From the NCBI RefSeq assembly GCF_020164455.1, contig NZ_JAIQWW010000015.1:1-64000 (forward strand): a stretch of DNA of 64,000 bases, in the 5' to 3' direction. Position numbers and translations under genes: made by a program. The DNA comes from Phyllobacterium chamaecytisi (lineage in GTDB: Bacteria > Pseudomonadota > Alphaproteobacteria > Rhizobiales > Rhizobiaceae). A model generated the notes under the pieces. It made no database searches. It was not told the origin of the DNA and worked only from the letters and a program-made list of their open reading frames with translations. Positions 1 through 64,000 of this stretch are shown piece after piece; position 1 is the first letter of the stretch, and every line of letters begins with the position of its first letter.

Positions 1-582
1 GGCCGAAGAAATCGCCTTGGCTTCCGCTTCCGGTCCCATGGCAACGCCTTCGATGCGAATTACCTCGACATCGGTCATACCGAGAAAGCCGAGTGCTGTC
101 TTCAGATAAGGGGTCGCATGGTCGAAGGCAGCGGCTGGACCATCCGAATAAACACCGCCGGATGCGATCACTACATATACTTTCTTACCAGTTACAAGAC
201 CTTTCGGGCCCTCGGCGCCATAGCTGAACGTCCTGCCGGCGCGAGCAATATGGTCGATCCAGGCCTTAAGCGTCGACGAGATGTTGAAGTTGATCATGCC
301 AGTAGAGATGACGACGGCATCAGCAGCGAAGAGTTCGTCTACAACTGCGTCGGATACGCCGACAACATTTTGTTGTTGGACAGAACGGGACTCGACGGGT
401 GTGTAGATGCCCGAAGCGTAGTCAGCATCAATATGGGGAAGCGGGTTGCTCGCGAGGTCGCGGGTAACGATCTTCGCACCAGGCGTTTTCGCTTGCAGCT
501 TATTGGCGAGTTCTGTTGCGACGCGTGTGGAATGGGAAGCAGAGCCGCGTGGGCTCGATGTAACAAGAAGTATGGAAGACAT
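1..582 (-). CDS. azoR: FMN-dependent NADH-azoreductase, 3' end missing
   Basis: This is the N-terminal 194 residues of an AzoR-type flavodoxin-fold enzyme. The family reduces azo dyes and quinones with NADH and FMN in the cytoplasm. The protein opens with MSSILLVTSSPRGSASHST, the FMN phosphate-binding loop of the family, and continues with PAAFDHATPYLKTALGFLG and a MTDVEVIRIEG-type strand. The ATG at 580-582 is preceded by a GAAGGA-like ribosome site. AzoR proteins are about 200 residues, so only the last few codons lie beyond the left edge. It is transcribed divergently from the LysR gene starting at 716, the usual arrangement for a regulator and its target. Family identity is secure; the physiological substrate (quinone or azo compound) is unknown. 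Confidence 0.9.
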   Translation of the reverse strand, partial: MSSILLVTSSPRGSASHSTRVATELANKLQAKTPGAKIVTRDLASNPLPHIDADYASGIYTPVESRSVQQQNVVGVSDAVVDELFAADAVVISTGMINFNISSTLKAWIDHIARAGRTFSYGAEGPKGLVTGKKVYVVIASGGVYSDGPAAAFDHATPYLKTALGFLGMTDVEVIRIEGVAMGPEAEAKAISSA

Positions 583-674
583 AGCCTAAGTTCCTTCAAT
601 TGGGAGGTCGTCTCGAAAAGAAACGATCAATGAGGGTAATTTGGTTCTCGACATCCATTTAGAAAACTGGGAAA

Positions 675-706
675 ATATCGATCTAATCCATCGAATTGAT
701 AGATAT
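675..706. promoter_or_regulatory. Candidate LysR-type operator between azoR and the LysR gene
   Basis: In the 133-bp divergent intergenic region an imperfect nested inverted repeat runs from ATATC (675-679) to GATAT (702-706), with TATCGA and TTGATA as inner arms. LysR regulators commonly bind such AT-rich dyads between themselves and a divergent target. The dyad ends 10 bp before the chosen LysR start codon, so it would also overlap the regulator's own promoter or leader. This is inference from position and symmetry only. Confidence 0.3.
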
Positions 707-715
707 GTTGTGGCC

Positions 716-1618
716 ATGCAACCCAACCCAACACTAGATCAGCTTCAAGTATTCGTTGCCGTCGCCGAGACAGGGAGTTTTTCGGCAGCAGCGCGACGGC
801 TTAATCGTTCGCAGTCCGTCGTCAGTTATACGATCGCCAATCTGGAGGGGCAGTTGGAGCTGCAACTTTTTGACCGAAGTGGAACCCGGGAACCGCGGCT
901 TACAGAAGGTGGAAAAGCCATGCTCGAGGATGCGCGACGCATGGTTTCGGTCTTGCAAAGCCTGCGCGCGCGGGTCGAGGGACTGAAGCAGGGGCTCGAG
1001 TCAGAAGTGGCGGTTGCCGTCGACGTCACGCTGCCTTCGCCCGTTCTGACGGCAGTACTCAAGTCGTTCCAACTGCAGTTCCCAACCGTGAGCTTGCGCC
1101 TGCACGTGGGTGCACTTGGTATGGTCTGGGATCTCGTGCTGAAAAAGCAGGCCGATTTCGGCATTGGGGGCCCGCCGTTAGTAGCCTATGACCAGCTTGT
1201 ATCCGTAAAAGTCGGGGAAACTGCGATGACACCAGTTGCAGCGCCCGATCACCCTCTCGCTCTTTACGAGGGGCCGGTGCCTCTTTCCTTCATACGCGAC
1301 CACGTGCAACTCGTTGTCACCGATTTGAGCGAACAAACGAAGGGCCGGGATTTCGGCGTATTCGCCTATAAAACATGGCGGTTGACCGACGTTGGAACGA
1401 AGCACGAATTGATGCTGGCGGGCCTGGGCTGGGGTGGTCTGGCAAAATGGATGGTCAAGGACGATCTCGCCGAAGGGAGGCTCGTACATCTCGACCTCGA
1501 ACCTTATCCGGATGCTTCCTATCCCTTGCTGGCGCTCTATCCGGTAGACAGCCCTCTCGGACCGGCAGCCACTTGGCTGGTTGACCGCTTCAAGCAGGAA
1601 TTGGCTAAGTTCGAATGA
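716..1618 (+). CDS. LysR-family transcriptional regulator
   Basis: A 300-residue LysR protein. The N-terminal winged helix-turn-helix (about residues 3-65: LDQLQVFVAVAETGSFSAAA followed by RRLNRSQSVVSYTIANLE) is followed by a type-2 periplasmic-binding-like effector domain. The ATG at 716 is preferred because the HTH begins directly after it. The frame is open back to a TTG at 641, but that would add an atypical 25-residue leader. It lies divergently next to azoR, so control of azoR by a quinone or other electrophile is the natural guess. The effector cannot be read from sequence. Confidence 0.9.
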   Translation: MQPNPTLDQLQVFVAVAETGSFSAAARRLNRSQSVVSYTIANLEGQLELQLFDRSGTREPRLTEGGKAMLEDARRMVSVLQSLRARVEGLKQGLESEVAVAVDVTLPSPVLTAVLKSFQLQFPTVSLRLHVGALGMVWDLVLKKQADFGIGGPPLVAYDQLVSVKVGETAMTPVAAPDHPLALYEGPVPLSFIRDHVQLVVTDLSEQTKGRDFGVFAYKTWRLTDVGTKHELMLAGLGWGGLAKWMVKDDLAEGRLVHLDLEPYPDASYPLLALYPVDSPLGPAATWLVDRFKQELAKFE

Positions 1619-1631
1619 TCGGTTTCAATCA

Positions 1632-1654
1632 TTGACAAATGTCATGACGTCATG
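1632..1654 (+). promoter_or_regulatory. Candidate GntR promoter with palindromic operator
   Basis: A consensus -35 box TTGACA lies at 1632-1637, followed at 1643-1654 by the perfect 12-bp palindrome CATGACGTCATG. The palindrome would sit in the -35/-10 spacer, with a weak -10 near 1655-1660. A GntR-type dimer bound there would block its own promoter. The layout suggests autoregulation, possibly extending to the two genes downstream. No binding data can be inferred beyond symmetry and position. Confidence 0.4.
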
Positions 1655-1705
1655 TTGTTTGGCATTATGTGGTACGAAACAGATATTATAGAAGGCCGGA
1701 CGCCA

Positions 1706-2416
1706 ATGTGGTCGCAGATTGCAGAGCGACTGCGACGGGCAATTGAGGACGGCACCTTCAGGCCGGGCCAGGCGCTGCCGGGTGAGGCGGAACTCAACCG
1801 CCGTTTCGGCGTGAGTCGGACGACCTCGCGTGCGGCGCTCGACTTTCTGGAGGCGGAAGGATTGATAAGCCGTAAGTCGGGTCGCGGCTCGATTGTCATT
1901 GAGCCGCGCATCGAACGAACCCTAAATCGTCTTTCATCTTTTTCCGAGGACATGGGGGTGAGGGGCCTGAAGCCCAGTTATCGAACACGGTCACTGAAAC
2001 TTACGCTGGCGAGTGAATTCGTGGCGACGGAGTTGAGAATTGCCGTTAATTCTCCAGTACTCGAGATAGATCGCATCTTGCTGGCGGATGAAAGTCCCAT
2101 GGCGACATCGCTGACCTACCTGGCTCCTGTGGCATTCGAACGGTCCGGACTGCCCACGGTCACTGCTCTGGACAACGGATCACTTTATGGCTGGCTCAAA
2201 GAGGCTGCAGGCGTCGCATTGACCGGCGGCCATGAACGAATCGAAGGGGCCATTGCCGATGCCACTACCGCTAGGAGCCTCGGACTAAAACAACCGGCCG
2301 CGGTTCTGGTTTGCCATCGCATGTCGTGGAATTCGGCAAGGCAGCCCGTCGAATATGTCGTCCTGCACTATCGGGCGGATCGATACAGCTTCCAGGTTGG
2401 TCTCGCCCGTTCATAA
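1706..2416 (+). CDS. GntR-family regulator with UTRA effector domain (HutC type)
   Basis: A regulator of about 236 residues. The winged helix (MWSQIAERLRRAIEDGTFRPG, then LPGEAELNRRFGVSRTTSRA) is followed by a UTRA ligand-binding domain with the typical LEIDRILLADESPMATSLTYL strand pair and a C-terminal EYVVLHYRADRYSFQV segment. The ATG at 1706 has a GAAGG ten bases upstream. In-frame starts at 1667 and 1652 are possible but lack a ribosome site and would lie over the candidate operator. It stands 47 bp before the BtpA-like gene on the same strand and probably controls the small sugar or nucleoside catabolic unit behind it. The ligand is unknown. Confidence 0.88.
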   Translation: MWSQIAERLRRAIEDGTFRPGQALPGEAELNRRFGVSRTTSRAALDFLEAEGLISRKSGRGSIVIEPRIERTLNRLSSFSEDMGVRGLKPSYRTRSLKLTLASEFVATELRIAVNSPVLEIDRILLADESPMATSLTYLAPVAFERSGLPTVTALDNGSLYGWLKEAAGVALTGGHERIEGAIADATTARSLGLKQPAAVLVCHRMSWNSARQPVEYVVLHYRADRYSFQVGLARS

Positions 2417-2463
2417 CAACGACGGAACGTCCCCCGCTTTAACCGCATGTAGAAAGCATCACC

Positions 2464-3315
2464 ATGACCTCGCAACCCAAGTCCATCTATCGCGCCAAGC
2501 CGAACGCCATCCAGGAAATCTTCGCCCGGCGCAAGACCGTTATCGGCGTGATTCATTCGCTGCCGCTGCCGGGTTCTCCGAACTATGATGGAGAGCCAAT
2601 GGAGGATATTGTCGCTTTCGCCGTGGCGGAAGCCGGGCGCTACAAAGTTGGCGGTGTGGATGGTCTGATTGTCGAGAACCACGGCGATATCCCTTTTGCC
2701 AAGCCGGATCGCCTTGGTCCGGAAACCGCTGCTGCCATGGCAGTCATGACCGATGCTGTTCGCCGTCATAGCGGCCTGCCCATCGGCGTCAATGTTCTCG
2801 CCAACGGGGCGGTTCAGGCGCTGGCGGTGGCCAAGGCTGCCGGTGCAGCGTTCGTTCGCGTCAACCAATGGTCGAATGCCTATGTCGCCAATGAAGGTCT
2901 GATGGACGGACCTGCAGGCGAGGCGGCGCGCTATCGGGCCTGGTTGCGCGCTAAATCCGTCCGCATCTTTGCCGATGTGCACGTGAAGCACGGCGCTCAT
3001 GCTATTACTGGCGACCGCACCATCACTGAACTCGCGCGCGACAATGAGTTTTTCGATGCCGACGTGGCCATAGCCACCGGCCAGCGCACGGGCGATAGCG
3101 CCACAATGGATGAACTGCAGACTATAGCGTCCGGTACGTCGCTGCCTGTTGCCGTTGGTTCCGGTGTCACACCGGATAATGTAGGCGACATTTTTACTGT
3201 TGCTGACGCGGTGATTGTTGCAAGTTATCTCAAACATGAGGGCGCTTGGTGGAACCCGGTCGATCCGGATCGGCTGCAGGTCTTCATGCAAGCTGTCGAG
3301 AAAGCGCGGAGCTGA
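2464..3315 (+). CDS. BtpA/SgcQ family protein
   Basis: A 283-residue TIM-barrel protein of the BtpA/SgcQ family. Recognisable segments are VIGVIHSLPLPGSP near the N-terminus, VDGLIVENHGDIPF, GVNVLANGAVQALAVAKAAG, FADVHVKHGAH and VAVGSGVTPDNV. The family was named for a cyanobacterial protein needed for photosystem I stability, but bacterial SgcQ-type members lie in sugar operons and their chemistry is poorly defined. Here it is followed after 4 bp by a PfkB kinase and preceded by a GntR regulator, so a role in catabolism of a phosphorylated pentose or nucleoside is likely. The family call is firm; the function is inferred from neighbours. Confidence 0.88.
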   Translation: MTSQPKSIYRAKPNAIQEIFARRKTVIGVIHSLPLPGSPNYDGEPMEDIVAFAVAEAGRYKVGGVDGLIVENHGDIPFAKPDRLGPETAAAMAVMTDAVRRHSGLPIGVNVLANGAVQALAVAKAAGAAFVRVNQWSNAYVANEGLMDGPAGEAARYRAWLRAKSVRIFADVHVKHGAHAITGDRTITELARDNEFFDADVAIATGQRTGDSATMDELQTIASGTSLPVAVGSGVTPDNVGDIFTVADAVIVASYLKHEGAWWNPVDPDRLQVFMQAVEKARS

Positions 3316-3319
3316 CGTC

Positions 3320-4237
3320 GTGGGCCAAGTGCTCGTTCTCGGCAATGCGGGCCTCGATTTAACGCTCCAGGTGCCGCGCTTGCCGGAAAAAGGTGAAACG
3401 CTGCTCGGTGACAGCGCCAATAGCGCGCCCGGTGGGAAAGGGCTCAACCAGGCAGTTGCCGCCGCGCGTACCGGCGCGCAGGTCGTCTTCCATACTGCCA
3501 TCGGACGCGACTCACAAGGCGCAGAAATTGGAGCAGCCTTGGCGGCAGAAGGCATGACGGAACTCGAACTGCACCAGGCTCCTTATTCGAGTGATTTCTC
3601 ACTTCTGATGGTGTTGCCGGACGGTGAAAATAGCATTGTAAGTATGGGAAGTTGTGCCGCTGCACTGACCGAGGAAACGGCAGAAATCTTCTCTGCGAAG
3701 GCGAATGCGGCCGACGTTGTACTGCTGCAAGGCAATCTTACACAGGCTAGTACCCTGGCCGCTCTCGCGACCGCAACTGCCCGCGGCGCAACAACATTAT
3801 TCAATCCTGCGCCGCTATGGTGGGACGTCGGGCCGCTCTTGCCGTTGTGCGATATTGTTGTCACAAATCGCGGCGAGGCAGAGGCCATCACGGGCATTTC
3901 TCAACCGCCTGAAGCCGCCGCAGCCCTGTGCCGGCTCGGTGCGTCCATTGCGATCATCACTCTTGGAGCAGGCGGGTGCCTTACATCCGATAGCGACGGA
4001 ACGATCTGCCACTACCCAGCCTCACAAATTCGTGCAATTGACACGACTGGTTGCGGCGACACTTTTTGCGGAGTGTTTGCAGCGATGCTTGCGATGGGTT
4101 TGGGCCAGGAGACCGCCATCAACCTCGCTCAAAGCGCCGCTGCACTGACTGCACAACGTCGGGGTGCGTTTATGGCTCTGCCCAGCCGCGACGAACTCGC
4201 AGTGCTGGTAGCACGTTATAAAAGTCTCGAGAAGTGA
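3320..4237 (+). CDS. PfkB-family carbohydrate kinase
   Basis: A ribokinase-like sugar or nucleoside kinase of 305 residues. Family signatures are the N-terminal GNAGLDLTLQVPRLPEKGE, the GGKGLNQAVAAARTG substrate-binding segment, and the C-terminal DTTGCGDTFCGVFAAMLA motif that carries the catalytic Asp and the anion hole. The frame is open further upstream, but the GTG at 3320 is the real start: it has GGAG 8 bases before it and lies 4 bp after the BtpA-like gene, with which it must be co-transcribed. It should phosphorylate the substrate of this pathway in the cytoplasm. No transporter gene is present in the window. The stop is only 3 bp from the left repeat of the integrated element. Confidence 0.9.
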   Translation: MGQVLVLGNAGLDLTLQVPRLPEKGETLLGDSANSAPGGKGLNQAVAAARTGAQVVFHTAIGRDSQGAEIGAALAAEGMTELELHQAPYSSDFSLLMVLPDGENSIVSMGSCAAALTEETAEIFSAKANAADVVLLQGNLTQASTLAALATATARGATTLFNPAPLWWDVGPLLPLCDIVVTNRGEAEAITGISQPPEAAAALCRLGASIAIITLGAGGCLTSDSDGTICHYPASQIRAIDTTGCGDTFCGVFAAMLAMGLGQETAINLAQSAAALTAQRRGAFMALPSRDELAVLVARYKSLEK

Positions 4238-4240
4238 AGG

Positions 4241-4290
4241 GATGGTGCTGCTGGGGAGGATTGAACTCCCGACCTCGTCATTACCAATGA
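4241..4290. repeat. attL: 50-bp duplicate of the tRNA-Thr 3' end
   Basis: Bases 4241-4290 are identical to 15593-15642. They correspond to the 3' part of the tRNA-Thr(GGT) gene in reverse orientation, from two bases beyond CCA to the anticodon loop. The 5' half of the tRNA is absent here, so this is the scar copy left by integration. The intact gene is at 15595-15669. Identity stops abruptly at 4291 and at 4240. Confidence 0.95.
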
Positions 4291-4295
4291 TGTGC

Positions 4296-4417
4296 TTGTG
4301 CCCAACGGGGAGGCCCCTTTTCCCCATGAAAAGCCTTATCCCACGGGGCTTGGAGGTTCCATATAAAATCATATAGTGATATATGATGGACAAGGGCTTA
4401 TGCCCAATTGTGCCCAA
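4296..4417. repeat. Arm-type integrase-binding repeats, left end
   Basis: Three copies of a TTGTGCCCAA-like 10-mer lie between attL and the integrase gene: 4296-4305, 4398-4407 (TTATGCCCAA) and 4408-4417. The last two are exactly one helical turn apart. Related copies occur beside attR at 15507-15527 and share the TGCCCAA core. Short direct repeats near both ends of an element are typical arm-type binding sites for a tyrosine integrase. The call rests on repetition and position. Confidence 0.55.
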
Positions 4418-4431
4418 AAATGGAACCCGAC

Positions 4432-5607
4432 ATGACCAGACGCATCAAGCTCACCGTCCTCAATATCAAAACCCTCGGCCCCGGCGATTACCCCGATGCC
4501 ACCTTTCCCGGCCTGACATTCCGTGTCGGCAAAAACCGTCGCACATGGACGCTGCGCCATTGGGTAGGCGGAGCGCAGCGCCGCGAGAAACTGGGCTATT
4601 ATCATCCCGACGCACCGGATGCCCCGAACAACATGGGGCTAGTCGAGGCGCGCAATGCGGCGCGGAAGATATCGGAACGGATCGACAGCGGTGCGCCAAC
4701 CATCGTGGAGCCGGTGGTCCACCCCCGGCAGGAACTGACGCTGGGCAAACTCATCGACAAGTACGAAAAAATGCGCCGCAAGGAGGGGCCGGTCAGCACG
4801 GCGATGGAGAATGGCTGGTCGGCCATCCGGCGCTTCCTCAAAGACTATTTGAGTTTGCCGGCCAAGTCGTTCTCCAAGGCCAATCTGCGCGCGGTACGCG
4901 ATGAGGTCAGCGAGAAAAAACCATCCGCCGCCAATCGGTTTCTCGGCGCGCTGGGGCCGGTTTTCACGTGGGCCGCACAGGAAGATTTGATCGAAGTCAA
5001 CTTCGTCCGCGATATCAGGAAGTCCAAGGAAACGGCGCGAGATCGCGTCCTGACCCACGACGAGATCGGTTCCATCTGGCATGCCTGCGACAGGCTGGAA
5101 GGTCCATCGTCGGTGGCCTTCGGTCGGTTGGTAAGGTTCGCCTTACTGACGGCGCAACGCCGCGATGAGTGCGCCGATCTGCGGCATGGCGATATCCTGA
5201 ACGCGACTTGGAGGCAGTCGAAGAACAAGGCGAACCGGCCACACGCCATTCCATTGCCAGCGTTGGCAATCGAACTGGTCGGGACGGGCGAGGCGCGGGA
5301 CATCGTGTTTGCGGGTCGGACGGGCCGCATGTCGGGCTGGTCGAAAATGAAGCCCGAGCTTGACCGGCAGTCTGGCGTCACCGGCTGGACGCTCCACGAC
5401 TTGCGGCGCACGGCGGCGAGCGGCTTGCAGGATCTCGACATCGACGAGCAGGTCATCAAATCCATCCTGAACCATGCGATACCGGGGGTGTCTGCCCGCT
5501 ACATGCGCAGCACCTTGGAGCCGCAAAAAGGGGCCGCTTTAGCGCTTTGGGCCGATGCCATCGCCGCTATTGTCGCGGCAAAGCAAAGTTCATCCACAGT
5601 GAACTAA
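4432..5607 (+). CDS. Tyrosine-type site-specific integrase
   Basis: A 391-residue phage-type integrase with an N-terminal arm-binding domain (about residues 5-90), a SAM-like core-binding domain (about 100-195) and a C-terminal catalytic domain. The catalytic set is complete: Arg243 in TAQRRDE, a beta-hairpin Lys in SKNKANRPHAIPL, His322-x-x-Arg325 in LHDLRRTA, His348 in LNHAI and the nucleophile Tyr357 in ARYMRS. The ATG at 4432 has GGAA six bases upstream. Starts at 4420 and TTG 4408 are possible but overlap an arm-type repeat. It lies beside attL, pointing into the element, and should catalyse integration at the 3' end of tRNA-Thr. Confidence 0.95.
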   Translation: MTRRIKLTVLNIKTLGPGDYPDATFPGLTFRVGKNRRTWTLRHWVGGAQRREKLGYYHPDAPDAPNNMGLVEARNAARKISERIDSGAPTIVEPVVHPRQELTLGKLIDKYEKMRRKEGPVSTAMENGWSAIRRFLKDYLSLPAKSFSKANLRAVRDEVSEKKPSAANRFLGALGPVFTWAAQEDLIEVNFVRDIRKSKETARDRVLTHDEIGSIWHACDRLEGPSSVAFGRLVRFALLTAQRRDECADLRHGDILNATWRQSKNKANRPHAIPLPALAIELVGTGEARDIVFAGRTGRMSGWSKMKPELDRQSGVTGWTLHDLRRTAASGLQDLDIDEQVIKSILNHAIPGVSARYMRSTLEPQKGAALALWADAIAAIVAAKQSSSTVN

Positions 5608-5747
5608 TACCAAGAATAGACCGATAGTTAACCGGTAGGGAATTTAAGTTCATAAGTAGTGTTCATTTAGTTCACAGTTTTGGTGGATGTACAAAGAGCA
5701 CATAAAGTGCAACAATACTCCATATTGCTTAATGATGGAGGAGCATC

Positions 5748-6026
5748 GTGCCAAACACCGACGACGACCCCGACGACCTCTATGATTTCTATACCATCAG
5801 CGACTTGCTCAAACGAAACATCATCACCGACCGATCCGAGCTGCCGGACCTGATCGCGAACCGGGGCTTTCCTGCCGGTCTGAAGTTCAATGACAATTTG
5901 CAGGCTCGACGGATTTTCGCGAAGGTCTTGGTGAACAAATGGCTCGATAAAAACCTGCGGCCTCCACCCGTCTACCCACCGGCAGCGGTACCGAAAGGGA
6001 CAAAATCCGAACGAGTGGAGCCATAA
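5748..6026 (+). CDS. Small HTH-like protein of the element (AlpA/excisionase-like)
   Basis: A 92-residue protein starting at GTG 5748 with a strong GGAGGA site 8 bases upstream. The segment YTISDLLKRNIITDRSELPD (residues about 15-34) followed by a basic helix ending VNKWLDKNL looks like the MerR/AlpA-type winged helix used by excisionases and early regulators of P4-like islands. The N-terminus is strongly acidic and the C-terminus proline-rich. Its place between integrase and primase supports a regulator or recombination directionality factor. I do not recognise a specific family. Confidence 0.7.
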   Translation: MPNTDDDPDDLYDFYTISDLLKRNIITDRSELPDLIANRGFPAGLKFNDNLQARRIFAKVLVNKWLDKNLRPPPVYPPAAVPKGTKSERVEP

Positions 6027-6032
6027 AGAAAA

Positions 6033-6056
6033 CCCGCCGCGATGGTGCGCGACGGG
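6033..6056. terminator. GC-rich hairpin after the small HTH gene
   Basis: CCCG-C-CGCG (6033-6041) and CGCG-A-CGGG (6048-6056) form a nine-step stem with one mismatch and a 6-base loop, 7 bases after the stop codon. On the plus strand no T-run follows. On the minus strand it is followed by TTTTCTTT. It may slow or end transcription between the small HTH gene and the primase, but it is not a canonical plus-strand terminator. Confidence 0.3.
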
Positions 6057-6138
6057 CCGGGAAACCTCAAGACTTCAACGTCTTAAAAATACGGTTCCCA
6101 TCTCATTGCGTCAAGCGGCACCCGAAAGCGAGGTTGCC

Positions 6139-7821
6139 ATGACGATGTTTGTTGCATTTCCTTGGAGGAGCGTAATCTGCGGGTGCTGCGGCGAGAGTTT
6201 CAATGCCCGCCGCATCGGCATGCGAGTGACGCGAAGCATGATTCCGCTCGATGTCCCGATGCCGTTGGCGGGGTTGCTGCCACTGCCGATCCCGGCCTAC
6301 GCCGAGGGCAGTTCGCTGACCATCGAACAGCACGCCGAGAAATATCTCATTCCCACCCTCAAGGAGCTTGGTTTGTCGCTGGAAGACAAACGTGATGCCG
6401 ACGATGCCATGCGCGAGGACGGCGAAGAAGTCACACGCCGCCAGATCGAGGCGGCGATGGACAGGATGAGGGCGCAAGCGAAGATCCCGGTCGATCTCGA
6501 CTTGCTGATGAAAGATGCCACGATTGCCGGGATCATCAACGAGATCGATACGGCTGACACCTTCGTCAGTCTCGCGGAGCAGCGGGTCCGCTTCGATCAA
6601 TCCGCACGGTCGTGGTTCGTGTGGAATGGCACCTTCTGGCGGAAGGATGAAACCCGCCTTGTCTACGAAGCCTTCAAGCGACTGGCGCAAAACATCACCA
6701 GCGGCGAGGACAAGGCGCGGATAATCAGGGACATCCGACGAGCCGGATTTGCCAGCAACGTCGAAACCCTTGCTCGCACCGACAAAAGGATATCATGCAC
6801 GGCAGCGAACTGGGACCGCGACCCCGATCTGCTCGGCACTCCCGGCGGAACCGTCAACCTCCGGACCGGCCGCATTTTCACGCCGCGTCCGACTGATCTG
6901 ATCAGCAAACAGACTGCGGTAGCGCCCGACCGTCGTCCGCCGAACCAGTGGCTGGACTTCCTCATCGAAGCGACAGGCGGCGATGCCGGGATGATTACAT
7001 TCCTCAAGCGATGGTTCGGCTATTCATTGACAGGTTGCACCAGCGAGGAAGCACTCGTCTTCATCTTCGGTCCCGGTGGAAACGGCAAGGGTGTGCTGCT
7101 CAGCACCATCGTCTCCCTCGCTGGCGATTATGCCCGAACCGCTCCGATGGCGGTCTTCACGTCCAGCGATTTTGAACGGCACAGCACCGATCTGGCCATG
7201 CTGGCAGGGGCGCGGCTCGTAACGGCACAGGAGACTAAGGCAGGGCATAAGTGGGACGAGGAACGGATCAAGGTTTTAACCGGCAGAGACGCTGTGACAG
7301 CCCGCTTCATGTACAAGGATAATTTCACCTTCCAGCCTCAGTTCACCCTGACGATGTCGGGCAACCATGCGCCAAGCCTAGAGAACGTGGACGAGGCCAT
7401 TCGTCGGCGCGTCAACATTATCCCGTTCATCCACAAACCGGCCAAGGTTGATCCCGATCTCAAGGACCGGCTCATCGAACAGGAAGGGCCGCAAATCTTG
7501 GGCTGGCTGATCGATGGGGCGCGAGAATGGTATGCGCATGGTTTGACACGGCCAGCGTCCGTCATCGCAGCCACCGAAAGCTATTTCGCCGAACAGGACA
7601 CGCTGGGGCAGTTCATCATCGAAATGTGCGAGGTCGGCTCTACCGAGAGGGACACCCTCGTCAATCTGCACAAGGCTTACATGGAGTGGAGCGGAGACCG
7701 GAAAATCACCGGAAGGGCGCTGGCTGGCAAGCTCCAAAAAGACCCTCGGTTCGCCAAATACAAGGACCGCTACGGCGTCTATTTCACCGGCCTGAAATTC
7801 TACCTGACGCAGGCGGTGTGA
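6139..7821 (+). CDS. P4-family primase/helicase (D5-like, SF3 helicase C-terminal domain)
   Basis: A protein of about 560 residues. The C-terminal two thirds is the phage/plasmid primase P4-family helicase: an N-terminal D5 segment (WFVWNGTFWRKDE), TPGGTVNLRTG, Walker A GPGGNGKG near residue 315, a Walker B-like LAMLAGARLVTAQET strand, then TLTMSGNHAP and DEAIRRRVNIIPF as superfamily-3 motifs. The first 50 residues include a CGCC pair that could be a small zinc site, but no catalytic primase domain is obvious. The frame is open to TTG 6106; ATG 6139 is the conservative start. It should unwind and initiate replication at an origin on the excised element, probably the repeats just downstream. 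Confidence 0.9.
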   Translation: MTMFVAFPWRSVICGCCGESFNARRIGMRVTRSMIPLDVPMPLAGLLPLPIPAYAEGSSLTIEQHAEKYLIPTLKELGLSLEDKRDADDAMREDGEEVTRRQIEAAMDRMRAQAKIPVDLDLLMKDATIAGIINEIDTADTFVSLAEQRVRFDQSARSWFVWNGTFWRKDETRLVYEAFKRLAQNITSGEDKARIIRDIRRAGFASNVETLARTDKRISCTAANWDRDPDLLGTPGGTVNLRTGRIFTPRPTDLISKQTAVAPDRRPPNQWLDFLIEATGGDAGMITFLKRWFGYSLTGCTSEEALVFIFGPGGNGKGVLLSTIVSLAGDYARTAPMAVFTSSDFERHSTDLAMLAGARLVTAQETKAGHKWDEERIKVLTGRDAVTARFMYKDNFTFQPQFTLTMSGNHAPSLENVDEAIRRRVNIIPFIHKPAKVDPDLKDRLIEQEGPQILGWLIDGAREWYAHGLTRPASVIAATESYFAEQDTLGQFIIEMCEVGSTERDTLVNLHKAYMEWSGDRKITGRALAGKLQKDPRFAKYKDRYGVYFTGLKFYLTQAV

Positions 7822-7834
7822 CGGAATGACGATT

Positions 7835-7951
7835 GTGACGCACTTTCCGCAACTTTCCTCTTACCCGCGCGCGTACGTAGCGACTTTGCAAAAGTGCGTC
7901 ACGAACGTCACATCGTCACAGGAAAGTTCAATGATTTCTCGCGCGCGCGAG
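7835..7951. other. Candidate replication origin: inverted repeats and TGACG/CGTCA motifs
   Basis: The 282 bp between primase and TOPRIM genes hold no convincing gene but much symmetry. GTGACGCACTTT (7835-7846) is repeated in perfect inversion as AAAGTGCGTCAC (7891-7902). Additional TGACG/CGTCAC motifs occur on both sides (about 7819-7831 and 7905-7919). A perfect 14-bp palindrome CTCGCGCGCGCGAG lies at 7938-7951. P4-type replication proteins act at iterated sites close to their own gene, so an origin is the most likely reading. A regulatory region for the TOPRIM gene is the alternative. Confidence 0.5.
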
Positions 7952-8103
7952 GCAAGACAGAACATCGTGAAAGAAACCTCTCCAAAAGTTCACCGAGAGC
8001 GAATTTCGCTCCGAGTGCCGGGGTCTTCGCTACTCTCCTCCTTACGAGGACCATCATGCGCGCTCCCGTGCCTGCCACCCTCATCGAAAACAGGAGGAGA
8101 CAG

Positions 8104-8967
8104 ATGGTTTATCGACCTAGTACAATAAAACGCCACCGCGCCACAAAGGCCGAAACCGGGCTGCGGCGCGCAGAGATTTACACGATAGTCAAGCGCGGTG
8201 CGCCGATGACCGTGCGGCAGACGTTCTATCAGTGCACGGTCCACGGCATCGTCGACAAGACGGAGAACGGCTACCGGCAGGTTCAGTACGACCTCACGGA
8301 GATGCGCAAGTCTGGGTGGTTGCCTTACGACTGGCTTGCCGACTTCACAAGATGGGAACGCAAACCGCTCACTTATAACGACGTGGAGGAAGCGCTTCGG
8401 GAAACGGCCAGGCTTTACCGGAAGAGCCTGTGGCGCGACGCCGATTGCTATGTCGAGGTTTGGCTTGAGAAGGATGCACTGGCTGGCGTCGTCTATCCAA
8501 TCACCGGCATGTTCGACGTGCCGCTGATGTCGGCGCGGGGCTATGCAAGTCTGTCCTTCCTGCACACAAGCGGCACATATATCGCCGGACTCGACGTGCC
8601 AGCCTTCATCTACCATCTGGGCGACTTTGACCCGTCCGGTCAGGATGCGGCACGGGCGACTGAGACATCGTTGAGGGGATTCGCGCCTGACGCGGAAATC
8701 AATTTCACAAGGCTGGCGGTGACGGAGCGTCAGATCAAGGAATGGGCGCTGCCGACCCGACCGACCAAGAAGTCAGACAGTCGAGCGAAGAACTTCGGCG
8801 ATATCTCGGTCGAGCTGGATGCTATCGATCCGCAGATGCTTCGCGACCTGGTCGAGGACGCCATTCTTCAACATCTGCCGCGCGATCAATTCGATATCCT
8901 GAAGACCGCCGAGAAAAGCGAGAGAGAGACACTCTCCGGCATGTTTGGATTGACGGGCCGTCCATGA
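8104..8967 (+). CDS. TOPRIM-domain protein of the element
   Basis: A 287-residue protein. ATG 8104 is chosen because AGGAGG lies 6 bases upstream; the open frame to 7894 has no such site and runs through the repeat region. The N-terminal half (RHRATKAETGLRRAEIYTIV, VRQTFYQCTVHGIVDKTENG) resembles a winged-helix region. The second half has a TOPRIM-like Glu in VEVWLEKDALAGVV (about residue 122) and the Asp pair in HLGDFDPSGQDA (about 173-180), as in the TopoVI-A/Spo11 class. Both halves recall Spo11/TopoVI-A but without an obvious catalytic Tyr motif that I can assign with certainty. A replication or DNA-processing role next to the primase is likely. Exact function is unknown. Confidence 0.7.
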   Translation: MVYRPSTIKRHRATKAETGLRRAEIYTIVKRGAPMTVRQTFYQCTVHGIVDKTENGYRQVQYDLTEMRKSGWLPYDWLADFTRWERKPLTYNDVEEALRETARLYRKSLWRDADCYVEVWLEKDALAGVVYPITGMFDVPLMSARGYASLSFLHTSGTYIAGLDVPAFIYHLGDFDPSGQDAARATETSLRGFAPDAEINFTRLAVTERQIKEWALPTRPTKKSDSRAKNFGDISVELDAIDPQMLRDLVEDAILQHLPRDQFDILKTAEKSERETLSGMFGLTGRP

Positions 8968-9060
8968 GGCTCCGGTGTTTGCTGCCGTCTGGCAATGTGT
9001 CTCCCTAAAGACGTTGCCTTGGCATCCTTGATTGTGCCACAACCATAGGTGGAGGAGCGG

Positions 9061-9849
9061 ATGAGTTCAGCAGAGAGTCTTGCATTCAACAGATCAGTTC
9101 TCGCTATGCGATCGGCGATTGACAGAATGACTGCTTCCGTCCCTAAGCCTGTAGTAGTTCAAACAGTTGTAGGACCAAATTATCGATATCTGGAAGCGGA
9201 CGTCGGCCAAGCGCTGGTGTTGAAATCTGTCCGTATTCTCAGCGCTCTTCTTGCTGGGAGGACATTGCTGGAGGCCGGCTTTTTTTTAGATGCCGGCGCG
9301 TCGATGAGAATCTTGGATGAGGCTGGCTCTGACATCCTATTCTTGGCTGGTCCGATCATATTCCGCACTGCCCCGGAGAAGAGTCACGAGCAATATCTGA
9401 AAGAATTTTTTCAGGAAGAATTCGATCACTCTGACCCCCTAAAGTCGACACAGAAGAGGCACCGCGTTAACCGCGGAAAAATCAGAGCGTATGTGGCTCG
9501 GACCTATCAAGGCGGGATGAACGTAAGCGACATTGTCTCGGTAACGGAGACAATTGATAGCACCTTTTCGGGATACGTTCATGGTGCTGCTGTGCATACA
9601 CTGGACGCTTACGATGGGCGTGGTTTCCGTGTGCCTATGGCGAAGGGCGATCATCCGCTGGAGACAATAAGGGACCAATTTAGCCAATATACTTCGAGGG
9701 CGTTATCGGCGATTGCAACAGCTGCCAAGGCATTGGGCGATGAAGACCTCTTCTCTAATTTGTATCAGCTTGATCGCGAACTATACGACGAATATGGCAG
9801 TGTTCACTCCGATGCGGTGGCACGGTCGGGCCCGCGGAGCGATCTGTGA
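9061..9849 (+). CDS. Helical protein of unknown function, partner of the PIN-like gene
   Basis: A 262-residue, mostly alpha-helical, soluble protein starting at ATG 9061 with GGAGGA five bases upstream. I do not recognise the family. Visible features are ILSALLAGRTLLEAGFFLDA, a RILDEAGSDILFLAGPI segment, a basic stretch KSTQKRHRVNRGKIRAYVAR, and GYVHGAAVHTLDAY with conserved-looking His residues. Its last 4 bases overlap the start of the PIN-like gene (GTGA), so the two are translationally coupled. The pair sits in the cargo zone of the element, where defence or toxin-antitoxin genes are frequent. No function is claimed. Confidence 0.75.
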   Translation: MSSAESLAFNRSVLAMRSAIDRMTASVPKPVVVQTVVGPNYRYLEADVGQALVLKSVRILSALLAGRTLLEAGFFLDAGASMRILDEAGSDILFLAGPIIFRTAPEKSHEQYLKEFFQEEFDHSDPLKSTQKRHRVNRGKIRAYVARTYQGGMNVSDIVSVTETIDSTFSGYVHGAAVHTLDAYDGRGFRVPMAKGDHPLETIRDQFSQYTSRALSAIATAAKALGDEDLFSNLYQLDRELYDEYGSVHSDAVARSGPRSDL

Positions 9850-10421
9850 CTTCTTTCACGCTCGATATGAATTGTCTGATTGCCATCGAAAACGATGAGC
9901 CTGAGAAAGCTGATGTCCTTGCTTTGATTGAGCAAGCAAACGCAGGAAACATCGATCTTGCCATGGTTGCATCCGGTGCGTCTGAGAGACAGCCTGGCGG
10001 AGGCTATCTACATACTATTTCAGATTTCGAAGCCCGCATGACTGCGCTTGGGTTCCAATCGATAGAATTGCTCAAACCAATAGGAAAATTGGACATCAGT
10101 TTTTGGGGCCATGCGATATATCCGAGTGACGAAATGCTGGCGAGGGAAACGAGTATATTCGAGGCATTGTTCCCACAGCACTCTGCGTCTTGGCCACAAT
10201 ACGCTGCCGCCAATGGAGCTGATGCCAATGACCTATCGTCAGTAGCTGGAAGACGCTGGAAGAACATGCTGTGCGACGCTCAGGCATTTTGGGCGCACTT
10301 GTATTACGTTAGAGACCATTTTGTTACCAGTGACGACAATTTTCGGAGAAAGCTCGTTTTGATCGGCATGATCCCAGCCGATTCTATCCTGACTCCTCGA
10401 CAAGCCGTTGGAAAAATCTAA
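9846..10421 (+). CDS. PIN-like domain protein
   Basis: A 191-residue protein starting at GTG 9846, overlapping the upstream stop. The fold signature of PIN nucleases can be read: Asp7 in FTLDMNCLIAIEN on the first strand, an acidic residue near Glu47, Asp144 in MLCDAQAFWAHL, and Asp163-Asp164 in HFVTSDDNF, which matches the usual terminal TxDxxF strand. PIN proteins are typically Mg-dependent RNases, often the toxin of a pair. It is longer than common VapC toxins (about 130 residues), with a central insert at about 50-130. Co-translation with the upstream helical protein suggests the two act together. Confidence 0.75.
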   Translation: MTSFTLDMNCLIAIENDEPEKADVLALIEQANAGNIDLAMVASGASERQPGGGYLHTISDFEARMTALGFQSIELLKPIGKLDISFWGHAIYPSDEMLARETSIFEALFPQHSASWPQYAAANGADANDLSSVAGRRWKNMLCDAQAFWAHLYYVRDHFVTSDDNFRRKLVLIGMIPADSILTPRQAVGKI

Positions 10422-10550
10422 CCTGCAAAAGCGCTTCGTCAGTCGCAGCGGTGAGAGCTTTCGGAGTTTGCCTATGTATTTGAAGAGGGGAAAGTCTGAA
10501 CTGATAGATTGAATATGCAGGCGCAGCAATTGACGCGGGTGGGATACGAA

Positions 10551-11321
10551 ATGAATAGAAAGCAGTTTATTCAGTCGCATGGGGCCAGTTGCAAAAATTG
10601 GACGTGGAGTTGGTCATTCGTCAATCACGATGATCGCTTTGTAATTTTTGGCGTATGGGAGGGGGAAGATACGAGTAAGTTTCGTCTCGTCCTGCATAAC
10701 GATTGGGAGATTAGCGCGAAGGGTATCAAGCAGCCCGGCTATTCTCAGGCAGTCGAGCATATCAGGCTAGTTGAGGATGAGGGATATGCTCTCCGCACGT
10801 TCTCGATGCGCGGAGTCAAACGGTTCCCAGAACAAGGCGACCTTTCCCCGTCTGCAATTGAAGATTTTACCCCCGAATTAGAGAATGTGCGGTTGGTTGC
10901 CTTACCTCGCGCCTGGTATGTCGCTGCTGAAGTTGGAATGTATGACACCATACCCGAGGTGCTTGAAGGTGTTGAGGAACAGGAGGTTTTCCCAGAGGGT
11001 GCTAAAACGACGGTTCTTGTGAATGCTTATGAGCGGAATCGAGAAGCCCGAAACCGTTGTCTAAAACACTACGGCTGTCGTTGCCGCGTCTGCGATATGC
11101 ATTTTGGCGAACGATATGGCGAGCTTGGTGCAAACTATATCCACGTGCATCATATTGTATCGATCTCGAAGATCGGGAAGGAATACAAAGTTGATCCGAT
11201 CAACGATCTGATTCCTGTCTGCCCCAATTGCCACGCCATGTTGCATCGAACCAGTGATACGCTGTCCGTCGACGCGCTGCGAGAAATACTCGCTGTTCAA
11301 CAGTCCAACTCCCACAAATGA
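10551..11321 (+). CDS. HNH endonuclease with unrecognised N-terminal domain
   Basis: A 256-residue protein. The C-terminal HNH domain is complete: zinc cysteines Cys170, Cys176, Cys178 and Cys181, then IHVHHIV (His198, His200, His201), NDLIPVCPNCHAMLH with Asn218, Cys224, Cys227, His228 and His232. The first 130 residues form a separate domain beginning KNWTWSWSFVNHDDRF and VIFGVWEG, rich in aromatic residues, which could be a DNA- or modified-base-reading module. ATG 10551 is chosen for a GGTGGGA nine bases upstream; starts at 10515 and TTG 10509 are also open. Within the element it may be a restriction-type defence gene. This is inferred from architecture only. Confidence 0.8.
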   Translation: MNRKQFIQSHGASCKNWTWSWSFVNHDDRFVIFGVWEGEDTSKFRLVLHNDWEISAKGIKQPGYSQAVEHIRLVEDEGYALRTFSMRGVKRFPEQGDLSPSAIEDFTPELENVRLVALPRAWYVAAEVGMYDTIPEVLEGVEEQEVFPEGAKTTVLVNAYERNREARNRCLKHYGCRCRVCDMHFGERYGELGANYIHVHHIVSISKIGKEYKVDPINDLIPVCPNCHAMLHRTSDTLSVDALREILAVQQSNSHK

Positions 11322-11352
11322 AAGTGCTTCCTGCTCCTGTCTACGGAATGCC

Positions 11353-11391
11353 CGTTAAGGCCGATTTCCGGGTGCGTCAGCGCATTCTCGG
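11353..11391. repeat. Imperfect direct repeat, copy 1
   Basis: Bases 11353-11391 share CGTTAAGG at the left and the exact 16-mer GTCAGCGCATTCTCGG at the right with 12169-12206, with a diverged middle. The two copies flank the membrane-protein gene at 11478-12020 and may mark its insertion or duplication of an intergenic segment. Confidence 0.7.
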
Positions 11392-11477
11392 GTCTGGCCT
11401 ATGGTCCGCAGCCCATAGCGGGCGAAGCGCCTGAATGTGTGCTGCGTACGCAAAACTGAATTTTACATGTCGGGTGT

Positions 11478-12020
11478 CTATGGGGTGGTCGCCTTTGGCT
11501 GGTACGGGGCGGTTACGGCTGGTGGGTGCTCGGCCTTATATTTGAAATACCCCTGCGACGAGCCCATCGCATAACTGATGCCAGAACCCAGACCGCCTAT
11601 CGAGACGATTATGCACGCTGCCACGAAAGTGCGCGCCACCCATTCGCGGGGTGCGATTCTGTCATTCGCGAAGGTGGTCATGAAGTGCTTAACAGCCTCA
11701 GCGTTTTCTATCCTCGCAATAGCCCTTAGCGTTTTTTCGGCGGTACTATTGATAGCAAGGTTGACCAGACTGAAGCCAGCCATCCCTGCACCGGCCCCAA
11801 ACGCAAAATAGGTAAGGATCTCACTGGCGACATCGGCAAACCTCCCCTCGGCGAGAACGGTGTTAAATGCGATGGCGAGGCCGGCCGTGTTGGCCGTCAT
11901 TAAATAGAAGAACAATTTGCTAATCCAGTTCGCCTGGTGCGACATCGTTTCCGCCATGGCTTTGACGCGCGACAGTTCGAACTCGCGATCGCCGTGCTGG
12001 TCTGGTGCTGGATTGTTCAT
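11478..12020 (-). CDS. Small membrane protein of unknown function
   Basis: A 180-residue protein with a charged N-terminus (HGDREFELSRVKAMAETMSH) and three or four hydrophobic segments: KLFFYLMTANTAGLAIAF, YFAFGAGAGMAGFSLVNLAI and TFVAACIIVSIGGLGSGISY. A short polar, proline-rich tail follows. ATG at 12018-12020 is preferred because GGGGAA precedes it; ATG 12080 is an upstream option. It resembles cargo membrane proteins of integrated elements but no family is recognised. The gene opposes the HNH gene and is flanked by a 39-bp imperfect direct repeat. Confidence 0.7.
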   Translation of the reverse strand: MNNPAPDQHGDREFELSRVKAMAETMSHQANWISKLFFYLMTANTAGLAIAFNTVLAEGRFADVASEILTYFAFGAGAGMAGFSLVNLAINSTAEKTLRAIARIENAEAVKHFMTTFANDRIAPREWVARTFVAACIIVSIGGLGSGISYAMGSSQGYFKYKAEHPPAVTAPYQPKATTP

Positions 12021-12086
12021 TTGGTTCCCCGGGCTTGCTACGCGATTGTCCGATGATTCGGTATGCGCTGTAAATTTCATCGCCAA

Positions 12087-12493
12087 GTTTCACTGCCCGA
12101 TTTGATCGCCCGCCACCGCCAGAACAACAAAGGGCGTTCACCCATACCCTCCACGCCCGCAGGATCGTCGTTAAGGTCTTTTTAGCCGGTGTCAGCGCAT
12201 TCTCGGCCTTGGTCTATGTTGTATCAGCGCACCGGGCGCGAGGTCACTGAATCACCACCAAGATCTCCATCTGTCATTTCGCAATGGCTGAGCGTTATAT
12301 AGGCCAAAATATATCTATAACATCGGGCCGGGAATGGTCAGGATGAGTCCGGAATAGGTCAGGAATAGGCCAAAACGCCCCGCCAAAAAGCAATTCCGGC
12401 AGAAAAATTCTCCAAATAACGGCGAGACGGGTGGCCGCTGGAAACGCTACCGGACTTAACACACCGCCCCCCACGTATCGCCTCCGGTGAGAA
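12087..12493. other. Gene-free stretch between membrane-protein and CoiA-like genes
   Basis: No convincing ORF on either strand. It holds the second copy of the imperfect direct repeat (12169-12206) and, near 12330-12375, a short degenerate tandem of GGAATAGGTCAGGA-like units. It is otherwise unremarkable. Confidence 0.6.
12169..12206. repeat. Imperfect direct repeat, copy 2
   Basis: Second copy of the repeat described at 11353-11391. The exact 16-mer lies at 12191-12206. The spacing of about 0.8 kb encloses the membrane-protein gene. Confidence 0.7.
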
Positions 12494-13207
12494 TTAGCGG
12501 TGGTAGCGCCTTCTCGCGCGTTGCTTCACTGCAAGTTGCTGCAACACGCTACCATCCAAGCAGTACTGTATGAAGCTCTCTCGCGTGATGGGAGCGATCA
12601 CAACGGGTCCTATTCCTCGATACAGCATCAACTGCCAAAGGACACGTTTATGAAGCTGGAACCCTGCGATGCGGAACTCCTCGTCTCCAAAGTCGATAAA
12701 CACATCGCATTGGAGACGAGCCCAACGTTGGAATATTCCAGCGGCTCTTGGCGGAGGAAGCAGGTACAAAGGGTTGAACTGCAGTACTCCCTCGGCCACA
12801 GCCTCGCGAAAGGCGCCAAGATCACGCTTGAAGCGCATGCCGTCCACGACCCAGACCATGGTTTCATAGAAGTTCTCGCGGGAGAGCCGCTCGTCTGGAT
12901 GGATGGGCGAGTGCTGGAGTTCAATCACCAATCCCTTATCGGTCCTAACATCCGCGATATGACGTTCGCCGTCATCGGCGATGTGTGGGAACTCCTGCCA
13001 ATCCTGCGGAAATAAAGCCTTCCACGCGCGATGCCATTCGGTCTCCGGCTCCGACCAGCGATCACATTCGAGTTTCCCGAGATGAGACCAGTGCCAAATC
13101 CGCTGCCGACCACACTTGGCGACCACTTCGCCGTCGCAGTTCGGACAAGTTCCACGGAGCTTTGGTTCTGCTTCTTGACGGAACCCATTTACCGATGCGT
13201 ATTTCAT
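12494..13207 (-). CDS. CoiA-like competence/nuclease-domain protein
   Basis: A 237-residue protein resembling CoiA. It has an N-terminal zinc-ribbon-like TCPNCDGEVVAKCG, then HWSHLGKLECDRWSEPETEWH, and an endonuclease-like core in which an Asp (HIADVRTDKG) precedes IELQHSPIHPDERLSRE, the PD-(D/E)xK pattern of the CoiA nuclease. CoiA proteins act on incoming DNA during competence, but phage and island copies are common and may serve replication or recombination. It lies alone on the minus strand upstream of a gene-free stretch. The family is likely; the role in the element is unknown. Confidence 0.75.
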   Translation of the reverse strand: MKYASVNGFRQEAEPKLRGTCPNCDGEVVAKCGRQRIWHWSHLGKLECDRWSEPETEWHRAWKALFPQDWQEFPHIADDGERHIADVRTDKGLVIELQHSPIHPDERLSRENFYETMVWVVDGMRFKRDLGAFREAVAEGVLQFNPLYLLPPPRAAGIFQRWARLQCDVFIDFGDEEFRIAGFQLHKRVLWQLMLYRGIGPVVIAPITRESFIQYCLDGSVLQQLAVKQRARRRYHR

Positions 13208-13437
13208 TTCTGCTACCCCTTCATCGATTTGTGAAAGGGTTGCTGTAGATTGGGCGGAGGTAAAGGCTTGCTGAGCAGAATTCTCCGCCCGCTGTCACAA
13301 AATGCATATATGAGTTATTGCGCATTTAGGATGTGGAGTGTTGCGCATTTACATCGCGATTCGTCTCTGGAAGCTTGGACACTCCTTGGCAATTAAATCA
13401 CTTGTTCCACCTGGATCAGATGAGACACCAGCGCGCC

Positions 13438-13701
13438 TCAATGCAGCTCTTCCCGCTTGCCGATCCGCAGCGCCAGCGACAGTTCGTCCGGATCGTTCTC
13501 CTGCAACCAGAGCGCCAGCGCATCCAGCACCTTTGGCTTTTCGACCATGAACGTGGCCATCGCCGCATCGATGCTGTCTGCGATCTGGTCGGGTGTCATG
13601 CCTGCTGCCGTCATGTCGCGCCTCAGACGACGCACGGAATCATGCATCAAATCATTGATCGTCCGACTGGCGTGGCGCAGCGCCTGCTGCTTGCTGATCA
13701 T
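13438..13701 (-). CDS. Small virion-module protein, unknown function
   Basis: An 87-residue helical protein (SKQQALRHASRTINDLMHDS, then DQIADSIDAAMATFMVEKPK). Its ATG at 13699-13701 overlaps the end of the upstream small gene by 4 bp, so the two are coupled, and a GAGAGG site precedes it. It follows the capsid gene in the direction of transcription, where phages place small head or neck genes. No family is recognised. Confidence 0.6.
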   Translation of the reverse strand: MISKQQALRHASRTINDLMHDSVRRLRRDMTAAGMTPDQIADSIDAAMATFMVEKPKVLDALALWLQENDPDELSLALRIGKREELH

Positions 13702-13964
13702 CGCGGGACACCTCTCTTGACCGATAGGCTCCATGACTTGCTGCTGCCGGGGCGGCTGCTGGTCGTCTCGTTGCAATACCACATCGAGCCGTGATCGGTG
13801 ACCAATGCACCGGGATCGTAGGTGCCATCCGTCCAGACGCCGCAGTAGTGCGGTTCGGGTCTGGATCGCAGTTCCTTCACCTCGGCTTGCAGCGGGGCCA
13901 ATCGTTTGGTGATGTACGCCTCGACGCTGTTGAAGATCGCGTCGGCTGTCTTCTCGATGTCCAT
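13698..13964 (-). CDS. Small phage-type protein with GVWxDGxY motif
   Basis: An 88-residue protein. Residues about 5-35 are a short helix (SVEAYITKRLAPLQAEVKEL). The C-terminal half, CGVWTDGTYDPGALVTDHGS with MWYCNETTSSRPGSSKSW, matches the W-x(n)-Y-x(n)-G-x-V-x(n)-W module often found in small phage structural or portal-adjacent proteins, related to chitin-binding type folds. It lies 4 bp after the capsid gene and overlaps the next gene, forming a three-gene unit. Confidence 0.7.
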   Translation of the reverse strand: MDIEKTADAIFNSVEAYITKRLAPLQAEVKELRSRPEPHYCGVWTDGTYDPGALVTDHGSMWYCNETTSSRPGSSKSWSLSVKRGVPR

Positions 13965-13968
13965 CGGC

Positions 13969-14985
13969 TCAACCTCCCACGCCGGTCAAATACGCCGTCG
14001 CACCGACCTTGCCGACAGACCAATTCGCCCCTTGTTCGCAGCGAATGGCCACCAAGTTCCGCTGCCATAACGAGACGGTGGCCGGTGCCGTTGGCGCTGG
14101 TGCGCTATCCATGACAAGCGTGCCTTGCTGCGAGGCATCGACCCGCAGCGCGTCCTCGCCGTAACTGACCTGAGCCGCATCGATCAGACCGACGACACCG
14201 AGGGGAACGCTGGGATCGGTCACGACCGCAAAGCCCGACAATGTGCCGCCGCGCACGTCCAGTCCCGGCTGGTCCGCGCCGGTCATGCCAGCCGCAGTCT
14301 TGCCATTCAAAATGATGCTGGCCGACTCGGCATTGCCCTCGAACAGACCGAGCAAAGCGCCCAAGTCATCCTTCCAGACGCCTGTCGCCGGGATCGTCGG
14401 CGCATTGTGGAGGACACTGGCCGGTTTGACATCCTCCGTGCCGGCATTGGCCGGATCGATGAATGCCTTGTTCAGTTCGAGGACGAGCGCATTGACGAGC
14501 GCATCCCTCAACCACGTCTCTGCAACCGGATTCGCGGACCTGAGCAATTCATTCGACACGACGCTCAACGCGGCGATTTTCAGCGGCGGCAGTTCATCGG
14601 CGGCGAAGGCCATTTCACTTACCGGCTTTGGCAAGGTCTGGCCAACCCATGCCGCGACAGCGGGGCCGATCTGCGTGATCAGTCGGGTCAACAACGGAAC
14701 TCTTACCAGACCGCCGATGCGGCCCGGAATCGATCGCTCCGAAACAATGGCGAGAAAACTCGCCACGGTGCTGGAGTAATCCGCCAGCTGCGATCCCCAG
14801 TCGCTCGATGGCAGCGTGCTACCGGCATCGCTTGCAGCTTTGGTGATACGGGCAATAGGCGACATCGGACCGTAAGTCTCGGCGCTATAGGCGGCAGCGC
14901 CTTCGAGACTGCCCTTGTTCAATGCCAGTGCCTTGACGTAGCGCGTGAACATGAGGCCGCGAGGCAAGGTGGAGATGGCGTTCAT
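13969..14985 (-). CDS. HK97-fold phage major capsid protein
   Basis: A 338-residue protein. Its central part, PLLTRLITQIGPAVAAWVGQ then PKPVSEMAFAADELPPLKIA and ALSVVSNELLRSANPVAETW, is the P-domain/E-loop region of HK97-type major capsid proteins. It is followed by an A-domain with ASIILNGKTAAGM and a C-terminal QRNLVAIRCEQGANW strand. There is no long N-terminal scaffold (delta) domain and no prohead protease gene nearby. ATG at 14983-14985 has AAGGAT upstream; the frame is open a little further. It may build a small capsid for the element or be a remnant of a prophage head module. Confidence 0.88.
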   Translation of the reverse strand: MNAISTLPRGLMFTRYVKALALNKGSLEGAAAYSAETYGPMSPIARITKAASDAGSTLPSSDWGSQLADYSSTVASFLAIVSERSIPGRIGGLVRVPLLTRLITQIGPAVAAWVGQTLPKPVSEMAFAADELPPLKIAALSVVSNELLRSANPVAETWLRDALVNALVLELNKAFIDPANAGTEDVKPASVLHNAPTIPATGVWKDDLGALLGLFEGNAESASIILNGKTAAGMTGADQPGLDVRGGTLSGFAVVTDPSVPLGVVGLIDAAQVSYGEDALRVDASQQGTLVMDSAPAPTAPATVSLWQRNLVAIRCEQGANWSVGKVGATAYLTGVGG

Positions 14986-15039
14986 GGTGCGATCCTTTGC
15001 TGATATTCCAGGGTGGAACATCAAGCACCTCGATCTGGA

Positions 15040-15447
15040 TCACCGCCAGTCGGGTTCAGTCGGGTTTTGGCAAACCAGGAATTCGCTGATGACATCGAGG
15101 GAATATTCGACCCGATTGCCAAGCCGCCGGAACGCCAGCGGACAATGCTGCTGCCGCCAGTTCCGCAGCGTATGCGCCGAGCGATTGACCAGCCGCGCCG
15201 CATCGGCCTCGCGCACATAGCCGTCGCCGGAAATCGGAATGTTACGGTCGCGACATGATTCGCGAAGAACATCGACGGGATTAGGTGAAGAAATGTCGGT
15301 GGTGTCATTTCTCCGCTGCAACTCCATCACGGCCAATTCAAGTTCCTCCATCCGCCTCAGAAGCGACTGGAAAGCGCTCTGAGAGATGTTTACAGACGCT
15401 TCTGGCTCTTCCCGCAGGAAACTATAGGCCGAAGCCTTCGCGCTCAT
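15040..15447 (-). CDS. HTH DNA-binding protein next to attR
   Basis: A 135-residue protein. A leading helical part (SQSAFQSLLRRMEELELAVM, likely coiled coil) is followed by a MerR/AlpA-type winged helix, YVREADAARLVNRSAHTLRN with FRRLGNRVEYSLDVISEFL. Such proteins act as excisionases or as transcriptional switches in integrated elements. The frame is open to 15639, but the upstream part would run through the tRNA and arm-type sites, so ATG 15447 is taken. It lies upstream of the capsid gene in the same direction and may control it. Confidence 0.7.
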   Translation of the reverse strand: MSAKASAYSFLREEPEASVNISQSAFQSLLRRMEELELAVMELQRRNDTTDISSPNPVDVLRESCRDRNIPISGDGYVREADAARLVNRSAHTLRNWRQQHCPLAFRRLGNRVEYSLDVISEFLVCQNPTEPDWR

Positions 15448-15506
15448 GGGATACAGTCCATCGATGAAAGGAGGCCAATATCCGCCGATGGCGCGAAGTT
15501 GTCTAC

Positions 15507-15530
15507 CGTGCCCAAATCTGTGCCCAAAAA
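15507..15530. repeat. Arm-type integrase-binding repeats, right end
   Basis: CGTGCCCAA (15507-15515) and TGTGCCCAAAAA (15519-15530) repeat the TGCCCAA core found three times next to attL. The two cores are 12 bp apart. They lie about 65 bp inside attR, where an integrase would bind its second arm. Confidence 0.5.
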
Positions 15531-15592
15531 GCAAAGTGGAGGCGCACCTACTTTGATCGGTTTTACTGAAGTGCCGGAATTCATTGGGAGAA

Positions 15593-15642
15593 GATGGTGC
15601 TGCTGGGGAGGATTGAACTCCCGACCTCGTCATTACCAATGA
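15593..15642. repeat. attR: 50-bp repeat within the intact tRNA-Thr
   Basis: Identical to attL at 4241-4290. It covers the 3' half of tRNA-Thr. The next base on the chromosome side (15643) differs from the attL side, so the end of the repeat is exact. Confidence 0.95.
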
Positions 15643-15669
15643 CGCGCTCTACCACTGAGCTACAACAGC
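15595..15669 (-). tRNA. tRNA-Thr (anticodon GGT)
   Basis: Read on the minus strand, 75 nt form a full cloverleaf: acceptor GCTGTTG pairing with CAGCAGC (one G-T pair), D-arm GCTC/GAGC, anticodon arm CGTCA-TTGGTAA-TGACG with anticodon GGT, a 5-base variable loop, T-arm GGGAG-TTCAATC-CTCCC, discriminator A and encoded CCA. It is the integration target of the element; its 3' half is duplicated at 4241-4290 and the gene itself is restored intact. Confidence 0.97.
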
Positions 15670-15908
15670 GTTTCGATGTCCCATGCGGATCGCAACCATG
15701 CCTCGTTTCCCGTATACCACCTCGCAGCGAAGTGCTCTACCCGAGTTGCAGCCGATTTGCGAACGCGGCGGACTTCTGCCATATCATTGCTGAAATCGCA
15801 AGCAAGCAATCGTAATCTCTTTGCCAAATTATGTGTGTGTGTGGCGAAAGCGATGGTTCGTTGGGAGTAAAATGGCATGAAACTCATTCGGAATATATGA
15901 GACACGAT

Positions 15909-16103
15909 ATGACTTCGCCGTCGAAAAACCCGAATTCCGAACAAACTGACCGCGAGAAGCGACGGTCCGAACAGTTGCGGGCAAACCTGGCACGCCGAAA
16001 ACAGCAATCGCGCTCGCGCCGGGCAGGTAACGCCGATGAACGCGACGAGGGCATTGTTGCCGCAACCGAAAAGCCTTCCGATTCTTCCCAAGAGGAATCA
16101 TAA
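15909..16103 (+). CDS. Small basic protein upstream of murA
   Basis: A 64-residue highly charged, hydrophilic protein, MTSPSKNPNSEQTDREKRRS then EQLRANLARRKQQSRSRRAG, with an acidic tail. The RANLARRKxQxR pattern is familiar from small conserved proteins upstream of murA in rhizobia, of unknown function. ATG 15897 is an alternative start. It is predicted to be disordered and could be a real small gene of the housekeeping block. Confidence 0.6.
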   Translation: MTSPSKNPNSEQTDREKRRSEQLRANLARRKQQSRSRRAGNADERDEGIVAATEKPSDSSQEES

Positions 16104-16221
16104 AGGCCCAAAAAAGGGTCATAAGCCTTTCTTGAACCATTTCGTGTGATGGTTTACAGCAACCGGCTCTGCAAAGAGTCTCAACGACAGGACGGGTAGT
16201 TTCCCGCGAAAGTGACACAAT

Positions 16222-17511
16222 ATGGATCGCATCAAGATTGTTGGTGGTAACAAGCTCAATGGCGTCATACCAATTTCGGGCGCCAAGAACGCGGCCCTGC
16301 CATTGATGATCGCGTCGCTTCTGACGGATGATACGCTGACGCTGGAAAACGTTCCTCATCTCGCCGACGTTGAACAACTAATCCGTATTCTCGGCAATCA
16401 TGGTGTCGATTATTCTGTCAATGGACGCCGCGAACGCCAGGACGGCGCCTATTCACGCACCATCCATTTCACCGCGCGCAATATTGTCGATACGACGGCG
16501 CCCTATGAGCTGGTTTCCAAGATGCGTGCAAGTTTCTGGGTTATTGGCCCGCTTCTTGCGCGGATGGGGGTTGCTACGGTCTCGCTGCCAGGCGGCTGTG
16601 CCATAGGCACGCGTCCTGTGGATCTGTTCATCGATGGCCTGCGCGCGCTGGGCGCCGATATCGAGATCGAGAATGGTTACGTCAAGGCCAGTGCGAAGGG
16701 CGGTCTTGTCGGTACCCGCTACGTTTTCCCGAAAGTTTCGGTTGGCGCGACCCATGTATTGATGATGGCCGCGACTCTGGCCAAAGGCGAGACGGTCCTC
16801 GAAAACGCTGCGCAGGAACCGGAGGTTGTCAATCTGGCCGACTGTCTCAATGCTATGGGGGCGAAGGTCAGCGGTGCCGGTACGCCGACAATCACCATTG
16901 AAGGTGTCGTGAGCCTTTCCGGAGCGCGCGTTCGCGTCATTCCAGATCGAATTGAGACCGGAACTTATGCCATGGCGGTAGCCATGACCGGCGGGGACGT
17001 CATCCTCGAAGGCGCTGATGCCAGTTTGCTCAGCGCTGCCTTGACCACGCTCGGTCAGGCTGGGGCGGAAATCTCCGAAACAAATTCAGGCTTGCGTGTT
17101 GTCCGCAATGGCCATGGTATCATGCCGGTCGATGTGACGACTCAGCCGTTCCCAGGGTTCCCGACGGATCTTCAAGCGCAGTTCATGGGCTTGATGACCA
17201 AGGCGAAAGGTACGTCCTACATCACGGAGACGATCTTCGAAAATCGCTTCATGCACGTGCAGGAGCTGGCGCGGCTTGGCGCCAAGATTTCACTATCGGG
17301 CCAGACGGCTAAGATCGAAGGTGTCGAACGGCTGAAGGGCGCGCCCGTGATGGCGACCGATTTGCGGGCCTCGGTCTCGCTGGTCATTGCTGGACTTGCC
17401 GCTGAGGGCGAGACAGTCGTCAATCGCGTCTACCATCTCGATCGCGGTTTTGAACGTCTCGAGGAAAAGCTGACGCGCTGCGGCGCGGTTGTCGAACGTA
17501 TCAGTGACTGA
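16222..17511 (+). CDS. murA: UDP-N-acetylglucosamine 1-carboxyvinyltransferase MurA
   Basis: A 429-residue EPSP-synthase-fold enzyme that adds enolpyruvate from PEP to UDP-GlcNAc, the first committed step of peptidoglycan synthesis in the cytoplasm. Lys22 in [11 protein letters not shown] and the fosfomycin-target Cys126 in [13 protein letters not shown] are present. Other signatures are [13 protein letters not shown] and [15 protein letters not shown]. Length is standard. It heads the block DUF2948-hisD-UPF0262 that is conserved in Hyphomicrobiales. Confidence 0.98.
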
Positions 17512-17643
17512 TCCTACTTTCGTAGCGTCAACACAGATTCTACGCAGCGCATAATTCCATTTCCCTACACTTTCCTCTAACAGGAAAGATGTCGTGGTGC
17601 CGGATCGGCATCGCGATCTCGCTCAATTTTGCAAAGGGAAGAC

Positions 17644-18081
17644 ATGGACACGCTCAAACTCATCGCGCTTGATGAGGAAGATCTGCAGATCCTTTCGGCG
17701 CATCTGCAGGATTCTGTGTTGAAAGTTGATGACGTTGAATATCTGGCTGCTGAAAAGAAACTTGTTCTCGGCGTGAATCGATTCGTCTGGGAACAGGCTG
17801 TCGATGGCAAGCGCCGCCGTACCTTTGAACGTCGCCGCACAGCATTGCTTTTCGATCGGGTGCGCAACGTCAAGGCCACTGGCATTGATCGCCGGCACGG
17901 GGACGATATCTTGTCGCTTCTTGCAATCCATTTCATCGTTTCGGACGCACCTTCGGGTATTGTCGAGTTGACCTTCGCCGCCAACAAGGCGCTGAGGCTG
18001 GAAGTGGAAGCCATCGAGGCCCAGTTGACCGATCTCGGTCCTGCTTGGGAAACCACGTTCAAACCGGAACACGAAATCTGA
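17644..18081 (+). CDS. DUF2948 family protein
   Basis: A 145-residue protein of the alphaproteobacterial DUF2948 family, recognised by DTLKLIALDEEDLQILSAHL at the start, an ARG-rich middle (RRRTFERRRTALLFDRV) and IHFIVSDAPSGIVELTFA. ATG 17644 follows GGGAAG. Function is unknown. It lies 12 bp before hisD and is probably co-transcribed with it, an arrangement kept in many rhizobia. Confidence 0.92.
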   Translation: MDTLKLIALDEEDLQILSAHLQDSVLKVDDVEYLAAEKKLVLGVNRFVWEQAVDGKRRRTFERRRTALLFDRVRNVKATGIDRRHGDDILSLLAIHFIVSDAPSGIVELTFAANKALRLEVEAIEAQLTDLGPAWETTFKPEHEI

Positions 18082-18093
18082 GGAGTGATTAGC

Positions 18094-19386
18094 GTGGCAT
18101 TTGTGCTGAGACAGTCCGAACCCGATTTTGAATCGCGGTTTTCTGCGTTTCTCGTGACCAAGCGTGAGGTTTCTGAGGACGTGGACCGCGCTGTTGCCGA
18201 TATAATTCATCGCGTCCGCACAGAGGGCGATGCCGCACTGATTGATTATTCGCAGCGCTTCGACCGGATCGATCTTGTGCAACACGGCATCGCGATCACC
18301 TCGGCCGAGATCGACGCAGCCGTGGCTTCTGCGCCTGTACAAACGGTCGAAGCGCTGAAATTGGCGCGCAATCGGATTCATTCGCACCACGCGCGGCAGA
18401 TGCCGCAGGACGATCGTTACACGGACGCGCTGGGTGTAGAACTCGGTTCGCGTTGGACGGCAGTCGAATCGGTCGGGCTTTATGTTCCGGGCGGCACGGC
18501 GAGTTATCCAAGTTCTGTGCTTATGAATGCTGTTCCGGCGCAGGTCGCCGGCGTCGAACGTATCGTCATGGTTGTGCCGTCGCCAGAGGGCAAGCTCAAT
18601 CCGCTCGTGCTGGTTGCAGCGCGGCTTGCCGGCGTTTCCGAGATTTACCGCGTTGGTGGCGCGCAGGCCATTGCGGCGCTCGCTTATGGCACTGAAACGA
18701 TTGCACCGGTCGCCAAGATCATAGGTCCCGGCAATGCCTATGTGGCAGCCGCCAAGCGCCGCGTGTTCGGCAAGGTCGGCATCGACATGATTGCGGGTCC
18801 GTCGGAAGTTTTGATCCTGGCGGACAGCGACAATGATCCCGACTGGATCGCGGCCGACCTTTTGGCGCAGGCCGAGCATGACAGCGCCGCGCAGTCGATC
18901 CTGATCACGGACGACGAGGCCTTGGGCAACGCAGTTATCGCCGCCGTGGAACGCCAGCTACTGACATTGCCACGAGCGGAGGCCGCAAGCGCAAGCTGGC
19001 GCGATTACGGCGCTGTTATTCTGGTATCCGACCTGTTGTCGGCGCTACCGCTCGTTAACCGGATCGCTGCCGAGCATCTCGAGATCGCGACTGCCGATCC
19101 CGAAATACTGCTGGCAGGCGTTCGCAACGCCGGGGCGATCTTCCTTGGACGTTACACACCAGAGGTGATCGGCGACTATGTGGGTGGCTCAAATCACGTT
19201 TTGCCCACCGCACGGTCGGCGCGATTTTCTTCCGGCCTTTCGGTACTTGACTATGTGAAGCGAACCTCCATCCTGAAATTGGGTGTGGAGCAGCTGCGCG
19301 CCTTGGGTCCGGCAGCGATCGAACTTGCGCGTGCAGAGGGCCTTGATGCCCATGGCAATTCCGTTGCAATCCGGTTGAACCTGTAG
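18094..19386 (+). CDS. hisD: Histidinol dehydrogenase
   Basis: A 430-residue enzyme that oxidises L-histidinol to L-histidine in two NAD-dependent steps, the last reaction of histidine synthesis. The family signature [15 protein letters not shown] and the zinc-ligand region [13 protein letters not shown] are clear, with [16 protein letters not shown] and AEHLEI further on. GTG 18094 is chosen because GGAG lies 8 bases upstream; GTG 18085 is in frame but too close to the ribosome site. It continues the murA block and is followed after 7 bp by the UPF0262 gene. Confidence 0.97.
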
Positions 19387-19393
19387 GGAAATA

Positions 19394-19873
19394 ATGACAG
19401 CGACGGACATGGCGCGACTGATTGATGTGGAGCTGGACGAGACGATCGGCCGTTCTACGCCGGATGTCGAGCACGAGCGTGCTGTCGCCATTTTCGATCT
19501 AATCGAAGAGAACAGTTTTCGCCCGGTGGGCGATGAGGGGAGCGGTCCCTATCGGCTTAAGATATCACTGGTGGAATCCCGGCTGATATTCGCCATCGCA
19601 CGCGAAAATGGCGATGAAGTCGTCACGCATATCCTGTCGCTGACACCGTTGCGCAAGGTCGTGAAGGACTATTTCATGATCTGCGAGAGCTATTATGAGG
19701 CCATCCGCGCTTCCAGCCCAAGCAAGATCGAAGCTATTGATATGGGTAGGCGCGGATTGCATAACGAGGGTTCGCAGGCATTGATGGACCGTTTAAATGG
19801 CAAGGTCGAGGTGGATTTCGACACCGCCCGCCGCCTTTTCACGTTGGTATGTGTGCTGCATTGGCGGGGCTAG
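19394..19873 (+). CDS. UPF0262 family protein
   Basis: A 159-residue protein of the UPF0262 family, restricted to alphaproteobacteria. It has [20 protein letters not shown] near the start and [19 protein letters not shown] with [18 protein letters not shown] at the end. Function is unknown. It lies 7 bp after hisD and 8 bp before the phosphatase gene, so it belongs to the same transcript. Confidence 0.93.
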
Positions 19874-19881
19874 ACGAACCA

Positions 19882-20358
19882 ATGACTATCGGAGCGGAAA
19901 AGCTGCCTGACGACCAGGAACCCGCAAAAGCGGTGGTGCCGAGTGCGGTCTTGTTCATTTGTGGCCTGAATTCGATCCGATCACCGATAGCGGAAGCACT
20001 CGCACGCAGTCTGCTGCCATCGAGGATCTATATCGCCTCGGCAGGCGTCGAGAAAGGCGAGCCCGATCCTTTTGTGGACGCGGTTCTGGAGGAGGTCGGA
20101 TTAAAACGAATCTCTGCGCAGCCGCGCACTTTCAAAGAGCTGGAAGATGATTATTTCGATTTGATCATTACATTGTCGCCCAAGGCCCACCATATGGCAC
20201 TCGAACTAACCCGCACAACGTCTGTACATGTGGAATATTGGCCGACACCCGATCCTACCTTGGTGCGGGGCCGTCGCAATCAGATAATGGACGCTTATCG
20301 TGATGTTCGGGAAAATCTGAAACGTCACATTCTGGAGCGTTTCGGCAGAACCGGCTGA
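19882..20358 (+). CDS. Low-molecular-weight protein-tyrosine-phosphatase family protein
   Basis: A 158-residue protein with the LMW phosphatase P-loop C-x5-R at Cys27-GLNSIR33-S, and TPDPT near the C-terminus carrying the general-acid Asp in the usual DP context. Arsenate reductases share this fold, but the conserved place between UPF0262 and infA is typical of the rhizobial phosphatase-like member. Whether it acts on phosphotyrosine proteins or arsenate cannot be told. ATG 19882 is used; a GTG at 19849 would overlap the upstream gene. Confidence 0.88.
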   Translation: MTIGAEKLPDDQEPAKAVVPSAVLFICGLNSIRSPIAEALARSLLPSRIYIASAGVEKGEPDPFVDAVLEEVGLKRISAQPRTFKELEDDYFDLIITLSPKAHHMALELTRTTSVHVEYWPTPDPTLVRGRRNQIMDAYRDVRENLKRHILERFGRTG

Positions 20359-20484
20359 ACCGGCTGACAGCATCATAATTGTATCGAACTCCCTTGTTCA
20401 CAAATGGTGCGCAATACTATAGGTTCCGCGCAAAATTGCGGTCGAGCATGACCTCAAATTCCCTTATCGGAGATAGCACTACGC

Positions 20485-20703
20485 ATGGCGAAAGAAGAAG
20501 TATTGGAGTTTCCCGGTCTCGTGACGGAGCTGTTGCCCAACGCGATGTTTCGGGTAAAGCTCGAAAATGATCATGAAATCATCGCACACACAGCTGGCCG
20601 CATGCGCAAGAACCGCATCCGCGTTCTCGCCGGCGACAAGGTTCTCGTTGAAATGACCCCTTACGATCTGACCAAGGGTCGCATCACCTATCGCTTCAAA
20701 TAA
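20485..20703 (+). CDS. infA: Translation initiation factor IF-1
   Basis: A 72-residue OB-fold protein, [20 protein letters not shown] onward, ending [12 protein letters not shown]. It binds the ribosomal A site during initiation. Length and sequence are canonical. It lies 33 bp before maf. The 126 bp upstream probably hold its own promoter. Confidence 0.98.
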
Positions 20704-20736
20704 TCAGCTCCGCGTTCCGCAGGATATTCGACGTCA

Positions 20737-21363
20737 ATGAGCGACCAGCACAAATTCGTTCTTGCATCGGGCTCGCCGCGCCGTCTGGCGCTGCTGGGCC
20801 AGATCGGTATCGAGCCGGATCGTCTGCTACCTGCGGATGTCGACGAATCCCCGCTGCGGGCCGAACATCCGCGCTCGCTCGCGCGTCGTCTGTGCCGCCT
20901 GAAGGCAGAGAAAATCGCAGACGAACTGAAGAACGATACGGATTTCGGCGACACCTATATCATGGCCGCCGATACGGTTGTCGCGGTTGGCCGCCGCATT
21001 CTGCCAAAAGCGGAAATCCTCGACGATGCGACTGCGTGTCTCCGATTACTCTCAGGCCGTTCCCATCGCGTCTATACTGGGCTGTGTCTCATCACACCCA
21101 AAGGCAAGCAGCGTCAGGATCTGGTCGAAACCCGCGTGCGCTTTAAACGTCTTTCGCGCGAGGAACTGGAGAGCTATCTTGCTTCTGGTGAATGGCGCGG
21201 CAAGGCCGGCGGATATGCGATCCAGGGACTTGCAGGCGGCTTTGTCGTCAAGCTGGTTGGCTCCTATAGTAATGTCGTTGGACTGCCGCTCTACGAGACT
21301 GCCAGCCTTCTACATGGTGAAGGCTATCCGGTCTATGCCAACTGGCAATCTTCAGGACGTTAA
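20737..21363 (+). CDS. maf: Maf-family nucleotide pyrophosphatase
   Basis: A 208-residue Maf/HAM1-fold protein. [16 protein letters not shown] at the N-terminus is the substrate loop, followed by [14 protein letters not shown] and [20 protein letters not shown]. Maf proteins hydrolyse non-canonical nucleoside triphosphates such as dTTP/UTP or m7GTP analogues and affect septation. The [13 protein letters not shown] motif matches the classic family. It is clustered with infA and yacG as in many alphaproteobacteria. Confidence 0.95.
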
Positions 21364-21377
21364 ACGGAACTGATCCA

Positions 21378-21584
21378 TTGACTGAGACCAAGAAAAGCAC
21401 GGCAAACGTGACGCCCTTGCGGCCAACGCGACCTTGCCCGGAATGCAAGCGCCCTTCGCAACGGGAACATTATCCCTTTTGTTCGGCACGCTGCCGCAAC
21501 ATCGATCTCAGTCGCTGGCTGACCGGAGCCTATGTGTTACCAGCCGTCGAAAGTGCGGACGACAGCGACGACGAGCAGGAATAG
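21378..21584 (+). CDS. yacG: DNA gyrase inhibitor YacG (zinc-finger protein)
   Basis: A 68-residue protein with four zinc-binding cysteines in CPECKRPSQREHYPFCSARC and the following DLSRWLTGAYVLP, the YacG signature. YacG binds GyrB and blocks DNA binding. The TTG start at 21378 is the only suitable one, 14 bp after maf, with GGAA upstream. The acidic tail DDSDDEQE is usual for the family. Confidence 0.93.
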   Translation: MTETKKSTANVTPLRPTRPCPECKRPSQREHYPFCSARCRNIDLSRWLTGAYVLPAVESADDSDDEQE

Positions 21585-21652
21585 CTGAGCCGCTTCACGT
21601 TCTTTTCATTTGATGCCGCTAATTTCTGCCCTGGTCAGGACAGGAACGCTCC

Positions 21653-22792
21653 ATGAAGATTGCGATCATCGGCACCGGCTTCGTTGCCGATTATTATATG
21701 ACGACGCTCGTCAACCATCCGCAACTTATGCTGGGTGGCGTCTATGACCGTGATCCAGCCCGCCTGAAACAGTTTGCCGATTACTATAAGGTCGCGACCT
21801 ATCCAGACTTCGAAGCAATCCTCGCTGACAACGAAGTTAGTATCCTTGTGAATCTGACGACACCCGAAAACCATTACTTGCTCTCGAAACGGGCGTTGGA
21901 AGCAGGCAAACATGTCTATTGCGAAAAGCCGCTTGCCATGCGCTACCAAGAAGCGGCAGAACTGGTAGCGCTTGCCGAACGCCTTGATCTTATCCTGGCA
22001 TCAGCACCAGCCAACGCCATGAGCGACGCGTACAGGCTCGTCGCCAAGTCGCTTGACGATATCGGTAAACCACGGCTGATCTATGCCCAGATAGAGGACG
22101 GTCCGGTTTTCCGCGCCAATTGGCAGGGATGGCGTTCCGTTTCGGGTGCGCGGTGGCCCGGTCTGCATGAGTTCGAAATAGGCAGTACGCTCGAACACGC
22201 CGGTTATGCGCTATCTTGGCTGGTTTCTTTGTTTGGTCCTGTCGAAAGCCTTGCCGCATTCTCGACGCTCACATTTCCGGACAAGGGACCTGGAACCGGG
22301 GCAATCAAGATGGCGCCCGATTTTTCCGTTGGTTGCCTGCAGTTTCATTCGGGTGTCATCGCTCGTCTCACCTGCGGTCTTGCGGCGCCGCGCGACCGAT
22401 CGTTGATGATTCTCGGTGATAGGGGAACACTGACGGCGGAGGATCTTTGGGATCACCGATCAGCAATCTATCTTGAAACTGCCGCAGAAGGCCGGACGCT
22501 ACGCACCAAGGTTGTCGATCTTATGGAAGTGCATCTCAAGCGCTTCCTGCACTGGAAGCCATTGCCGGGACGCAAACTCGCTTATGACAATTCGGCAAGA
22601 CGTGCAAAGCTCCCGGCTTATCCATCGCAGATCGATTTTGCTGGGGGCATTGCCGCGCAGGCTGACGCCATCGAACAAGGCACGCCGCTGTTTTCGTCGG
22701 GCAAGGCTGCGCTTCACATCACCGAGTTGGCGCTCGCGTTGAACAACGCCGGTTCGCTGCCCCAGCCTTACAAGATGCGAAGCACTTTCTAG
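21653..22792 (+). CDS. Gfo/Idh/MocA-family NAD(P)-dependent oxidoreductase
   Basis: A 379-residue dehydrogenase. The Rossmann domain begins MKIAIIGTGFVADYYMTTLV, and the catalytic EKP loop is AGKHVYCEKPLAMRYQEAAE (Lys of EKP). The C-terminal beta-sheet domain contains GSTLEHAGYALSWLVSLFG, with a His where the family usually has its second active-site residue. Members oxidise sugars or inositols; the substrate cannot be assigned. It converges on a second, different Gfo/Idh/MocA gene, and both stop codons lie in the same CTAG. Confidence 0.9.
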   Translation: MKIAIIGTGFVADYYMTTLVNHPQLMLGGVYDRDPARLKQFADYYKVATYPDFEAILADNEVSILVNLTTPENHYLLSKRALEAGKHVYCEKPLAMRYQEAAELVALAERLDLILASAPANAMSDAYRLVAKSLDDIGKPRLIYAQIEDGPVFRANWQGWRSVSGARWPGLHEFEIGSTLEHAGYALSWLVSLFGPVESLAAFSTLTFPDKGPGTGAIKMAPDFSVGCLQFHSGVIARLTCGLAAPRDRSLMILGDRGTLTAEDLWDHRSAIYLETAAEGRTLRTKVVDLMEVHLKRFLHWKPLPGRKLAYDNSARRAKLPAYPSQIDFAGGIAAQADAIEQGTPLFSSGKAALHITELALALNNAGSLPQPYKMRSTF

Positions 22793-23874
22793 AGCTTGAT
22801 GATGCGCGTTGTCGCTGGTTGCGCCAAGACGATGTTGATGGCGCGCAGGGCGTTGATGCTGTCTGAAAGCGGCATGACCGTCGAGGTTTTTTCGTTTTTA
22901 CCCATCGCGTCCATCATAGCCATCGCTTCGAATTGTAAGCCATTGCCCTTGAAGGGATAGTCTTCCACCCTTCGTCCGGGCAGTGGAAGTCGATCGAGTA
23001 TTTTGCCGACAAGCCCGGATGGCCCTTGCAGCGGGCCAAAGGGCGCGCCCTGCGCGAAGCCGTGATAGACCGTCAGTCGCTGCGCCTTCAGGAAGGGCGC
23101 ATCCAACCGGAGAACACCTTTTGTGCCTTCGATGACGAAATGGTTTGCACCATCACGGTCGAACCCGCTCGTGAGTTGCGCTTCCGCTTCGTCGTAATGC
23201 AGCGTTATCTCCGAACTCATGTCGACGCCATTCGGCGCAGGGTACCAGAGGCCTGAAACCTTCTGTGGCTGGCCTAGAAAGTACATAGCGAGCGATACGC
23301 AATAGATACCGAGGTCGAGACTGGCGCCGCCGCCAAGCGATCGGCTGAAATAGCGACTTTCTGGATCATACTGGTGTGCATAGGCCAGTTCCGCCGTTAT
23401 CTTGCGAATAGCGCCGATCTCGCCCGCATCGATATTCGCTTTAGCTGCAACTATGGCCGGCAGGAACCGCGTCCACATCGCTTCCATGGCAAAGACATTC
23501 ACCCGCGCTGCTTCCCGCTGGATGACAGAGGCTTCCGTATGCGAGGGGGCGAGGGGCTTTTCCGCAAGGATTGCCTTGCCGGCTCGTATGGCCTTCAGCG
23601 CCTGCGCCAGGTGCAGGGAATTCGGCGTCGCAATGTAGACTGCATCGATGGACGGGTCGCTCAAAAACGAATCGAGATCCGAATAAGCGCGGCGGCTGCC
23701 AAAAGCACTACGGAACTCCTGTGCGTTGGGCGCACTCCGAGAGTGATTAGCAATAAGCGCGGCATCCGGCACGAGCATCAAGTCCGACGCAAATCGCCGG
23801 GCAATTTCGCCGCTGCCAATAATCCCCCAACCAAAGACCCGGTCTTTGGTTGTCTTCTCCCCCGTTTCATCCAT
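22789..23874 (-). CDS. Gfo/Idh/MocA-family oxidoreductase, second gene
   Basis: A 361-residue dehydrogenase with Rossmann start VFGWGIIGSGEIARRFASDL, the AGKAILAEKPLAPSHTEA catalytic loop, and GGGASLDLGIYCVSLAMYFL carrying the DxGxY active-site motif found in the glucose-fructose oxidoreductase/dihydrodiol dehydrogenase branch. It is only distantly similar to its convergent neighbour. The open frame extends to 24201 across the tRNA-Phe gene, so ATG at 23872-23874 is taken as the start. Substrate is unknown, probably a sugar or an aldose derivative. Confidence 0.9.
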   Translation of the reverse strand: MDETGEKTTKDRVFGWGIIGSGEIARRFASDLMLVPDAALIANHSRSAPNAQEFRSAFGSRRAYSDLDSFLSDPSIDAVYIATPNSLHLAQALKAIRAGKAILAEKPLAPSHTEASVIQREAARVNVFAMEAMWTRFLPAIVAAKANIDAGEIGAIRKITAELAYAHQYDPESRYFSRSLGGGASLDLGIYCVSLAMYFLGQPQKVSGLWYPAPNGVDMSSEITLHYDEAEAQLTSGFDRDGANHFVIEGTKGVLRLDAPFLKAQRLTVYHGFAQGAPFGPLQGPSGLVGKILDRLPLPGRRVEDYPFKGNGLQFEAMAMMDAMGKNEKTSTVMPLSDSINALRAINIVLAQPATTRIIKL

Positions 23875-24063
23875 GCAATACGAATCCCGTCTACAAGCCT
23901 CAACAAACGCACCAATGCATGCCCTTTGCAAGAGGCAGAAAAACGGCAAAAAATTCGCGAGTTGATGCTGGACAGCACGATTTTTAGTGTTATAACCCAC
24001 GCGCTTCTGACGGAAAACCAACCCGTCGACAAGGCTTGCCGGATAACGGAAACGCCACGAAGT

Positions 24064-24139
24064 GCCCAGATAGCTCAGTTGGTAGAGCAGCGGATTGAAA
24101 ATCCGCGTGTCCGTGGTTCGAATCCGCGTCTGGGCACCA
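24064..24139 (+). tRNA. tRNA-Phe (anticodon GAA)
   Basis: A 76-nt cloverleaf with acceptor GCCCAGA/TCTGGGC, D-arm GCTC/GAGC, anticodon arm GCGGA-TTGAAAA-TCCGC (anticodon GAA), T-arm CGTGG-TTCGAAT-CCGCG and encoded CCA. It follows the second oxidoreductase divergently and is followed by AT-rich, gene-poor DNA, the typical landscape of an integration site. I find no duplicated tRNA end within the window. Confidence 0.98.
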
Positions 24140-24618
24140 CTTCTCTTAGGTAGGTGATTGATTTTATTGGATTTTTGATGTTCTATAAGATTCCAATCCA
24201 CCTATCAATCCACCTCAAATTGATGATGTCACACATATTTGTGATTATTCAAATTATCGAAGCCCGTCGTGGTGAACAGTTAGAGGTTGACTGTGCTTCA
24301 ACTCAACCGAATCGTGGGTACAACGCGGGCAACTGTAGTCGGTCGTCACCGTTATCAATGCAGACGGCCGACTTCCTCTCCGCCAGACATCCATAGTTAT
24401 CATTTGAAAACAAGCTCTTAACGATTCGGTGCAATCGGGATATACCCACCATTGCTGGTCGGTTGGTTGGCCGGTTGCGGACAGTCAATCATCCACGAAA
24501 TAGGGATGACCTCTATCCGCACCATTATTTCGACATTAATGGCTGCTCATGGCGCGTTTCGGAGAGGGCAATCTCACGCTTTCGGCCCGAAACGGGGCTG
24601 TTAGAGAACCACTCGGCT
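24140..24618. other. AT-rich gene-free stretch behind tRNA-Phe
   Basis: No ORF looks real on either strand. The first 130 bases are distinctly AT-rich compared with the flanks. No repeat of the tRNA-Phe 3' end was seen, so an intact integrated element cannot be demonstrated. Confidence 0.6.
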
Positions 24619-25182
24619 TTATTCAGTGACGAAGTCGTCGGCGGATGCTCGCTTCGGCGTCCTCACGCTCGGCCTCTCTCTCGTATGTTTTCGCCATGTC
24701 AACGGGCAAGGATGAGGACAAATAGGGGTGCGTGAATTGCAGAGCTTCGGCCCAGCCGCGATATTGCGCCGACAATTCCCGTTCTTGTGCTCCGCCTTCC
24801 CCGTGCCACGGAGCCGCTCGTGCAGGGCGACCGCGATGCGCGACTTGCCGATGCCCGGCTCGCCCGACATCAGCGCTACCTGACCCATGCCATCCTTGGC
24901 CCGCTGCCAGCATTCGTGAAGCAAGGCCATTTCCTGCTGGCGGCCGACGAGCGACGTGAACCGCATCCCATGGAGCGCCTCGAAGCGGCCCTCGGATTGG
25001 CTCTCGCCAGTGACGCCCGTACATTTTAGCGCGAGATAGCGCGCCATTCGAGTGGCGTCTTCCGGGGTATCGAATTGCATCGGATCGTAAGCAGGCACAA
25101 GTTGCCCATTGTCCGCTCGGCTGAATACGACAACAACGATAAGACGCGCGGGATGATCATTGGCGTCAGCCAATTCACACAT
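24619..25182 (-). pseudogene. Mosaic pseudogene with AAA-ATPase fragment
   Basis: The open frame joins unrelated pieces. Residues 1-60 (ARLIVVVVFSRADNGQLVPA, YDPMQFDTPEDATRMARYLA) resemble small rhizobial hypothetical proteins. From about residue 64 (EGRFEALHGMRFTSLVGRQQ, with Walker A SGEPGIGKSRIA) it matches an internal piece of the AAA domain attached to adenylate/guanylate cyclases. The Walker A region is soon cut off, and the next reading frame encodes a plausible C-terminus (LPVDMAKTYEREAEREDAEA) from something else. An alternative start in another frame at 25220 suggests the beginning is also damaged. It is a deletion scar, not a working gene. Confidence 0.7.
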
Positions 25183-25194
25183 CCTTTTTCTTTA

Positions 25195-25398
25195 TCAATT
25201 TCGACAACTGGTTTCGTCACGCCGCGCCAAGGATAGGTTGTCGGCTATTTCGATAATGGCCGACAGTATCTCATCCCTGTGCCAGCCTACGTCGGACGCT
25301 TGGCCGACCAGTTCTATCAGTTTGTTCTCAATCGCCAACTGGCATGCATCAAAACGCTCGGGATGATTTCTAGAACAGTGCGGTCTCGGAATTGGCAT
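25195..25398 (-). CDS. Small conserved hypothetical protein
   Basis: A 67-residue protein, with CQLAIENKLIELVGQASDVG and WHRDEILSAIIEIADNLSLA forming two amphipathic helices. AGGAG lies upstream of the ATG at 25396-25398. Similar short proteins are common in rhizobial accessory DNA. Function is unknown. It is followed by the mosaic pseudogene on the same strand. Confidence 0.65.
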   Translation of the reverse strand: MPIPRPHCSRNHPERFDACQLAIENKLIELVGQASDVGWHRDEILSAIIEIADNLSLARRDETSCRN

Positions 25399-25469
25399 GA
25401 TACCTTTCTCCTGAAAGGATATCTCATTTCATCGGACATCACCTCTGCAGCGTATCAGTCGGCTCGCCC

Positions 25470-25790
25470 CTATTCAGTGATCTTTGGTGGAAACTCAATC
25501 GGTGCCAGACCCTGCATGACACGAAGCTTGTTCGCAGTCGTGACGGACAGGTTGGTCCATATGTCGGCTATCGGCTCGGCCGCTTGGGTAAGGTCGTCGT
25601 CGATGTCGTGCTGTTCCATTTCTTCGATGATGCGATCAAAGGTCTGAGCTCCTTGCTCGACCACGCGGTAAAGCCTGGCCGCCTGCGCAGCGCTCAAATC
25701 AGCGATCTCTCGCGTTTGTGTAACATCGTCGGCGATCTGCTTGGCGAAGTCCGCTTGCTCCTGCAGCGTTGAAACCCAATCGATGGCCAT
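25470..25790 (-). CDS. Helical hypothetical protein (MAIDW type)
   Basis: A 106-residue, probably all-helical acidic protein starting MAIDWVSTLQEQADFAKQIA with a heptad-like middle (LYRVVEQGAQTFDRIIEEME). It has no signal peptide or membrane segment. No family is recognised. A truncated relative of its first 12 codons occurs at 52238 in this window. It lies downstream of ftsZ2 on the same strand. Confidence 0.65.
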   Translation of the reverse strand: MAIDWVSTLQEQADFAKQIADDVTQTREIADLSAAQAARLYRVVEQGAQTFDRIIEEMEQHDIDDDLTQAAEPIADIWTNLSVTTANKLRVMQGLAPIEFPPKITE

Positions 25791-25909
25791 GATCTAGAAC
25801 CTTGAGGATTGTCACAAACGTCAAACTGAGACACTACAAAACGAGCCGCACAGGGGAGAACCATTCGATCCACTAGCGAGAAGCGGACTGGACGCGGTCA
25901 CTTACAGTG

Positions 25910-26950
25910 CTACAGCGCGCGCCGTGGCAAGAACGAAACGTTCCCATTGCCACTACCAAACGCACTTACTGTGTCTGCGCCATCAACAGGATCGATGCCG
26001 GTAGCAACAACCGAAACCCGGAATGTTCCTTCAAGAGCATTGTCGAACGTGGCTCCCAGAATGATATTGGCTTCGTCGTCTACTTCCTCGCGGATCCGCG
26101 TGGCCGCCTCATCAACTTCGAACAGGGTCATATCCCGTCCGCCAGAAATGGAAACCAGGACCCCCTTGGCTCCTTTCATCGAAGCGACATCAAGTAACGG
26201 ATTTGCAATGGCCGCTTCGGCCGCTGCGATCGCTCTGCCAGTACCTGAGCTCTGCCCGGTACCCATCATGGCGCGGCCCATGTCGCGCATCACCGCCCGA
26301 ACATCGGCAAAGTCCAGATTGATTAGCCCTTCGCGGACCATCAGATCTGTTATGCAGGCAACACCGGAATAAAGTACGCGGTCCGCAGTTGCGAAAGCAT
26401 CAGCGAACGTGGTCGACGCATCTGCAACGCGGAAAAGATTCTGGTTTGGGATGACGATGAGCGTATCGGCGCTGTCTTGCAGCAATTCGAGCCCGTCCTC
26501 TGCGAACTTCATGCGGCGGGTCCCTTCAAAATTGAATGGCTTCGTCACGACAGCCACCGTCAATATGCCGGCGTCGCGTGCTGCTCGTGCGATCACGGGA
26601 GCAGCTCCTGTCCCAGTTCCACCGCCCATACCGGCGGTTACGAAACACATATGGGTTCCGTTGAGATGGTCCATGATCTCGTCGATGCTTTCCTCAGCCG
26701 CGGCTCTCCCGATGTCCGCTTGCGATCCGGCTCCAAGGCCTTGCGTTACATTCACACCGAGCTGTATCAAGCGGCCGGCCTTCGACATGGTCAGTGCCTG
26801 GGCATCGGTATTCGCGACCACGAATTCCGTTCCCTGAAGCCCCTCGCGGATCATGTTGTTGACGGCATTGCCGCCACCACCGCCGACACCAATCACAGTT
26901 ATATTTGGCTTCATTTCGGTGATTTCCGGATGCTTGGGGTTGCTCGACAT
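25910..26950 (-). CDS. ftsZ: Second FtsZ homologue lacking the C-terminal tail (FtsZ2)
   Basis: A 346-residue tubulin-like GTPase. The GTP-binding set is intact: [23 protein letters not shown], the tubulin signature [11 protein letters not shown], and [13 protein letters not shown]. It ends soon after the GTPase domain (SFLPRRAL), so the long linker and C-terminal FtsA/ZipA-binding peptide of cell-division FtsZ are missing. Truncated FtsZ2 copies are known in rhizobia such as Sinorhizobium and are dispensable there. ATG 26950 follows GGAAGGA. It is not near the division-cell-wall cluster. It could modulate FtsZ or be an accessory copy. Confidence 0.93.
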
Positions 26951-27195
26951 CACTTTGTCCTTCCTTGCCTGCAGCGAACTGGCATAGTTGGCACGGGATG
27001 GGATTGCCGGATGAAATACCGAAAACGAATCAAATCAGCTCATCCCGAGCAAGGGATATGAATCAGACAAGCGTCGTTGACGCAACCGTTGGCTCGGCCC
27101 CACTATAGTCTTGCAGAAAAGAAACCACCATCGCACGCCAGACGACCACTTTCTGACATCACTCAAGGCTGATCGGAACACGGCGGCCGATACCT

Positions 27196-28171
27196 TTAGT
27201 TGACGAACCGGACAACGACGCCCGGCTTCACCATTCCAGCTAGCTCCTCGGCGTCCCAGTTCGTCAGGCAAACGCAGCCATGCGACCCGACTTTGTTGAT
27301 AAGCTCGGGATCGGGCGTTCCATGAATGCCATAGGTTGGCTCGGTTAGATCGATCCAGACACTTCCGACCGGCCCATTGGGCCCTTGGGAACGGTGAGGA
27401 CCTTGTCATTCTTCCCTTGCTTAAAGTTGACCTTTGGATTGTACCTAAAGACGGGCATCCGCGCGACGCCCTTCACCCTGTGCGTTCCCCCTGGAGAAGG
27501 ATTGTCCTCGCTGCCAACTGTCGCGGGATACGCCGCTAAAATGACATCGCGATTATCGTAAGCCGTGACCTGTCCAGCCGTCTTGTCGGCTTCGATGCGG
27601 GCCACATTTCCTTGGCGCGCGGGACCCGGTATCGCTACTTGGACTGTCTCGCCAGGGACGAAATCCGAACTTGGATTAAGCGCAGTCAGCAAGTCGATAT
27701 GCATGTGGAAACGCTCTGAAAGCCTTTCGGCGACGCTGGTGTAACCCAAGCTGGGCATCTTCGCCTTTTCACCGTAGTCTGCGGGAATATGGTCCACGAG
27801 GCCTTTCGCGTCGTCCGCCGTGACCGTGTAGGTGCCGATAATCGGGCCACCCGTCTCCAGCCTGCTGATTACATCGGGGTCGATTGTGCCGTCCCGGGCA
27901 TCCCCGTCATCTTTTCGAAACTGGCCACCGCCTTGGTAGCGTTCTTTCCATAAATGCCGTCGATCACGTCCGGCGATGTACCCGCACGGTCGAGGAGAAC
28001 CTGAAGGCGGACGATCGCAGGATCGGGATCCGTCGATGGTTTCGAAGCGCGTTCCGCCGGGATTGCGGACAGGGATGCAGAATTGATCGCGTCGGGTTCG
28101 ACCTCTGCAGCTTCAGCGACGATGACGGAAACGAGCAGAAAGAACGTGGACATTCCAACGAGTATTCTCAT
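27196..28171 (-). pseudogene. L,D-transpeptidase (YkuD) gene with two frameshifts
   Basis: Three consecutive frames spell one protein. It has a signal peptide (MRILVGMSTFFLLVSVIVAE) and a peptidoglycan-binding domain (IVRLQVLLDRAGTSPDVIDG). After a one-base loss in a G run near 27897-27900 the frame continues with GTYTVTADDAKGLVDHIPAD and the YkuD domain. After a second one-base loss in an A run near 27386-27390 it ends with IHGTPDPELINKVGSHGCVC and the catalytic Cys, stopping at 27196-27198. Such enzymes make 3-3 peptidoglycan cross-links in the periplasm. Both losses are in short homopolymers, so sequencing error is an alternative to decay. Confidence 0.8.
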
Positions 28172-28577
28172 GTCCGCTCAAATGGAATTGCGATGAAGAT
28201 GTTCCAACAATAATCGTTCGTCTGTGTGAGCGTGTGATCAAATACGCTCTTCTGTGAGGCCTTTGATTGCGGCATTTCGAGAGACCGCTAGTGATTCGCG
28301 GATTGGCTCCAGATCTTGTTCGCGGGCTGTGGGTTACAAGATCTGTTCTGGTTTTACCTATTCGGATCGGGTCCATCCCGTGCCCATTCAGGTCATCGAC
28401 TTCTCGCATCTCCCACGGGCACAAATCTTCAATTGCTACGTCCGTGCTTTGAAAATCTGTCTCGACTGGAACCGCACATTCGAAACCCTTTAAGGCGATA
28501 CGTTATGACGGCTTCATGCCGAAAACTCCGTCTTGACCGAGATATTTCAGCTTCAACCGGCCAGAAAACCGGAGGCG
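28172..28577. other. Gene-free stretch before the Lrp-type gene
   Basis: Short ORFs on the plus strand at 28254-28493 and 28316-28642 lack ribosome sites and protein-like composition. I see no repeat, RNA gene or strong terminator here. Confidence 0.5.
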
Positions 28578-29039
28578 TCATAGCGGCAACAATGCGTCAG
28601 GCTTCACATCACCGATTGATGCGTAAGTGTGCGTTTCCCTGACACCAGGAAGCGGCAGAATGACCCGCTGCAGGAATTCCTGAAACGTCGCCATGTCAGC
28701 TATTCGTGCTTTGACCAGGTAGTCGAATCCACCAATCACCATATGGCATTCGATGATTTCGGGTGCCTTCGCAACAGCCTCTGCAAAGCGGTCGAAGACG
28801 TGCGGCGCGGTGTGATCGAGTCTTACCTCGACAAAGACGAGAGTGCCGCGTCCAATCTTTGAGGGCTCCAGCACAGCCCGCACGGCGCGGATAAAGCCTT
28901 CACTGAAAAGCCGCTTGATGCGCTGTGATGCGCCGGTCGGTGACAGTCCAACGCGTTCGGCGAGGTCAAGTACGGTCCGGCGACCGTCTTCTTGCAATAG
29001 CCCGAGCAACATCCGGTCGATACGGTCCAGATCGTTCAT
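28578..29039 (-). CDS. Lrp/AsnC-family transcriptional regulator
   Basis: A 153-residue Lrp-type protein with an N-terminal HTH (MNDLDRIDRMLLGLLQEDGR, LAERVGLSPTGASQRIKRL) and an effector-binding RAM domain (VIGGFDYLVKARIADMATFQ, LPGVRETHTYASIG). ATG 29039 starts at the domain boundary; the longer frame to 29081 would run into the operator. It is divergent from an ornithine cyclodeaminase-type gene, so it most likely senses the amino acid that this enzyme uses. Confidence 0.93.
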   Translation of the reverse strand: MNDLDRIDRMLLGLLQEDGRRTVLDLAERVGLSPTGASQRIKRLFSEGFIRAVRAVLEPSKIGRGTLVFVEVRLDHTAPHVFDRFAEAVAKAPEIIECHMVIGGFDYLVKARIADMATFQEFLQRVILPLPGVRETHTYASIGDVKPDALLPL

Positions 29040-29067
29040 TTTGGATTCACACTTTCCCCGGTCTGAA

Positions 29068-29084
29068 TGCGTGATAATCACGCA
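29068..29084. promoter_or_regulatory. Palindromic operator candidate for the Lrp-type regulator
   Basis: TGCGTGAT-A-ATCACGCA is a perfect inverted repeat with 8-bp arms and a single central base, placed between the divergent regulator (start 29039) and the cyclodeaminase gene (start 29178). Lrp/AsnC proteins bind 15-17-bp palindromes of this kind. It would allow control of both genes. Confidence 0.6.
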
Positions 29085-29177
29085 AAGAGATCGAAATCAC
29101 TATATTTCATCACGCCGGTTTGCTCAATATGCTTGGAAAGCACTAAACGCATAACCGGAACGAAGGCAGGCAACATC

Positions 29178-30170
29178 ATGGACAGTACACAACCTGCCTC
29201 GAGCAATCACACAAAGGGTGAGATCAAGATTCTCTCGCTGAGCGAAGCGGAGATCAAACAATGTATCGACCTGCGCAAGCTGCTAGATGCGCTAGCGGAC
29301 GGGTTCAAAGCGCTTTCCGAAGATCGAGTCGTCAACCCAGCGCGGCCACAACTCGATATTCCGAATGCAGGCTATTCGTTGGCCATGCCGGCCTGGATAA
29401 AGGGCATGCATTTGACCGTAAAACTGGTCAACGTGTTCGAAGGCAATATCGCCCGGGGCATCCCAAGTCACCTCGCAACAATACATCTCTTCGATCCAGA
29501 AACAGGAATGCCTGTTTGCATTATGGATGGCACCTATATCACGGCCGTACGCACGTCTGGCTCGGCTGTCCTCTCAGTGCGAGAGCTCGCCAGGCGTAAT
29601 GCCAAGGTCGCGACCGTAGTGGGCGCTGGCGTTCAAGCTAGCCAGCACCTTCACCTGTTGCCACTAGTTCGAGATTTCCAGGAAATCCGAGTTTTCTCGA
29701 AGGATTTTGCTGATGTGCAGGCTCTGTCGTCACGTCATTCAGGTATCACAGCCGTCGAGGACCTCGAGGCCGCGGTACGCTCTTCAGATGTCGTGTGCCT
29801 CGCAACGCACTCCTACGTTCCCGCGATATCCGCAGAATGGGTTCAACCAGGAACGCACGTGTCCTCGGTTGGTGTTGCGCCACCCGGCGGCGAACTTCCG
29901 ATCGATTTGATCGCTCGCGGCAAGCTCTTCGTTGAAACGCGGGACGCCTTCTCGCCAACACCCGTGGGTTGTTGCGAACTTGCAAATATCGATCCGGAGG
30001 CAGGCACCGATCTTGGTGCGATGTTGCTGGGACTGCGACCAGGTCGGACGTCAGATCAGCAGATCACGATCTACAAAGCCATGGGCGTCGCCATGGAGGA
30101 TATGGTGGCAGCCGACCTCGCTTACCGCGAGGCCAAACGCCTAGGTCTGGGCCAAGCTATTTCTCTCTAG
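29178..30170 (+). CDS. Ornithine cyclodeaminase / mu-crystallin family protein
   Basis: A 330-residue NAD(P)-binding enzyme. RKLLDALADGFKALSEDRVV and HLTVKLVNVFEGNIARGIPS (substrate region with the essential Lys) precede the Rossmann segment VATVVGAGVQASQHLHLLPL. SVGVAPPGGELPIDLIARGK follows. The family includes ornithine cyclodeaminase, alanine dehydrogenase and ketimine reductases, so the substrate is open. ATG 29178 is taken because the upstream frame carries the operator. Divergent Lrp control suggests amino-acid catabolism. Confidence 0.9.
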   Translation: MDSTQPASSNHTKGEIKILSLSEAEIKQCIDLRKLLDALADGFKALSEDRVVNPARPQLDIPNAGYSLAMPAWIKGMHLTVKLVNVFEGNIARGIPSHLATIHLFDPETGMPVCIMDGTYITAVRTSGSAVLSVRELARRNAKVATVVGAGVQASQHLHLLPLVRDFQEIRVFSKDFADVQALSSRHSGITAVEDLEAAVRSSDVVCLATHSYVPAISAEWVQPGTHVSSVGVAPPGGELPIDLIARGKLFVETRDAFSPTPVGCCELANIDPEAGTDLGAMLLGLRPGRTSDQQITIYKAMGVAMEDMVAADLAYREAKRLGLGQAISL

Positions 30171-30681
30171 AATTCAAGGCGCTCACTGGAAATCACTCAT
30201 CCCGATATGCTCTAAAGAGTGATTGTAGAAATCTTATGAACCAATCGGGCTCGGTGGAAGATCCGCTGATATCGGCATTTTCAAACGAACGTTTATCCGT
30301 GGGAACCGACTTTGAACAAACGCTTAGAAGTTTTCACCAAAGTTGCCTGGAATTGACCTGCGGTCGGTTACCACGCGCATCATCGAAGTAGTCTGGCGAA
30401 GGTGAAGATCGCATTCTGGCGCTAGTCAGTTCGGACAAATTCCATATAAAAGTGTAATGGTCCGAAAGGCTGGTTCTAAGCACCGTCTCGTTCATTCGGA
30501 CGAGCTCTTGAAGTCAGGGCAAAGCTTGCGCTTTAGGTCGTCTATTTACTCCGCCGATGACAATAATCTTGTGAAAAATCCGATACTAGGGCACAATTTG
30601 TGAACGCATCTGAAGTGCGGCGCTGTTTCAAATACGCCCGTCTCGCGCCGAGTGACAGTTCGTGTTGGAGGCTCGGCGTCG
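30171..30681. other. Gene-poor stretch upstream of the complex I genes
   Basis: A short in-frame segment at 30237-30391 (starting MNQSGSVEDPLISAFSNERL) looks protein-like but is too short and lacks a ribosome site, so it may be a remnant. It contains a 22-bp sequence repeated at 56560. The promoter of the nuoJ-G operon must lie in this interval, but I cannot point to convincing -35/-10 boxes. Confidence 0.5.
30270..30291. repeat. 22-bp direct repeat, copy 1
   Basis: Bases 30270-30291 (core ATCGGCATTTTCAAACGAAC) are identical to 56560-56581, and weaker similarity extends several bases each way. The two copies bracket the 26-kb region with the complex I, oxidase/permease and formate dehydrogenase genes. 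Confidence 0.85.
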
Positions 30682-31182
30682 ATGGATCAGGGGTTCTTTC
30701 TTCTGTTCGCTACGGTGTCCGTGATCACGGCCCTGGCGGTGGTCTTGGCGCGGAATCCGGTTCACAGCGCATTGGCGCTGATGGCGTGCTTCCTGCAGAT
30801 ATCGGCAATCTTCGTCCTGCTTGAAGCGCCGTTTCTCGCGGTCATCCAGATCTTCGTCTATGTCGGCGCGATCATGGTCTTGTTCCTGTTCGTGATCATG
30901 ATGATCGATGTGCGCGAAGCCGTGTTGCAACGGTTCGTGCCGGGCGGCAACCTGCCGGCTCTGGTGCTGGTCGCCTTGCTTGGGTGCGAGATGGTTGCCC
31001 TGGTGCTCTGGAGTGACCGCTTTGCGGTCGCGGAGCCTGCAGCTATGGGCGGCGGCGATAATATCAGGCAGCTCAGCACAACACTTTTCGCCGACTATCT
31101 CCTGCCGTTTGAAGTTGCCTCCGTCATCCTGCTGGCGGCTCTGGTCGGCGCCATCGTGCTGGCACGGAAGGAGTCGGGGTAA
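30682..31182 (+). CDS. nuoJ: NADH-quinone oxidoreductase subunit J
   Basis: A 166-residue membrane subunit of complex I with five hydrophobic segments. The NuoJ signature is [20 protein letters not shown] followed by [20 protein letters not shown]. It belongs to the proximal membrane arm near the quinone site. ATG 30682 has GGAGG ten bases upstream. It heads the plus-strand operon; its stop overlaps the nuoK start. Confidence 0.95.
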
Positions 31183-31484
31183 TGGTTCCGCTCTGGTGGT
31201 ACATTTTGCTCGGAGTGGTTCTGTTCGTGATAGGAGCAGCGGGCGTGCTGCTCAGGCGCAATATTCTGGTCGTGCTGATGTCGCTCGAACTGCTGCTCAA
31301 TTCGGTCAACATCAACTTCATCGCTTTCGGGCGTTACTACGACGATTTCCGCGGACAGATCTTCGCGATTTTCGTCATCGCAATCACCGCGGCGGAGGTT
31401 GCCGTCGCCCTCGGCATCCTGGTCGCCCTCGTGAGGAACAAGTCCACCCTCAAGGTCGACGACGTGACCATGATGAAGGGATAG
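31182..31484 (+). CDS. nuoK: NADH-quinone oxidoreductase subunit K
   Basis: A 100-residue three-helix subunit homologous to MrpC and mitochondrial ND4[21 protein letters not shown] contains the conserved Glu in helix 2, and [20 protein letters not shown] the Glu in helix 3 used in proton transfer. Its ATG overlaps the nuoJ stop by one base. Confidence 0.96.
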
Positions 31485-31488
31485 CGGC

Positions 31489-32952
31489 TTGGACCCGGTG
31501 ACATCCATCCGGCCGTTGCTTGCCGTCGCTGTCGCAGGTCTGGCGGCCCTTGCAATTCTCCTTCTGAACAACCGCGAGAAACTCCGCGATGTCGTCTCGC
31601 CATTGGCCGCGATTGCCATGTTCGCGATTGTCGTCTCGATGGCGCCCACCGTGCTGGCAGGTGGGACGATCGATTTACACCTGTTCGAGATTCTGCCAGG
31701 GATAGACTTCGCCTTCCGGGTCGATGCGCTTGGCATGGTGTTCGCCACGGTCTCGTCGCTGCTGTGGATCGTGGCGGCGATCTATTCCATCGGCTACATG
31801 CGGCACTTGAACGAGCACGCGCAGACCCGATTCTTCGCTTGCTTTGCCACTAGCCTCGCGGCGGCCGTCGGGGGTGCTTTCTCCGCCAACCTTTTCACGC
31901 TGGTGATCTTCTACGAGGTGCTCAGCCTCGTTACCTATCCGCTCGTTTACCACCACGAAGACGAAGAAGGATGGGCGGGCAGCCGCAAATACCTGGTCTA
32001 TTTGATGGGGGCGTCGAAGAGTGTGCTTCTCGCCGCGCTGGCGCTGACCTACCACATTGCGGGGACGCTCGACTTTGTGGCCGGCGGGCTGCTGGCTGGC
32101 ATCAATGCCTCGCCGGCACTGTTGACGGTCGTCTATTTCTGCTATCTCTTCGGCTTCGCCAAGGCTGCGGTGATGCCGATGCATGCCTGGCTGCCTGCCG
32201 CGATGGTGGCGCCGACTCCGGTCAGTGCGCTCCTGCATGCGGTTGCGGTTGTCAAGATGGGCGTGTTCTGCGTGCTTCGCGTGGTGTTTCACATCTTTGG
32301 CACAGGGCTCGTGGACGGCCTCGGCCTCGGCATCGCCACGGCCTATCTTGCATCGTTCACAATCCTGATGGCATCGATCTACGCCCTGACGCGCGACGAC
32401 CTGAAGGCGAGGCTCGCCTATTCGACGGTCAGCCAGCTCTCCTACATCGTGTTGGGCGCTGTTCTCCTGTCACCGGTCGCGATGGTCGGCGGGATCATCC
32501 ACATTGCAGCTCATGCGTTCTCCAAGATCACGCTCTTTTTCTGTGCCGGGTCGATCTACTGCGCGTCTGGCAAGCGGAACATCAGCGACATGGCCGGTAT
32601 TGGCCGAAGGCTGCCCTGGACGATGGGGGCGTTCTTTGTCGGCTCCCTCAGCATGATTGGAGTGCCGCCGACCGCCGGCTTCGTCAGCAAGTGGTATCTG
32701 GCGCTGGGTTCTGTGGAGGCGGGGGATATTGCGTTCCTGATCGTGCTCCTGGTGAGCTCGGTCCTGAACGCCGCCTACTTTCTGCCGGTCAGCTATGTCG
32801 CTTTTTTCGGGACGTCGTCTCAGGAAAGCCCGGCGACTGTTCGCGAAATTCCGATGATGACGGTCCCGCTGGTCGCGACGGCCATCCTGTCGGTGTTGAT
32901 GGGCATCTTCCCCGACTATTTTCTCGCCCTGGCGCAAGGAGTTGTCAGATGA
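31489..32952 (+). CDS. MrpD/NuoN-like proton-antiporter subunit (extra complex I pump)
   Basis: A 487-residue protein with about 14 membrane segments. The antiporter signature with the essential Glu and Lys residues is present: VIFYEVLSLVTYPLVYHHED, GFAKAAVMPMHAWLPAAMVA and PTPVSALLHAVAVVKMGVFC. It is shorter than NuoL, lacks a lateral helix, and is closer to the MrpD class of cation/proton antiporter subunits. A canonical complex I has three such subunits (L, M, N); this one is additional. The start is TTG 31489, 4 bp after nuoK. Its stop overlaps the next gene. Confidence 0.88.
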   Translation: MDPVTSIRPLLAVAVAGLAALAILLLNNREKLRDVVSPLAAIAMFAIVVSMAPTVLAGGTIDLHLFEILPGIDFAFRVDALGMVFATVSSLLWIVAAIYSIGYMRHLNEHAQTRFFACFATSLAAAVGGAFSANLFTLVIFYEVLSLVTYPLVYHHEDEEGWAGSRKYLVYLMGASKSVLLAALALTYHIAGTLDFVAGGLLAGINASPALLTVVYFCYLFGFAKAAVMPMHAWLPAAMVAPTPVSALLHAVAVVKMGVFCVLRVVFHIFGTGLVDGLGLGIATAYLASFTILMASIYALTRDDLKARLAYSTVSQLSYIVLGAVLLSPVAMVGGIIHIAAHAFSKITLFFCAGSIYCASGKRNISDMAGIGRRLPWTMGAFFVGSLSMIGVPPTAGFVSKWYLALGSVEAGDIAFLIVLLVSSVLNAAYFLPVSYVAFFGTSSQESPATVREIPMMTVPLVATAILSVLMGIFPDYFLALAQGVVR

Positions 32953-33203
32953 TAAAACGCGCGGTTGATTTCTTTGGTGACGAAAGATACGCGAGCCAGC
33001 GACGCCGGCTGTTCTATCTGGTGCTCGTTCTGGTCGTCATCGCCGATTTTCTGGTCCCCCGCGAACATGCCGAATACCTGTGGGACCGCCTGCCGGGCTG
33101 GTCGGCGGTCTACGGCTTCGGCTCCTGCGTGCTGCTGATTTTCGTTTCCAAGTTCCTTGGCCATCAGTGTGGGATTATGCGGCGCGAGGACTACTATGAC
33201 TGA
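32949..33203 (+). CDS. Small one- or two-helix membrane protein in the nuo operon
   Basis: An 84-residue protein with a charged N-terminus (MIKRAVDFFGDERYASQRRR), a hydrophobic helix (LFYLVLVLVVIADFLVP) and a second one (GFGSCVLLIFVSKFLGHQC), ending in IMRREDYYD. ATG 32949 overlaps the stop of the MrpD-like gene by 4 bp, and the gene overlaps the next by 8 bp, so it is translated with them. No complex I subunit I know matches it. It may be an accessory subunit linking the extra pump to the complex. Confidence 0.75.
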   Translation: MIKRAVDFFGDERYASQRRRLFYLVLVLVVIADFLVPREHAEYLWDRLPGWSAVYGFGSCVLLIFVSKFLGHQCGIMRREDYYD

Positions 33204-34956
33204 CTTTGTCCATCCCACGCTGCTGTTTATTCTCGGCGCCTTGCCGATCCCCTTCCTGAGAGGGCCAATCGGCAAGGCGTACCTGCTTTTGATCCCGGCG
33301 CTGGCCATCGTCGTCGTGCTCACGATACAGCCGGGCAACTACGGCGCTGCGCAAATCATCGGGCAGGAAATCCTGGTCGCGAAGGTGGACAAGCTGAGTA
33401 TCGTCTTCGCTACCGTTTTCACCATCATGGCGCTGATCGGGATGGTCTACGCGTTGCATCTAACGCATGCCGGGCAGCATGTGGCTGCATTCATCTACGT
33501 CGGCAGTGCACTCGGCGTGGTATTCGCCGGTGACTACCTGACACTGTTCCTGTTCTGGGAAGGTATGGCGTTTGCTTCTGCCTATCTGGTCTTCGCCCAA
33601 GGCGGCCGGAAGGCGGTCGCCGCGGGCTTCCGCTACCTCATGGTCCACATCACCGGCGGCGTCGTTCTGCTTGGTGGCATCATTCTCCACGGAGTCGCCA
33701 CCGGTTCGCTGCTCTTCGGTCCGATTGAGGGCGAAATGGGCGCCGCCGCCTACCTGATCCTTGCCGGGTTCACCCTCAACGCCGCAGTGCCGCCGCTCAA
33801 CGCATGGCTAACGGACGCCTACCCGGAGGCGACCGTCACCGGGGCCGTGTTCATGAGCGCCTTTACCACGAAGACTGCCGTCTATGTACTGGCGCGGGCG
33901 TTTCCGGGGACCGAGCTGTTGGTTTGGCTCGGCGCCATCATGGCGCTCTATGGTGTCATCTACGCAGTGCTGGAGAACGACTGCCGACGGCTCCTGGCCT
34001 ATCACATCGTCAGCCAGGTGGGCTACATGGTGGCGGGGATCGGGATCGGGACCGAAATGGCGGTGAACGGGGCCGCAAGCCATGCCTTCGCGCATATCCT
34101 ATACAAGTCGCTGCTGTTCATGGGGGCGGGGGCGGTGATCTACGTCACCGGGCGGCGAAAGCTCACCGAGCTCGGCGGACTCTACAGGACCATGCCGCTT
34201 ACTGTCGCGCTCTACATGGTCGGCGCCTTCGCGATTTCGGCATTTCCATTCTTCTCGGGCTTCGTCACGAAGTCGATGGTGGTGGCCGCGGCCGGACAGG
34301 ATCACCGCGCGCTGGTGGTGCTGGCACTGACGATGGCATCGTCGGGGACGTTCCTGCACACCGGACTCAAGCTCCCGTACTACATGTTCTTCGGCACGGA
34401 CCAGAAGCTGGAGGCGCGGGAACCTCCCCGCAACATGTTGGTTGCGATGGGCATGGCGGCGGTGCTCTGCATGGCGATTGGCGTGTTCCCCCAGCCGCTT
34501 TATGCATTGCTGCCCTATCCGGTTGATTTCCAACCCTATACGGGCGTCCATATTACCGAGAGCCTCGGCGTGCTGATGTTCACCGCCTTGGGGTTCGTGC
34601 TTTTCCTCAAGTCCCTCGACCCCGAGAACACAATCAGCATCGACACTGACTGGTTCTACCGCAAGGGAGCGAAGTATTTCATGTGGCTCGCGGAGAAGCC
34701 GCTGGCGCGCTATGAGAAAGCGGTGAGCAATGTTTCCGAGACCGCGGTGCTGCCCTTCCTGCATGGGGCGGCACGAACGGGACTGCGGATCGATGTCGCC
34801 GGCGTGGACGCCGTCGTGAACGGCGTCGCCCGCTCGATCCTGCGTGGTGGCGGGGCACTGCGACGACTCCAGACCGGCGTCGTGACCCACTATGTGCTGG
34901 CGATGATCGTCGGGTTGATCGCAGCCATCGTCGTCTTCGCCGTGGCGTGGCGGTAG
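33196..34956 (+). CDS. nuoL: NuoL-like/MrpD-like proton-pumping subunit
   Basis: A 586-residue antiporter-like subunit. LFLFWEGMAFASAYLVFAQG and AVPPLNAWLTDAYPEATVTG give the pump core, with AYHIVSQVGYMVAGIGIGTE in the second half. The core looks MrpD-like, but the C-terminus AVVNGVARSILRGGGALRRL then QTGVVTHYVLAMIVGLIAAI matches the end of NuoL: the lateral amphipathic helix and the last anchor helix. It therefore takes the NuoL position at the tip of the membrane arm. The start is ATG 33196. Confidence 0.85.
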   Translation: MTDFVHPTLLFILGALPIPFLRGPIGKAYLLLIPALAIVVVLTIQPGNYGAAQIIGQEILVAKVDKLSIVFATVFTIMALIGMVYALHLTHAGQHVAAFIYVGSALGVVFAGDYLTLFLFWEGMAFASAYLVFAQGGRKAVAAGFRYLMVHITGGVVLLGGIILHGVATGSLLFGPIEGEMGAAAYLILAGFTLNAAVPPLNAWLTDAYPEATVTGAVFMSAFTTKTAVYVLARAFPGTELLVWLGAIMALYGVIYAVLENDCRRLLAYHIVSQVGYMVAGIGIGTEMAVNGAASHAFAHILYKSLLFMGAGAVIYVTGRRKLTELGGLYRTMPLTVALYMVGAFAISAFPFFSGFVTKSMVVAAAGQDHRALVVLALTMASSGTFLHTGLKLPYYMFFGTDQKLEAREPPRNMLVAMGMAAVLCMAIGVFPQPLYALLPYPVDFQPYTGVHITESLGVLMFTALGFVLFLKSLDPENTISIDTDWFYRKGAKYFMWLAEKPLARYEKAVSNVSETAVLPFLHGAARTGLRIDVAGVDAVVNGVARSILRGGGALRRLQTGVVTHYVLAMIVGLIAAIVVFAVAWR

Positions 34957-34964
34957 GGGGGGCA

Positions 34965-36440
34965 ATGGCGTTCCCGCTGCTTAGTCTCATCGTTTTCACG
35001 CCCGCCGCGGGGGCAGCGGTTCTGATCTTGCTGCGCAGCGACAATGCGGTGCGGTGGACGGCACTGGCCGTCACCGTCATCGACCTCGCCCTCTGCATCC
35101 TTATGCTGGCCCGCTTTGACACCGCTACCCACGCAATGCAGTTCACCGAGACGCGGCCGTGGGTGCCCGCGCTCGGGATCACATATGCGCTCGGCATCGA
35201 CGGAATCAGCGCGCTCTTCGTGTTCCTGACCGGGCTGCTAGGCTGGATTTGCGTGCTCGCCTCATGGGTCGCGATTGACCGAAAGGTTAAGGAGTTCATG
35301 ATCAGTCTGTTGGTCATGCAGGCGCTGATGCTGGGGGTGTTCTGCGCGCTCGACCTGTTCCTGTTTTACGTCTTCTGGGAGGCGATGCTAATCCCGATGT
35401 ATCTGATCATCGGTGTCTGGGGAGGCGAAGGCCGGGTGTATGCGGCCTTCAAATTCTTCCTCTACACACTGGCGGGCAGCCTGCTGTTCCTCATCGGTGT
35501 CATCGTACTCTATTTCCACGGCGGCGAGACCTTCGACATACTCGCCTTGACAGCGCAGGATTTGCCATTCCAGGTCCAGGCCTGGCTATTCTTCGCCTTC
35601 CTGTTCGCCTTCGCGGTCAAGGTACCGATGGTCCCGGTCCATACCTGGCTGCCCGACGCCCATGTGCAGGCCCCGACGGCGGGTAGCATCATCCTCGCCG
35701 GCGTGCTCCTGAAGATGGGCGCCTACGGATTCCTGCGGTTCTCGCTGCCGATGCTGCCGGAGGCGTCGGTGCATTACTCGACGCTGATGCTGGTACTGTC
35801 GGCGCTTGCGATCGTCTATGGCGGGTTGCTTGCGCTGGCGCAGGACGATCTGAAGAAGCTGGTGGCCTATTCGAGCATCAGTCACATGGGCTTCGTGACG
35901 CTGGGGATTTTTGCGCTGAACTTCCGCGGGCTCGAGGGCGGCATCCTGCAAATGTTCAATCATGGCGTGACGACGGGCGCGTTGTTCCTGTTTGTTGGCC
36001 TGATCTATGAGCGCACACATACGCGCAGCATGGCCGATTATGGCGGGTTGATGAAGGCGGCCCCGGTTTATACGACGTTTCTTGCGCTGTTCACGCTGTC
36101 GTCGATGGCGCTGCCGGGAACGAATTCATTCGTGGGCGAGTTGCTGGTGCTGTCGGGAGGATTTGCTGCCAACCTGGCCGTCGGTGCGGCTGCCGTTTTG
36201 GGCGCATTGCTGGGCGCCGCTTATCTGCTCGGCATGTACAGGAAAGTCGCGCTTGGTCCGGCCAGTGTCGGCGCCCGGTTCAAGATACGCGACGTGAACG
36301 CCCGCGAGATGACTGCGATCCTGCCGCTGGCAGTCTTCGTGCTTTGGGTCGGTCTCTATCCCAAACCCTTTCTCAACATCATGGACGCCTCGGTGAAGCA
36401 TTTGCTGGCGCAGGTGCACGCCAAAGGGGGTGGCCAATGA
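34965..36440 (+). CDS. nuoM: NADH-quinone oxidoreductase subunit M
   Basis: A 491-residue pump subunit with about 14 helices. FLFYVFWEAMLIPMYLIIGV carries the essential Glu, VKVPMVPVHTWLPDAHVQAP is the NuoM signature, and KLVAYSSISHMGFVTLGIFA contains further conserved residues. ATG 34965 follows a GGGGGG run; an in-frame GTG at 34947 is less likely. The stop overlaps the nuoN start by 4 bp. Confidence 0.95.
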   Translation: MAFPLLSLIVFTPAAGAAVLILLRSDNAVRWTALAVTVIDLALCILMLARFDTATHAMQFTETRPWVPALGITYALGIDGISALFVFLTGLLGWICVLASWVAIDRKVKEFMISLLVMQALMLGVFCALDLFLFYVFWEAMLIPMYLIIGVWGGEGRVYAAFKFFLYTLAGSLLFLIGVIVLYFHGGETFDILALTAQDLPFQVQAWLFFAFLFAFAVKVPMVPVHTWLPDAHVQAPTAGSIILAGVLLKMGAYGFLRFSLPMLPEASVHYSTLMLVLSALAIVYGGLLALAQDDLKKLVAYSSISHMGFVTLGIFALNFRGLEGGILQMFNHGVTTGALFLFVGLIYERTHTRSMADYGGLMKAAPVYTTFLALFTLSSMALPGTNSFVGELLVLSGGFAANLAVGAAAVLGALLGAAYLLGMYRKVALGPASVGARFKIRDVNAREMTAILPLAVFVLWVGLYPKPFLNIMDASVKHLLAQVHAKGGGQ

Positions 36441-37876
36441 CCGCCGCCGACCTCCTTCAGTCGATCCTTGCGAGCCTGCCCGAGATCGTGGTGGTCACTG
36501 GCGCCTGCATCCTGCTGATCCTGGGGCAGTTTGTGCGGAAAGGGCAGGAACATTTCCTTGTCTGGGCTTCTGTCGCGATCGTGCTGATTGCCGCCGTAGG
36601 GACGCTTATGCTGGCGAGTGAGGTGCGGCCAGCCTACACGGGCATGTTCATTGCCGACCGCTTCGCGGCCTTCTTCAAGGTCATGTTCTACCTGGCGACC
36701 GTTCTGACATTCCTCCTTTCGCCCAAATACGCCGATGTCGAAGGAATCGGCAGCAGCGAATACTATGTCCTGCTGCTTTTTGCGCTTTCGGGAATGATGA
36801 TCATGGCCTCGGCGACAGATCTCCTGTCGATCTATGTGGGCCTCGAACTGATGGTGCTATGCACCTATGTGCTGACTGGTTATCTGCGGCAGCAGCGGCG
36901 GTCGAACGAAGCGGCGCTGAAATACGTGATCCTTGGTGCGGTCTCGACGGGGATTTTCCTCTACGGCGTTTCGCTGGTCTATGGGCTTGCGGGCACCACG
37001 CAGCTGGATGGAATGGCTGCGGCCGTGGCAGGCGATCCGCTCGATCCCGGATTGCTGCTGGCCGTGGTCTTCATCGTCGCCGGGCTGGTCTTCAAGGTTG
37101 GCGCGGTGCCGTTTCATATGTGGGTGCCGGACGTCTACGAAGGCGCGCCGACGACGGTCACCGCCTTTATGTCAGTGGGCCCCAAGGCGGCGGCGTTCGC
37201 GGTGATCCTGCGGGTGTTCCTCAATCCGCTGGTCGCAGCAACGGACGTTTGGATCGTCGTCGCGGTCATTGCCGTCGTGACGATGGCGCTCGGCAGTTTC
37301 GTGGCGCTGGTGCAGGATAATTTCAAGCGCCTCCTGGCCTATTCAAGCATTGCCCATGCCGGATTCGCCATTTTCGGCGTGGTGGCTGGCGGTGCGGATG
37401 GGATCGCCAGCGTGATGCTTTACCTGCTGATCTACACCTTCATGAATCTCGGCATTTTCAGCATCGTCATCATGATGCGGAACGGCAACATCTCCGGCGA
37501 GGTTATTGAAGATTACTCCGGTTTCGCCAAGCCGCATCCCGGGCTGGCGCTTCTGATGCTACTCTATCTGTTCTCGCTGGCCGGCATCCCGCCGACGGCC
37601 GGGTTCTTCGCCAAGTTCTACGTGCTGGTCGCGCTCGTCGAGCGAGGCTTCGTCATTCTCGCGGTGATCGCAGTGCTGCTGAGCGCCGTCGCCGCTTATT
37701 TCTACATCCGCATTGTCATGGTGATCTACATGCGCGAGCCGGAGAGGGCGTTCGACCCGGCACTGACGCCATTGGTCCGCGCCGCGCTCGCCTTCACCGC
37801 CGCCGGCACGATCGGCATTGGCCTATTCCCGGCGTGGTTTTTGAGACTCGCTCAACAGTCGGTATTTGGCGGCTGA
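36437..37876 (+). CDS. nuoN: NADH-quinone oxidoreductase subunit N
   Basis: A 479-residue pump subunit adjoining NuoK. YVGLELMVLCTYVLTGYLRQ has the conserved Glu, KVGAVPFHMWVPDVYEGAPT the signature with Lys, and LLAYSSIAHAGFAIFGVVAG the later motif. Length is typical of bacterial NuoN. The ATG overlaps the nuoM stop. A 155-bp gap without a gene follows before nuoA. Confidence 0.95.
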   Translation: MTAADLLQSILASLPEIVVVTGACILLILGQFVRKGQEHFLVWASVAIVLIAAVGTLMLASEVRPAYTGMFIADRFAAFFKVMFYLATVLTFLLSPKYADVEGIGSSEYYVLLLFALSGMMIMASATDLLSIYVGLELMVLCTYVLTGYLRQQRRSNEAALKYVILGAVSTGIFLYGVSLVYGLAGTTQLDGMAAAVAGDPLDPGLLLAVVFIVAGLVFKVGAVPFHMWVPDVYEGAPTTVTAFMSVGPKAAAFAVILRVFLNPLVAATDVWIVVAVIAVVTMALGSFVALVQDNFKRLLAYSSIAHAGFAIFGVVAGGADGIASVMLYLLIYTFMNLGIFSIVIMMRNGNISGEVIEDYSGFAKPHPGLALLMLLYLFSLAGIPPTAGFFAKFYVLVALVERGFVILAVIAVLLSAVAAYFYIRIVMVIYMREPERAFDPALTPLVRAALAFTAAGTIGIGLFPAWFLRLAQQSVFGG

Positions 37877-38031
37877 TCGATTGGATTTGCAATGAACTGC
37901 CCGACGGAATACACTTTCAATTCAGGAAAGGACTGCCCAAGTCACTTCCCGGGGCGACCGCATCACCGGTCCAGAGCGGATTCGGTCGCGGCCTGAGCAA
38001 AGCCCTCGGTGGATGACCGGGGCGATGCGAT

Positions 38032-38400
38032 ATGACAGCTGCAATGGAATTCCTGCCAGTTCTTTTCATGGTCGCTGGAATTGTTCTGGTGGCGGGCGTG
38101 ACGCTTTTTGTTTCCTCGCTACTGCGTCCGTCCAATCCCTATCCCGCGAAGAACATGCCCTATGAATGTGGGATGGACCCGGCGGGCGAGGCAGCCGGAG
38201 GCCGTTTCAGAGTGCAGTTCTTCATCCTCGCGATCCTGTTGGTGGTCTTCGATGTCGAGACGATGTTCTTGTTCCCCTGGGCCGTTGTCCTGAAAGACAT
38301 CGGGCTGGTCGGTTATGTCGAGATGTTCGTCTTCATGTTGCTGCTCGTCGTGGGCTTCGCATACGCATGGCTGAAGGGAGCGCTGGAATGGGAGGCGTAA
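38032..38400 (+). CDS. nuoA: NADH-quinone oxidoreductase subunit A
   Basis: A 122-residue three-helix subunit. The family motif [20 protein letters not shown], with the quinone-site loop Cys, is followed by [20 protein letters not shown] with the conserved Asp-Glu pair. It shares its last 13 bases with the start of nuoB. In most bacteria nuoA is the first gene; here it follows nuoN. Confidence 0.95.
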
Positions 38401-38891
38401 ACAATACGATCCGCGACAGCGTGCTGTTCACCACGGCCGACAGCGTCATCAGCTGGAGCCGAAGGTCGGCGCTGTGGCCCGAGACGTTCGGTATCGCCTG
38501 CTGCGCAATCGAAATGATTGCGGCGGGTTGTGCGCGCTACGATCTCGACCGGTTTGGCGTCGTGTTCCGGCCGTCGCCGCGCCAATCCGACGTGATGATT
38601 ATTGCTGGCACCGTGACGCGGAAATTCGCTCCCGTCGTGCTCCGTCTCTATGACCAGATGCCGGAACCGCGCTGGGTTATCGCGATGGGTACGTGCGCTA
38701 TATCGGGCGGGGTCTACAACACCTACGCCGTGGTGCAGGGGGCGGAGACCTTCGTGCCGGTCGACGTGCATGTGCCCGGCTGCCCGCCGCGGCCCGAGGC
38801 GCTTATGCATGGCTTCCTTCTGCTTCAGGAGAAGATCAAGAAAACCCGGGCGTTAGCGGGGACTCCTCTGGAAAGGGTTGCGGCGCGATGA
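38388..38891 (+). CDS. nuoB: NADH-quinone oxidoreductase subunit B
   Basis: A 167-residue cytoplasmic subunit that holds the terminal [4Fe-4S] cluster N2 next to quinone. All four ligands are present: the adjacent Cys38 and Cys39 in GIACCAIE, Cys103 in GTCAISGG and Cys132 in [14 protein letters not shown] 38388 lies inside the end of nuoA. It overlaps nuoC by 4 bp. Confidence 0.96.
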
Positions 38892-39424
38892 GCATGGAGG
38901 TGCCCCTCGATCGCGCCCCGATCACGGAGCGTTTCGGCGAGGCAATCGACGATCTTGGTTTTGCACATGGTGTTCATTCCTTCGCCGCTCCGCCTGAAAT
39001 GATCGTCGAGTTTTGCCGGTTTCTCAAGGAACACCCGGCGCTCCGGTTCAATTTCCTGTCGGACATATGCGGGGTCGATCATTACCCTGAGATGCCGCGC
39101 TTCGAGGCCGTGTACCACCTCTATTCCCTGCCGAACAAATGGCGCGTTCGCATCAAGTCCCGGCTCGGCGATCCGCCGCGCGTCCCGTCGGTGATAGGGG
39201 TCTGGCGGACCGCCAACTGGCATGAGCGTGAAGCCTGGGATATGTACGGGATAAGGTTCGAGGGCCACCCCGACTTGCGCCGGATTTACATGTGGGAAGG
39301 CTTCGAGGGCTTTCCGCAACGCAAGGACTTTCCGCTCCGGGGTTACAAGGACAAGCTGAACCCGTTTGGTGTCGAAGGCACGCCGCCGACGCAGCCCGAC
39401 CTCGCCACCAAGAACATTCCATAG
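38888..39424 (+). CDS. nuoC: NADH-quinone oxidoreductase subunit C
   Basis: A 178-residue peripheral subunit. [20 protein letters not shown] and [20 protein letters not shown] with RKDFPLRGY are the 30-kDa-subunit signatures. It is separate from nuoD, unlike the fused nuoCD of enterobacteria. The ATG overlaps the nuoB stop. Confidence 0.95.
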
Positions 39425-39450
39425 GGAGGCCGCTTCACCGGGAACTTGAG

Positions 39451-40665
39451 ATGACCGAAGTCACGGAACTGAGCAGGCCGGAAGGCGAAGCGCTCGACAC
39501 CAGGGAGGTGCTTCTCAACCTCGGTCCGCAGCATCCCAGCACGCATGGGGTGCTGCGGCTTGTCCTTGAACTGGAAGGCGAATATGTCAAGCGGGTGGAC
39601 CCGCACATCGGCTATCTCCACCGCGGCACCGAAAAACTGGCGGAGAGCTTCACCTACACCCAGATTTTTCCGCTGACAGATCGGCTCGATTACCTCTGCC
39701 CGCCGTCGAACAACCTGGCCTTCGCGCTGGCTGTGGAGAAGCTCCTGGGCATCGAGGCACCGATCCGCGCGCAATATATCCGCGTGATGATGGCCGAGCT
39801 GGCGCGAATCTCGGGTCATCTCCTGATCACTGGCGCGCTGCCGCTGGACCTCGGCGCAATGACCGCGTTGCTCTACGCCATGCGCGAGCGTGAAATGATC
39901 ATGGACCTGCTTGAGATGATCAGTGGCGCGCGGATGCATACCTCGTTCTGCCGGGTCGGCGGTGTGCGCGAGGACCTGCCGGACGGTTTTATCCCCAAGA
40001 TCAGGGCGTTCTGCGATATCTTCCCGAACCGGATCCGCGACTATGAACGGCTCGTGGAAAACAACAGGGTATTTCTGAACCGCACGCAGGGGATTGGCGT
40101 GATCTCCGCCGAGGACGGCATCGATCTCGGCCTGAGCGGCCCGAACCTGCGAGCTTCGGGCGTCGACTGGGACATCCGCCGCGACGAGCCCTATGAGATC
40201 TACGACCGGCTCGACTTCAACGTCATCACCCGCAATGAGGGCGATTGTTATGCCCGGTGGCAATGCCGGGTCGAGGAGATGCGCGAGAGCGTCCGCATCA
40301 TCGAACAATGCTTCGACCAGATGCCCGAGGGGCCGTTCCAGATCGACATGCCGACGATCGCTTTCCCGGTGGACAAGGACAAGGTGCATTGCTCGATGGA
40401 GGCGCTGATTCAGCACTTCGACCTGTCGGCCTATGGCTTCAAGGTGCCGAAAGGCGAGGTCTATTCGGCAATTGAGTCGCCAAAGGGCGAACTCGGATTT
40501 TACATCATCAGCGACGGTTCGGAAAAGCCGTTCCGCATGAAGGTGCGGGCACCGTCGTTCGTCAACCTTCAGGGATTGTTTGTGGCAAGCAATGCGCAGT
40601 ACCTGGCGGACATGATCGCCGTGCTGGGCAGCTTCGACCCGGTGATGGGCGAGGTCGACAAGTAG
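39451..40665 (+). CDS. nuoD: NADH-quinone oxidoreductase subunit D
   Basis: A 404-residue 49-kDa-type subunit that with NuoB forms the quinone pocket. LNLGPQHPSTHGVLRLVLEL includes the quinone-site His, PHIGYLHRGTEKLAE the Tyr/His region, and RGELGFYIISDG-like PKGELGFYIISDGSEKP the C-terminal motif. The ATG at 39451 lies 26 bp after nuoC. Length and motifs are standard. Confidence 0.96.
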   Translation: MTEVTELSRPEGEALDTREVLLNLGPQHPSTHGVLRLVLELEGEYVKRVDPHIGYLHRGTEKLAESFTYTQIFPLTDRLDYLCPPSNNLAFALAVEKLLGIEAPIRAQYIRVMMAELARISGHLLITGALPLDLGAMTALLYAMREREMIMDLLEMISGARMHTSFCRVGGVREDLPDGFIPKIRAFCDIFPNRIRDYERLVENNRVFLNRTQGIGVISAEDGIDLGLSGPNLRASGVDWDIRRDEPYEIYDRLDFNVITRNEGDCYARWQCRVEEMRESVRIIEQCFDQMPEGPFQIDMPTIAFPVDKDKVHCSMEALIQHFDLSAYGFKVPKGEVYSAIESPKGELGFYIISDGSEKPFRMKVRAPSFVNLQGLFVASNAQYLADMIAVLGSFDPVMGEVDK

Positions 40666-40681
40666 CAGGGATTTGGACGCG

Positions 40682-41194
40682 ATGAACATGCGCGAAAAGA
40701 TTAAAGCAGCGGCGGCGCGGTATCCGGACCAGCGCTCGGCGATCATGCCCGCGCTACTGATCGCGCAGAAGGAACATGGCTACCTGCCCGGCCCCGTGTT
40801 GGAAGAGGTCGCGGATATCCTCGATGTCGAGCGGATCTGGGTTTACGAGCTGGCGACTTTCTACACCCTCTTCCATACAGAACCGGTGGGTGTGTTCCAC
40901 CTGCAACTCTGCGACAATGTATCCTGCATGCTGCGTGGCGCCGAGGATTTGCTGAGGCATCTGGAGGAGGTGCTGGGAATCACGAAGGGCGGTACCACCC
41001 CGGACGGGCTGTTCACACTTTCGACCGTCGAATGCCTCGGCGCTTGCGAAATGGCCCCGGTGATGCAGCTCGGTGACGACTATCAAGGCGATCTCGACAT
41101 CGCGCGGATCGACGCGTTGTTGGACAGGTTGCGGGCGACAGCGGGGCAAGCGACTGGTGCTGATCTCGCCGCCACAGTGCCACCGGGAGAGTAG
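40682..41194 (+). CDS. nuoE: NADH-quinone oxidoreductase subunit E
   Basis: A 170-residue thioredoxin-like subunit carrying the [2Fe-2S] cluster N1a. The ligands are two Cys in LQLCDNVSCML and two in VECLGACEMAP. ATG 40682 follows AGGGA; ATG 40688 is also possible. It forms the NADH-oxidising module with NuoF and NuoG. Confidence 0.95.
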   Translation: MNMREKIKAAAARYPDQRSAIMPALLIAQKEHGYLPGPVLEEVADILDVERIWVYELATFYTLFHTEPVGVFHLQLCDNVSCMLRGAEDLLRHLEEVLGITKGGTTPDGLFTLSTVECLGACEMAPVMQLGDDYQGDLDIARIDALLDRLRATAGQATGADLAATVPPGE

Positions 41195-41198
41195 CGCC

Positions 41199-42464
41199 AT
41201 GTTCGAACCGATCCTTCTGAGGAACGTGGACGTGCCGGACGGCCATCTGCTCGCCACCTACAGGGCCGGCGGCGGTTACCAGGCGCTGGCGAAAGCGCTT
41301 GATGAACACACGCCTGACGAGATCATCAGTCTCGTCAAAGAATCCAACCTGCGGGGTCGCGGTGGGGCCGGATTTCCAACCGGACTGAAATGGAGCTTTG
41401 TGCCGAAGCGTGCCGGCAAGCCGAAATACCTGTGCTGCAATGCCGATGAGGGCGAGCCGGGCACCTTCAAGGACCGGATCATCATGGAACGCGACCCGCA
41501 TCAGCTGATCGAGGGTCTGGCGATCAGTGGCTACGCGATCGGTGCTGAAACCGCCTATGTCTACATCCGCGGGGAATACACCCTGGCAATCCAGCGGCTG
41601 GAGCAGGCGATCGCTGAGGCCCATGCGAAGGGTTATCTGGGAACGCGGATCAGGGGCTCGGATTTCAATTTCGTCGTGCACATCCATTGCGGTGCCGGCG
41701 CTTATATCTGCGGCGAGGAGACCGCAATGCTCGACTCGCTCGAAGGCAAGCGAGCGCAGCCACGCCTGAAACCGCCGTTTCCGGCGGTCGAAGGGCTCTA
41801 CGCAAGCCCGACAGTGATCAACAACGTCGAGACATTGGCCTGCGTCCCGCATATCGTGCTGCGGGGGGCAGGCTGGTTCCGCAACATCGGTCCCGACAAA
41901 AGCCCCGGCCCGAAGCTCTATTGTCTTAGCGGGCAGGTGCGGAAGCCGGGCCTTTACGAGCTGCCAATGGGTATACCGCTGCGAGAACTGGTCGAAGATA
42001 GCGGCGGCGGGCCGCTGCCGGGTCGCAAAATAAAGGCAGTGATCCCCGGCGGGGTCTCGGCGCCGCTGATTCCGGCGCACGGGCTGGATGTTGGTATGGA
42101 CTTCGATTCGCTGGCAGCCGCCGGTTCGATGCTCGGCTCGGCCGGGGTAATCGTGATCGACGACTCGACCTGTATGGTCAAGGTCGCCACCCGGATCATC
42201 GAATTCTTCCACCATGAGTCCTGTGGCAAGTGTACCCCGTGCCGCGAAGGACTGAATTGGGTTGTGAAAGTGCTGCGCCGGGTCGAGGCGGGGCAGGGGG
42301 TGCCGGGCGATCTGGAACAGCTGGAGGCGCTCTGCAAGGGCATTTTCGGCAACACGTTCTGCGCTCTGGGCGACGGCGCGGCTATCGGTTTGCGGGCGGC
42401 ACTGACGCATTTCGAGCATGAGTTCGTCGCCCATATCGAGGAGCACAGGTGCCCGTTTCACTGA
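41199..42464 (+). CDS. nuoF: NADH-quinone oxidoreductase subunit F
   Basis: A 421-residue NADH- and FMN-binding subunit. NLRGRGGAGFPTGLKWSFVP is the nucleotide loop, CCNADEGEPGTFKDR the NADH site, GAGAYICGEETA the FMN region, and ESCGKCTPCREG with a later GNTFCALG the [4Fe-4S] N3 ligands. ATG 41199 is 4 bp after nuoE. All catalytic motifs are intact. Confidence 0.97.
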   Translation: MFEPILLRNVDVPDGHLLATYRAGGGYQALAKALDEHTPDEIISLVKESNLRGRGGAGFPTGLKWSFVPKRAGKPKYLCCNADEGEPGTFKDRIIMERDPHQLIEGLAISGYAIGAETAYVYIRGEYTLAIQRLEQAIAEAHAKGYLGTRIRGSDFNFVVHIHCGAGAYICGEETAMLDSLEGKRAQPRLKPPFPAVEGLYASPTVINNVETLACVPHIVLRGAGWFRNIGPDKSPGPKLYCLSGQVRKPGLYELPMGIPLRELVEDSGGGPLPGRKIKAVIPGGVSAPLIPAHGLDVGMDFDSLAAAGSMLGSAGVIVIDDSTCMVKVATRIIEFFHHESCGKCTPCREGLNWVVKVLRRVEAGQGVPGDLEQLEALCKGIFGNTFCALGDGAAIGLRAALTHFEHEFVAHIEEHRCPFH

Positions 42465-42493
42465 AGAGCAGGGGAGAAGGCGGTAAGAAAGTC

Positions 42494-45067
42494 ATGGTTC
42501 GTGTCACGATAAATGAACAAACGCTGGAAGTGGAGACGGGCTCTACGGTGCTGCAGGCTGCCGAGCGCTTAGGCATCGACATCCCGACCTTCTGCTATCT
42601 GAAGCGGCTGCCGGCGCTGGCCTCATGCCGCATGTGCCTCGTGGAGATCGAGGGCCACCGGCGGCTGCAGCCTTCCTGCGCCACCGCCGTCACTGACGGA
42701 ATGGTCGTGCGGACGAATACGCCGCTGATTGATGAAACACGCTCGTCCATGCTCGACATGCTGCTCGCCAACCACCCCCTCGACTGCCCGATCTGCGACA
42801 AGGGCGGCGAGTGCGAGCTCCAGGACATGGTGATGGCGTACGGGCCCCGCGAAAGCCGCTTCCGCGACACCAAACGTGTGTTCCACTCCGAGGACATCCG
42901 CCTCAGCCCGGTCATCATCATGAACGTCAACCGCTGCATACAGTGCCAGCGCTGTGTCCGGATGTGCGAGGAGGTGGTCGGTGCGGTCGCCTTGGGTACT
43001 GTCGAAAAAGGCATGGATACCGCCGTGACCGGCTTCGAGGGCAGCCTCGCGAGTTGCGACCAATGCGGCAATTGCGTCGAGGTCTGTCCGGTTGGCGCAC
43101 TGATGAGCTTTCCTTATCGCTACAAAGCGCGGCCCTGGGATCTGGCCGAGACCGACACCGTCTGCCCGCATTGCGGCACCGGCTGTCAGTTGACAGTCGG
43201 CACGCGCAAGGGGGAGTTCATGCGGGTCCGCTCAAAAGCGGAGCACGGGGTTAACCGCGAAACGCTTTGCGTGCGGGGGCGCTTCGGCCTCGATTTCGTC
43301 ATGAGCCAGGACCGGATCAAGCGGCCTATGGTCCGTCGTGATGGCGCCCTCGTTCCGGTTTCCTGGGAAGAAGCGGGGGACTACCTGCGACGGCGCCTGT
43401 CGGCCGTCGAGGGAAAGGCCGCGGGCGGGCTGGCATCGCCGCGCCTTCCCAACGAGATGCTCTATCAATTCCAGAAAGTGATGCGGACGGTATTCCGGAC
43501 CAACAACATAGACTGCGCGTCGCGCTGGTCCACGCCGTTCGACGCGCTCGGCCCGTTGGTGGCGGGCTTCTACACCCGCGCGCCGCTGGAGGAAGTGATC
43601 GGCAACGACTGCGTGCTTGTCGTCGGTGGCAACGTGACCGACGAAAACCCGATCACCGAATACCTGCTGCGGGACGGCGCACGGCGGGGGCAGGTTCGGT
43701 TGCTCATGCTCTCGGCGCGACCATCCCGTCTGGACGCTGATGCCCTGGCGGTCGTTCGCGTTTCGCCGGGCGGTGAGGCTGCGAGCCTTGCCGCGGTGGT
43801 GGCCAGCATCGTGGCGGCGGCCGGTGAAGCCTTGCCAGTCGAGATGCTTGCGAAGATCGGCGCGACAACAGCGACCGCCGGCAGTGACGAAACGGACCGT
43901 CTGGCCACAGCGCTGCTGGAAGGCCGGAGCGTTACGGTGCTGGTCAGTGCTGACCTCCTGAGGTCGCCGCTAGCGCGCGCGACGTTGCAACAGCTCAACA
44001 ACCTTTTGCAGGTTCTCCGCGTACTGGATAAGGGACTTGCGATGCAGTTGCTCTTCGACCGTGTCAATCAGTTGGGCGCCTGGGATATGGGAGTTCTGCC
44101 GGCGGTGCTGCCGGGGCTGCGCGCGGTCACTGATGATGCGGCGCGCGGGGCTCTCGATCGGGCCTGGGGCGCCGAGATCCCGTCTCAACCTGGCGCGGAT
44201 TTCGACGGCATGCTGGATCTTTGTAACAGGGGGCGAATGGGGATGCTCTATATCGCCGGAAGCGACCCCCTGATGTCCTATCCCGACCGGGAATTCGTGC
44301 AGCGGGCGCTTCGTGCCGCCGATCTCCTGATCGTGCAGGACGCCTTCCTCACCGATACGGCGAGCCTGGCCGATGTGGTGCTGCCAGCTGCGAGTTATGG
44401 CGAGGAATCTGGCACTTTTACCAATAACGAGGGCCGGGTCCAGAAGGTCAGCAAGTTCCGCGAACCCGCCCTCGATGCGCGTGGCAATCTGGCGATCTTC
44501 GACTTCGTCGCGGCGCTTCGCAACCAAGCGTTGCGGCCATCGGTTCAAAGCGAGATTTTCGACGAGATTGCTCGGCTGGTTCCGGCCTACGGGGGGCTAA
44601 CGCAGGACCAGCTTGGCGTTGACGGAGCATTCACCAAGGCGTCCCGTGTGCCGCCAGTTGGCGAGTTCTTCGCCCCGCCGCTTGCCCCCATTGCAACCGA
44701 CCGGCTCATGTTGATCACCGGCAACTGCCTGTTCCACAACGGATATCTGTCCGAACATTCGGAAATCCTGAATACGGTCGCGTATGACCCCTATGTCGAG
44801 ATGGGCGCGCGGGATGCAGTGCAGCTAGGCCTTTCGGATGGCGATCAGGTGGTCGTGCGATCCGCCCAAAGCGAGCTGACCGCGCAGCTAAAGGTCAACA
44901 AGCGGTTTCCCACGGGCCTCGTGTTCGTTCCCGAAAATTACAGAGCCCTGCGTCTCAACGGACTGATGCGGCGGGGCGAATATCCATGTCCGGTCAACGT
45001 TCAAAAGGCGCACGCAGCCTTCGAGATCGCCACCGTCGTCGGAGTCGGGGCGGGGCCCGGGATCTGA
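42494..45067 (+). CDS. nuoG: NADH-quinone oxidoreductase subunit G with cluster N7 ligands
   Basis: An 857-residue iron-sulfur subunit. The N-terminal ferredoxin domain holds N1b; HPLDCPICDKGGECELQD binds N5; CIQCQRCVRMC and CDQCGNCVEVCP bind N4. It also has Cys224-x2-Cys227-x3-Cys231-x27-Cys259, the N7 motif of bacterial NuoG and molybdopterin formate dehydrogenases, absent from mitochondrial-type NuoG. A long molybdopterin-oxidoreductase-like domain follows, probably without cofactor. ATG 42494 fits the domain start; GTG 42449 with a GAGGAG site, overlapping nuoF, is the alternative. Confidence 0.95.
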   Translation: MVRVTINEQTLEVETGSTVLQAAERLGIDIPTFCYLKRLPALASCRMCLVEIEGHRRLQPSCATAVTDGMVVRTNTPLIDETRSSMLDMLLANHPLDCPICDKGGECELQDMVMAYGPRESRFRDTKRVFHSEDIRLSPVIIMNVNRCIQCQRCVRMCEEVVGAVALGTVEKGMDTAVTGFEGSLASCDQCGNCVEVCPVGALMSFPYRYKARPWDLAETDTVCPHCGTGCQLTVGTRKGEFMRVRSKAEHGVNRETLCVRGRFGLDFVMSQDRIKRPMVRRDGALVPVSWEEAGDYLRRRLSAVEGKAAGGLASPRLPNEMLYQFQKVMRTVFRTNNIDCASRWSTPFDALGPLVAGFYTRAPLEEVIGNDCVLVVGGNVTDENPITEYLLRDGARRGQVRLLMLSARPSRLDADALAVVRVSPGGEAASLAAVVASIVAAAGEALPVEMLAKIGATTATAGSDETDRLATALLEGRSVTVLVSADLLRSPLARATLQQLNNLLQVLRVLDKGLAMQLLFDRVNQLGAWDMGVLPAVLPGLRAVTDDAARGALDRAWGAEIPSQPGADFDGMLDLCNRGRMGMLYIAGSDPLMSYPDREFVQRALRAADLLIVQDAFLTDTASLADVVLPAASYGEESGTFTNNEGRVQKVSKFREPALDARGNLAIFDFVAALRNQALRPSVQSEIFDEIARLVPAYGGLTQDQLGVDGAFTKASRVPPVGEFFAPPLAPIATDRLMLITGNCLFHNGYLSEHSEILNTVAYDPYVEMGARDAVQLGLSDGDQVVVRSAQSELTAQLKVNKRFPTGLVFVPENYRALRLNGLMRRGEYPCPVNVQKAHAAFEIATVVGVGAGPGI

Positions 45068-45126
45068 GCTGAGGCATTACGGGCTCACTGACACCTGCCC
45101 TGCGTCTGGACCTCAAGCCGGCGATG

Positions 45127-45567
45127 TCAGTGATGAGCGGTCCCGGCAATGTATTCATGTAGCGCCTGCTCGTTGCGAAGCGCTTCGTCGAGGCGGTGCT
45201 TGACCACGTCGCCGATGCTCACCACACCGACAGCGGCGCCGCCATCCATGACCAATACATGGCGCGTGCGCCGCTCGGTCATGATCGCCATCACAAAGGG
45301 CAGAAAATCCTCTGTCGAACAGGTCGCCACACTGCGGTTCATGATGTCGGCGACCCGCATTATGGGCGCCTCGGTTCCGTATTCAGCCACCGCATTGCAG
45401 CAGTCCCGCTCCGACAGAGTGCCCAGGCATTCCCCGGGCGAACGGCTGACGACCACAAAACCGATGTTATTGTCTCGAAACAGCCGCAGGACTTCTACCA
45501 TCGGCTCATCTGGTGTGACCGAAATGAGCTCGGGAGACTTACTCTTCAAGATTTGGCAGACGTGCAT
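45127..45567 (-). CDS. CBS-domain-pair protein
   Basis: A 146-residue protein of two CBS domains: about residues 7-62 (ELISVTPDEPMVEVLRLFRD, GFVVVSRSPGECLGTLSERD) and 75-130 (SVATCSTEDFLPFVMAIMTE, HVLVMDGGAAVGVVSIGDVV). Such stand-alone pairs bind adenine nucleotides. It lies 45 bp after nuoI on the same strand and should be co-transcribed with nuoH-nuoI. That suggests it senses energy charge in connection with complex I. No catalytic domain is attached. Confidence 0.9.
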   Translation of the reverse strand: MHVCQILKSKSPELISVTPDEPMVEVLRLFRDNNIGFVVVSRSPGECLGTLSERDCCNAVAEYGTEAPIMRVADIMNRSVATCSTEDFLPFVMAIMTERRTRHVLVMDGGAAVGVVSIGDVVKHRLDEALRNEQALHEYIAGTAHH

Positions 45568-45612
45568 CTAAGCCTCCTCTTTGCGCGCTCCGGCTTGATT
45601 GGCGGCGCGCGG

Positions 45613-46179
45613 TTACGTTCGCCGGATATTCCGCCACCAGTTGTATCCCCGCCGCTCGCTCGTCTCGACGAGAACATCTTGCTCGGTGTTCAGGCGCGCA
45701 GCGACCACACCGCCACCGGTCCTCGCCTTGCCCGGCTTGCCGAGCAGATCTTCCCGCCCGACTACTAGGTCACGCGAGGAAAAACTCGAAAACTCATACT
45801 GTTGGCCAAGCGCGATCGCGTCGGCCGGGCAGGCGTCCTCGCACAGCCCGCAAAATAGGCACCGGGCCATGTCGATCTCGAACTTTGCCGGGTGCCGGCT
45901 GCCCTTGTCGTCCTCATAGGGAATGACTTCGATGCAGTCGCAGGGGCAAATCCGTGCGCAAAGTTCGCAGGCCACGCATTTGATCTCGCCCTCGTCGTCG
46001 CGCGTGAGGAAGTGATGCCCGCGGTAACGCGGGTAGGGCAACCATTTTTCCTTGTCCGGATACTGCATGGTCACGGATCTGGAGAACATGTAGCCGAAGG
46101 TCAAAGCCAATGCACTCACCAGATCAGCGAAGAACGCCCATCCGATCCATGCTCCAACTCCGTGCCGCGCGTGCGACAT
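45613..46179 (-). CDS. nuoI: NADH-quinone oxidoreductase subunit I
   Basis: A 188-residue subunit with two [4Fe-4S] clusters, N6a and N6b: Cys68, 71, 74 and 78 (CVACELCARICP) and Cys107, 110, 113 and 117 (CLFCGLCEDACP). An amphipathic N-terminus with FFADLVSALALTFGYMFSRS anchors it on the membrane. It is 30 bp after nuoH on the minus strand, separated from the rest of the subunits, which run towards it. Confidence 0.95.
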   Translation of the reverse strand: MSHARHGVGAWIGWAFFADLVSALALTFGYMFSRSVTMQYPDKEKWLPYPRYRGHHFLTRDDEGEIKCVACELCARICPCDCIEVIPYEDDKGSRHPAKFEIDMARCLFCGLCEDACPADAIALGQQYEFSSFSSRDLVVGREDLLGKPGKARTGGGVVAARLNTEQDVLVETSERRGYNWWRNIRRT

Positions 46180-46209
46180 CGCCGCCTCGCTACGGGGCCG
46201 CTATGGCCC

Positions 46210-47196
46210 CTATAAGAAAGCAATACCGGTTATTATTATGTTCGCCATCGACAGAGGAAGCAAGACTTTCCACCCGATCGCCATCAGTTGGTCGTAGCGG
46301 TAGCGCGGGAAAGTGAAGCGGAACCAGATAAACAAATAGACGAAGAACGCGACCTTGAGCAGAAACCAGAGGAGCGGTGGCAGAGGGACCAGCATGCCGT
46401 TCCAGCCGCCGAAGAACAGGATCACCACCAGGACAGACACCAGCAACACGATGGCATATTCGCTGACCATGAAGAAGGCAAAGCGGATACCGCTGTATTC
46501 GGTATGGAACCCGGCCCCCAGATCGCCCTCCGCTTCCGCCAGGTCGAAGGGAATGCGCTGCGCTTCGGCCAGTCCGGCGACGAAGAACACGAAGAAGCCG
46601 ACCGGTTGGTAGACGACGTTCCAGACGTCGGCTTGCGCCCGCACGATCTCGAGCAGGCTCATGGATTGCGCCAACATTACCACGCCGATGACCGCGAACC
46701 CCATCGGGATCTCGTAGCTGATCATCTGCGCACAGGTCCTGAGGCTGCCAAGGACCGCGTATTTGCTGTTTGCGGCCCAACCGCCGAAGATGACGCCATA
46801 GACCTCGAGCCCGATCACCGCGAAGACGAAAAGGAGCGCCACATTCATGTTGGAGACGTAGAGTGTGATCTCGGCGCCGAGGACCGAGACGGTTTCGCCG
46901 AATGGGATCGCGACGAACACCACAAAAGGCGGGGTGAGAGCCAGGATTGGCGCCAGTTTGAACAGGAAGCGGTCGGCCTCTGCCGGGATGTGGTCCTCTT
47001 TGGTTAACAGCTTGATTCCGTCCGCCACCGGCTGCAGCAGGCCGTGCCACCCCACCCGCATCGGCCCCATCCGCTGCTGCATGCGCCCGGCAATCTTGCG
47101 TTCCAGCCAGGTTAACGGCAAGGGCAGCAGCAGGAGGATCGCAATCAACAACGCGACCTTGAAGGCAATCAGGCCAAGGGCGACGATAAGTTCCAT
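46210..47196 (-). CDS. nuoH: NADH-quinone oxidoreductase subunit H
   Basis: A 328-residue membrane subunit with eight helices that forms the quinone entry. PLTWLERKIAGRMQQRMGPM, GWHGLLQPVADGIKLLTKED, and RIPFDLAEAEGDLGAGFHTE (acidic quinone-site loop) are canonical, and WFRFTFPRYRYDQLMAIGWK closes the protein. It begins the minus-strand unit nuoH-nuoI-CBS. Confidence 0.96.
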   Translation of the reverse strand: MELIVALGLIAFKVALLIAILLLLPLPLTWLERKIAGRMQQRMGPMRVGWHGLLQPVADGIKLLTKEDHIPAEADRFLFKLAPILALTPPFVVFVAIPFGETVSVLGAEITLYVSNMNVALLFVFAVIGLEVYGVIFGGWAANSKYAVLGSLRTCAQMISYEIPMGFAVIGVVMLAQSMSLLEIVRAQADVWNVVYQPVGFFVFFVAGLAEAQRIPFDLAEAEGDLGAGFHTEYSGIRFAFFMVSEYAIVLLVSVLVVILFFGGWNGMLVPLPPLLWFLLKVAFFVYLFIWFRFTFPRYRYDQLMAIGWKVLLPLSMANIIITGIAFL

Positions 47197-47546
47197 GATC
47201 CGCGACTACTTATTCAACGGGGTTGAAACGCGCGACCGGACTTTGGCTCCGGCCGTACTGAGCACTTTCCGCTAATGCACGGTACGACGGCGACGCACCA
47301 CATGCAATGCCATCACAACTATGTCGTCGCTGGCACGGTGTGTCCGGACTCAGGACATCTGATACGAGTGGTTTGATGCGCACTTTTGGGTGCGGATCAT
47401 TCGCTGATCCGCGCCAGGATCATTGCAACCACTGTTGTCGCCCAGCTTCTTTGGCATGATCAAATGGGTTGGGCGGGCCTAGCTAGGCCCCAGCCACAGG
47501 CGTTAACTCCGCGTCGGCCGCCGAGGCGCGACCAAGATCGCGACAT
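47197..47546. other. Gene-free stretch between nuoH and the YbaK-type gene
   Basis: No ORF with a ribosome site or protein-like composition. The promoter for nuoH-nuoI-CBS should lie in its left part. No repeats or RNA genes were seen. Confidence 0.5.
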
Positions 47547-48017
47547 CTACGATAGGTGGCTGAAGCGGGCGACCCGCGCATCCTTCATGAGGTTGCGAAA
47601 GTTTGTTCCACTGACGTGCACCAGTGTCTTGTGGTCACCGCCCTCGAAATAGACGTCGCTGGCGTCGCCGAGGCTTTCGTCGAGGATCACCGGCACATCG
47701 TAGGCCGACCCGATTGGCGGCACCGCGCCAATGTCACAATCGGCGAAGAGCGAACTGACCTCCTCCTCTGAGGCGAGACCAAGGCGCCTGTCCACCACAT
47801 CCTGCAATGTGGAGAGCTCGATCCGGTGCGTGCTCGGAACAACGGCTAGCACGTACCCCATTTCGTGATGCACGACCACCGATTTGGCCAGCCTGCCGCC
47901 TGGAACACGTGCCGCCCGCGCCGACTGGCTGGTTGTTGCTGTACGGTGATGAGCGACGGTGTCGTAGGGGATACCCTGACCGTCGATATAGTCCCGGAGT
48001 TTCGTTGCGATTGTCAT
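47547..48017 (-). CDS. YbaK/EbsC-type aminoacyl-tRNA deacylase
   Basis: A 156-residue protein of the YbaK/ProX editing-domain family. LAKSVVVHHEMGYVLAVVPS contains the conserved Lys of the deacylase site, and GAVPPIGSAYDVPVILDESL with DVYFEGGDHKTLVHVSGTNF are the family C-terminal motifs. It hydrolyses mischarged tRNAs such as Cys-tRNA-Pro or Ala-tRNA-Pro. It stands alone on the minus strand. Confidence 0.88.
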   Translation of the reverse strand: MTIATKLRDYIDGQGIPYDTVAHHRTATTSQSARAARVPGGRLAKSVVVHHEMGYVLAVVPSTHRIELSTLQDVVDRRLGLASEEEVSSLFADCDIGAVPPIGSAYDVPVILDESLGDASDVYFEGGDHKTLVHVSGTNFRNLMKDARVARFSHLS

Positions 48018-48263
48018 CGTAGGCGCCCCTCATGTTGCGTGGTGAGGCATAAAAAGACATTCTCCTCTCATAACCTGCGAAGTCAACGACGAATGAGAGG
48101 CACAATTGCAGCAGTGCCTCGGTTCGGTTGCTCACATTTCCGGCTTGCTGTCACGGAGACCGCTACAACTGCCATTTGAGCCGACGGATCAGTTCGAGCG
48201 GATCGCGCAAACTGAACTTGGGATTATTGCCTTCAAGATATCAACCTTCCACCATCAGACGGC

Positions 48264-48731
48264 TCAAGAGAAAGCGATAGTCTGCGTGACAAATCGTTTA
48301 AAGGCTTCCAAGGTTTCCGGACTGACATGGTGCTCGATGCCTTCTGCATCAATTCTTGCCGTCTCAATACTGATGCCAATAGCGCATAGAAACGATTCAA
48401 CTATGTGATGGCGCTCACGGCTCTGTTCCGCGAGCTGTTTGCCGATATCCGTCAGAAAGATGCCACGATATCGGCGCTGTTGAATATAGCCGTCCGCAGC
48501 CAGCCGCTTCAGCATTTTCGCTACGGTCGGCTGAGCCACTCCAAGACGCAGTGCTATATCGACCTGCCTGGCCTCGCCCCCGTCCTCGATAAGATCCGCG
48601 ATCAGCTCGACATAATCCTCGACCAACTCCGTCCGCCGGTTGTGACGGGTTCGCCGGAAACTCTCCATGTGTGTGCTGGGGTCAACGAGCAAACTCTCGG
48701 AATCGCTGTGCGGTTTGTCATCGGGACTCAT
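48264..48731 (-). CDS. mntR: Manganese-responsive regulator MntR (DtxR family)
   Basis: A 155-residue protein. [20 protein letters not shown] with [20 protein letters not shown] is the DtxR/MntR winged helix, and [20 protein letters not shown] then [17 protein letters not shown] the metal-binding/dimerisation helices with the Glu and His ligands of MntR. It is very close to enterobacterial MntR in layout. ATG 48731 is preferred over GTG 48743. It is divergent from the multicopper oxidase gene, with a matching operator in between. Confidence 0.93.
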
Positions 48732-48866
48732 ATGATTCTTCACTTTCGGTAAATTTTTTAAAGCAAGAATTTTCTAACATAGCCCTGGCTATTCTTCCAT
48801 CATATCTGACAAATTTCCACACTGCAGGAAATTTTCAAGTCTCGGCGAATGGGGCAATCAACCAAA

Positions 48867-48882
48867 TATAGCACTTGCTATA
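48867..48882. promoter_or_regulatory. MntR-box-like operator over the oxidase promoter
   Basis: TATAGCA-CT-TGCTATA is a perfect inverted repeat with 7-bp arms. The ATAGCA/TGCTAT halves match those of known MntR boxes. A -10 hexamer TATACT (48879-48884) overlaps the right arm, so MntR with manganese bound would block transcription of the oxidase-permease unit starting at 48939. The site may also serve mntR itself. Confidence 0.7.
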
Positions 48883-48938
48883 CTATGAGTATGATGCTTT
48901 ACTTCATTTAAGTAGCTAATCGGAGCGCCGACTGAATA

Positions 48939-50060
48939 ATGCTGAAATGGGCACAGACGAATCTGAGCAGGCGGCGTCTGTTGGGCGGAAGCATCGCGAC
49001 GATCGGCGCATCAGCGATCTGTTCCAGCGGTGCGACGGCGCAGGAAGTCCATGGAAATCACGGAGGATCGACACCGAACGCCGACGCGGCGACATCTGCC
49101 CATAGGTCAGCGCACGGAGCGATGATCACTGTTGGTTCGGTCGACAATGCCCGTAATGGTTTCGATCCGACAACGATGTTAACGGATTGGTACACTGGCG
49201 TCGTCAGTGAACTCCCGGACGGCCGCAAACAACGTAGTTTCGAGATCACTGTCGAAGAGAAGGAGATAGAGATCGCGCCGGGTGTCATGTTCCCGGCCTG
49301 GACTTATAACGGCCGAGTACCGGGTCCTGCGCTTCGCGCAACTGAGGGCGACCGTCTTAAAATCACTCTCAAAAACAATGGATCACATCCCCATTCCCTG
49401 CATTTCCATGGGATCCATTCCGCGCGGATGGATGGCGTTCCCGGCGCGGGGGTCATCGATCCAGGCGAAGAGTTCGTTTATGAATTCGATGCAAAACCAT
49501 TTGGCTGCCATCTTTATCATTGCCATGCTCTGCCGCTGACCAGACACCTGCACAAAGGCATGTATGGTCTGTTCGTGGTCGATCCTGATCCAGCGCGGCA
49601 TCCGGAATATGCCGACATTGCAAAATCACGTCTTCTTGGTTCGCCAGAAAATGCGCAGTGGCAAGAATTGGCCATGGTCATGAACGCGTTCGATACGAAC
49701 TTCGACGGCGAAAATGAATTCTACGCATGCAATACGATTGCTCATTGCTATGCGAAGGAACCGATCGAGATCGTGCGTGACCGGCCCGTTCGTATATACT
49801 TGGTCAATATCACCGAGTTTGACCCGATTAACTCGTTCCATCTGCATGCCAATTTCTTTGACTATTACGATCAGGGAACGACGTTGACGCCAACGCTGAA
49901 GACCGTCGACCTGGTCATGCAGTGCCAGGCGCAGCGTGGCATTCTCGAGTTTACGTTCAAGGAACATGAGCCCGGCCTCTACATGTTCCATGCGCATCAA
50001 TCGGAATTTACGGAACTTGGCTGGATGGGCATGTTCGATGTCAGGGAGACGGTGTCATGA
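48939..50060 (+). CDS. Two-domain multicopper oxidase, Tat-exported
   Basis: A 373-residue secreted protein. The N-terminus SRRRLLGGSIATIGASAIC is a Tat signal. Domain 1 has HFHG (His155, His157) and HLYHCHALPLTRHLHKGM (His194-Cys195-His196, His205, Met208), which gives a type 1 copper plus half of a trinuclear site. Domain 2 has His301-x-His303 and His351-x-His353 but no Cys, so the trinuclear centre would form between subunits, as in trimeric two-domain laccases. It overlaps the ZIP permease gene by 4 bp and has an MntR-box upstream. Oxidation of Mn(II), Fe(II) or Cu(I) before uptake is a reasonable inference; the substrate is not proven. Confidence 0.9.
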   Translation: MLKWAQTNLSRRRLLGGSIATIGASAICSSGATAQEVHGNHGGSTPNADAATSAHRSAHGAMITVGSVDNARNGFDPTTMLTDWYTGVVSELPDGRKQRSFEITVEEKEIEIAPGVMFPAWTYNGRVPGPALRATEGDRLKITLKNNGSHPHSLHFHGIHSARMDGVPGAGVIDPGEEFVYEFDAKPFGCHLYHCHALPLTRHLHKGMYGLFVVDPDPARHPEYADIAKSRLLGSPENAQWQELAMVMNAFDTNFDGENEFYACNTIAHCYAKEPIEIVRDRPVRIYLVNITEFDPINSFHLHANFFDYYDQGTTLTPTLKTVDLVMQCQAQRGILEFTFKEHEPGLYMFHAHQSEFTELGWMGMFDVRETVS

Positions 50061-51259
50061 TGCACGAACCTGTCAACGTTACCCCGGCGCGCGCGCCGGC
50101 ATCGTCTGGATTGTCGCCTTTGCTCTGGTTGTTGGTCCCCGTCGCCATTCTGGCAATGGCAATCGTCTGGTTGTTCCAGGCAAATCCTCTCCAAGGTTTT
50201 AACAACGGGGCACCACCCGTCGAAAACCTGACGATCGAGCGGACGATCCTTGACCACAACGGATTGCGGTTGCTCGTTCGCGCCGGAGGCTCCGATCCGA
50301 TGGTGATTGCGCAGGTTCAGGTCGATGATGCCTATTGGGAATTCCAGAAAGACCCGCAGGGTCCCATTGCAAGGGGCGACACAACCTGGATCAGCTTGCC
50401 CTTCCCGTGGGTACTCGGGGAGACGCATAAGGTGAATTTTGTCACAAATACCGGAGCGACGTTCGAGCACGAGATTGCCGTGGCGGTGCCGACACCGATC
50501 GCCACATCCGGAAGCCTGTGGTCACAAGCCATTCTCGGTGCATTCGTGGGAATTCTACCCGTCGCCATCGGCCTGATGTGTTATCCCGCCCTGCGTGGCG
50601 CGGGTCCCGGAACAATGACATTTCTTCTGGCCATGACTGTTGGGCTGCTGGCCTTCCTGCTGGTTGACACCGTGGTCGAGGCGCTTGAATTTGCTGAAAA
50701 GTCAGCGCCAATCTTCCAGGGTAGCGTCATGGTTGTGCTCGTCGCAATTACCAGCTTCCTTGTGCTGATGGGTATTGGTCGGCGGCACGGAACACCGACG
50801 GGACTGGCTTTAGCAACATACATCGCTCTCGGCATCGGTCTGCACAATTTCGGCGAGGGATTGGCGATAGGCGCGGCATTTACCGCTGGCGCGGCCGGGC
50901 TCGGGACGTTCCTCGTGCTCGGCTTTACACTGCACAACATCACAGAAGGCATCGGAATTGCGGCTCCTATGTTGAAGAAGAGCCCCACGCTAGCCTCGTT
51001 CGCAGGCTTGGCACTGTTGGCTGGTAGCCCCGCCGTTGCCGGAATATGGGTGGGCAGTCTCGCATACGCGCCACAATGGACCGCCATTGCTCTAGCCATC
51101 GGCGCAGGGGCTATCGCCCAGGTTATTGTCGAAATCAGCGCGCTCATCGCTCGGCCGCAAAACCAAGGTATTACTGCATTGCTGTCACCGTCAGCGTTTG
51201 GCGGATTAGCAGCAGGTACCGCCTTCATGTACACCACTGCCATGCTCGTTAAACTCTGA
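50057..51259 (+). CDS. ZIP-family metal permease with N-terminal non-cytoplasmic domain
   Basis: A 400-residue membrane protein. Helix 1 (about residues 20-41) is followed by a soluble domain of roughly 105 residues (GAPPVENLTIERTILDHNGL to FVTNTGATFEHEIAVAVPTP), probably beta-rich and facing the periplasm. The ZIP core begins near residue 152 and contains the paired metal-site motifs His263-NFGE267-G and His293-NITE297-G. ZIP proteins bring divalent metals such as Zn, Fe or Mn into the cytoplasm; the added domain is unusual. ATGA overlap with the oxidase gene means both are made together. The domain may dock the oxidase or receive its product. Confidence 0.88.
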   Translation: MMHEPVNVTPARAPASSGLSPLLWLLVPVAILAMAIVWLFQANPLQGFNNGAPPVENLTIERTILDHNGLRLLVRAGGSDPMVIAQVQVDDAYWEFQKDPQGPIARGDTTWISLPFPWVLGETHKVNFVTNTGATFEHEIAVAVPTPIATSGSLWSQAILGAFVGILPVAIGLMCYPALRGAGPGTMTFLLAMTVGLLAFLLVDTVVEALEFAEKSAPIFQGSVMVVLVAITSFLVLMGIGRRHGTPTGLALATYIALGIGLHNFGEGLAIGAAFTAGAAGLGTFLVLGFTLHNITEGIGIAAPMLKKSPTLASFAGLALLAGSPAVAGIWVGSLAYAPQWTAIALAIGAGAIAQVIVEISALIARPQNQGITALLSPSAFGGLAAGTAFMYTTAMLVKL

Positions 51260-51522
51260 CAACGAGGTGCGGTTTGACCAAATGGGCGCGCGTGGTCGGG
51301 TCATTCTTCAGAGTCCATTGGCGCTCAGACCCACACCGATTAAAAGCCAAAGGGGATCAATCATGGCAAAGCGGCCAAGAACGGTTTCTCAGGGCCAGAG
51401 AATTCGTTTGGATAGGATCAGTTCTCACCTCGCTATCGCTGTTCGGTTGGTTTTTGCGGTAGAACAGCGGGAGCTGCCACGTTATTTTTGACTTAACTGT
51501 TCGGGGCTAATTCGTTGAAAAA
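51260..51522. other. Gene-free spacer after the permease gene
   Basis: Short ORFs at 51267-51491 and 51274-51462 have no ribosome site and no recognisable content. It ends at the IS6-family remnant and may be partly derived from it. Confidence 0.45.
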
Positions 51523-51723
51523 TGAGTAAGCCCGACGTCAGTTACAAGAACCATCGCTTTCATCGATTCCTTTGAGCCTGCGGCTGATGGAGGAGATGCT
51601 GCTGGAGCGCGGCGTCGTCGTCTCCCATGAAACGATCCGTCGATGGGGCAGGAAGTTTGGTCCCAGCTATATCCGTCGTCTTCGTCGCAAGCGGCCTTCG
51701 CCGAATGATATTTGGCATCTTGA
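51523..51723 (+). pseudogene. IS6-family transposase remnant
   Basis: The start MSKPDVSYKNHRFHRF is followed by a short deletion and frameshift. Then LSLRLMEEMLLERGVVVSHE and TIRRWGRKFGPSYIRRLRRK followed by WHLD match the N-terminal HTH region of IS6/IS26-type transposases up to the first Asp of the DDE triad. The catalytic domain is missing after that point. No terminal inverted repeats were found. Confidence 0.8.
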
Positions 51724-51916
51724 CCTGCCACGGAAGCGTGATGGAATCAGTTCCAGGAAAGACTACCAGCCTTATCTCACGCCAAATTTGGATCTATGTC
51801 TGGCCAGGCTTTTATCAGGACTGCGACTTGAGCCGCAACGACAAAAGACCATTTCTCCAGATTGCCGTAAAGGTCTATAATTACATCGTATACTGCCTCC
51901 ACGGAGGGGGCCGTCG

Positions 51917-52000
51917 ATGAATGACCTCATTGCCTTTATGTCGCTTACAGCCATCGGTTTGATAATCGTAACAAACCTCCTGGTGACGATCTACGATTAG
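51917..52000 (+). CDS. Candidate 27-residue membrane peptide
   Basis: ATG 51917 follows the strong ribosome site GGAGGGGG (51903-51910) by 6 bases. The 27 residues consist of MNDLIAFMSLTAIGLIIVTN followed by LLVTIYD: a single hydrophobic helix with short polar ends. This is the make-up of small membrane proteins that regulate transporters, such as KdpF-like peptides. It lies within decayed DNA, so it could also be a chance ORF. Confidence 0.45.
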   Translation: MNDLIAFMSLTAIGLIIVTNLLVTIYD

Positions 52001-52566
52001 CTTGGCTGAGGCTCTCGGCTCTTGGACAAGACCACCAGCGGGCCGCCGGGATTGAGTGTTCTCGTGATTCGCGTTTTCGTCGACGCCGTAACCTTCCTTG
52101 CTCAAACTGGTGCACTCCGCATGACAAATGGAGAAAGTCCTATTCTCCGATAGGTATCACGGTAAGAAAATGACGGCGCCGCCGCTTGACGGTTTCTCCG
52201 ATATCTCCCGTAAATCTACGGGTGGAATGGAGGAGTCATGGCCATAGACTGGATTGCTACACTACAAGAAAGGCGGACCTGGTACTGAGATCTCTACGAA
52301 GGTGGCGAAGTCGCTGATTATTCTATGGATCTCTACAATCGGTGCAGATGCTTCGGATTTCGCAGCGCAGGAACGCATTCGCGACTACGCTATCCGCCCG
52401 CCATAATCACGTTGTGACAAGCGTCCGCAATGGCATGTTGCGGTCGGCAAACCCAAAATGGTCACTCTTATTGCCTCCGTCAGAAAACTCCTGACGATCG
52501 ATGCCACTATGGCCGCTCGCCAAACAAATACGGTCGTTCGCATTGGCGCGGTTCACTTGTACACCG
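52001..52566. other. Decayed stretch with gene remnants
   Basis: At 52238-52288, after an AGGAG site, is a 16-codon ORF, MAIDWIATLQERRTWY, whose start matches the intact protein at 25470-25790 in 10 of its first 12 positions. The frame stays open after the TGA for a while (DLYEGGEVADYSMDLYNR), suggesting a pseudogene. Nothing else in the stretch looks functional. Confidence 0.5.
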
Positions 52567-53325
52567 CTATCTGGATTTAGTTGCCGCAACCTTGAAGAAG
52601 TCGCCGAGTTCCATCGGGAATGGAAACACGATCGTTGAATTCTTCTCATTGGCGATCACATTCAGCGTGCTGAGATAACGCAGTTGCATGGCTTCAGGGC
52701 GCTGCCCCAGGATATGGGCGGCCTCTAGCAATTTCTGAGCAGCTTGCTGCTCGCCCTCGGCGTTGATGACTTTGGCTCGCCGTTCGCGTTCGGCCTCGGC
52801 TTGCCTGGCGATGGCGCGCACCATCGTTTCGTTGAGATCAACATGTTTGATCTCGACATTTGCAACCTTGATGCCCCATGCGTCAGTCTGCGCGTCGAGA
52901 ATTTCCTGAATATCGCTATTGAGCTTGTCTCGCTCGGCCAGCATCTCGTCAAGATCGTGCTTGCCAAGGACAGAACGTAACGTCGTCTGGGCAAGCTGGC
53001 TCGTTGCCATCAGGAAGTCCTCGACCTGGATCATCGCCCGCTCGGGATCGATCACACGGAAATAGAGAACTGCGTTGACGCGCACCGAGACATTGTCCTT
53101 CGAGATTACGTCCTGGCTTGGCACATCGTGCACCACTGTCCGCAGATCGACACGCAGCATTTGCTGGACGAAGGGGATGAGGATGATCAGGCCCGGTCCT
53201 TTAACGCCGGTGAAGCGGCCAAGCGTAAACACCACGCCGCGTTGATATTCCCGCAATATCTTGATCGCGGCAGCCAAGAGCATCAGCAGGATGATGAGAA
53301 TCGGAATCAAGACAGTGATAAGCAT
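52567..53325 (-). CDS. Slipin (stomatin-like SPFH/band 7 protein)
   Basis: A 252-residue membrane-anchored protein. An N-terminal hydrophobic hairpin ([20 protein letters not shown]) precedes the SPFH domain: [40 protein letters not shown] and [21 protein letters not shown] coiled-coil part rich in Glu/Ala/Arg ([20 protein letters not shown]) and a short C-terminus follow. ATG at 53323-53325 fits the family. It pairs with the NfeD/ClpP-class protease gene 14 bp upstream, the standard stomatin operon partner. Confidence 0.93.
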
Positions 53326-53339
53326 TGGAAAGTCCTCCA

Positions 53340-54770
53340 CTAATTGCTCTCCGGCTGATCGGGTTCGACCTTGAGGACGATGCCCTCGATGCCTGCCACA
53401 CGGACCTGCTGTCCCTTTTTCAGCGGCGTCTCGGATACTGCCGCCCACCGTTCGCCATGGGCAAGGACATGCCCGCGGCGTCCACGCCACTCCAGGACCT
53501 CGCCATGCGCTCTCACCATCTCCTCGCTGCCCGTCACCACCGGGCGTTTGTGCGAGGAAAAGACCACGTGGACGATGATCAAGGAAAGCGCCAGACTGGT
53601 CAGGGCGACGCCTGCGGTCAGCGGCCAGGAAATGCGAAAAGCTGGAATGTCGGTATCGATCAATATCGTGGCGCCGGATATGAAAGCGATGACGCCGCCA
53701 ATGCCCAGAACGCCGAAAGATGTCACGAACGCTTCGGAAGCCATCATCGCAAGACCGAGGATAATGAGACCAAGACCAGCAAAATTCACAGGAAGCACAG
53801 CGAGTGCGTATAGGCCGATCAGAAGGCAAATCGCGCCGATGGTTCCCGGAAAAAACGAACCCGGAGCCATGAATTCGAAGATAAGTCCGTAGATACCTAT
53901 CATCATCAGGATCAGCGCGACATTCGGGTTCGTGATCACCATCAGCAGCTCCGTGCGCCAGTCCTTGTTGATCTGGTCAAGAGGAAGACCTCTGGTATCG
54001 AGCGTAATCTCATTTCCTCCCGCGCTGACTTTGCGGCCATTGGCCTGCGCCAGAAGGTCATCCACGCTCGTTGCGAGGATATCGATCACATTTTCGTTGA
54101 GCGCCGCGCTGGAGGAAAGGCTTGCCGCTTCACGCACCGCTTTTTCGGCCCAGTCGACGTTCCGGCCGCGCAGTTCAGCCAGTGAGCGGATATAGGCCGT
54201 CGCGTCGTTGATCGCTTTCGTTTCCATCGGGCTGTGCGGCGTAGGGGGAGTGACCGTGTCGTCCCCATCCTTTTTTGTCCTGGCGTCCTGATCCTTGTTC
54301 TTATTGTCCTCGCCGCTCCCTGGAAATGGCAAATCGCCGATCTGGATGGGCGTCGCTGCGCCAAGATTGGTCCCGGGCGCCATCGCCGCGATGTGACTGG
54401 CATAGAGAATGTAGGTGCCGGCGCTGGCTGCGCGTGCGCCGCTTGGACTGACATAAGTGGCTACGGGCACCGGGGAGCCGAGGATGCCACGAATGATGTC
54501 GCGCATGGACGTGTCCAGACCGCCGGGCGTGTCCATTTGCAGAATAACGAGAGGCGCGTTGCGCTCTGCCGCCGTTCGCAAGCCACGCAATATATAGTCG
54601 GATAAGGCTGGGCCAACGATGCCTTCGAGTTGCAGGACCAGCACTGTACGTGCGCTCTGTGCATCGTTCGGCAATACGGACAAAAAGCTACCGAGTAACA
54701 CTACGGCAACGGAAAGGGCGGCACGATTATATCCGAACCAATCTGCGATGAATTTTCTCATCAGGCCCAT
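53340..54770 (-). CDS. NfeD-family membrane-bound serine protease (ClpP class)
   Basis: A 476-residue protein. After an N-terminal signal or anchor helix, residues about 40-240 form the ClpP-like protease ([40 protein letters not shown] with the catalytic Ser, and [20 protein letters not shown] with the Lys). Four or five membrane helices follow, and the C-terminal NfeD OB-fold domain ([20 protein letters not shown]) ends the protein. A long polar insert is rich in Asp/Lys ([17 protein letters not shown]). In Pyrococcus the homologue cleaves the stomatin partner. ATG 54761 is an alternative start. Confidence 0.93.
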
Positions 54771-55181
54771 GGTCCAGCTTACATCAGAGCGTTTGCTTCT
54801 GCCATATGCGCATTGAAATTCGCGCACCCAACACACACACGCCTCGGTGGCATCGACGTGCCATAGTGGGGTGATTGCAACCGTCGCGAGAAGCGGAGGA
54901 CGTTATCCCATCGCAATGCCCATTGTTATAGAGATCGACCTTGACGCCGAAGAGATTCGGTCATTCGAAGTGATTTGAACACATCCACCTATCGTGAGAA
55001 AATTCCAGTGTTCGGTGAGACAGGCCTGCGGAACGCGGCAACCTCCGAACGAGGAAACACAAGGAGCCGGGGTCTCTCGGGCTCGATCTGAGAACCTCTC
55101 GCTCACCGCATGACGATCCATGTAGCTGGCTTTGCCTCAGGCTTAGTCAGGTGTGTTTCCGGTGTAGCAAAGGAAACGATC
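54771..55181. other. Gene-free stretch upstream of the formate dehydrogenase gene
   Basis: Between divergent genes, with no ORF worth naming. It should hold both promoters. I see no strong palindrome or promoter boxes that I would defend. Confidence 0.5.
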
Positions 55182-56381
55182 ATGGCCAAAATAATTTGTG
55201 TTCTCTACGATGATCCGGTCGACGGCTATCCGAAAACATATGCACGGGACGGTCTTCCGAAAATCGACCACTATCCCGGAGGCCAAACATTCCCTTCACC
55301 CAAGGCAATAGACTTTCAACCCGGAACGCTGCTCGGAAGCCTTTCGGGTGAACTGGGTCTCCGAAAATATGTTGAATCGCTTGGCCACACGCTTGTGGTC
55401 ACCGCCGACAAGGATGGTCCGGATTCAGTGTTCGAGAAGGAACTGCTTGATGCTGAAATCGTCATCTCACAGCCATTCTGGCCGGCATATTTGACTGCAG
55501 AGCGCATTACCAAGGCATCGAAGCTCAAATTGGCGCTCACGGCGGGAATCGGATCTGATCACGTCGATCTTCAGGCCGCGATCGACCGTGGCATTACCGT
55601 CGCAGAGGTTACCTATTGCAACTCCATCAGTGTCTCCGAACACGTTGTCATGATGATCCTGGGATTGGTGCGAAACTACATTCCTTCCCATCAATGGGTA
55701 GTCAAAGGCGGCTGGAACATCGCTGATTGTGTCGCCCGCTCCTATGACGTCGAGGGGATGCACGTTGGAACAGTCGCCGCAGGCCGTATTGGTCTGGCCG
55801 TGCTGCGTCGTCTCAAGCCCTTTGACATGCATCTTCACTATCATGACCGGCACCGGCTTCCGGACACCGTCGAAAAGGAACTTAACGTGACATGGCATGA
55901 CACGGTCGAGGACATGGTCAAGGTCTGTGATGTCGTGACCATCAACTGCCCGCTTCATCCGGAAACGGAAAACCTGTTCAACGAGAAAATGCTCTCGAAA
56001 ATGAAACGCGGCGCCTATCTGGTGAACACCGCCCGCGGCAAGATTTGCAATCGTGATGCTGTCGCCAGAGCATTGGAAAGCGGCCAGTTGGCCGGGTATG
56101 CAGGGGATGTCTGGTTTCCGCAACCGGCACCGAAAGACCATCCGTGGCGGACTATGCCGCATCACGGAATGACGCCGCACATCTCCGGAACATCCTTGTC
56201 CGCCCAGGCGCGCTACGCGGCGGGAACACGAGAAATCCTTGAATGCTGGTTCGAAGGGCGGTCCATTCGCGAGGAGTATCTGATCGTTGACGGCGGGAAA
56301 CTTGCAGGTGCAGGTGCACATTCCTACAGCACCGGCGATGCGACGGCCGGGTCCGAAGAAGCAGAGCGTTTCAAGAAATGA
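55182..56381 (+). CDS. fdh: NAD-dependent formate dehydrogenase (single-subunit)
   Basis: A 399-residue D-2-hydroxyacid-dehydrogenase-fold enzyme that oxidises formate to CO2 with NAD, without metals. It is closely similar throughout to the well-known Pseudomonas and yeast enzymes: KIICVLYDDPVDGYPKTYAR, GLRKYVESLGHTLVVTADKD, the AGIGSDHVDLQAA segment, GTVAAGRIGLAVLRRL (NAD loop), NTARGK with the catalytic Arg, and HGMTPHISGTSLSAQ with the catalytic His. ATG 55182 is clear. It is separate from the complex I locus but could feed it with NADH from formate. Confidence 0.97.
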   Translation: MAKIICVLYDDPVDGYPKTYARDGLPKIDHYPGGQTFPSPKAIDFQPGTLLGSLSGELGLRKYVESLGHTLVVTADKDGPDSVFEKELLDAEIVISQPFWPAYLTAERITKASKLKLALTAGIGSDHVDLQAAIDRGITVAEVTYCNSISVSEHVVMMILGLVRNYIPSHQWVVKGGWNIADCVARSYDVEGMHVGTVAAGRIGLAVLRRLKPFDMHLHYHDRHRLPDTVEKELNVTWHDTVEDMVKVCDVVTINCPLHPETENLFNEKMLSKMKRGAYLVNTARGKICNRDAVARALESGQLAGYAGDVWFPQPAPKDHPWRTMPHHGMTPHISGTSLSAQARYAAGTREILECWFEGRSIREEYLIVDGGKLAGAGAHSYSTGDATAGSEEAERFKK

Positions 56382-56747
56382 TCTTCGGTAGGCTGGCTTA
56401 CGCCGCTCGCCAAAACTTAGGCAAACATACGGGTCCGCCAACAGAAACAGCTCTGGACCCGTCGGGGAGGGCGTGCCCCTGCTAGCGGGTGCGAAGCGGA
56501 TTTCTCCGTTGGTCCATTTCTAGTATTGAAGACTTCTGGGCACAATCAAAAACCGTTCTTATCGGCATTTTCAAACGAACGGTTACTGCTGCCTGCCCCT
56601 ATTGTATGTGTTGATTAAGCAAAGGGCAGATAGTCGATTTAATAACAAGAATTCTGACACAAATGTCGGCTTGAATCCCGGGACATTCACATCGCTGCTC
56701 ATGCTCACCTCTCTCAAATAATGTGACAATGCCATCGGACGGCATGT
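56382..56747. other. Gene-free stretch with inverted and direct repeats
   Basis: It holds copy 2 of the 22-bp repeat at 56560-56581. Around it, AACCGTTC (56551-56558) and GAACGGTT (56577-56584) form a perfect 8-bp inverted repeat with an 18-base centre. No gene is visible. It may be the end of a lost mobile sequence. Confidence 0.55.
56560..56581. repeat. 22-bp direct repeat, copy 2
   Basis: Identical to 30270-30291, with weaker similarity over about 35 bp. This copy lies inside a symmetrical 34-bp arrangement, the other does not. Confidence 0.85.
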
Positions 56748-56984
56748 TCAAGATGCGAGTATCTTCGAGATGGTGATTGTTTCATGTTTCCCTTCGTCCG
56801 GCTTGACCTCGACGCTCCCAAGGTTGTCGATCTCATGTAACACCTGTTCAACCTCGTCGTCGCTGAACTTGCCGATAGTCCGAAGCTTCTCGGCCAGAGC
56901 GTCAGCTGTGGTCTTTATCGGACCATAAACAAGTCGGCCATGTGCTTCGATCGTGAATAGAAGGGTAGGCGTAGTCTCGAGCAT
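56748..56984 (-). CDS. Small hypothetical protein
   Basis: A 78-residue protein: MLETTPTLLFTIEAHGRLVY, a helix KTTADALAEKLRTIGKFSDD, and an acidic-basic tail. AGGAG lies upstream of the ATG at 56982-56984. Predicted soluble, alpha/beta. No family is recognised. It has no obvious partner. Confidence 0.6.
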   Translation of the reverse strand: MLETTPTLLFTIEAHGRLVYGPIKTTADALAEKLRTIGKFSDDEVEQVLHEIDNLGSVEVKPDEGKHETITISKILAS

Positions 56985-57044
56985 TTCGGATCTCCTGAAC
57001 ATCGTGGTTCTACCAAAGCACAAGAAGGACGGTTATTACCGCGG

Positions 57045-57233
57045 TCACTTCCCTTCCAAGAAGCGTTTAGCACGGCTTTTCAGAGGATCGTTTCTCAGTA
57101 ACTGCGGGGTACTGTAAAAGTCAGGATAGTTTTCGGACAGGCCGGTTTCCTCATCCCCTGAAGCCTTCCGAGACGAACGTTGATCGTTGGAAGGTCGCTT
57201 GAAGACGTTGACGCCCAATTTGTCCACGTCCAT
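57045..57233 (-). CDS. Possible small basic protein
   Basis: A 62-residue hydrophilic ORF (MDVDKLGVNVFKRPSNDQRS, ending LLRNDPLKSRAKRFLEGK), divergent from the HAD gene with only 9 bp between starts. No clear ribosome site. The composition is protein-like but the short divergent spacing is awkward, so it may be spurious. Confidence 0.35.
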   Translation of the reverse strand: MDVDKLGVNVFKRPSNDQRSSRKASGDEETGLSENYPDFYSTPQLLRNDPLKSRAKRFLEGK

Positions 57234-57242
57234 TCTGCTTCG

Positions 57243-58022
57243 ATGATTAGCGGTGTGCTTCTGGATCTTGCTGGCGTCCTCTATGATGGCAAAGAGGTTA
57301 TTCCGGGCGCAACGAATGCTGTTGCCCGCCTGCACGAGGCTAACCTTCCTGTACGCTTCGTGAGCAACACGACACGGTCGAGCAAAGAATCCATTCTTAA
57401 GCAGCTCGACAGGCTTGGCTTTTCTGTCTCATTCAGCGAGCTTTTAACTCCAGCGCAAATAGCGCGTGAATGGCTTGGTCAACACAATCGATCGCCATAC
57501 CTCCTGGTTCACCCGGACCTGGTGGTGGATTTCCACGATGTGGCGGGCGGGGATGGAAGGGCGGTCATTGTCGGCGATGCAGGCAAGGCCTTCGATTACC
57601 TGGCGCTGAACAGGGCGTTTCGAGAGCTCATCAAGGGCGCGGAATTCCTGGCGCTGGCGCCGAACCGGACATTCAAGGATGCAGATGGAGAACTCAGTCT
57701 CGACGCGGGAGCATTCGTTGCGGCACTGGAATTCGCCAGTCAAAGAAGTGCTGTTGTCTTGGGAAAGCCGTCGCCTGCGTTCTTCCTGTCCGCACTAGCC
57801 AGCATGCAATGCCCGATTGCAGAAGCCGTAATAGTCGGCGACGATGCGGAAACCGACATCGCAGGGGCCTTGCGGACCGGACTTGCTCGCGCGTTGCTGG
57901 TACGCACGGGCAAATACCGCCCCGGCGACGAGGATCGTTTCAACCCCCCACCAACCGCAACCGTCAATGACATTTCCGCGGCAGTTGACTGGATTTTGGC
58001 AGCGCGCATTCGCGAAGAATGA
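57243..58022 (+). CDS. HAD-IIA family hydrolase (LHPP-like)
   Basis: A 259-residue haloacid-dehalogenase-type phosphatase. The first motif is LLDLAGVLYDG, in which the second Asp of the usual DxD is replaced by Ala. SNTTRSS is motif II, LGKPSPAFF provides the motif III Lys, and IVGDDAETDIAGAL is motif IV. The overall order matches the LHPP/HDHD2 branch. Because the general-acid Asp is missing (D-L-A-G), phosphatase activity may be reduced or altered. ATG 57243 is the start; a longer frame to 57180 is unlikely. Confidence 0.88.
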   Translation: MISGVLLDLAGVLYDGKEVIPGATNAVARLHEANLPVRFVSNTTRSSKESILKQLDRLGFSVSFSELLTPAQIAREWLGQHNRSPYLLVHPDLVVDFHDVAGGDGRAVIVGDAGKAFDYLALNRAFRELIKGAEFLALAPNRTFKDADGELSLDAGAFVAALEFASQRSAVVLGKPSPAFFLSALASMQCPIAEAVIVGDDAETDIAGALRTGLARALLVRTGKYRPGDEDRFNPPPTATVNDISAAVDWILAARIREE

Positions 58023-58201
58023 CTCGGTCCCTGTTCCCTTTCCGGAATGGCAAGGTACATGAACTATATCGGTCGAGTATGGCCCGACTGATGGTACTGA
58101 CGAAACCACTTTCTCCATAAGGTTCGACCAAAATGACGACGGATGCGAAGCCCCACGACATATCAGCATGACCAGTTGCAAAAATCACACCAATGTGGGA
58201 G

Positions 58202-59359
58202 TCATCTCGCGATCCAGCCTCGCCAGTTCGACGCCAATTGTGTCAGCCTCGGCGGGATTGGATTGCACAAGTGACCCGGAACTTTTTTGCGTGAAGTGCC
58301 AACACCTGGATCGAACTCTTTAGTCTCGATCAATCCACTAGACTTCACAGTTGAAGCATTCTTCCAGTATTTCCAACCTTCCCCTTGTATAAGACCGTGA
58401 TCAGCCAAATCTTTCCAGTTTTTGTAAACACCCGTGTCCTCATACAAGAAATGACGCACGTCCTCGCCTGAGGAATATACGGCGTATTCTTCGGTGTGCT
58501 CCGATCGGTTTGCCACATCCGAAACCTTATGAACAAAGGTCGATAGAAACTTGAAATGCAAGAGGGCACCCGATACGCCAAGTGCTCCACGCATATCGCC
58601 CAAATTCAGGGACAACGGCCAAACCTGATGCGATGACTTGAGAAACAGGAACTCTCCCGCCACGTAAACGAGGGGTATCTTGTTGAGTGCAGGACCATCC
58701 CAGATACGGCCCTGGAAATAGACCCGCCCACGGACCCCGCCCTTGATCCATATCGTCAAATTGCGTTTGTCGAAATGTGACTCGTAACCCGAACGGTCGA
58801 AGAGGTTACAAACACCCAGGGGGTTTCTTCCGGGCTCGCATACGTTTTCAACAATTGGATTACGGCTGTACATATCGACCATGACCGATCGCAGAGAACG
58901 ACCGCCCACGGAATCCATGTAAGCGGTCAACTGGCTGATCGGCCTTGTGTCGCAATGCGGGTAAACCAGAAATTCATCGGCATCGACGTAAAGGACCCAT
59001 TTTTCCTGGCAATACCGGTTGATGACTTCGTTGATCCAGTCGTTTCCAAACCTTGCTGCCTTGTAGGACCCGTTGGCCGAAAGGAGGGACACGTCGTCGA
59101 AGCTGGACAGCTGTTCTACCGTCCCATCGGTCGACCCGTTATCGATGCAAAGAAAATGCTCAAATCCAAGATCGCGATAATACTGCAGAAAGAAGGCCAG
59201 CCGATGCCCTTCGTCGCGGATGACGCATATGACAACATGGCGCGCGTGCTTGAGCCCGCTGCGCAGCAGGTCGCACTTGACCTGCCTGGCTTTCAGAGAC
59301 CGCCGCAGTCGGGCCTTTGCGTAGTGTGAAATGCTGGCAAGGGAAGCACTGTTAATCAT
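58202..59359 (-). CDS. Glycosyltransferase family 2-like protein
   Basis: A protein of about 385 residues. HVVICVIRDEGHRLAFFLQY with FEHFLCIDNGSTDGTVEQLS, and VLYVDADEFLVYP with the DxD metal site, mark a GT-A glycosyltransferase of the Glyco_tranf_2_4 type. It has a C-terminal helical part after GALLHFKFLSTFVHKVSDVA. No membrane segment. The preferred start is ATG 59359; the frame is open to 59395, which would overlap the GT8 gene. It probably adds a sugar to the exopolysaccharide unit. Confidence 0.88.
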   Translation of the reverse strand: MINSASLASISHYAKARLRRSLKARQVKCDLLRSGLKHARHVVICVIRDEGHRLAFFLQYYRDLGFEHFLCIDNGSTDGTVEQLSSFDDVSLLSANGSYKAARFGNDWINEVINRYCQEKWVLYVDADEFLVYPHCDTRPISQLTAYMDSVGGRSLRSVMVDMYSRNPIVENVCEPGRNPLGVCNLFDRSGYESHFDKRNLTIWIKGGVRGRVYFQGRIWDGPALNKIPLVYVAGEFLFLKSSHQVWPLSLNLGDMRGALGVSGALLHFKFLSTFVHKVSDVANRSEHTEEYAVYSSGEDVRHFLYEDTGVYKNWKDLADHGLIQGEGWKYWKNASTVKSSGLIETKEFDPGVGTSRKKVPGHLCNPIPPRLTQLASNWRGWIAR

Positions 59360-59372
59360 GCTCTTTCGACCA

Positions 59373-60284
59373 TCACACGACATAATCGCCGACAAGCAGA
59401 CCCTGGACTTGCGGGTTGGGCTTGTCCTCCTGCAACGCGTGTTTGATACGTTCCCGAATTGAACGATACTTGTATAACATTTTACGGTCGAATGTTATTC
59501 CGCGGTATAGCGCGTCGTATACCGGGTGCGATTTGCGTAAGTCGACGTAAACTTGGCTTTCTGCATCGCTCCATGGAAAGAAGGTCCCATGCCACGGCTT
59601 TGGATGCGCCATGTAGTGCACGATGGACAAGGAGGACATGTTCACAAGATGAAGAAACTGCTTCGGAAAGTTCCAGCGGTTCGACACGAGGATGAGTGAA
59701 GATCCGCAAACATAGTTCAGTGCACCTTGATCATGTTTACCCTCGCAGGCCGCCGGATTTTTCACAAAAAGTTCTAACGCCTCTTGCCCGATCCAGCCGT
59801 TACGGTGAAACTTCAGAACACCCGCGTTGAAATAGTGGCTGTCTCTTCCGCTGTGGAGGAGCTTATGGATCGATGTGTAATCACGCGCTGCAAAGAACTT
59901 TCCCTCAGGGGCGACGGCGTTTTCGAGCTCAGCCAGATTGCTGACGACCTGTGTGTCCCCATCGAGGTAAATAATCTGGGTGTACTCAGCGGGCAGGACC
60001 TGGCAAAGGACAAGCTTGGCCATCGTGCTGACGCTGATGCGTCCCTGGAAATGCGAGCCGTCGAGTTTGCCGAGCGAGTCCTTCAATGCTGCAGTCGCAT
60101 CGATCAGTTCGACCCCGCTCATCGCGAGCAGACCTTTCAACTCTGCAAAATTATCAAGGTGTTCCGACATGAGGACGCAGACGTCGGTCGCTGCGCTGGC
60201 GAATTTGCGAGCCTGGAGGGCCGAAAGAATAGTGGGAAACGCATACTCGACATCCGTAACGTAAACGACGCATTGATTGTTCAT
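59373..60284 (-). CDS. Glycosyltransferase family 8-like protein
   Basis: A 303-residue GT-A enzyme. TQIIYLDGDTQVVSNLAELE holds the DxD motif, SHYFNAGVLKFHRNGW the acceptor region, and SIVHYMAHPKPWHGTFFPW the HxxGxxKPW-like end typical of GT8. ATG 60284 follows GAGGGGCGGTGAT. It lies 13 bp before the GT2 gene and is co-transcribed with it. The donor is probably UDP-glucose or UDP-galactose. Confidence 0.88.
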   Translation of the reverse strand: MNNQCVVYVTDVEYAFPTILSALQARKFASAATDVCVLMSEHLDNFAELKGLLAMSGVELIDATAALKDSLGKLDGSHFQGRISVSTMAKLVLCQVLPAEYTQIIYLDGDTQVVSNLAELENAVAPEGKFFAARDYTSIHKLLHSGRDSHYFNAGVLKFHRNGWIGQEALELFVKNPAACEGKHDQGALNYVCGSSLILVSNRWNFPKQFLHLVNMSSLSIVHYMAHPKPWHGTFFPWSDAESQVYVDLRKSHPVYDALYRGITFDRKMLYKYRSIRERIKHALQEDKPNPQVQGLLVGDYVV

Positions 60285-60552
60285 ATCACCGCCCCTCTGA
60301 TTGGTCTTCGCCGGGAACACCCCTTATTGAACCCGTCACTGATACTGTCGTATGGAAACGCGATCCGGTATTTTGTTGCCAAATGCGTAACTGAGCGCCG
60401 TCGGTTTGAAATAAAGGGCTGGTTGACGACGATTTTTGAGCGTTTAATTGTTGAAATTTTAACCGCGGCGGGCGTTCCAATATCGTCAGTCTGGGGTGCC
60501 AAATCGCAAAGACCGGCAGTTGGGACCTGGTCGTGATGCAACGGGAGGGAGG

Positions 60553-60858
60553 ATGACAATGCTGAGCGGCGCAATCGTCGTGATGGTGATTTCGATCACG
60601 GCCGGGACCGCCATCCGTGTCTGGGCATTCGCAATCTTTGCGTTTTTCGTGGCAACTGGCTTGGGGGTCGTAACCTTCACCCAGGGCTCTTCCCTGATTG
60701 CCGCTGCGCTCTCCAGCGTTGCTATCCTTGCGCTCATGGAGGTCAGTTACCTGGTGGGCGTCTTTTTGTCGGGACTTTGGCGTCGCACTCGCAAACTTCC
60801 AAAAAATGGTTCCGCCGCTGATCCGGCGCATGCGGCAGACGAGCACCGCGGGAGCTGA
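60553..60858 (+). CDS. Small three-helix membrane protein in the polysaccharide locus
   Basis: A 101-residue protein with three hydrophobic segments (LSGAIVVMVISITAGTAIRV, AFAIFAFFVATGLGVVTF, IAAALSSVAILALMEVSYLV) and a basic then polar tail. A GGGAGG site precedes ATG 60553. Similar small proteins accompany exopolysaccharide genes in rhizobia, with unknown roles. It is the only plus-strand gene of the locus in view. Confidence 0.7.
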   Translation: MTMLSGAIVVMVISITAGTAIRVWAFAIFAFFVATGLGVVTFTQGSSLIAAALSSVAILALMEVSYLVGVFLSGLWRRTRKLPKNGSAADPAHAADEHRGS

Positions 60859-60992
60859 CTTTCCGCAGGGGCTTGCCGAACTGCTTTCGTGCGCCAACCA
60901 CCTGTCATCAACGATCTTCAAGGCGCGACGCGTAGAAAACCTTCGGGTCCGCCCGGATGCGGCTATGATTGGTCGGGATCGCAAGTGGCGTA

Positions 60993-62456
60993 TCATGGCG
61001 CTGAAACCATCGGCGTTCTCATCGAAGATGCCGCCTGGGGATATGGGCTCACAGGCGACGGAGCCGCGCGTCGTGGTGAGACGTGGGAGCCGGCAAGGCA
61101 ACCGGTGGCCAGCCCTGCGGTAATACTGAACAGCAAGCCGAGGTCAGTACTGCTCCCGGAGATCGTCGCCGAGGCGATCTGGGCGATTGACGCCATCACG
61201 GCGGCAATTCCGATTGCCCGGTCCTCTCGATCACTTGATTTGTGGCGACTGGCCGCTGTCAAGAGGCTGTACAGGAAGATGGCGAAAAGCACGGTGCCGC
61301 ACAATCCAACATTCGACAGCAATGCGGCAATAAAACTGGAAGCCCGGACTGTGCCGAGCCCAGCGCCGAAAGTGGCGGTCTCAACGAATGAGACGAGCGC
61401 CAGAGTGTTCCAGGCGGTGCGTTCTTCGCCCGATTGAGACTGGAGCTTGTCTGCGAAGGTAATGCTCGTGAGGTCCGTCACCGAATTCCACGCGTCCGGT
61501 ATCAGCATGAGTGCGACGATCACGCAGGGAACCATGAACAGTGTGACGACCAGGAAAGCAGCATAGGGGGCCGTGGCCCGGCCACTGGGGAGGCGTTTCA
61601 GGCTTAGAAGTACGACGAGGCCGAGAACAAGCAGACCGGCAATGTAGGCAGTTGTTGACGTGCACAGTATGATAGTCGCGCCAACAGATACCGTTGCCAG
61701 ACCGGTCAGGCGGCTTGGAAAACGCTCCAGCCAAAGCAAGAGCGTGAAAGAAAAGAAGACCAATGCGGCCGATCCGTAGGAGCTTGCTTCGGGAAAGGAA
61801 CCGACGATGCGTTTGAAACCGCTGATCGTCTCAGCCGTGTGCATCGTATAGTTGGCATTGCGTATGAAATCGAGTAGCTCGGCCTGGTCGGTCATGAACG
61901 CTCCGATATCGAGCAGCGCCAGGCCGAGGCACGCCATGGCCGTCACGATCAAACTTCGAGCGATGAGACGGGCGTGCCCGAGCCGGGTGAGGCCACTGAT
62001 GACGGCAAAGCATGCGAGGTCGCCGAGCAGATAGGCAGCCTGTGTAAAATTGGACGAACCTGGAGCCAGCGGAGAGGCCACTGTCGACATCGTCCCCGAC
62101 GCGTCGCGGGCGGACGAGTAGACGAGCGTTGCACCGGCAAAGATGCGGGGCAGAAAGAAAGCCGATACGGCGGAGAACAGGATATAGACAGCGAACCAGA
62201 AGCCGGGGCCCGGATACGCAATGCTGGCCAAGGCGGCCTGTGTTTCTATGGGGCGTAGCAAGGCGGTCGCGACAAAGAAAAGCACCAGAAGATGGCTGGG
62301 TTGGATGCTACCACCACCAAGCGAGGGCAGCTGGAGCGCCGCCGCTGCTCCAAAGAGCGTCGACAAACAAAGTGTCCCGATTGCAAAGCGTGCTCCGTAG
62401 ACCACACTAAGTGCGCCAAGCAGGAGGACGAAGTAGCCGATCGGTTCTATCGTCAT
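60993..62456 (-). CDS. O-antigen-ligase/ExoQ-like polysaccharide polymerase
   Basis: A 487-residue membrane protein with about 11 hydrophobic segments and a large non-cytoplasmic loop. GFKRIVGSFPEASSYGSAAL and FVETATFGAGLGTVRASSFI are typical of the Wzy/WaaL/ExoQ superfamily. It should polymerise or ligate lipid-linked oligosaccharide repeat units on the periplasmic side. The C-terminus is low-complexity (Pro/Ser). It lies 135 bp after the ExoF-like gene on the same strand. Confidence 0.85.
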   Translation of the reverse strand: MTIEPIGYFVLLLGALSVVYGARFAIGTLCLSTLFGAAAALQLPSLGGGSIQPSHLLVLFFVATALLRPIETQAALASIAYPGPGFWFAVYILFSAVSAFFLPRIFAGATLVYSSARDASGTMSTVASPLAPGSSNFTQAAYLLGDLACFAVISGLTRLGHARLIARSLIVTAMACLGLALLDIGAFMTDQAELLDFIRNANYTMHTAETISGFKRIVGSFPEASSYGSAALVFFSFTLLLWLERFPSRLTGLATVSVGATIILCTSTTAYIAGLLVLGLVVLLSLKRLPSGRATAPYAAFLVVTLFMVPCVIVALMLIPDAWNSVTDLTSITFADKLQSQSGEERTAWNTLALVSFVETATFGAGLGTVRASSFIAALLSNVGLCGTVLFAIFLYSLLTAASRHKSSDREDRAIGIAAVMASIAQIASATISGSSTDLGLLFSITAGLATGCLAGSHVSPRRAAPSPVSPYPQAASSMRTPMVSAP

Positions 62457-62591
62457 GCTTCAGCTTCCGATCTGGACAGTGATTGCATGGCCTGCATTTG
62501 CAATGCACGCGGTGGCGTTTCCAGCCGTCTTTCCCGGATCTGCCGGAAAGAAAGAGGGCAGGCCGGGCCACCGGCCCCGATGACATCTTCC

Positions 62592-64000
62592 TCAATCACG
62601 GATGCCTCCACTTTCGATCTTGCTTGAGACATCGAAGCGGGAAACCGACGGACCGCTTGGCGCGACCTCGGAAAGCAAGGCAGCCGATGCCTGCGGTGGA
62701 AGCAGAGAGGACGCTTGAGCGTCCGCGTCGACACCGATCTCGACGAGGTCGTGCGGCAGCAGGGTGGTCGTCTCATCCGCTTCGATCGTATGATAGGTTC
62801 CATCATCGCTGCGACGCACGATCTTGAAGGTTTTCTGTGTACTTCCGAGGCTCGTCGTCTCCGTCCCAATCCGGGCGACTTGAGCACTATACCCCGCCTG
62901 CTCGCCCAGCAGCTGCGCTACCTGGATGTCGATTGCCGCCTTGCTGATATCAAGATCAACCGTATTGAGCAGCTGTTGGTTTTCTGCGTTCTGCTTGTTG
63001 ATGATCCCTGTCTTTTCGCGCTCACTGTCGCTCAGCGCCTGACGGGCCTTGGTCAGGGCAATTTCCAGATCGAGCATGCTGCCTTGGGCATCCGCCAATG
63101 CGCGATCGAGTGAAAATTGGCGTGCGTTGTTCGACAGACCTTTGCTCGCGAGGCCGTTGACAGCATCCAGTTCCTCCTGCGCAAGGGCGATCTGTCGTTT
63201 TTGAGAGATGATCTTGGCTTCGAGTGACTGGATTTCCTGACTGTACAGACGGCTGAGATCATTCGCCGCCGCGATCTGGCTGTCGGACTCGACGCGTCGC
63301 AGCCGCATCAGGTTGGACTCCTCCGTCTTCAGTTTCTCGACATCCGGCGTTCCCACGAGTTCGCCAGGAATAGCGAAGCTGGGTTCGCCGGCGATCTCGG
63401 CGCGCAAACGGGCCTGCCGCATTAGAAGATCACGCCGGCTGAGGATGGCGGTGCGATAGGCCCCGGCAGCCTGGATCCGATCGCGCTCGAAGACGGCATT
63501 CCCCTCACGCGCCCGCAAAAAGCCGCCCGCGATGCTCACCGCCTTCATTACGGTCATGTTCGTCACAAAAGGATAGCGCCCCGGGGTCTGCACGGTTCCT
63601 GTCACGAAGATTGGCGCGTGCTCGGCGATCTCGACGGCAATGAAGGGTTTTCCCGGCAACTCGGCCTTCTCGGCCAGCGCGCTCGCGATAGTGTCGGCGA
63701 GTTGCTCTGTCGTCTTCCCATTCGCCTTTATCTGACCCGCGATCGGGATCGATAGATTGCCCATATCGTCGACGGCATATATTCCCTCAAGCGCGTCCCA
63801 ACTGGCGTATCGGGTATCCGACGATCGCCACTCGACGATGCGTAACTTTATCTTGTCTTCTGCCACCAGCGTATACGTGTCGGCACTGGCCGCGCTCCAG
63901 TTGCTCATGCACGAGAAGACAAGCAAGAGAAGGCCGGCAAATACGAGGCGCTCGGGCAAAATCCGAATTTTCGAGTATGACAGACGCAGCAGTCTGCCGG
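62592..64000 (-). CDS. ExoF/Wza-like polysaccharide export protein, 5' end uncertain
   Basis: At least 455 residues. A signal peptide (PERLVFAGLLLLVFSCMSNW, SAASA) is followed by a polysaccharide-export domain (YTLVAEDKIKLRIVEWRSSD, MGNLSIPIAGQIKANGKTTE, APIFVTGTVQTPGRYPFVTN), which includes the SLBB part. Next comes a long coiled coil of roughly residues 215-345, and a C-terminal region (KTFKIVRRSDDGTYHTIEAD). The frame is open to the right edge: upstream codons read LSYSKIRI, so the start may lie beyond 64000, with TTG 63959 as the internal option. It should form the periplasmic/outer-membrane part of exopolysaccharide secretion. Confidence 0.88.
   Translation of the reverse strand, partial: GRLLRLSYSKIRILPERLVFAGLLLLVFSCMSNWSAASADTYTLVAEDKIKLRIVEWRSSDTRYASWDALEGIYAVDDMGNLSIPIAGQIKANGKTTEQLADTIASALAEKAELPGKPFIAVEIAEHAPIFVTGTVQTPGRYPFVTNMTVMKAVSIAGGFLRAREGNAVFERDRIQAAGAYRTAILSRRDLLMRQARLRAEIAGEPSFAIPGELVGTPDVEKLKTEESNLMRLRRVESDSQIAAANDLSRLYSQEIQSLEAKIISQKRQIALAQEELDAVNGLASKGLSNNARQFSLDRALADAQGSMLDLEIALTKARQALSDSEREKTGIINKQNAENQQLLNTVDLDISKAAIDIQVAQLLGEQAGYSAQVARIGTETTSLGSTQKTFKIVRRSDDGTYHTIEADETTTLLPHDLVEIGVDADAQASSLLPPQASAALLSEVAPSGPSVSRFDVSSKIESGGIRD

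Follow-up and report, generated by a model that had tools for sequence, protein, structure and literature searches.

Gene content of the locus

The window (the whole 64,000-nt stretch of DNA analyzed) contains adjoining genes for a multicopper oxidase (MCO) and a ZIP-type permease, divergent from a gene for an MntR-type regulator (Table 1). The MCO and permease frames share 4 bp (ATGA) at 50057-50060. The intergenic region between mntR and the MCO gene is 195 bp long and carries two ATAGC-N4-GCTAT boxes. A first-pass annotation had described a Tat-exported two-domain MCO, its 4-bp overlap with a ZIP permease bearing an added domain, and the position of the pair behind an MntR-type operator and divergent from mntR. 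This layout was confirmed: the MCO has two Pfam cupredoxin domains and an N-terminal SRRRLLGG motif, and the added domain is real, with a predicted helix (residues 20-42) followed by strands within residues 58-140.

Table 1. Features of the mntR-MCO-permease locus in window coordinates
Feature	Position	Strand or placement	Description
mntR, E. coli-type Mn-binding regulator	48264..48743	-	GTG start; alternative ATG at 48731
MntR box 1, ATAGCCCTGGCTAT	48779..48792	mntR-proximal	ATAGC-N4-GCTAT
MntR box 2, ATAGCACTTGCTAT	48868..48881	oxidase-proximal	ATAGC-N4-GCTAT
Extended -10-like element, TGCTATACT	48876..48884	+	Lies over right arm of box 2; from sequence
Two-domain MCO, 373 aa	48939..50060	+	Pfam Cu-oxidase_3 and Cu-oxidase_2
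Twin-arginine signal region (SRRRLLGG)	48939..49043	+	MCO N-terminus, from sequence
Cupredoxin domain 1 of MCO	49251..49589	+	Type-1 copper site and half of trinuclear site
Cupredoxin domain 2 of MCO	49701..50048	+	Second half of trinuclear site; invariant W362
ZIP permease with N-terminal extra module, 400 aa	50057..51259	+	Pfam Zip; model; Foldseek
Extra module of permease, residues 15-146	50099..50494	+	Predicted membrane helix and beta-sandwich of archaeal pilin / FlaF / FlaG type
ZIP core	50507..51253	+	Metal site H263, N264, E267, H293, N294, E297

The multicopper oxidase

Among solved structures, the MCO belongs to the same family as MhMCO of Marinithermus hydrothermalis (7rab, 7rac; E = 1.4e-163 for 7rab) and the oxidase of Arthrobacter FB24 (3gdc; E = 1e-94). 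Unlike the gene pair considered here, both were solved as lone oxidases. An FB24 plasmid gene encodes a product that matches the full 288-residue chain of 3gdc, and this gene sits between those for a metal-dependent regulator and a ZIP permease. The twin arginine was retained in most of the 40 aligned oxidases (Rubrobacter locus L006 left out), with R11 in 35 (5 gapped) and R12 in 34 (5 gapped, 1 glutamine). Residues H152, H155, H157, H194, C195, H196 and H203 of domain 1, as well as H301, H303, H351, H353 and W362 of domain 2, were invariant (40/40), while position 208 was occupied by methionine in 25 and leucine in 15 sequences. We take H152, C195, H203 and M208 to form the type-1 copper site; the halves of the trinuclear site are presumably H155, H157, H194 and H196, and H301, H303, H351 and H353. 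The structural model of the oxidase was poor (pLDDT 62.9), so it was used solely for a fold listing with entry titles.

The ZIP permease and its extra domain

Zip was the sole Pfam match of the permease, at 25.7 bits, below the cut-off of 35.1 passed by 3 of 10 relatives scanned (L007, 40.1; L164, 42.7; P0162, 35.4). Pfam yielded no FTR1 match with E values of up to 0.1 allowed. The permease model (pLDDT 85.7) has the helical fold of ZIP carriers with HNxxEG motifs in two helices, and its membrane part matches BbZIP (5tsa, Foldseek E = 6.7e-7). The six metal-site residues of the ZIP core were invariant in 51/51 aligned permeases; one sequence (L131), with a stop codon in the span used, had been dropped. 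The ZIP fold and HNxxEG-type helices are shared with ZupT and BbZIP, but the permease differs from them in the added pilin-like module and in helix 6, where the M2 glutamate was not found. The residue by P325, placed via a weak BbZIP profile alignment and presumably corresponding to this glutamate, is glycine, alanine or leucine in 46 of the 51 permeases. At another locus, L183, the permease match is interrupted by one TGA.

The strands of the extra domain were modelled mostly in blocks with pLDDT of 89-94. The domain matched 8fk7, labelled Flagellin (profile E = 2.7e-4; Foldseek E = 2.9e-3), and, at Foldseek E values of 0.016-0.11, FlaF (4p94) and FlaG (5tuh). Pfam Arch_flagellin was found in 1 of 10 permease relatives scanned (E = 0.11). 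No Pfam match of pilin, FlaF or FlaG type was obtained at 0.01 among 54 family members, six of which matched ASH. As modelled, the domain bears a modest resemblance to the pilins of archaea and to the stator of the archaellum. Across 51 sequences, P54, Q86, W118 and G133 are invariant, and conserved His or Cys are absent; a metal-binding role was therefore rejected. The predicted pilin/stator-like fold, together with invariant residues that are not metal ligands, makes docking of the oxidase by this domain possible.

Conservation of the gene pair

In a search with the permease, an MCO gene lay directly upstream in 80/80 loci, the best 80 of 563 confirmed relatives. These loci are related, since nearly all belong to Alphaproteobacteria, and one record (L053) is identical to a plasmid locus (L012). 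A search of 297 genomes with the oxidase revealed at least 22 close MCOs (E below 1e-150), all 22 with an adjoining permease, and in a survey of the family (121 genomes) the pair was present at each of at least 14 loci; both totals include the window. Because the genome search does not score every candidate in a genome, the presence counts (22/297, 14/121 and 2/299) are lower bounds; the genome of the window is counted in each. The pair was also found in 16 of 17 plasmid regions from six phyla, picked non-randomly from hit lists; the remaining region carried a permease fragment. The frames overlapped by ATGA or GTGA in 82 of 93 loci (L002-L094). Contig ends cut the permease at L136 and the oxidase at L143 and L150. 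Distribution of the unit is patchy, and it was absent from the one same-genus genome sampled in the family survey.

Chance pairing was rejected, since the pair held when searching from the permease and from the oxidase, as well as in the family survey. A lack of co-occurrence had been named beforehand as one finding that would speak against the first-pass idea, but oxidase and permease were paired in every survey run. Some open frames, reaching 751 aa, suggested oxidase-permease fusions, but in 14/14 loci the best oxidase match and the best permease match fell in different frames. Two permeases lacking an oxidase (L169, L170) proved by tblastn to be fragments without the extra domain.

The regulator and its operator

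The window MntR scored 238 bits with the NCBIfam model NF008273 (cut-off 153), which assigns it to the E. coli type. Its best solved relative is 2h09 mntR (E = 1.9e-49). At the positions corresponding to the six metal ligands of B. subtilis MntR, alignment showed the residues expected (D43, E46, H112, E134, E137 and H138). A 12-residue segment and the ligand residues are as in E. coli MntR.

With 1 mismatch allowed, the window has no ATAGC-N4-GCTAT sites other than boxes 1 and 2. For the exact core TAGCN4GCTA, 0.24 sites were expected in the window, and two were reached in 3/100 shuffles. Among the best 80 of 563 relatives, all 36 mntR-linked loci contained the core with no more than 1 mismatch (3.68 expected from shuffles), and an exact copy was present in 27 of the 36 (0.22 expected), which upholds the suggested MntR-type control. 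The mntR-proximal second box was seen again in closer rhizobial loci. Across the host genome the exact ATAGCN4GCTAT box was not enriched (8 sites vs 18 for the reversed control pattern), and the three of six out-of-window sites inspected (contigs 5, 8 and 23) each fell inside a long open frame; a genome-wide MntR regulon was therefore rejected. The operator stands above chance because two sites lie in one 195-bp intergenic region and are conserved over loci.

The E. coli MntR regulon has a regulator of the same family and exact TAGC-N4-GCTA cores upstream of its targets, at a distance of 18 bp from mntH and of 62 and 81 bp from mntS; in these short stretches, the core counts were matched by shuffles in 37/200 (mntH) and 18/200 (mntS). 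However, E. coli MntR controls an Nramp importer and a small protein rather than an oxidase and a ZIP permease. The -10-like element overlapping box 2 suggests repression by Mn-MntR. Since such an element (TGNTATA[ACT]T) lies at a box in 13/80 loci as well (best 80 of 563 relatives), Mn-MntR should repress the genes. In a scan with the sigma-70 consensus, no promoter with both hexamers was detected, which counts against the -10 reading. Repression of importers by Mn-MntR has been described (PMC3852070).

Neighbouring genes

A divergent mntR within 700 bp was not seen in 44 of the 80 loci (best 80 of 563), three of them too close to a contig end to judge; the box scan was feasible in 42 of the 44. 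Genes annotated as metal-dependent transcriptional regulators adjoin the pair in Rubrobacter, Arthrobacter (two plasmids), Salarchaeum and Deinococcus (two plasmids), and three of their products match the window MntR by tblastn (48-65 bits). In Deinococcus D7000, the genes divergent from the pair encode a metal-dependent regulator, which among NCBIfam models scores highest with that for Mn-dependent MntR (231 bits, short of the cut-off of 350), and an Nramp transporter. Overall, the tightly conserved pair, present in six prokaryotic phyla, often has regulators of manganese or iron families beside it. A Fur-type cluster was present at 5/93 loci, two of them with mntR too, and Nramp genes were nearby in only 3/96 loci. 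Neither of the two Nramp genes of the host genome has an ATAGCN4GCTAT site within 1 mismatch, so the unit is not the sole candidate for manganese import in this host, and its regulator does not visibly act on the others.

Other genes within 6 kb included a P-type ATPase cluster (32/93 loci), clusters named DsbA-like (19), SCO-like (18) and PCuAC-like (13) from single annotated loci, and, nearby, MerR-type (11) and CDF-type (7) clusters; these counts are inflated because the loci are related. With one to three members scanned per neighbour cluster, two of three P-type ATPases scored highest with the Zn/Cd/Hg/Pb model; the third did so with the general heavy-metal model, followed by the cadmium model. 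Two of the three also passed the copper model cut-off. The SCO- and PCuAC-like members scanned had no NCBIfam match.

Proposed function

We consider it about evenly probable (roughly 0.5) that the unit is repressed by manganese and imports Mn(II) or Fe(II) with the help of the oxidase, the MCO acting at the mouth of the permease. In manganese-replete cells, Mn-MntR bound to box 2 over the -10 region would keep the mco-zip operon closed; from box 1 it would probably limit mntR itself. Falling manganese would open the operon. The oxidase, copper-loaded and exported by Tat, would assemble with its trinuclear site between subunits, judging from its relatives. The permease would bring a divalent ion inward via the HNxxEG sites, and the pilin/stator-like beta-sandwich would face outside, most likely holding the oxidase or another partner at the mouth. 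As a putative redox gatekeeper, the role towards which we lean for the oxidase step, the MCO would use O2 to oxidize competing ions, for instance Fe(II) or Cu(I), and the promiscuous ZIP permease could then deliver Mn(II). The favoured cargo is Mn(II), followed by Fe(II); we infer manganese from the regulator. Several results weigh against the manganese reading: the loci that show no divergent mntR, the heavy-metal, DsbA-, SCO- and PCuAC-like neighbours, the scarcity of Nramp genes nearby, the occasional Fur-type cluster, the two box-free Nramp genes of the host, the lack of genome-wide box enrichment, the patchy distribution of the unit and the link of an archaeal pair to copper limitation.

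The best-known case of an oxidase coupled to a permease in metal uptake is that of yeast, where Fet3-Ftr1, controlled by iron, combines a three-domain oxidase with an FTR1 permease that takes Fe(III). The window likewise pairs an MCO with a metal permease, but the MCO has two cupredoxin domains, not three, the permease is a ZIP protein and not FTR1 by Pfam, and the regulator is MntR. The oxidase might still generate trivalent Fe or Mn and hand the ion directly to the permease, as Fet3 does for Ftr1. Strict gene pairing, the overlapping frames, an extracytoplasmic permease module that could dock the oxidase and the yeast precedent favour such a supply route. ZIP carriers are known as transporters of divalent ions, and the missing FTR1 match also argues against it, leaving it unlikely. 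Ferric permeases are, moreover, much rarer according to a published account (PMC11817551).

The same analogy has been drawn for archaea. In Nitrososphaera viennensis a two-domain MCO1 (NVIE_000600) adjoins a zinc/iron permease (NVIE_000590), and the linked genes were up 0.81 and 1.33 log2, respectively, under copper limitation; Fet3-like coupling, for copper, was proposed for ammonia-oxidizing archaea (PMC7785015). The claim of the first-pass annotation that no such system had been described thus does not stand, and the oxidase-permease idea is not wholly new. For a bacterial oxidase-ZIP pair, no account was found among the matches listed from an open-access library. Compared by published description, the archaeal pair differs from ours in its tie to copper limitation (PMC7785015). 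Oxidation of Cu(I) to Cu(II) by the oxidase followed by copper import through the permease, as in that proposal, would agree with the SCO and PCuAC neighbours at some loci, but MntR with conserved boxes here and DtxR-type metal-dependent regulators elsewhere make it very improbable for our unit. We assign a similarly low probability to an attack of the oxidase on organic chelators or phenolics, which would release Mn or Fe from these ligands to the permease: laccase activity has been ascribed to MhMCO, the closest solved relative (PMC10673308), but no ligand-handling genes were recognized among the identified neighbour clusters, a minority of all clusters.

Finally, the pair may travel with metal-resistance genes and restore manganese or remove competing ions under Zn, Cd or Pb stress. 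The P-type ATPase, MerR-type and CDF-type neighbours, the many plasmid-borne copies and the competition of Cd for MntR (PMC3852070) are in line with this explanation. Against it, no metal-resistance gene was found among the subset of window ORFs scanned, and the neighbour counts are those inflated by relatedness. As an explanation of its own it seems quite unlikely; it is compatible with Mn-repressed import as the ecology of that reading and not as a separate mechanism.

A broader, rather doubtful extension of the manganese import reading is that the unit represents a widespread and so far undescribed importer class of bacteria and haloarchaea, in which the pilin-like domain would dock the MCO on the ZIP permease and oxidation of Fe(II)/Cu(I) by O2 would confer selectivity for Mn(II). 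If true, metal selectivity could be achieved through oxidation, beyond the binding site alone. With the unit, the copper proposal made for archaea could be tested by simple genetics, and it suggests a physiological setting for the solved two-domain oxidases (3gdc, 7rab). The unit would give bacteria a counterpart of the yeast coupling and a model for how a promiscuous carrier gains selectivity.

Organization and conservation of the locus

The layout claimed by the first-pass annotation, with mntR divergent from overlapping oxidase and permease genes that lie behind an MntR-type operator, was confirmed in full.

Features of the mntR-oxidase-permease locus and of other parts of the window
Feature	Position	Strand	Remarks
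mntR	48264-48743	minus	
Intergenic region mntR/oxidase			195 bp
Multicopper oxidase	48939-50060	plus	373 residues
ZIP permease	50057-51259	plus	400 residues; overlaps the oxidase gene by ATGA
Short FtsZ	25910-26953		347 aa with both FtsZ domains; may be an additional copy lacking the tail
Complex I (nuo) cluster	31489-47196		several Mrp-antiporter-like subunits; nuoB-, nuoD-, nuoF- and nuoG-type genes on the plus strand; nuoH-type, 4Fe-4S (nuoI-like) and CBS-domain genes on the minus strand
Open frame 3' of the permease	51572-51880		102 aa; no Pfam match at 1e-5; resembles a transposase fragment
NfeD gene and adjoining gene	52567-54836		the latter resembles, by eye, the usual SPFH-type partner

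The genome scan for the permease placed an oxidase gene directly upstream on the same strand in 80 of 80 loci, the best of 563 confirmed. A search for the oxidase family in 297 genomes of the order yielded at least 22 matches at E <1e-150, window included, with all 22 adjoined by the permease, while five more-distant oxidases (E 4e-37 to 8e-32, 25%–28% identity) had no permease within 1.5 kb. Among 299 genomes drawn from across the phylum, the oxidase (E up to 1e-60) was found in at least two, both with the pair, and a permease remnant in a third; the remaining 23 permease-profile matches had alignments starting at position 154 or beyond, a pattern expected of ordinary ZIPs that lack the extra domain. 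The family survey of 121 genomes found the permease in at least 14, with the oxidase alongside in 14 of 14; the single genome of the same genus sampled lacked the unit. Sixteen of 17 hand-picked plasmid regions carried the pair, in Pseudomonadota, Cyanobacteriota, Actinomycetota, Bacillota, Deinococcota, and Halobacteria; the 17th, picked because its match was partial, contained a permease fragment. In the plasmid collection, searched with different thresholds for the two proteins, the permease gave 146 records and the oxidase 128, with identical counts for eight of the top genera (e.g., Pseudosulfitobacter, 37; Rhodococcus, 30); Halomarina (3) was in the top ten of the permease search only. 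The genes overlap by ATGA or GTGA in 82 of 93 loci. The oxidase-permease system is patchy, yet where seen almost always whole, and the co-occurrence that the first-pass annotation had proposed to survey held throughout. L170 (G175 contig 15) and L169 (an Acuticoccus plasmid) contain remnants of the permease that lack the extra domain and have no oxidase in the stretch examined; the remnant in L170 overlaps the end of an opposite-strand mntR-like frame, as a deletion of the unit might have left it.

Properties of the oxidase and the permease

The oxidase has two cupredoxin domains and a twin-arginine motif. In an alignment of 40 oxidases, window included, H152, C195, and H203 of the type-1 site and the eight histidines expected at the trinuclear site do not vary, and the axial position is occupied by Met (25) or Leu (15); the site assignments follow those usual for the family. 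The closest solved structures are 3gdc and 7rab/7rac, the latter described in its entry title and a secondary passage as a dodecameric multicopper oxidase of M. hydrothermalis. The whole 3gdc chain is matched by an Arthrobacter FB24 plasmid gene that has a metal-dependent regulator on one side and a ZIP gene on the other. In Peribacillus asahii (L007, 6680-7643) the pair is followed by one small regulator gene and then tatA and tatC, which agrees with an oxidase exported by Tat. The Rubrobacter marinus oxidase (L006, 3373-4854) has a long N-terminal extension that looks membrane-spanning by eye in the alignment.

The permease scored 25.7 bits against Pfam Zip, below the cut-off of 35.1. The membrane part of its model (pLDDT 85.7, built from 54 sequences) matches BbZIP structures (Foldseek E 6.7e-7), and all 51 of the sequences compared have H263, N264, E267, H293, N294, and E297. 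The model runs from a membrane helix (20-42) through a beta-sandwich (58-140) to the ZIP helices. Below eight ZIP entries, the Foldseek list contains structures of archaeal type IV pili and archaella as well as FlaF and FlaG, stator proteins of the archaellum (E from 0.003 to >0.1), interspersed with other proteins, among them DsbD N-terminal domains and some transporters. The best solved match of the permease-family profile, ahead of BbZIP, was 8fk7, a pilus protein of Pyrobaculum that carries the label Flagellin (positions 15-130, E 2.7e-4); an Ig-like ASH domain was matched instead by 6 of 54 members. Sequence and predicted fold both point to a modest likeness of the extra domain to archaeal pilins. 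Since its invariant residues are not metal ligands, the domain would more probably serve structure or docking than bind metal.

Regulation

By its score (238 bits versus a cut-off of 153) the window regulator belongs to the E. coli-type MntR proteins, and it shares a 12-residue segment with E. coli MntR. In the alignment it carries the expected residues at all six positions that are metal ligands in B. subtilis MntR. The intergenic region contains two boxes, ATAGC-N4-GCTAT. A divergent mntR was found in 36 of the 80 genome loci (best of 563), and all 36 have TAGC-N4-GCTA upstream of the oxidase with at most one mismatch (3.68 expected from shuffles), exactly so in 27 (0.22 expected). The core is also enriched in the 42 scannable loci without a divergent mntR (exact in 10, 0.28 expected; at most one mismatch in 15, 4.6 expected), so some of these may be controlled by an MntR encoded elsewhere. 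Twelve loci with a box upstream of the oxidase (at most one mismatch) and no adjoining mntR (L023, L025-L027, L033, L034, L036-L038, L041, L058, and L079), ten of them titled Mesorhizobium, suggest control in trans. The right arm of the box forms an extended -10-like element in 13 of 80 genome loci (TGCTATACT in the window), which fits the predicted repression; a consensus promoter scan found no promoter. The box is not enriched genome-wide (8 sites versus 18 for the reversed control). E. coli has one exact core 18 bp upstream of mntH, where it falls inside the small ORF ypeD, and two upstream of mntS, at distances of 62 and 81 bp. Shuffles allowing one mismatch reached the counts of these stretches in 37 and 18 of 200 cases, and mntH itself contains a further copy; taken alone, the comparison is therefore weak.

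In other phyla the pair adjoins genes labelled metal-dependent transcriptional regulator, or no recognised regulator. The alphaproteobacterium Microvirga has a Fur-type gene 3' of the pair. On the divergent side in Deinococcus D7000 are an Nramp transporter and a metal-dependent regulator, whose top-scoring NCBIfam entry is the Mn-dependent MntR model (231 bits, below the cut-off of 350).

Genomic context and possible function

The regulator indicates the metal that the cell senses but not the ion moved by the permease. Nramp genes lie within about 6 kb in only 3 of 96 loci, and the host genome has two of its own, neither with an ATAGC-type box within one mismatch. Members of a P-type ATPase cluster occur within about 6 kb in 32 of 93 loci; of three members scanned, two had their highest score with the Zn/Cd/Hg/Pb model and the third with the general heavy-metal model, while two of the three exceeded the cut-off of the copper model as well. 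Clusters resembling DsbA, SCO, and PCuAC (19, 18, and 13 loci) are also recurrent; their names come from individual loci as annotated on deposition. Given these neighbours, the unit often lies within metal-handling islands, many of them on plasmids.

The first-pass annotation knew of no described bacterial system of this kind. Its interpretation is supported in part, with a conservation stronger than the sequence alone could tell, but a precedent exists. In a copper-limitation study of N. viennensis, MCO1 adjoins a zinc/iron permease, a Fet3-like mechanism for copper is explicitly suggested, and an earlier survey is cited for conservation of multicopper oxidases and ZIP permeases among ammonia-oxidising archaea (PMC7785015). 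The coupling idea is therefore in print for archaea; as in the window, the two genes adjoin, but unlike the window they are tied to copper limitation. Among the matches listed in searches of an open-access library, some directed at the solved oxidases and most covered at abstract level, no bacterial account of the pair was found, which is weak evidence of absence.

We give the import reading of the whole unit roughly even odds (about 0.5). Within it, the oxidase could possibly supply the oxidised ion to the permease, as in yeast, or possibly free the ion from ligands. ZIP carriers, for their part, move divalent ions. For this reason, and because E. coli ZupT is promiscuous (PMC3852070), we favour among the three roles one in which the oxidase would remove competing reduced ions, Fe(II) or Cu(I), at the permease mouth so that Mn(II) enters, while regarding it as doubtful in itself. 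What we infer most firmly is an extracytoplasmic oxidase acting beside a metal permease made under manganese shortage.
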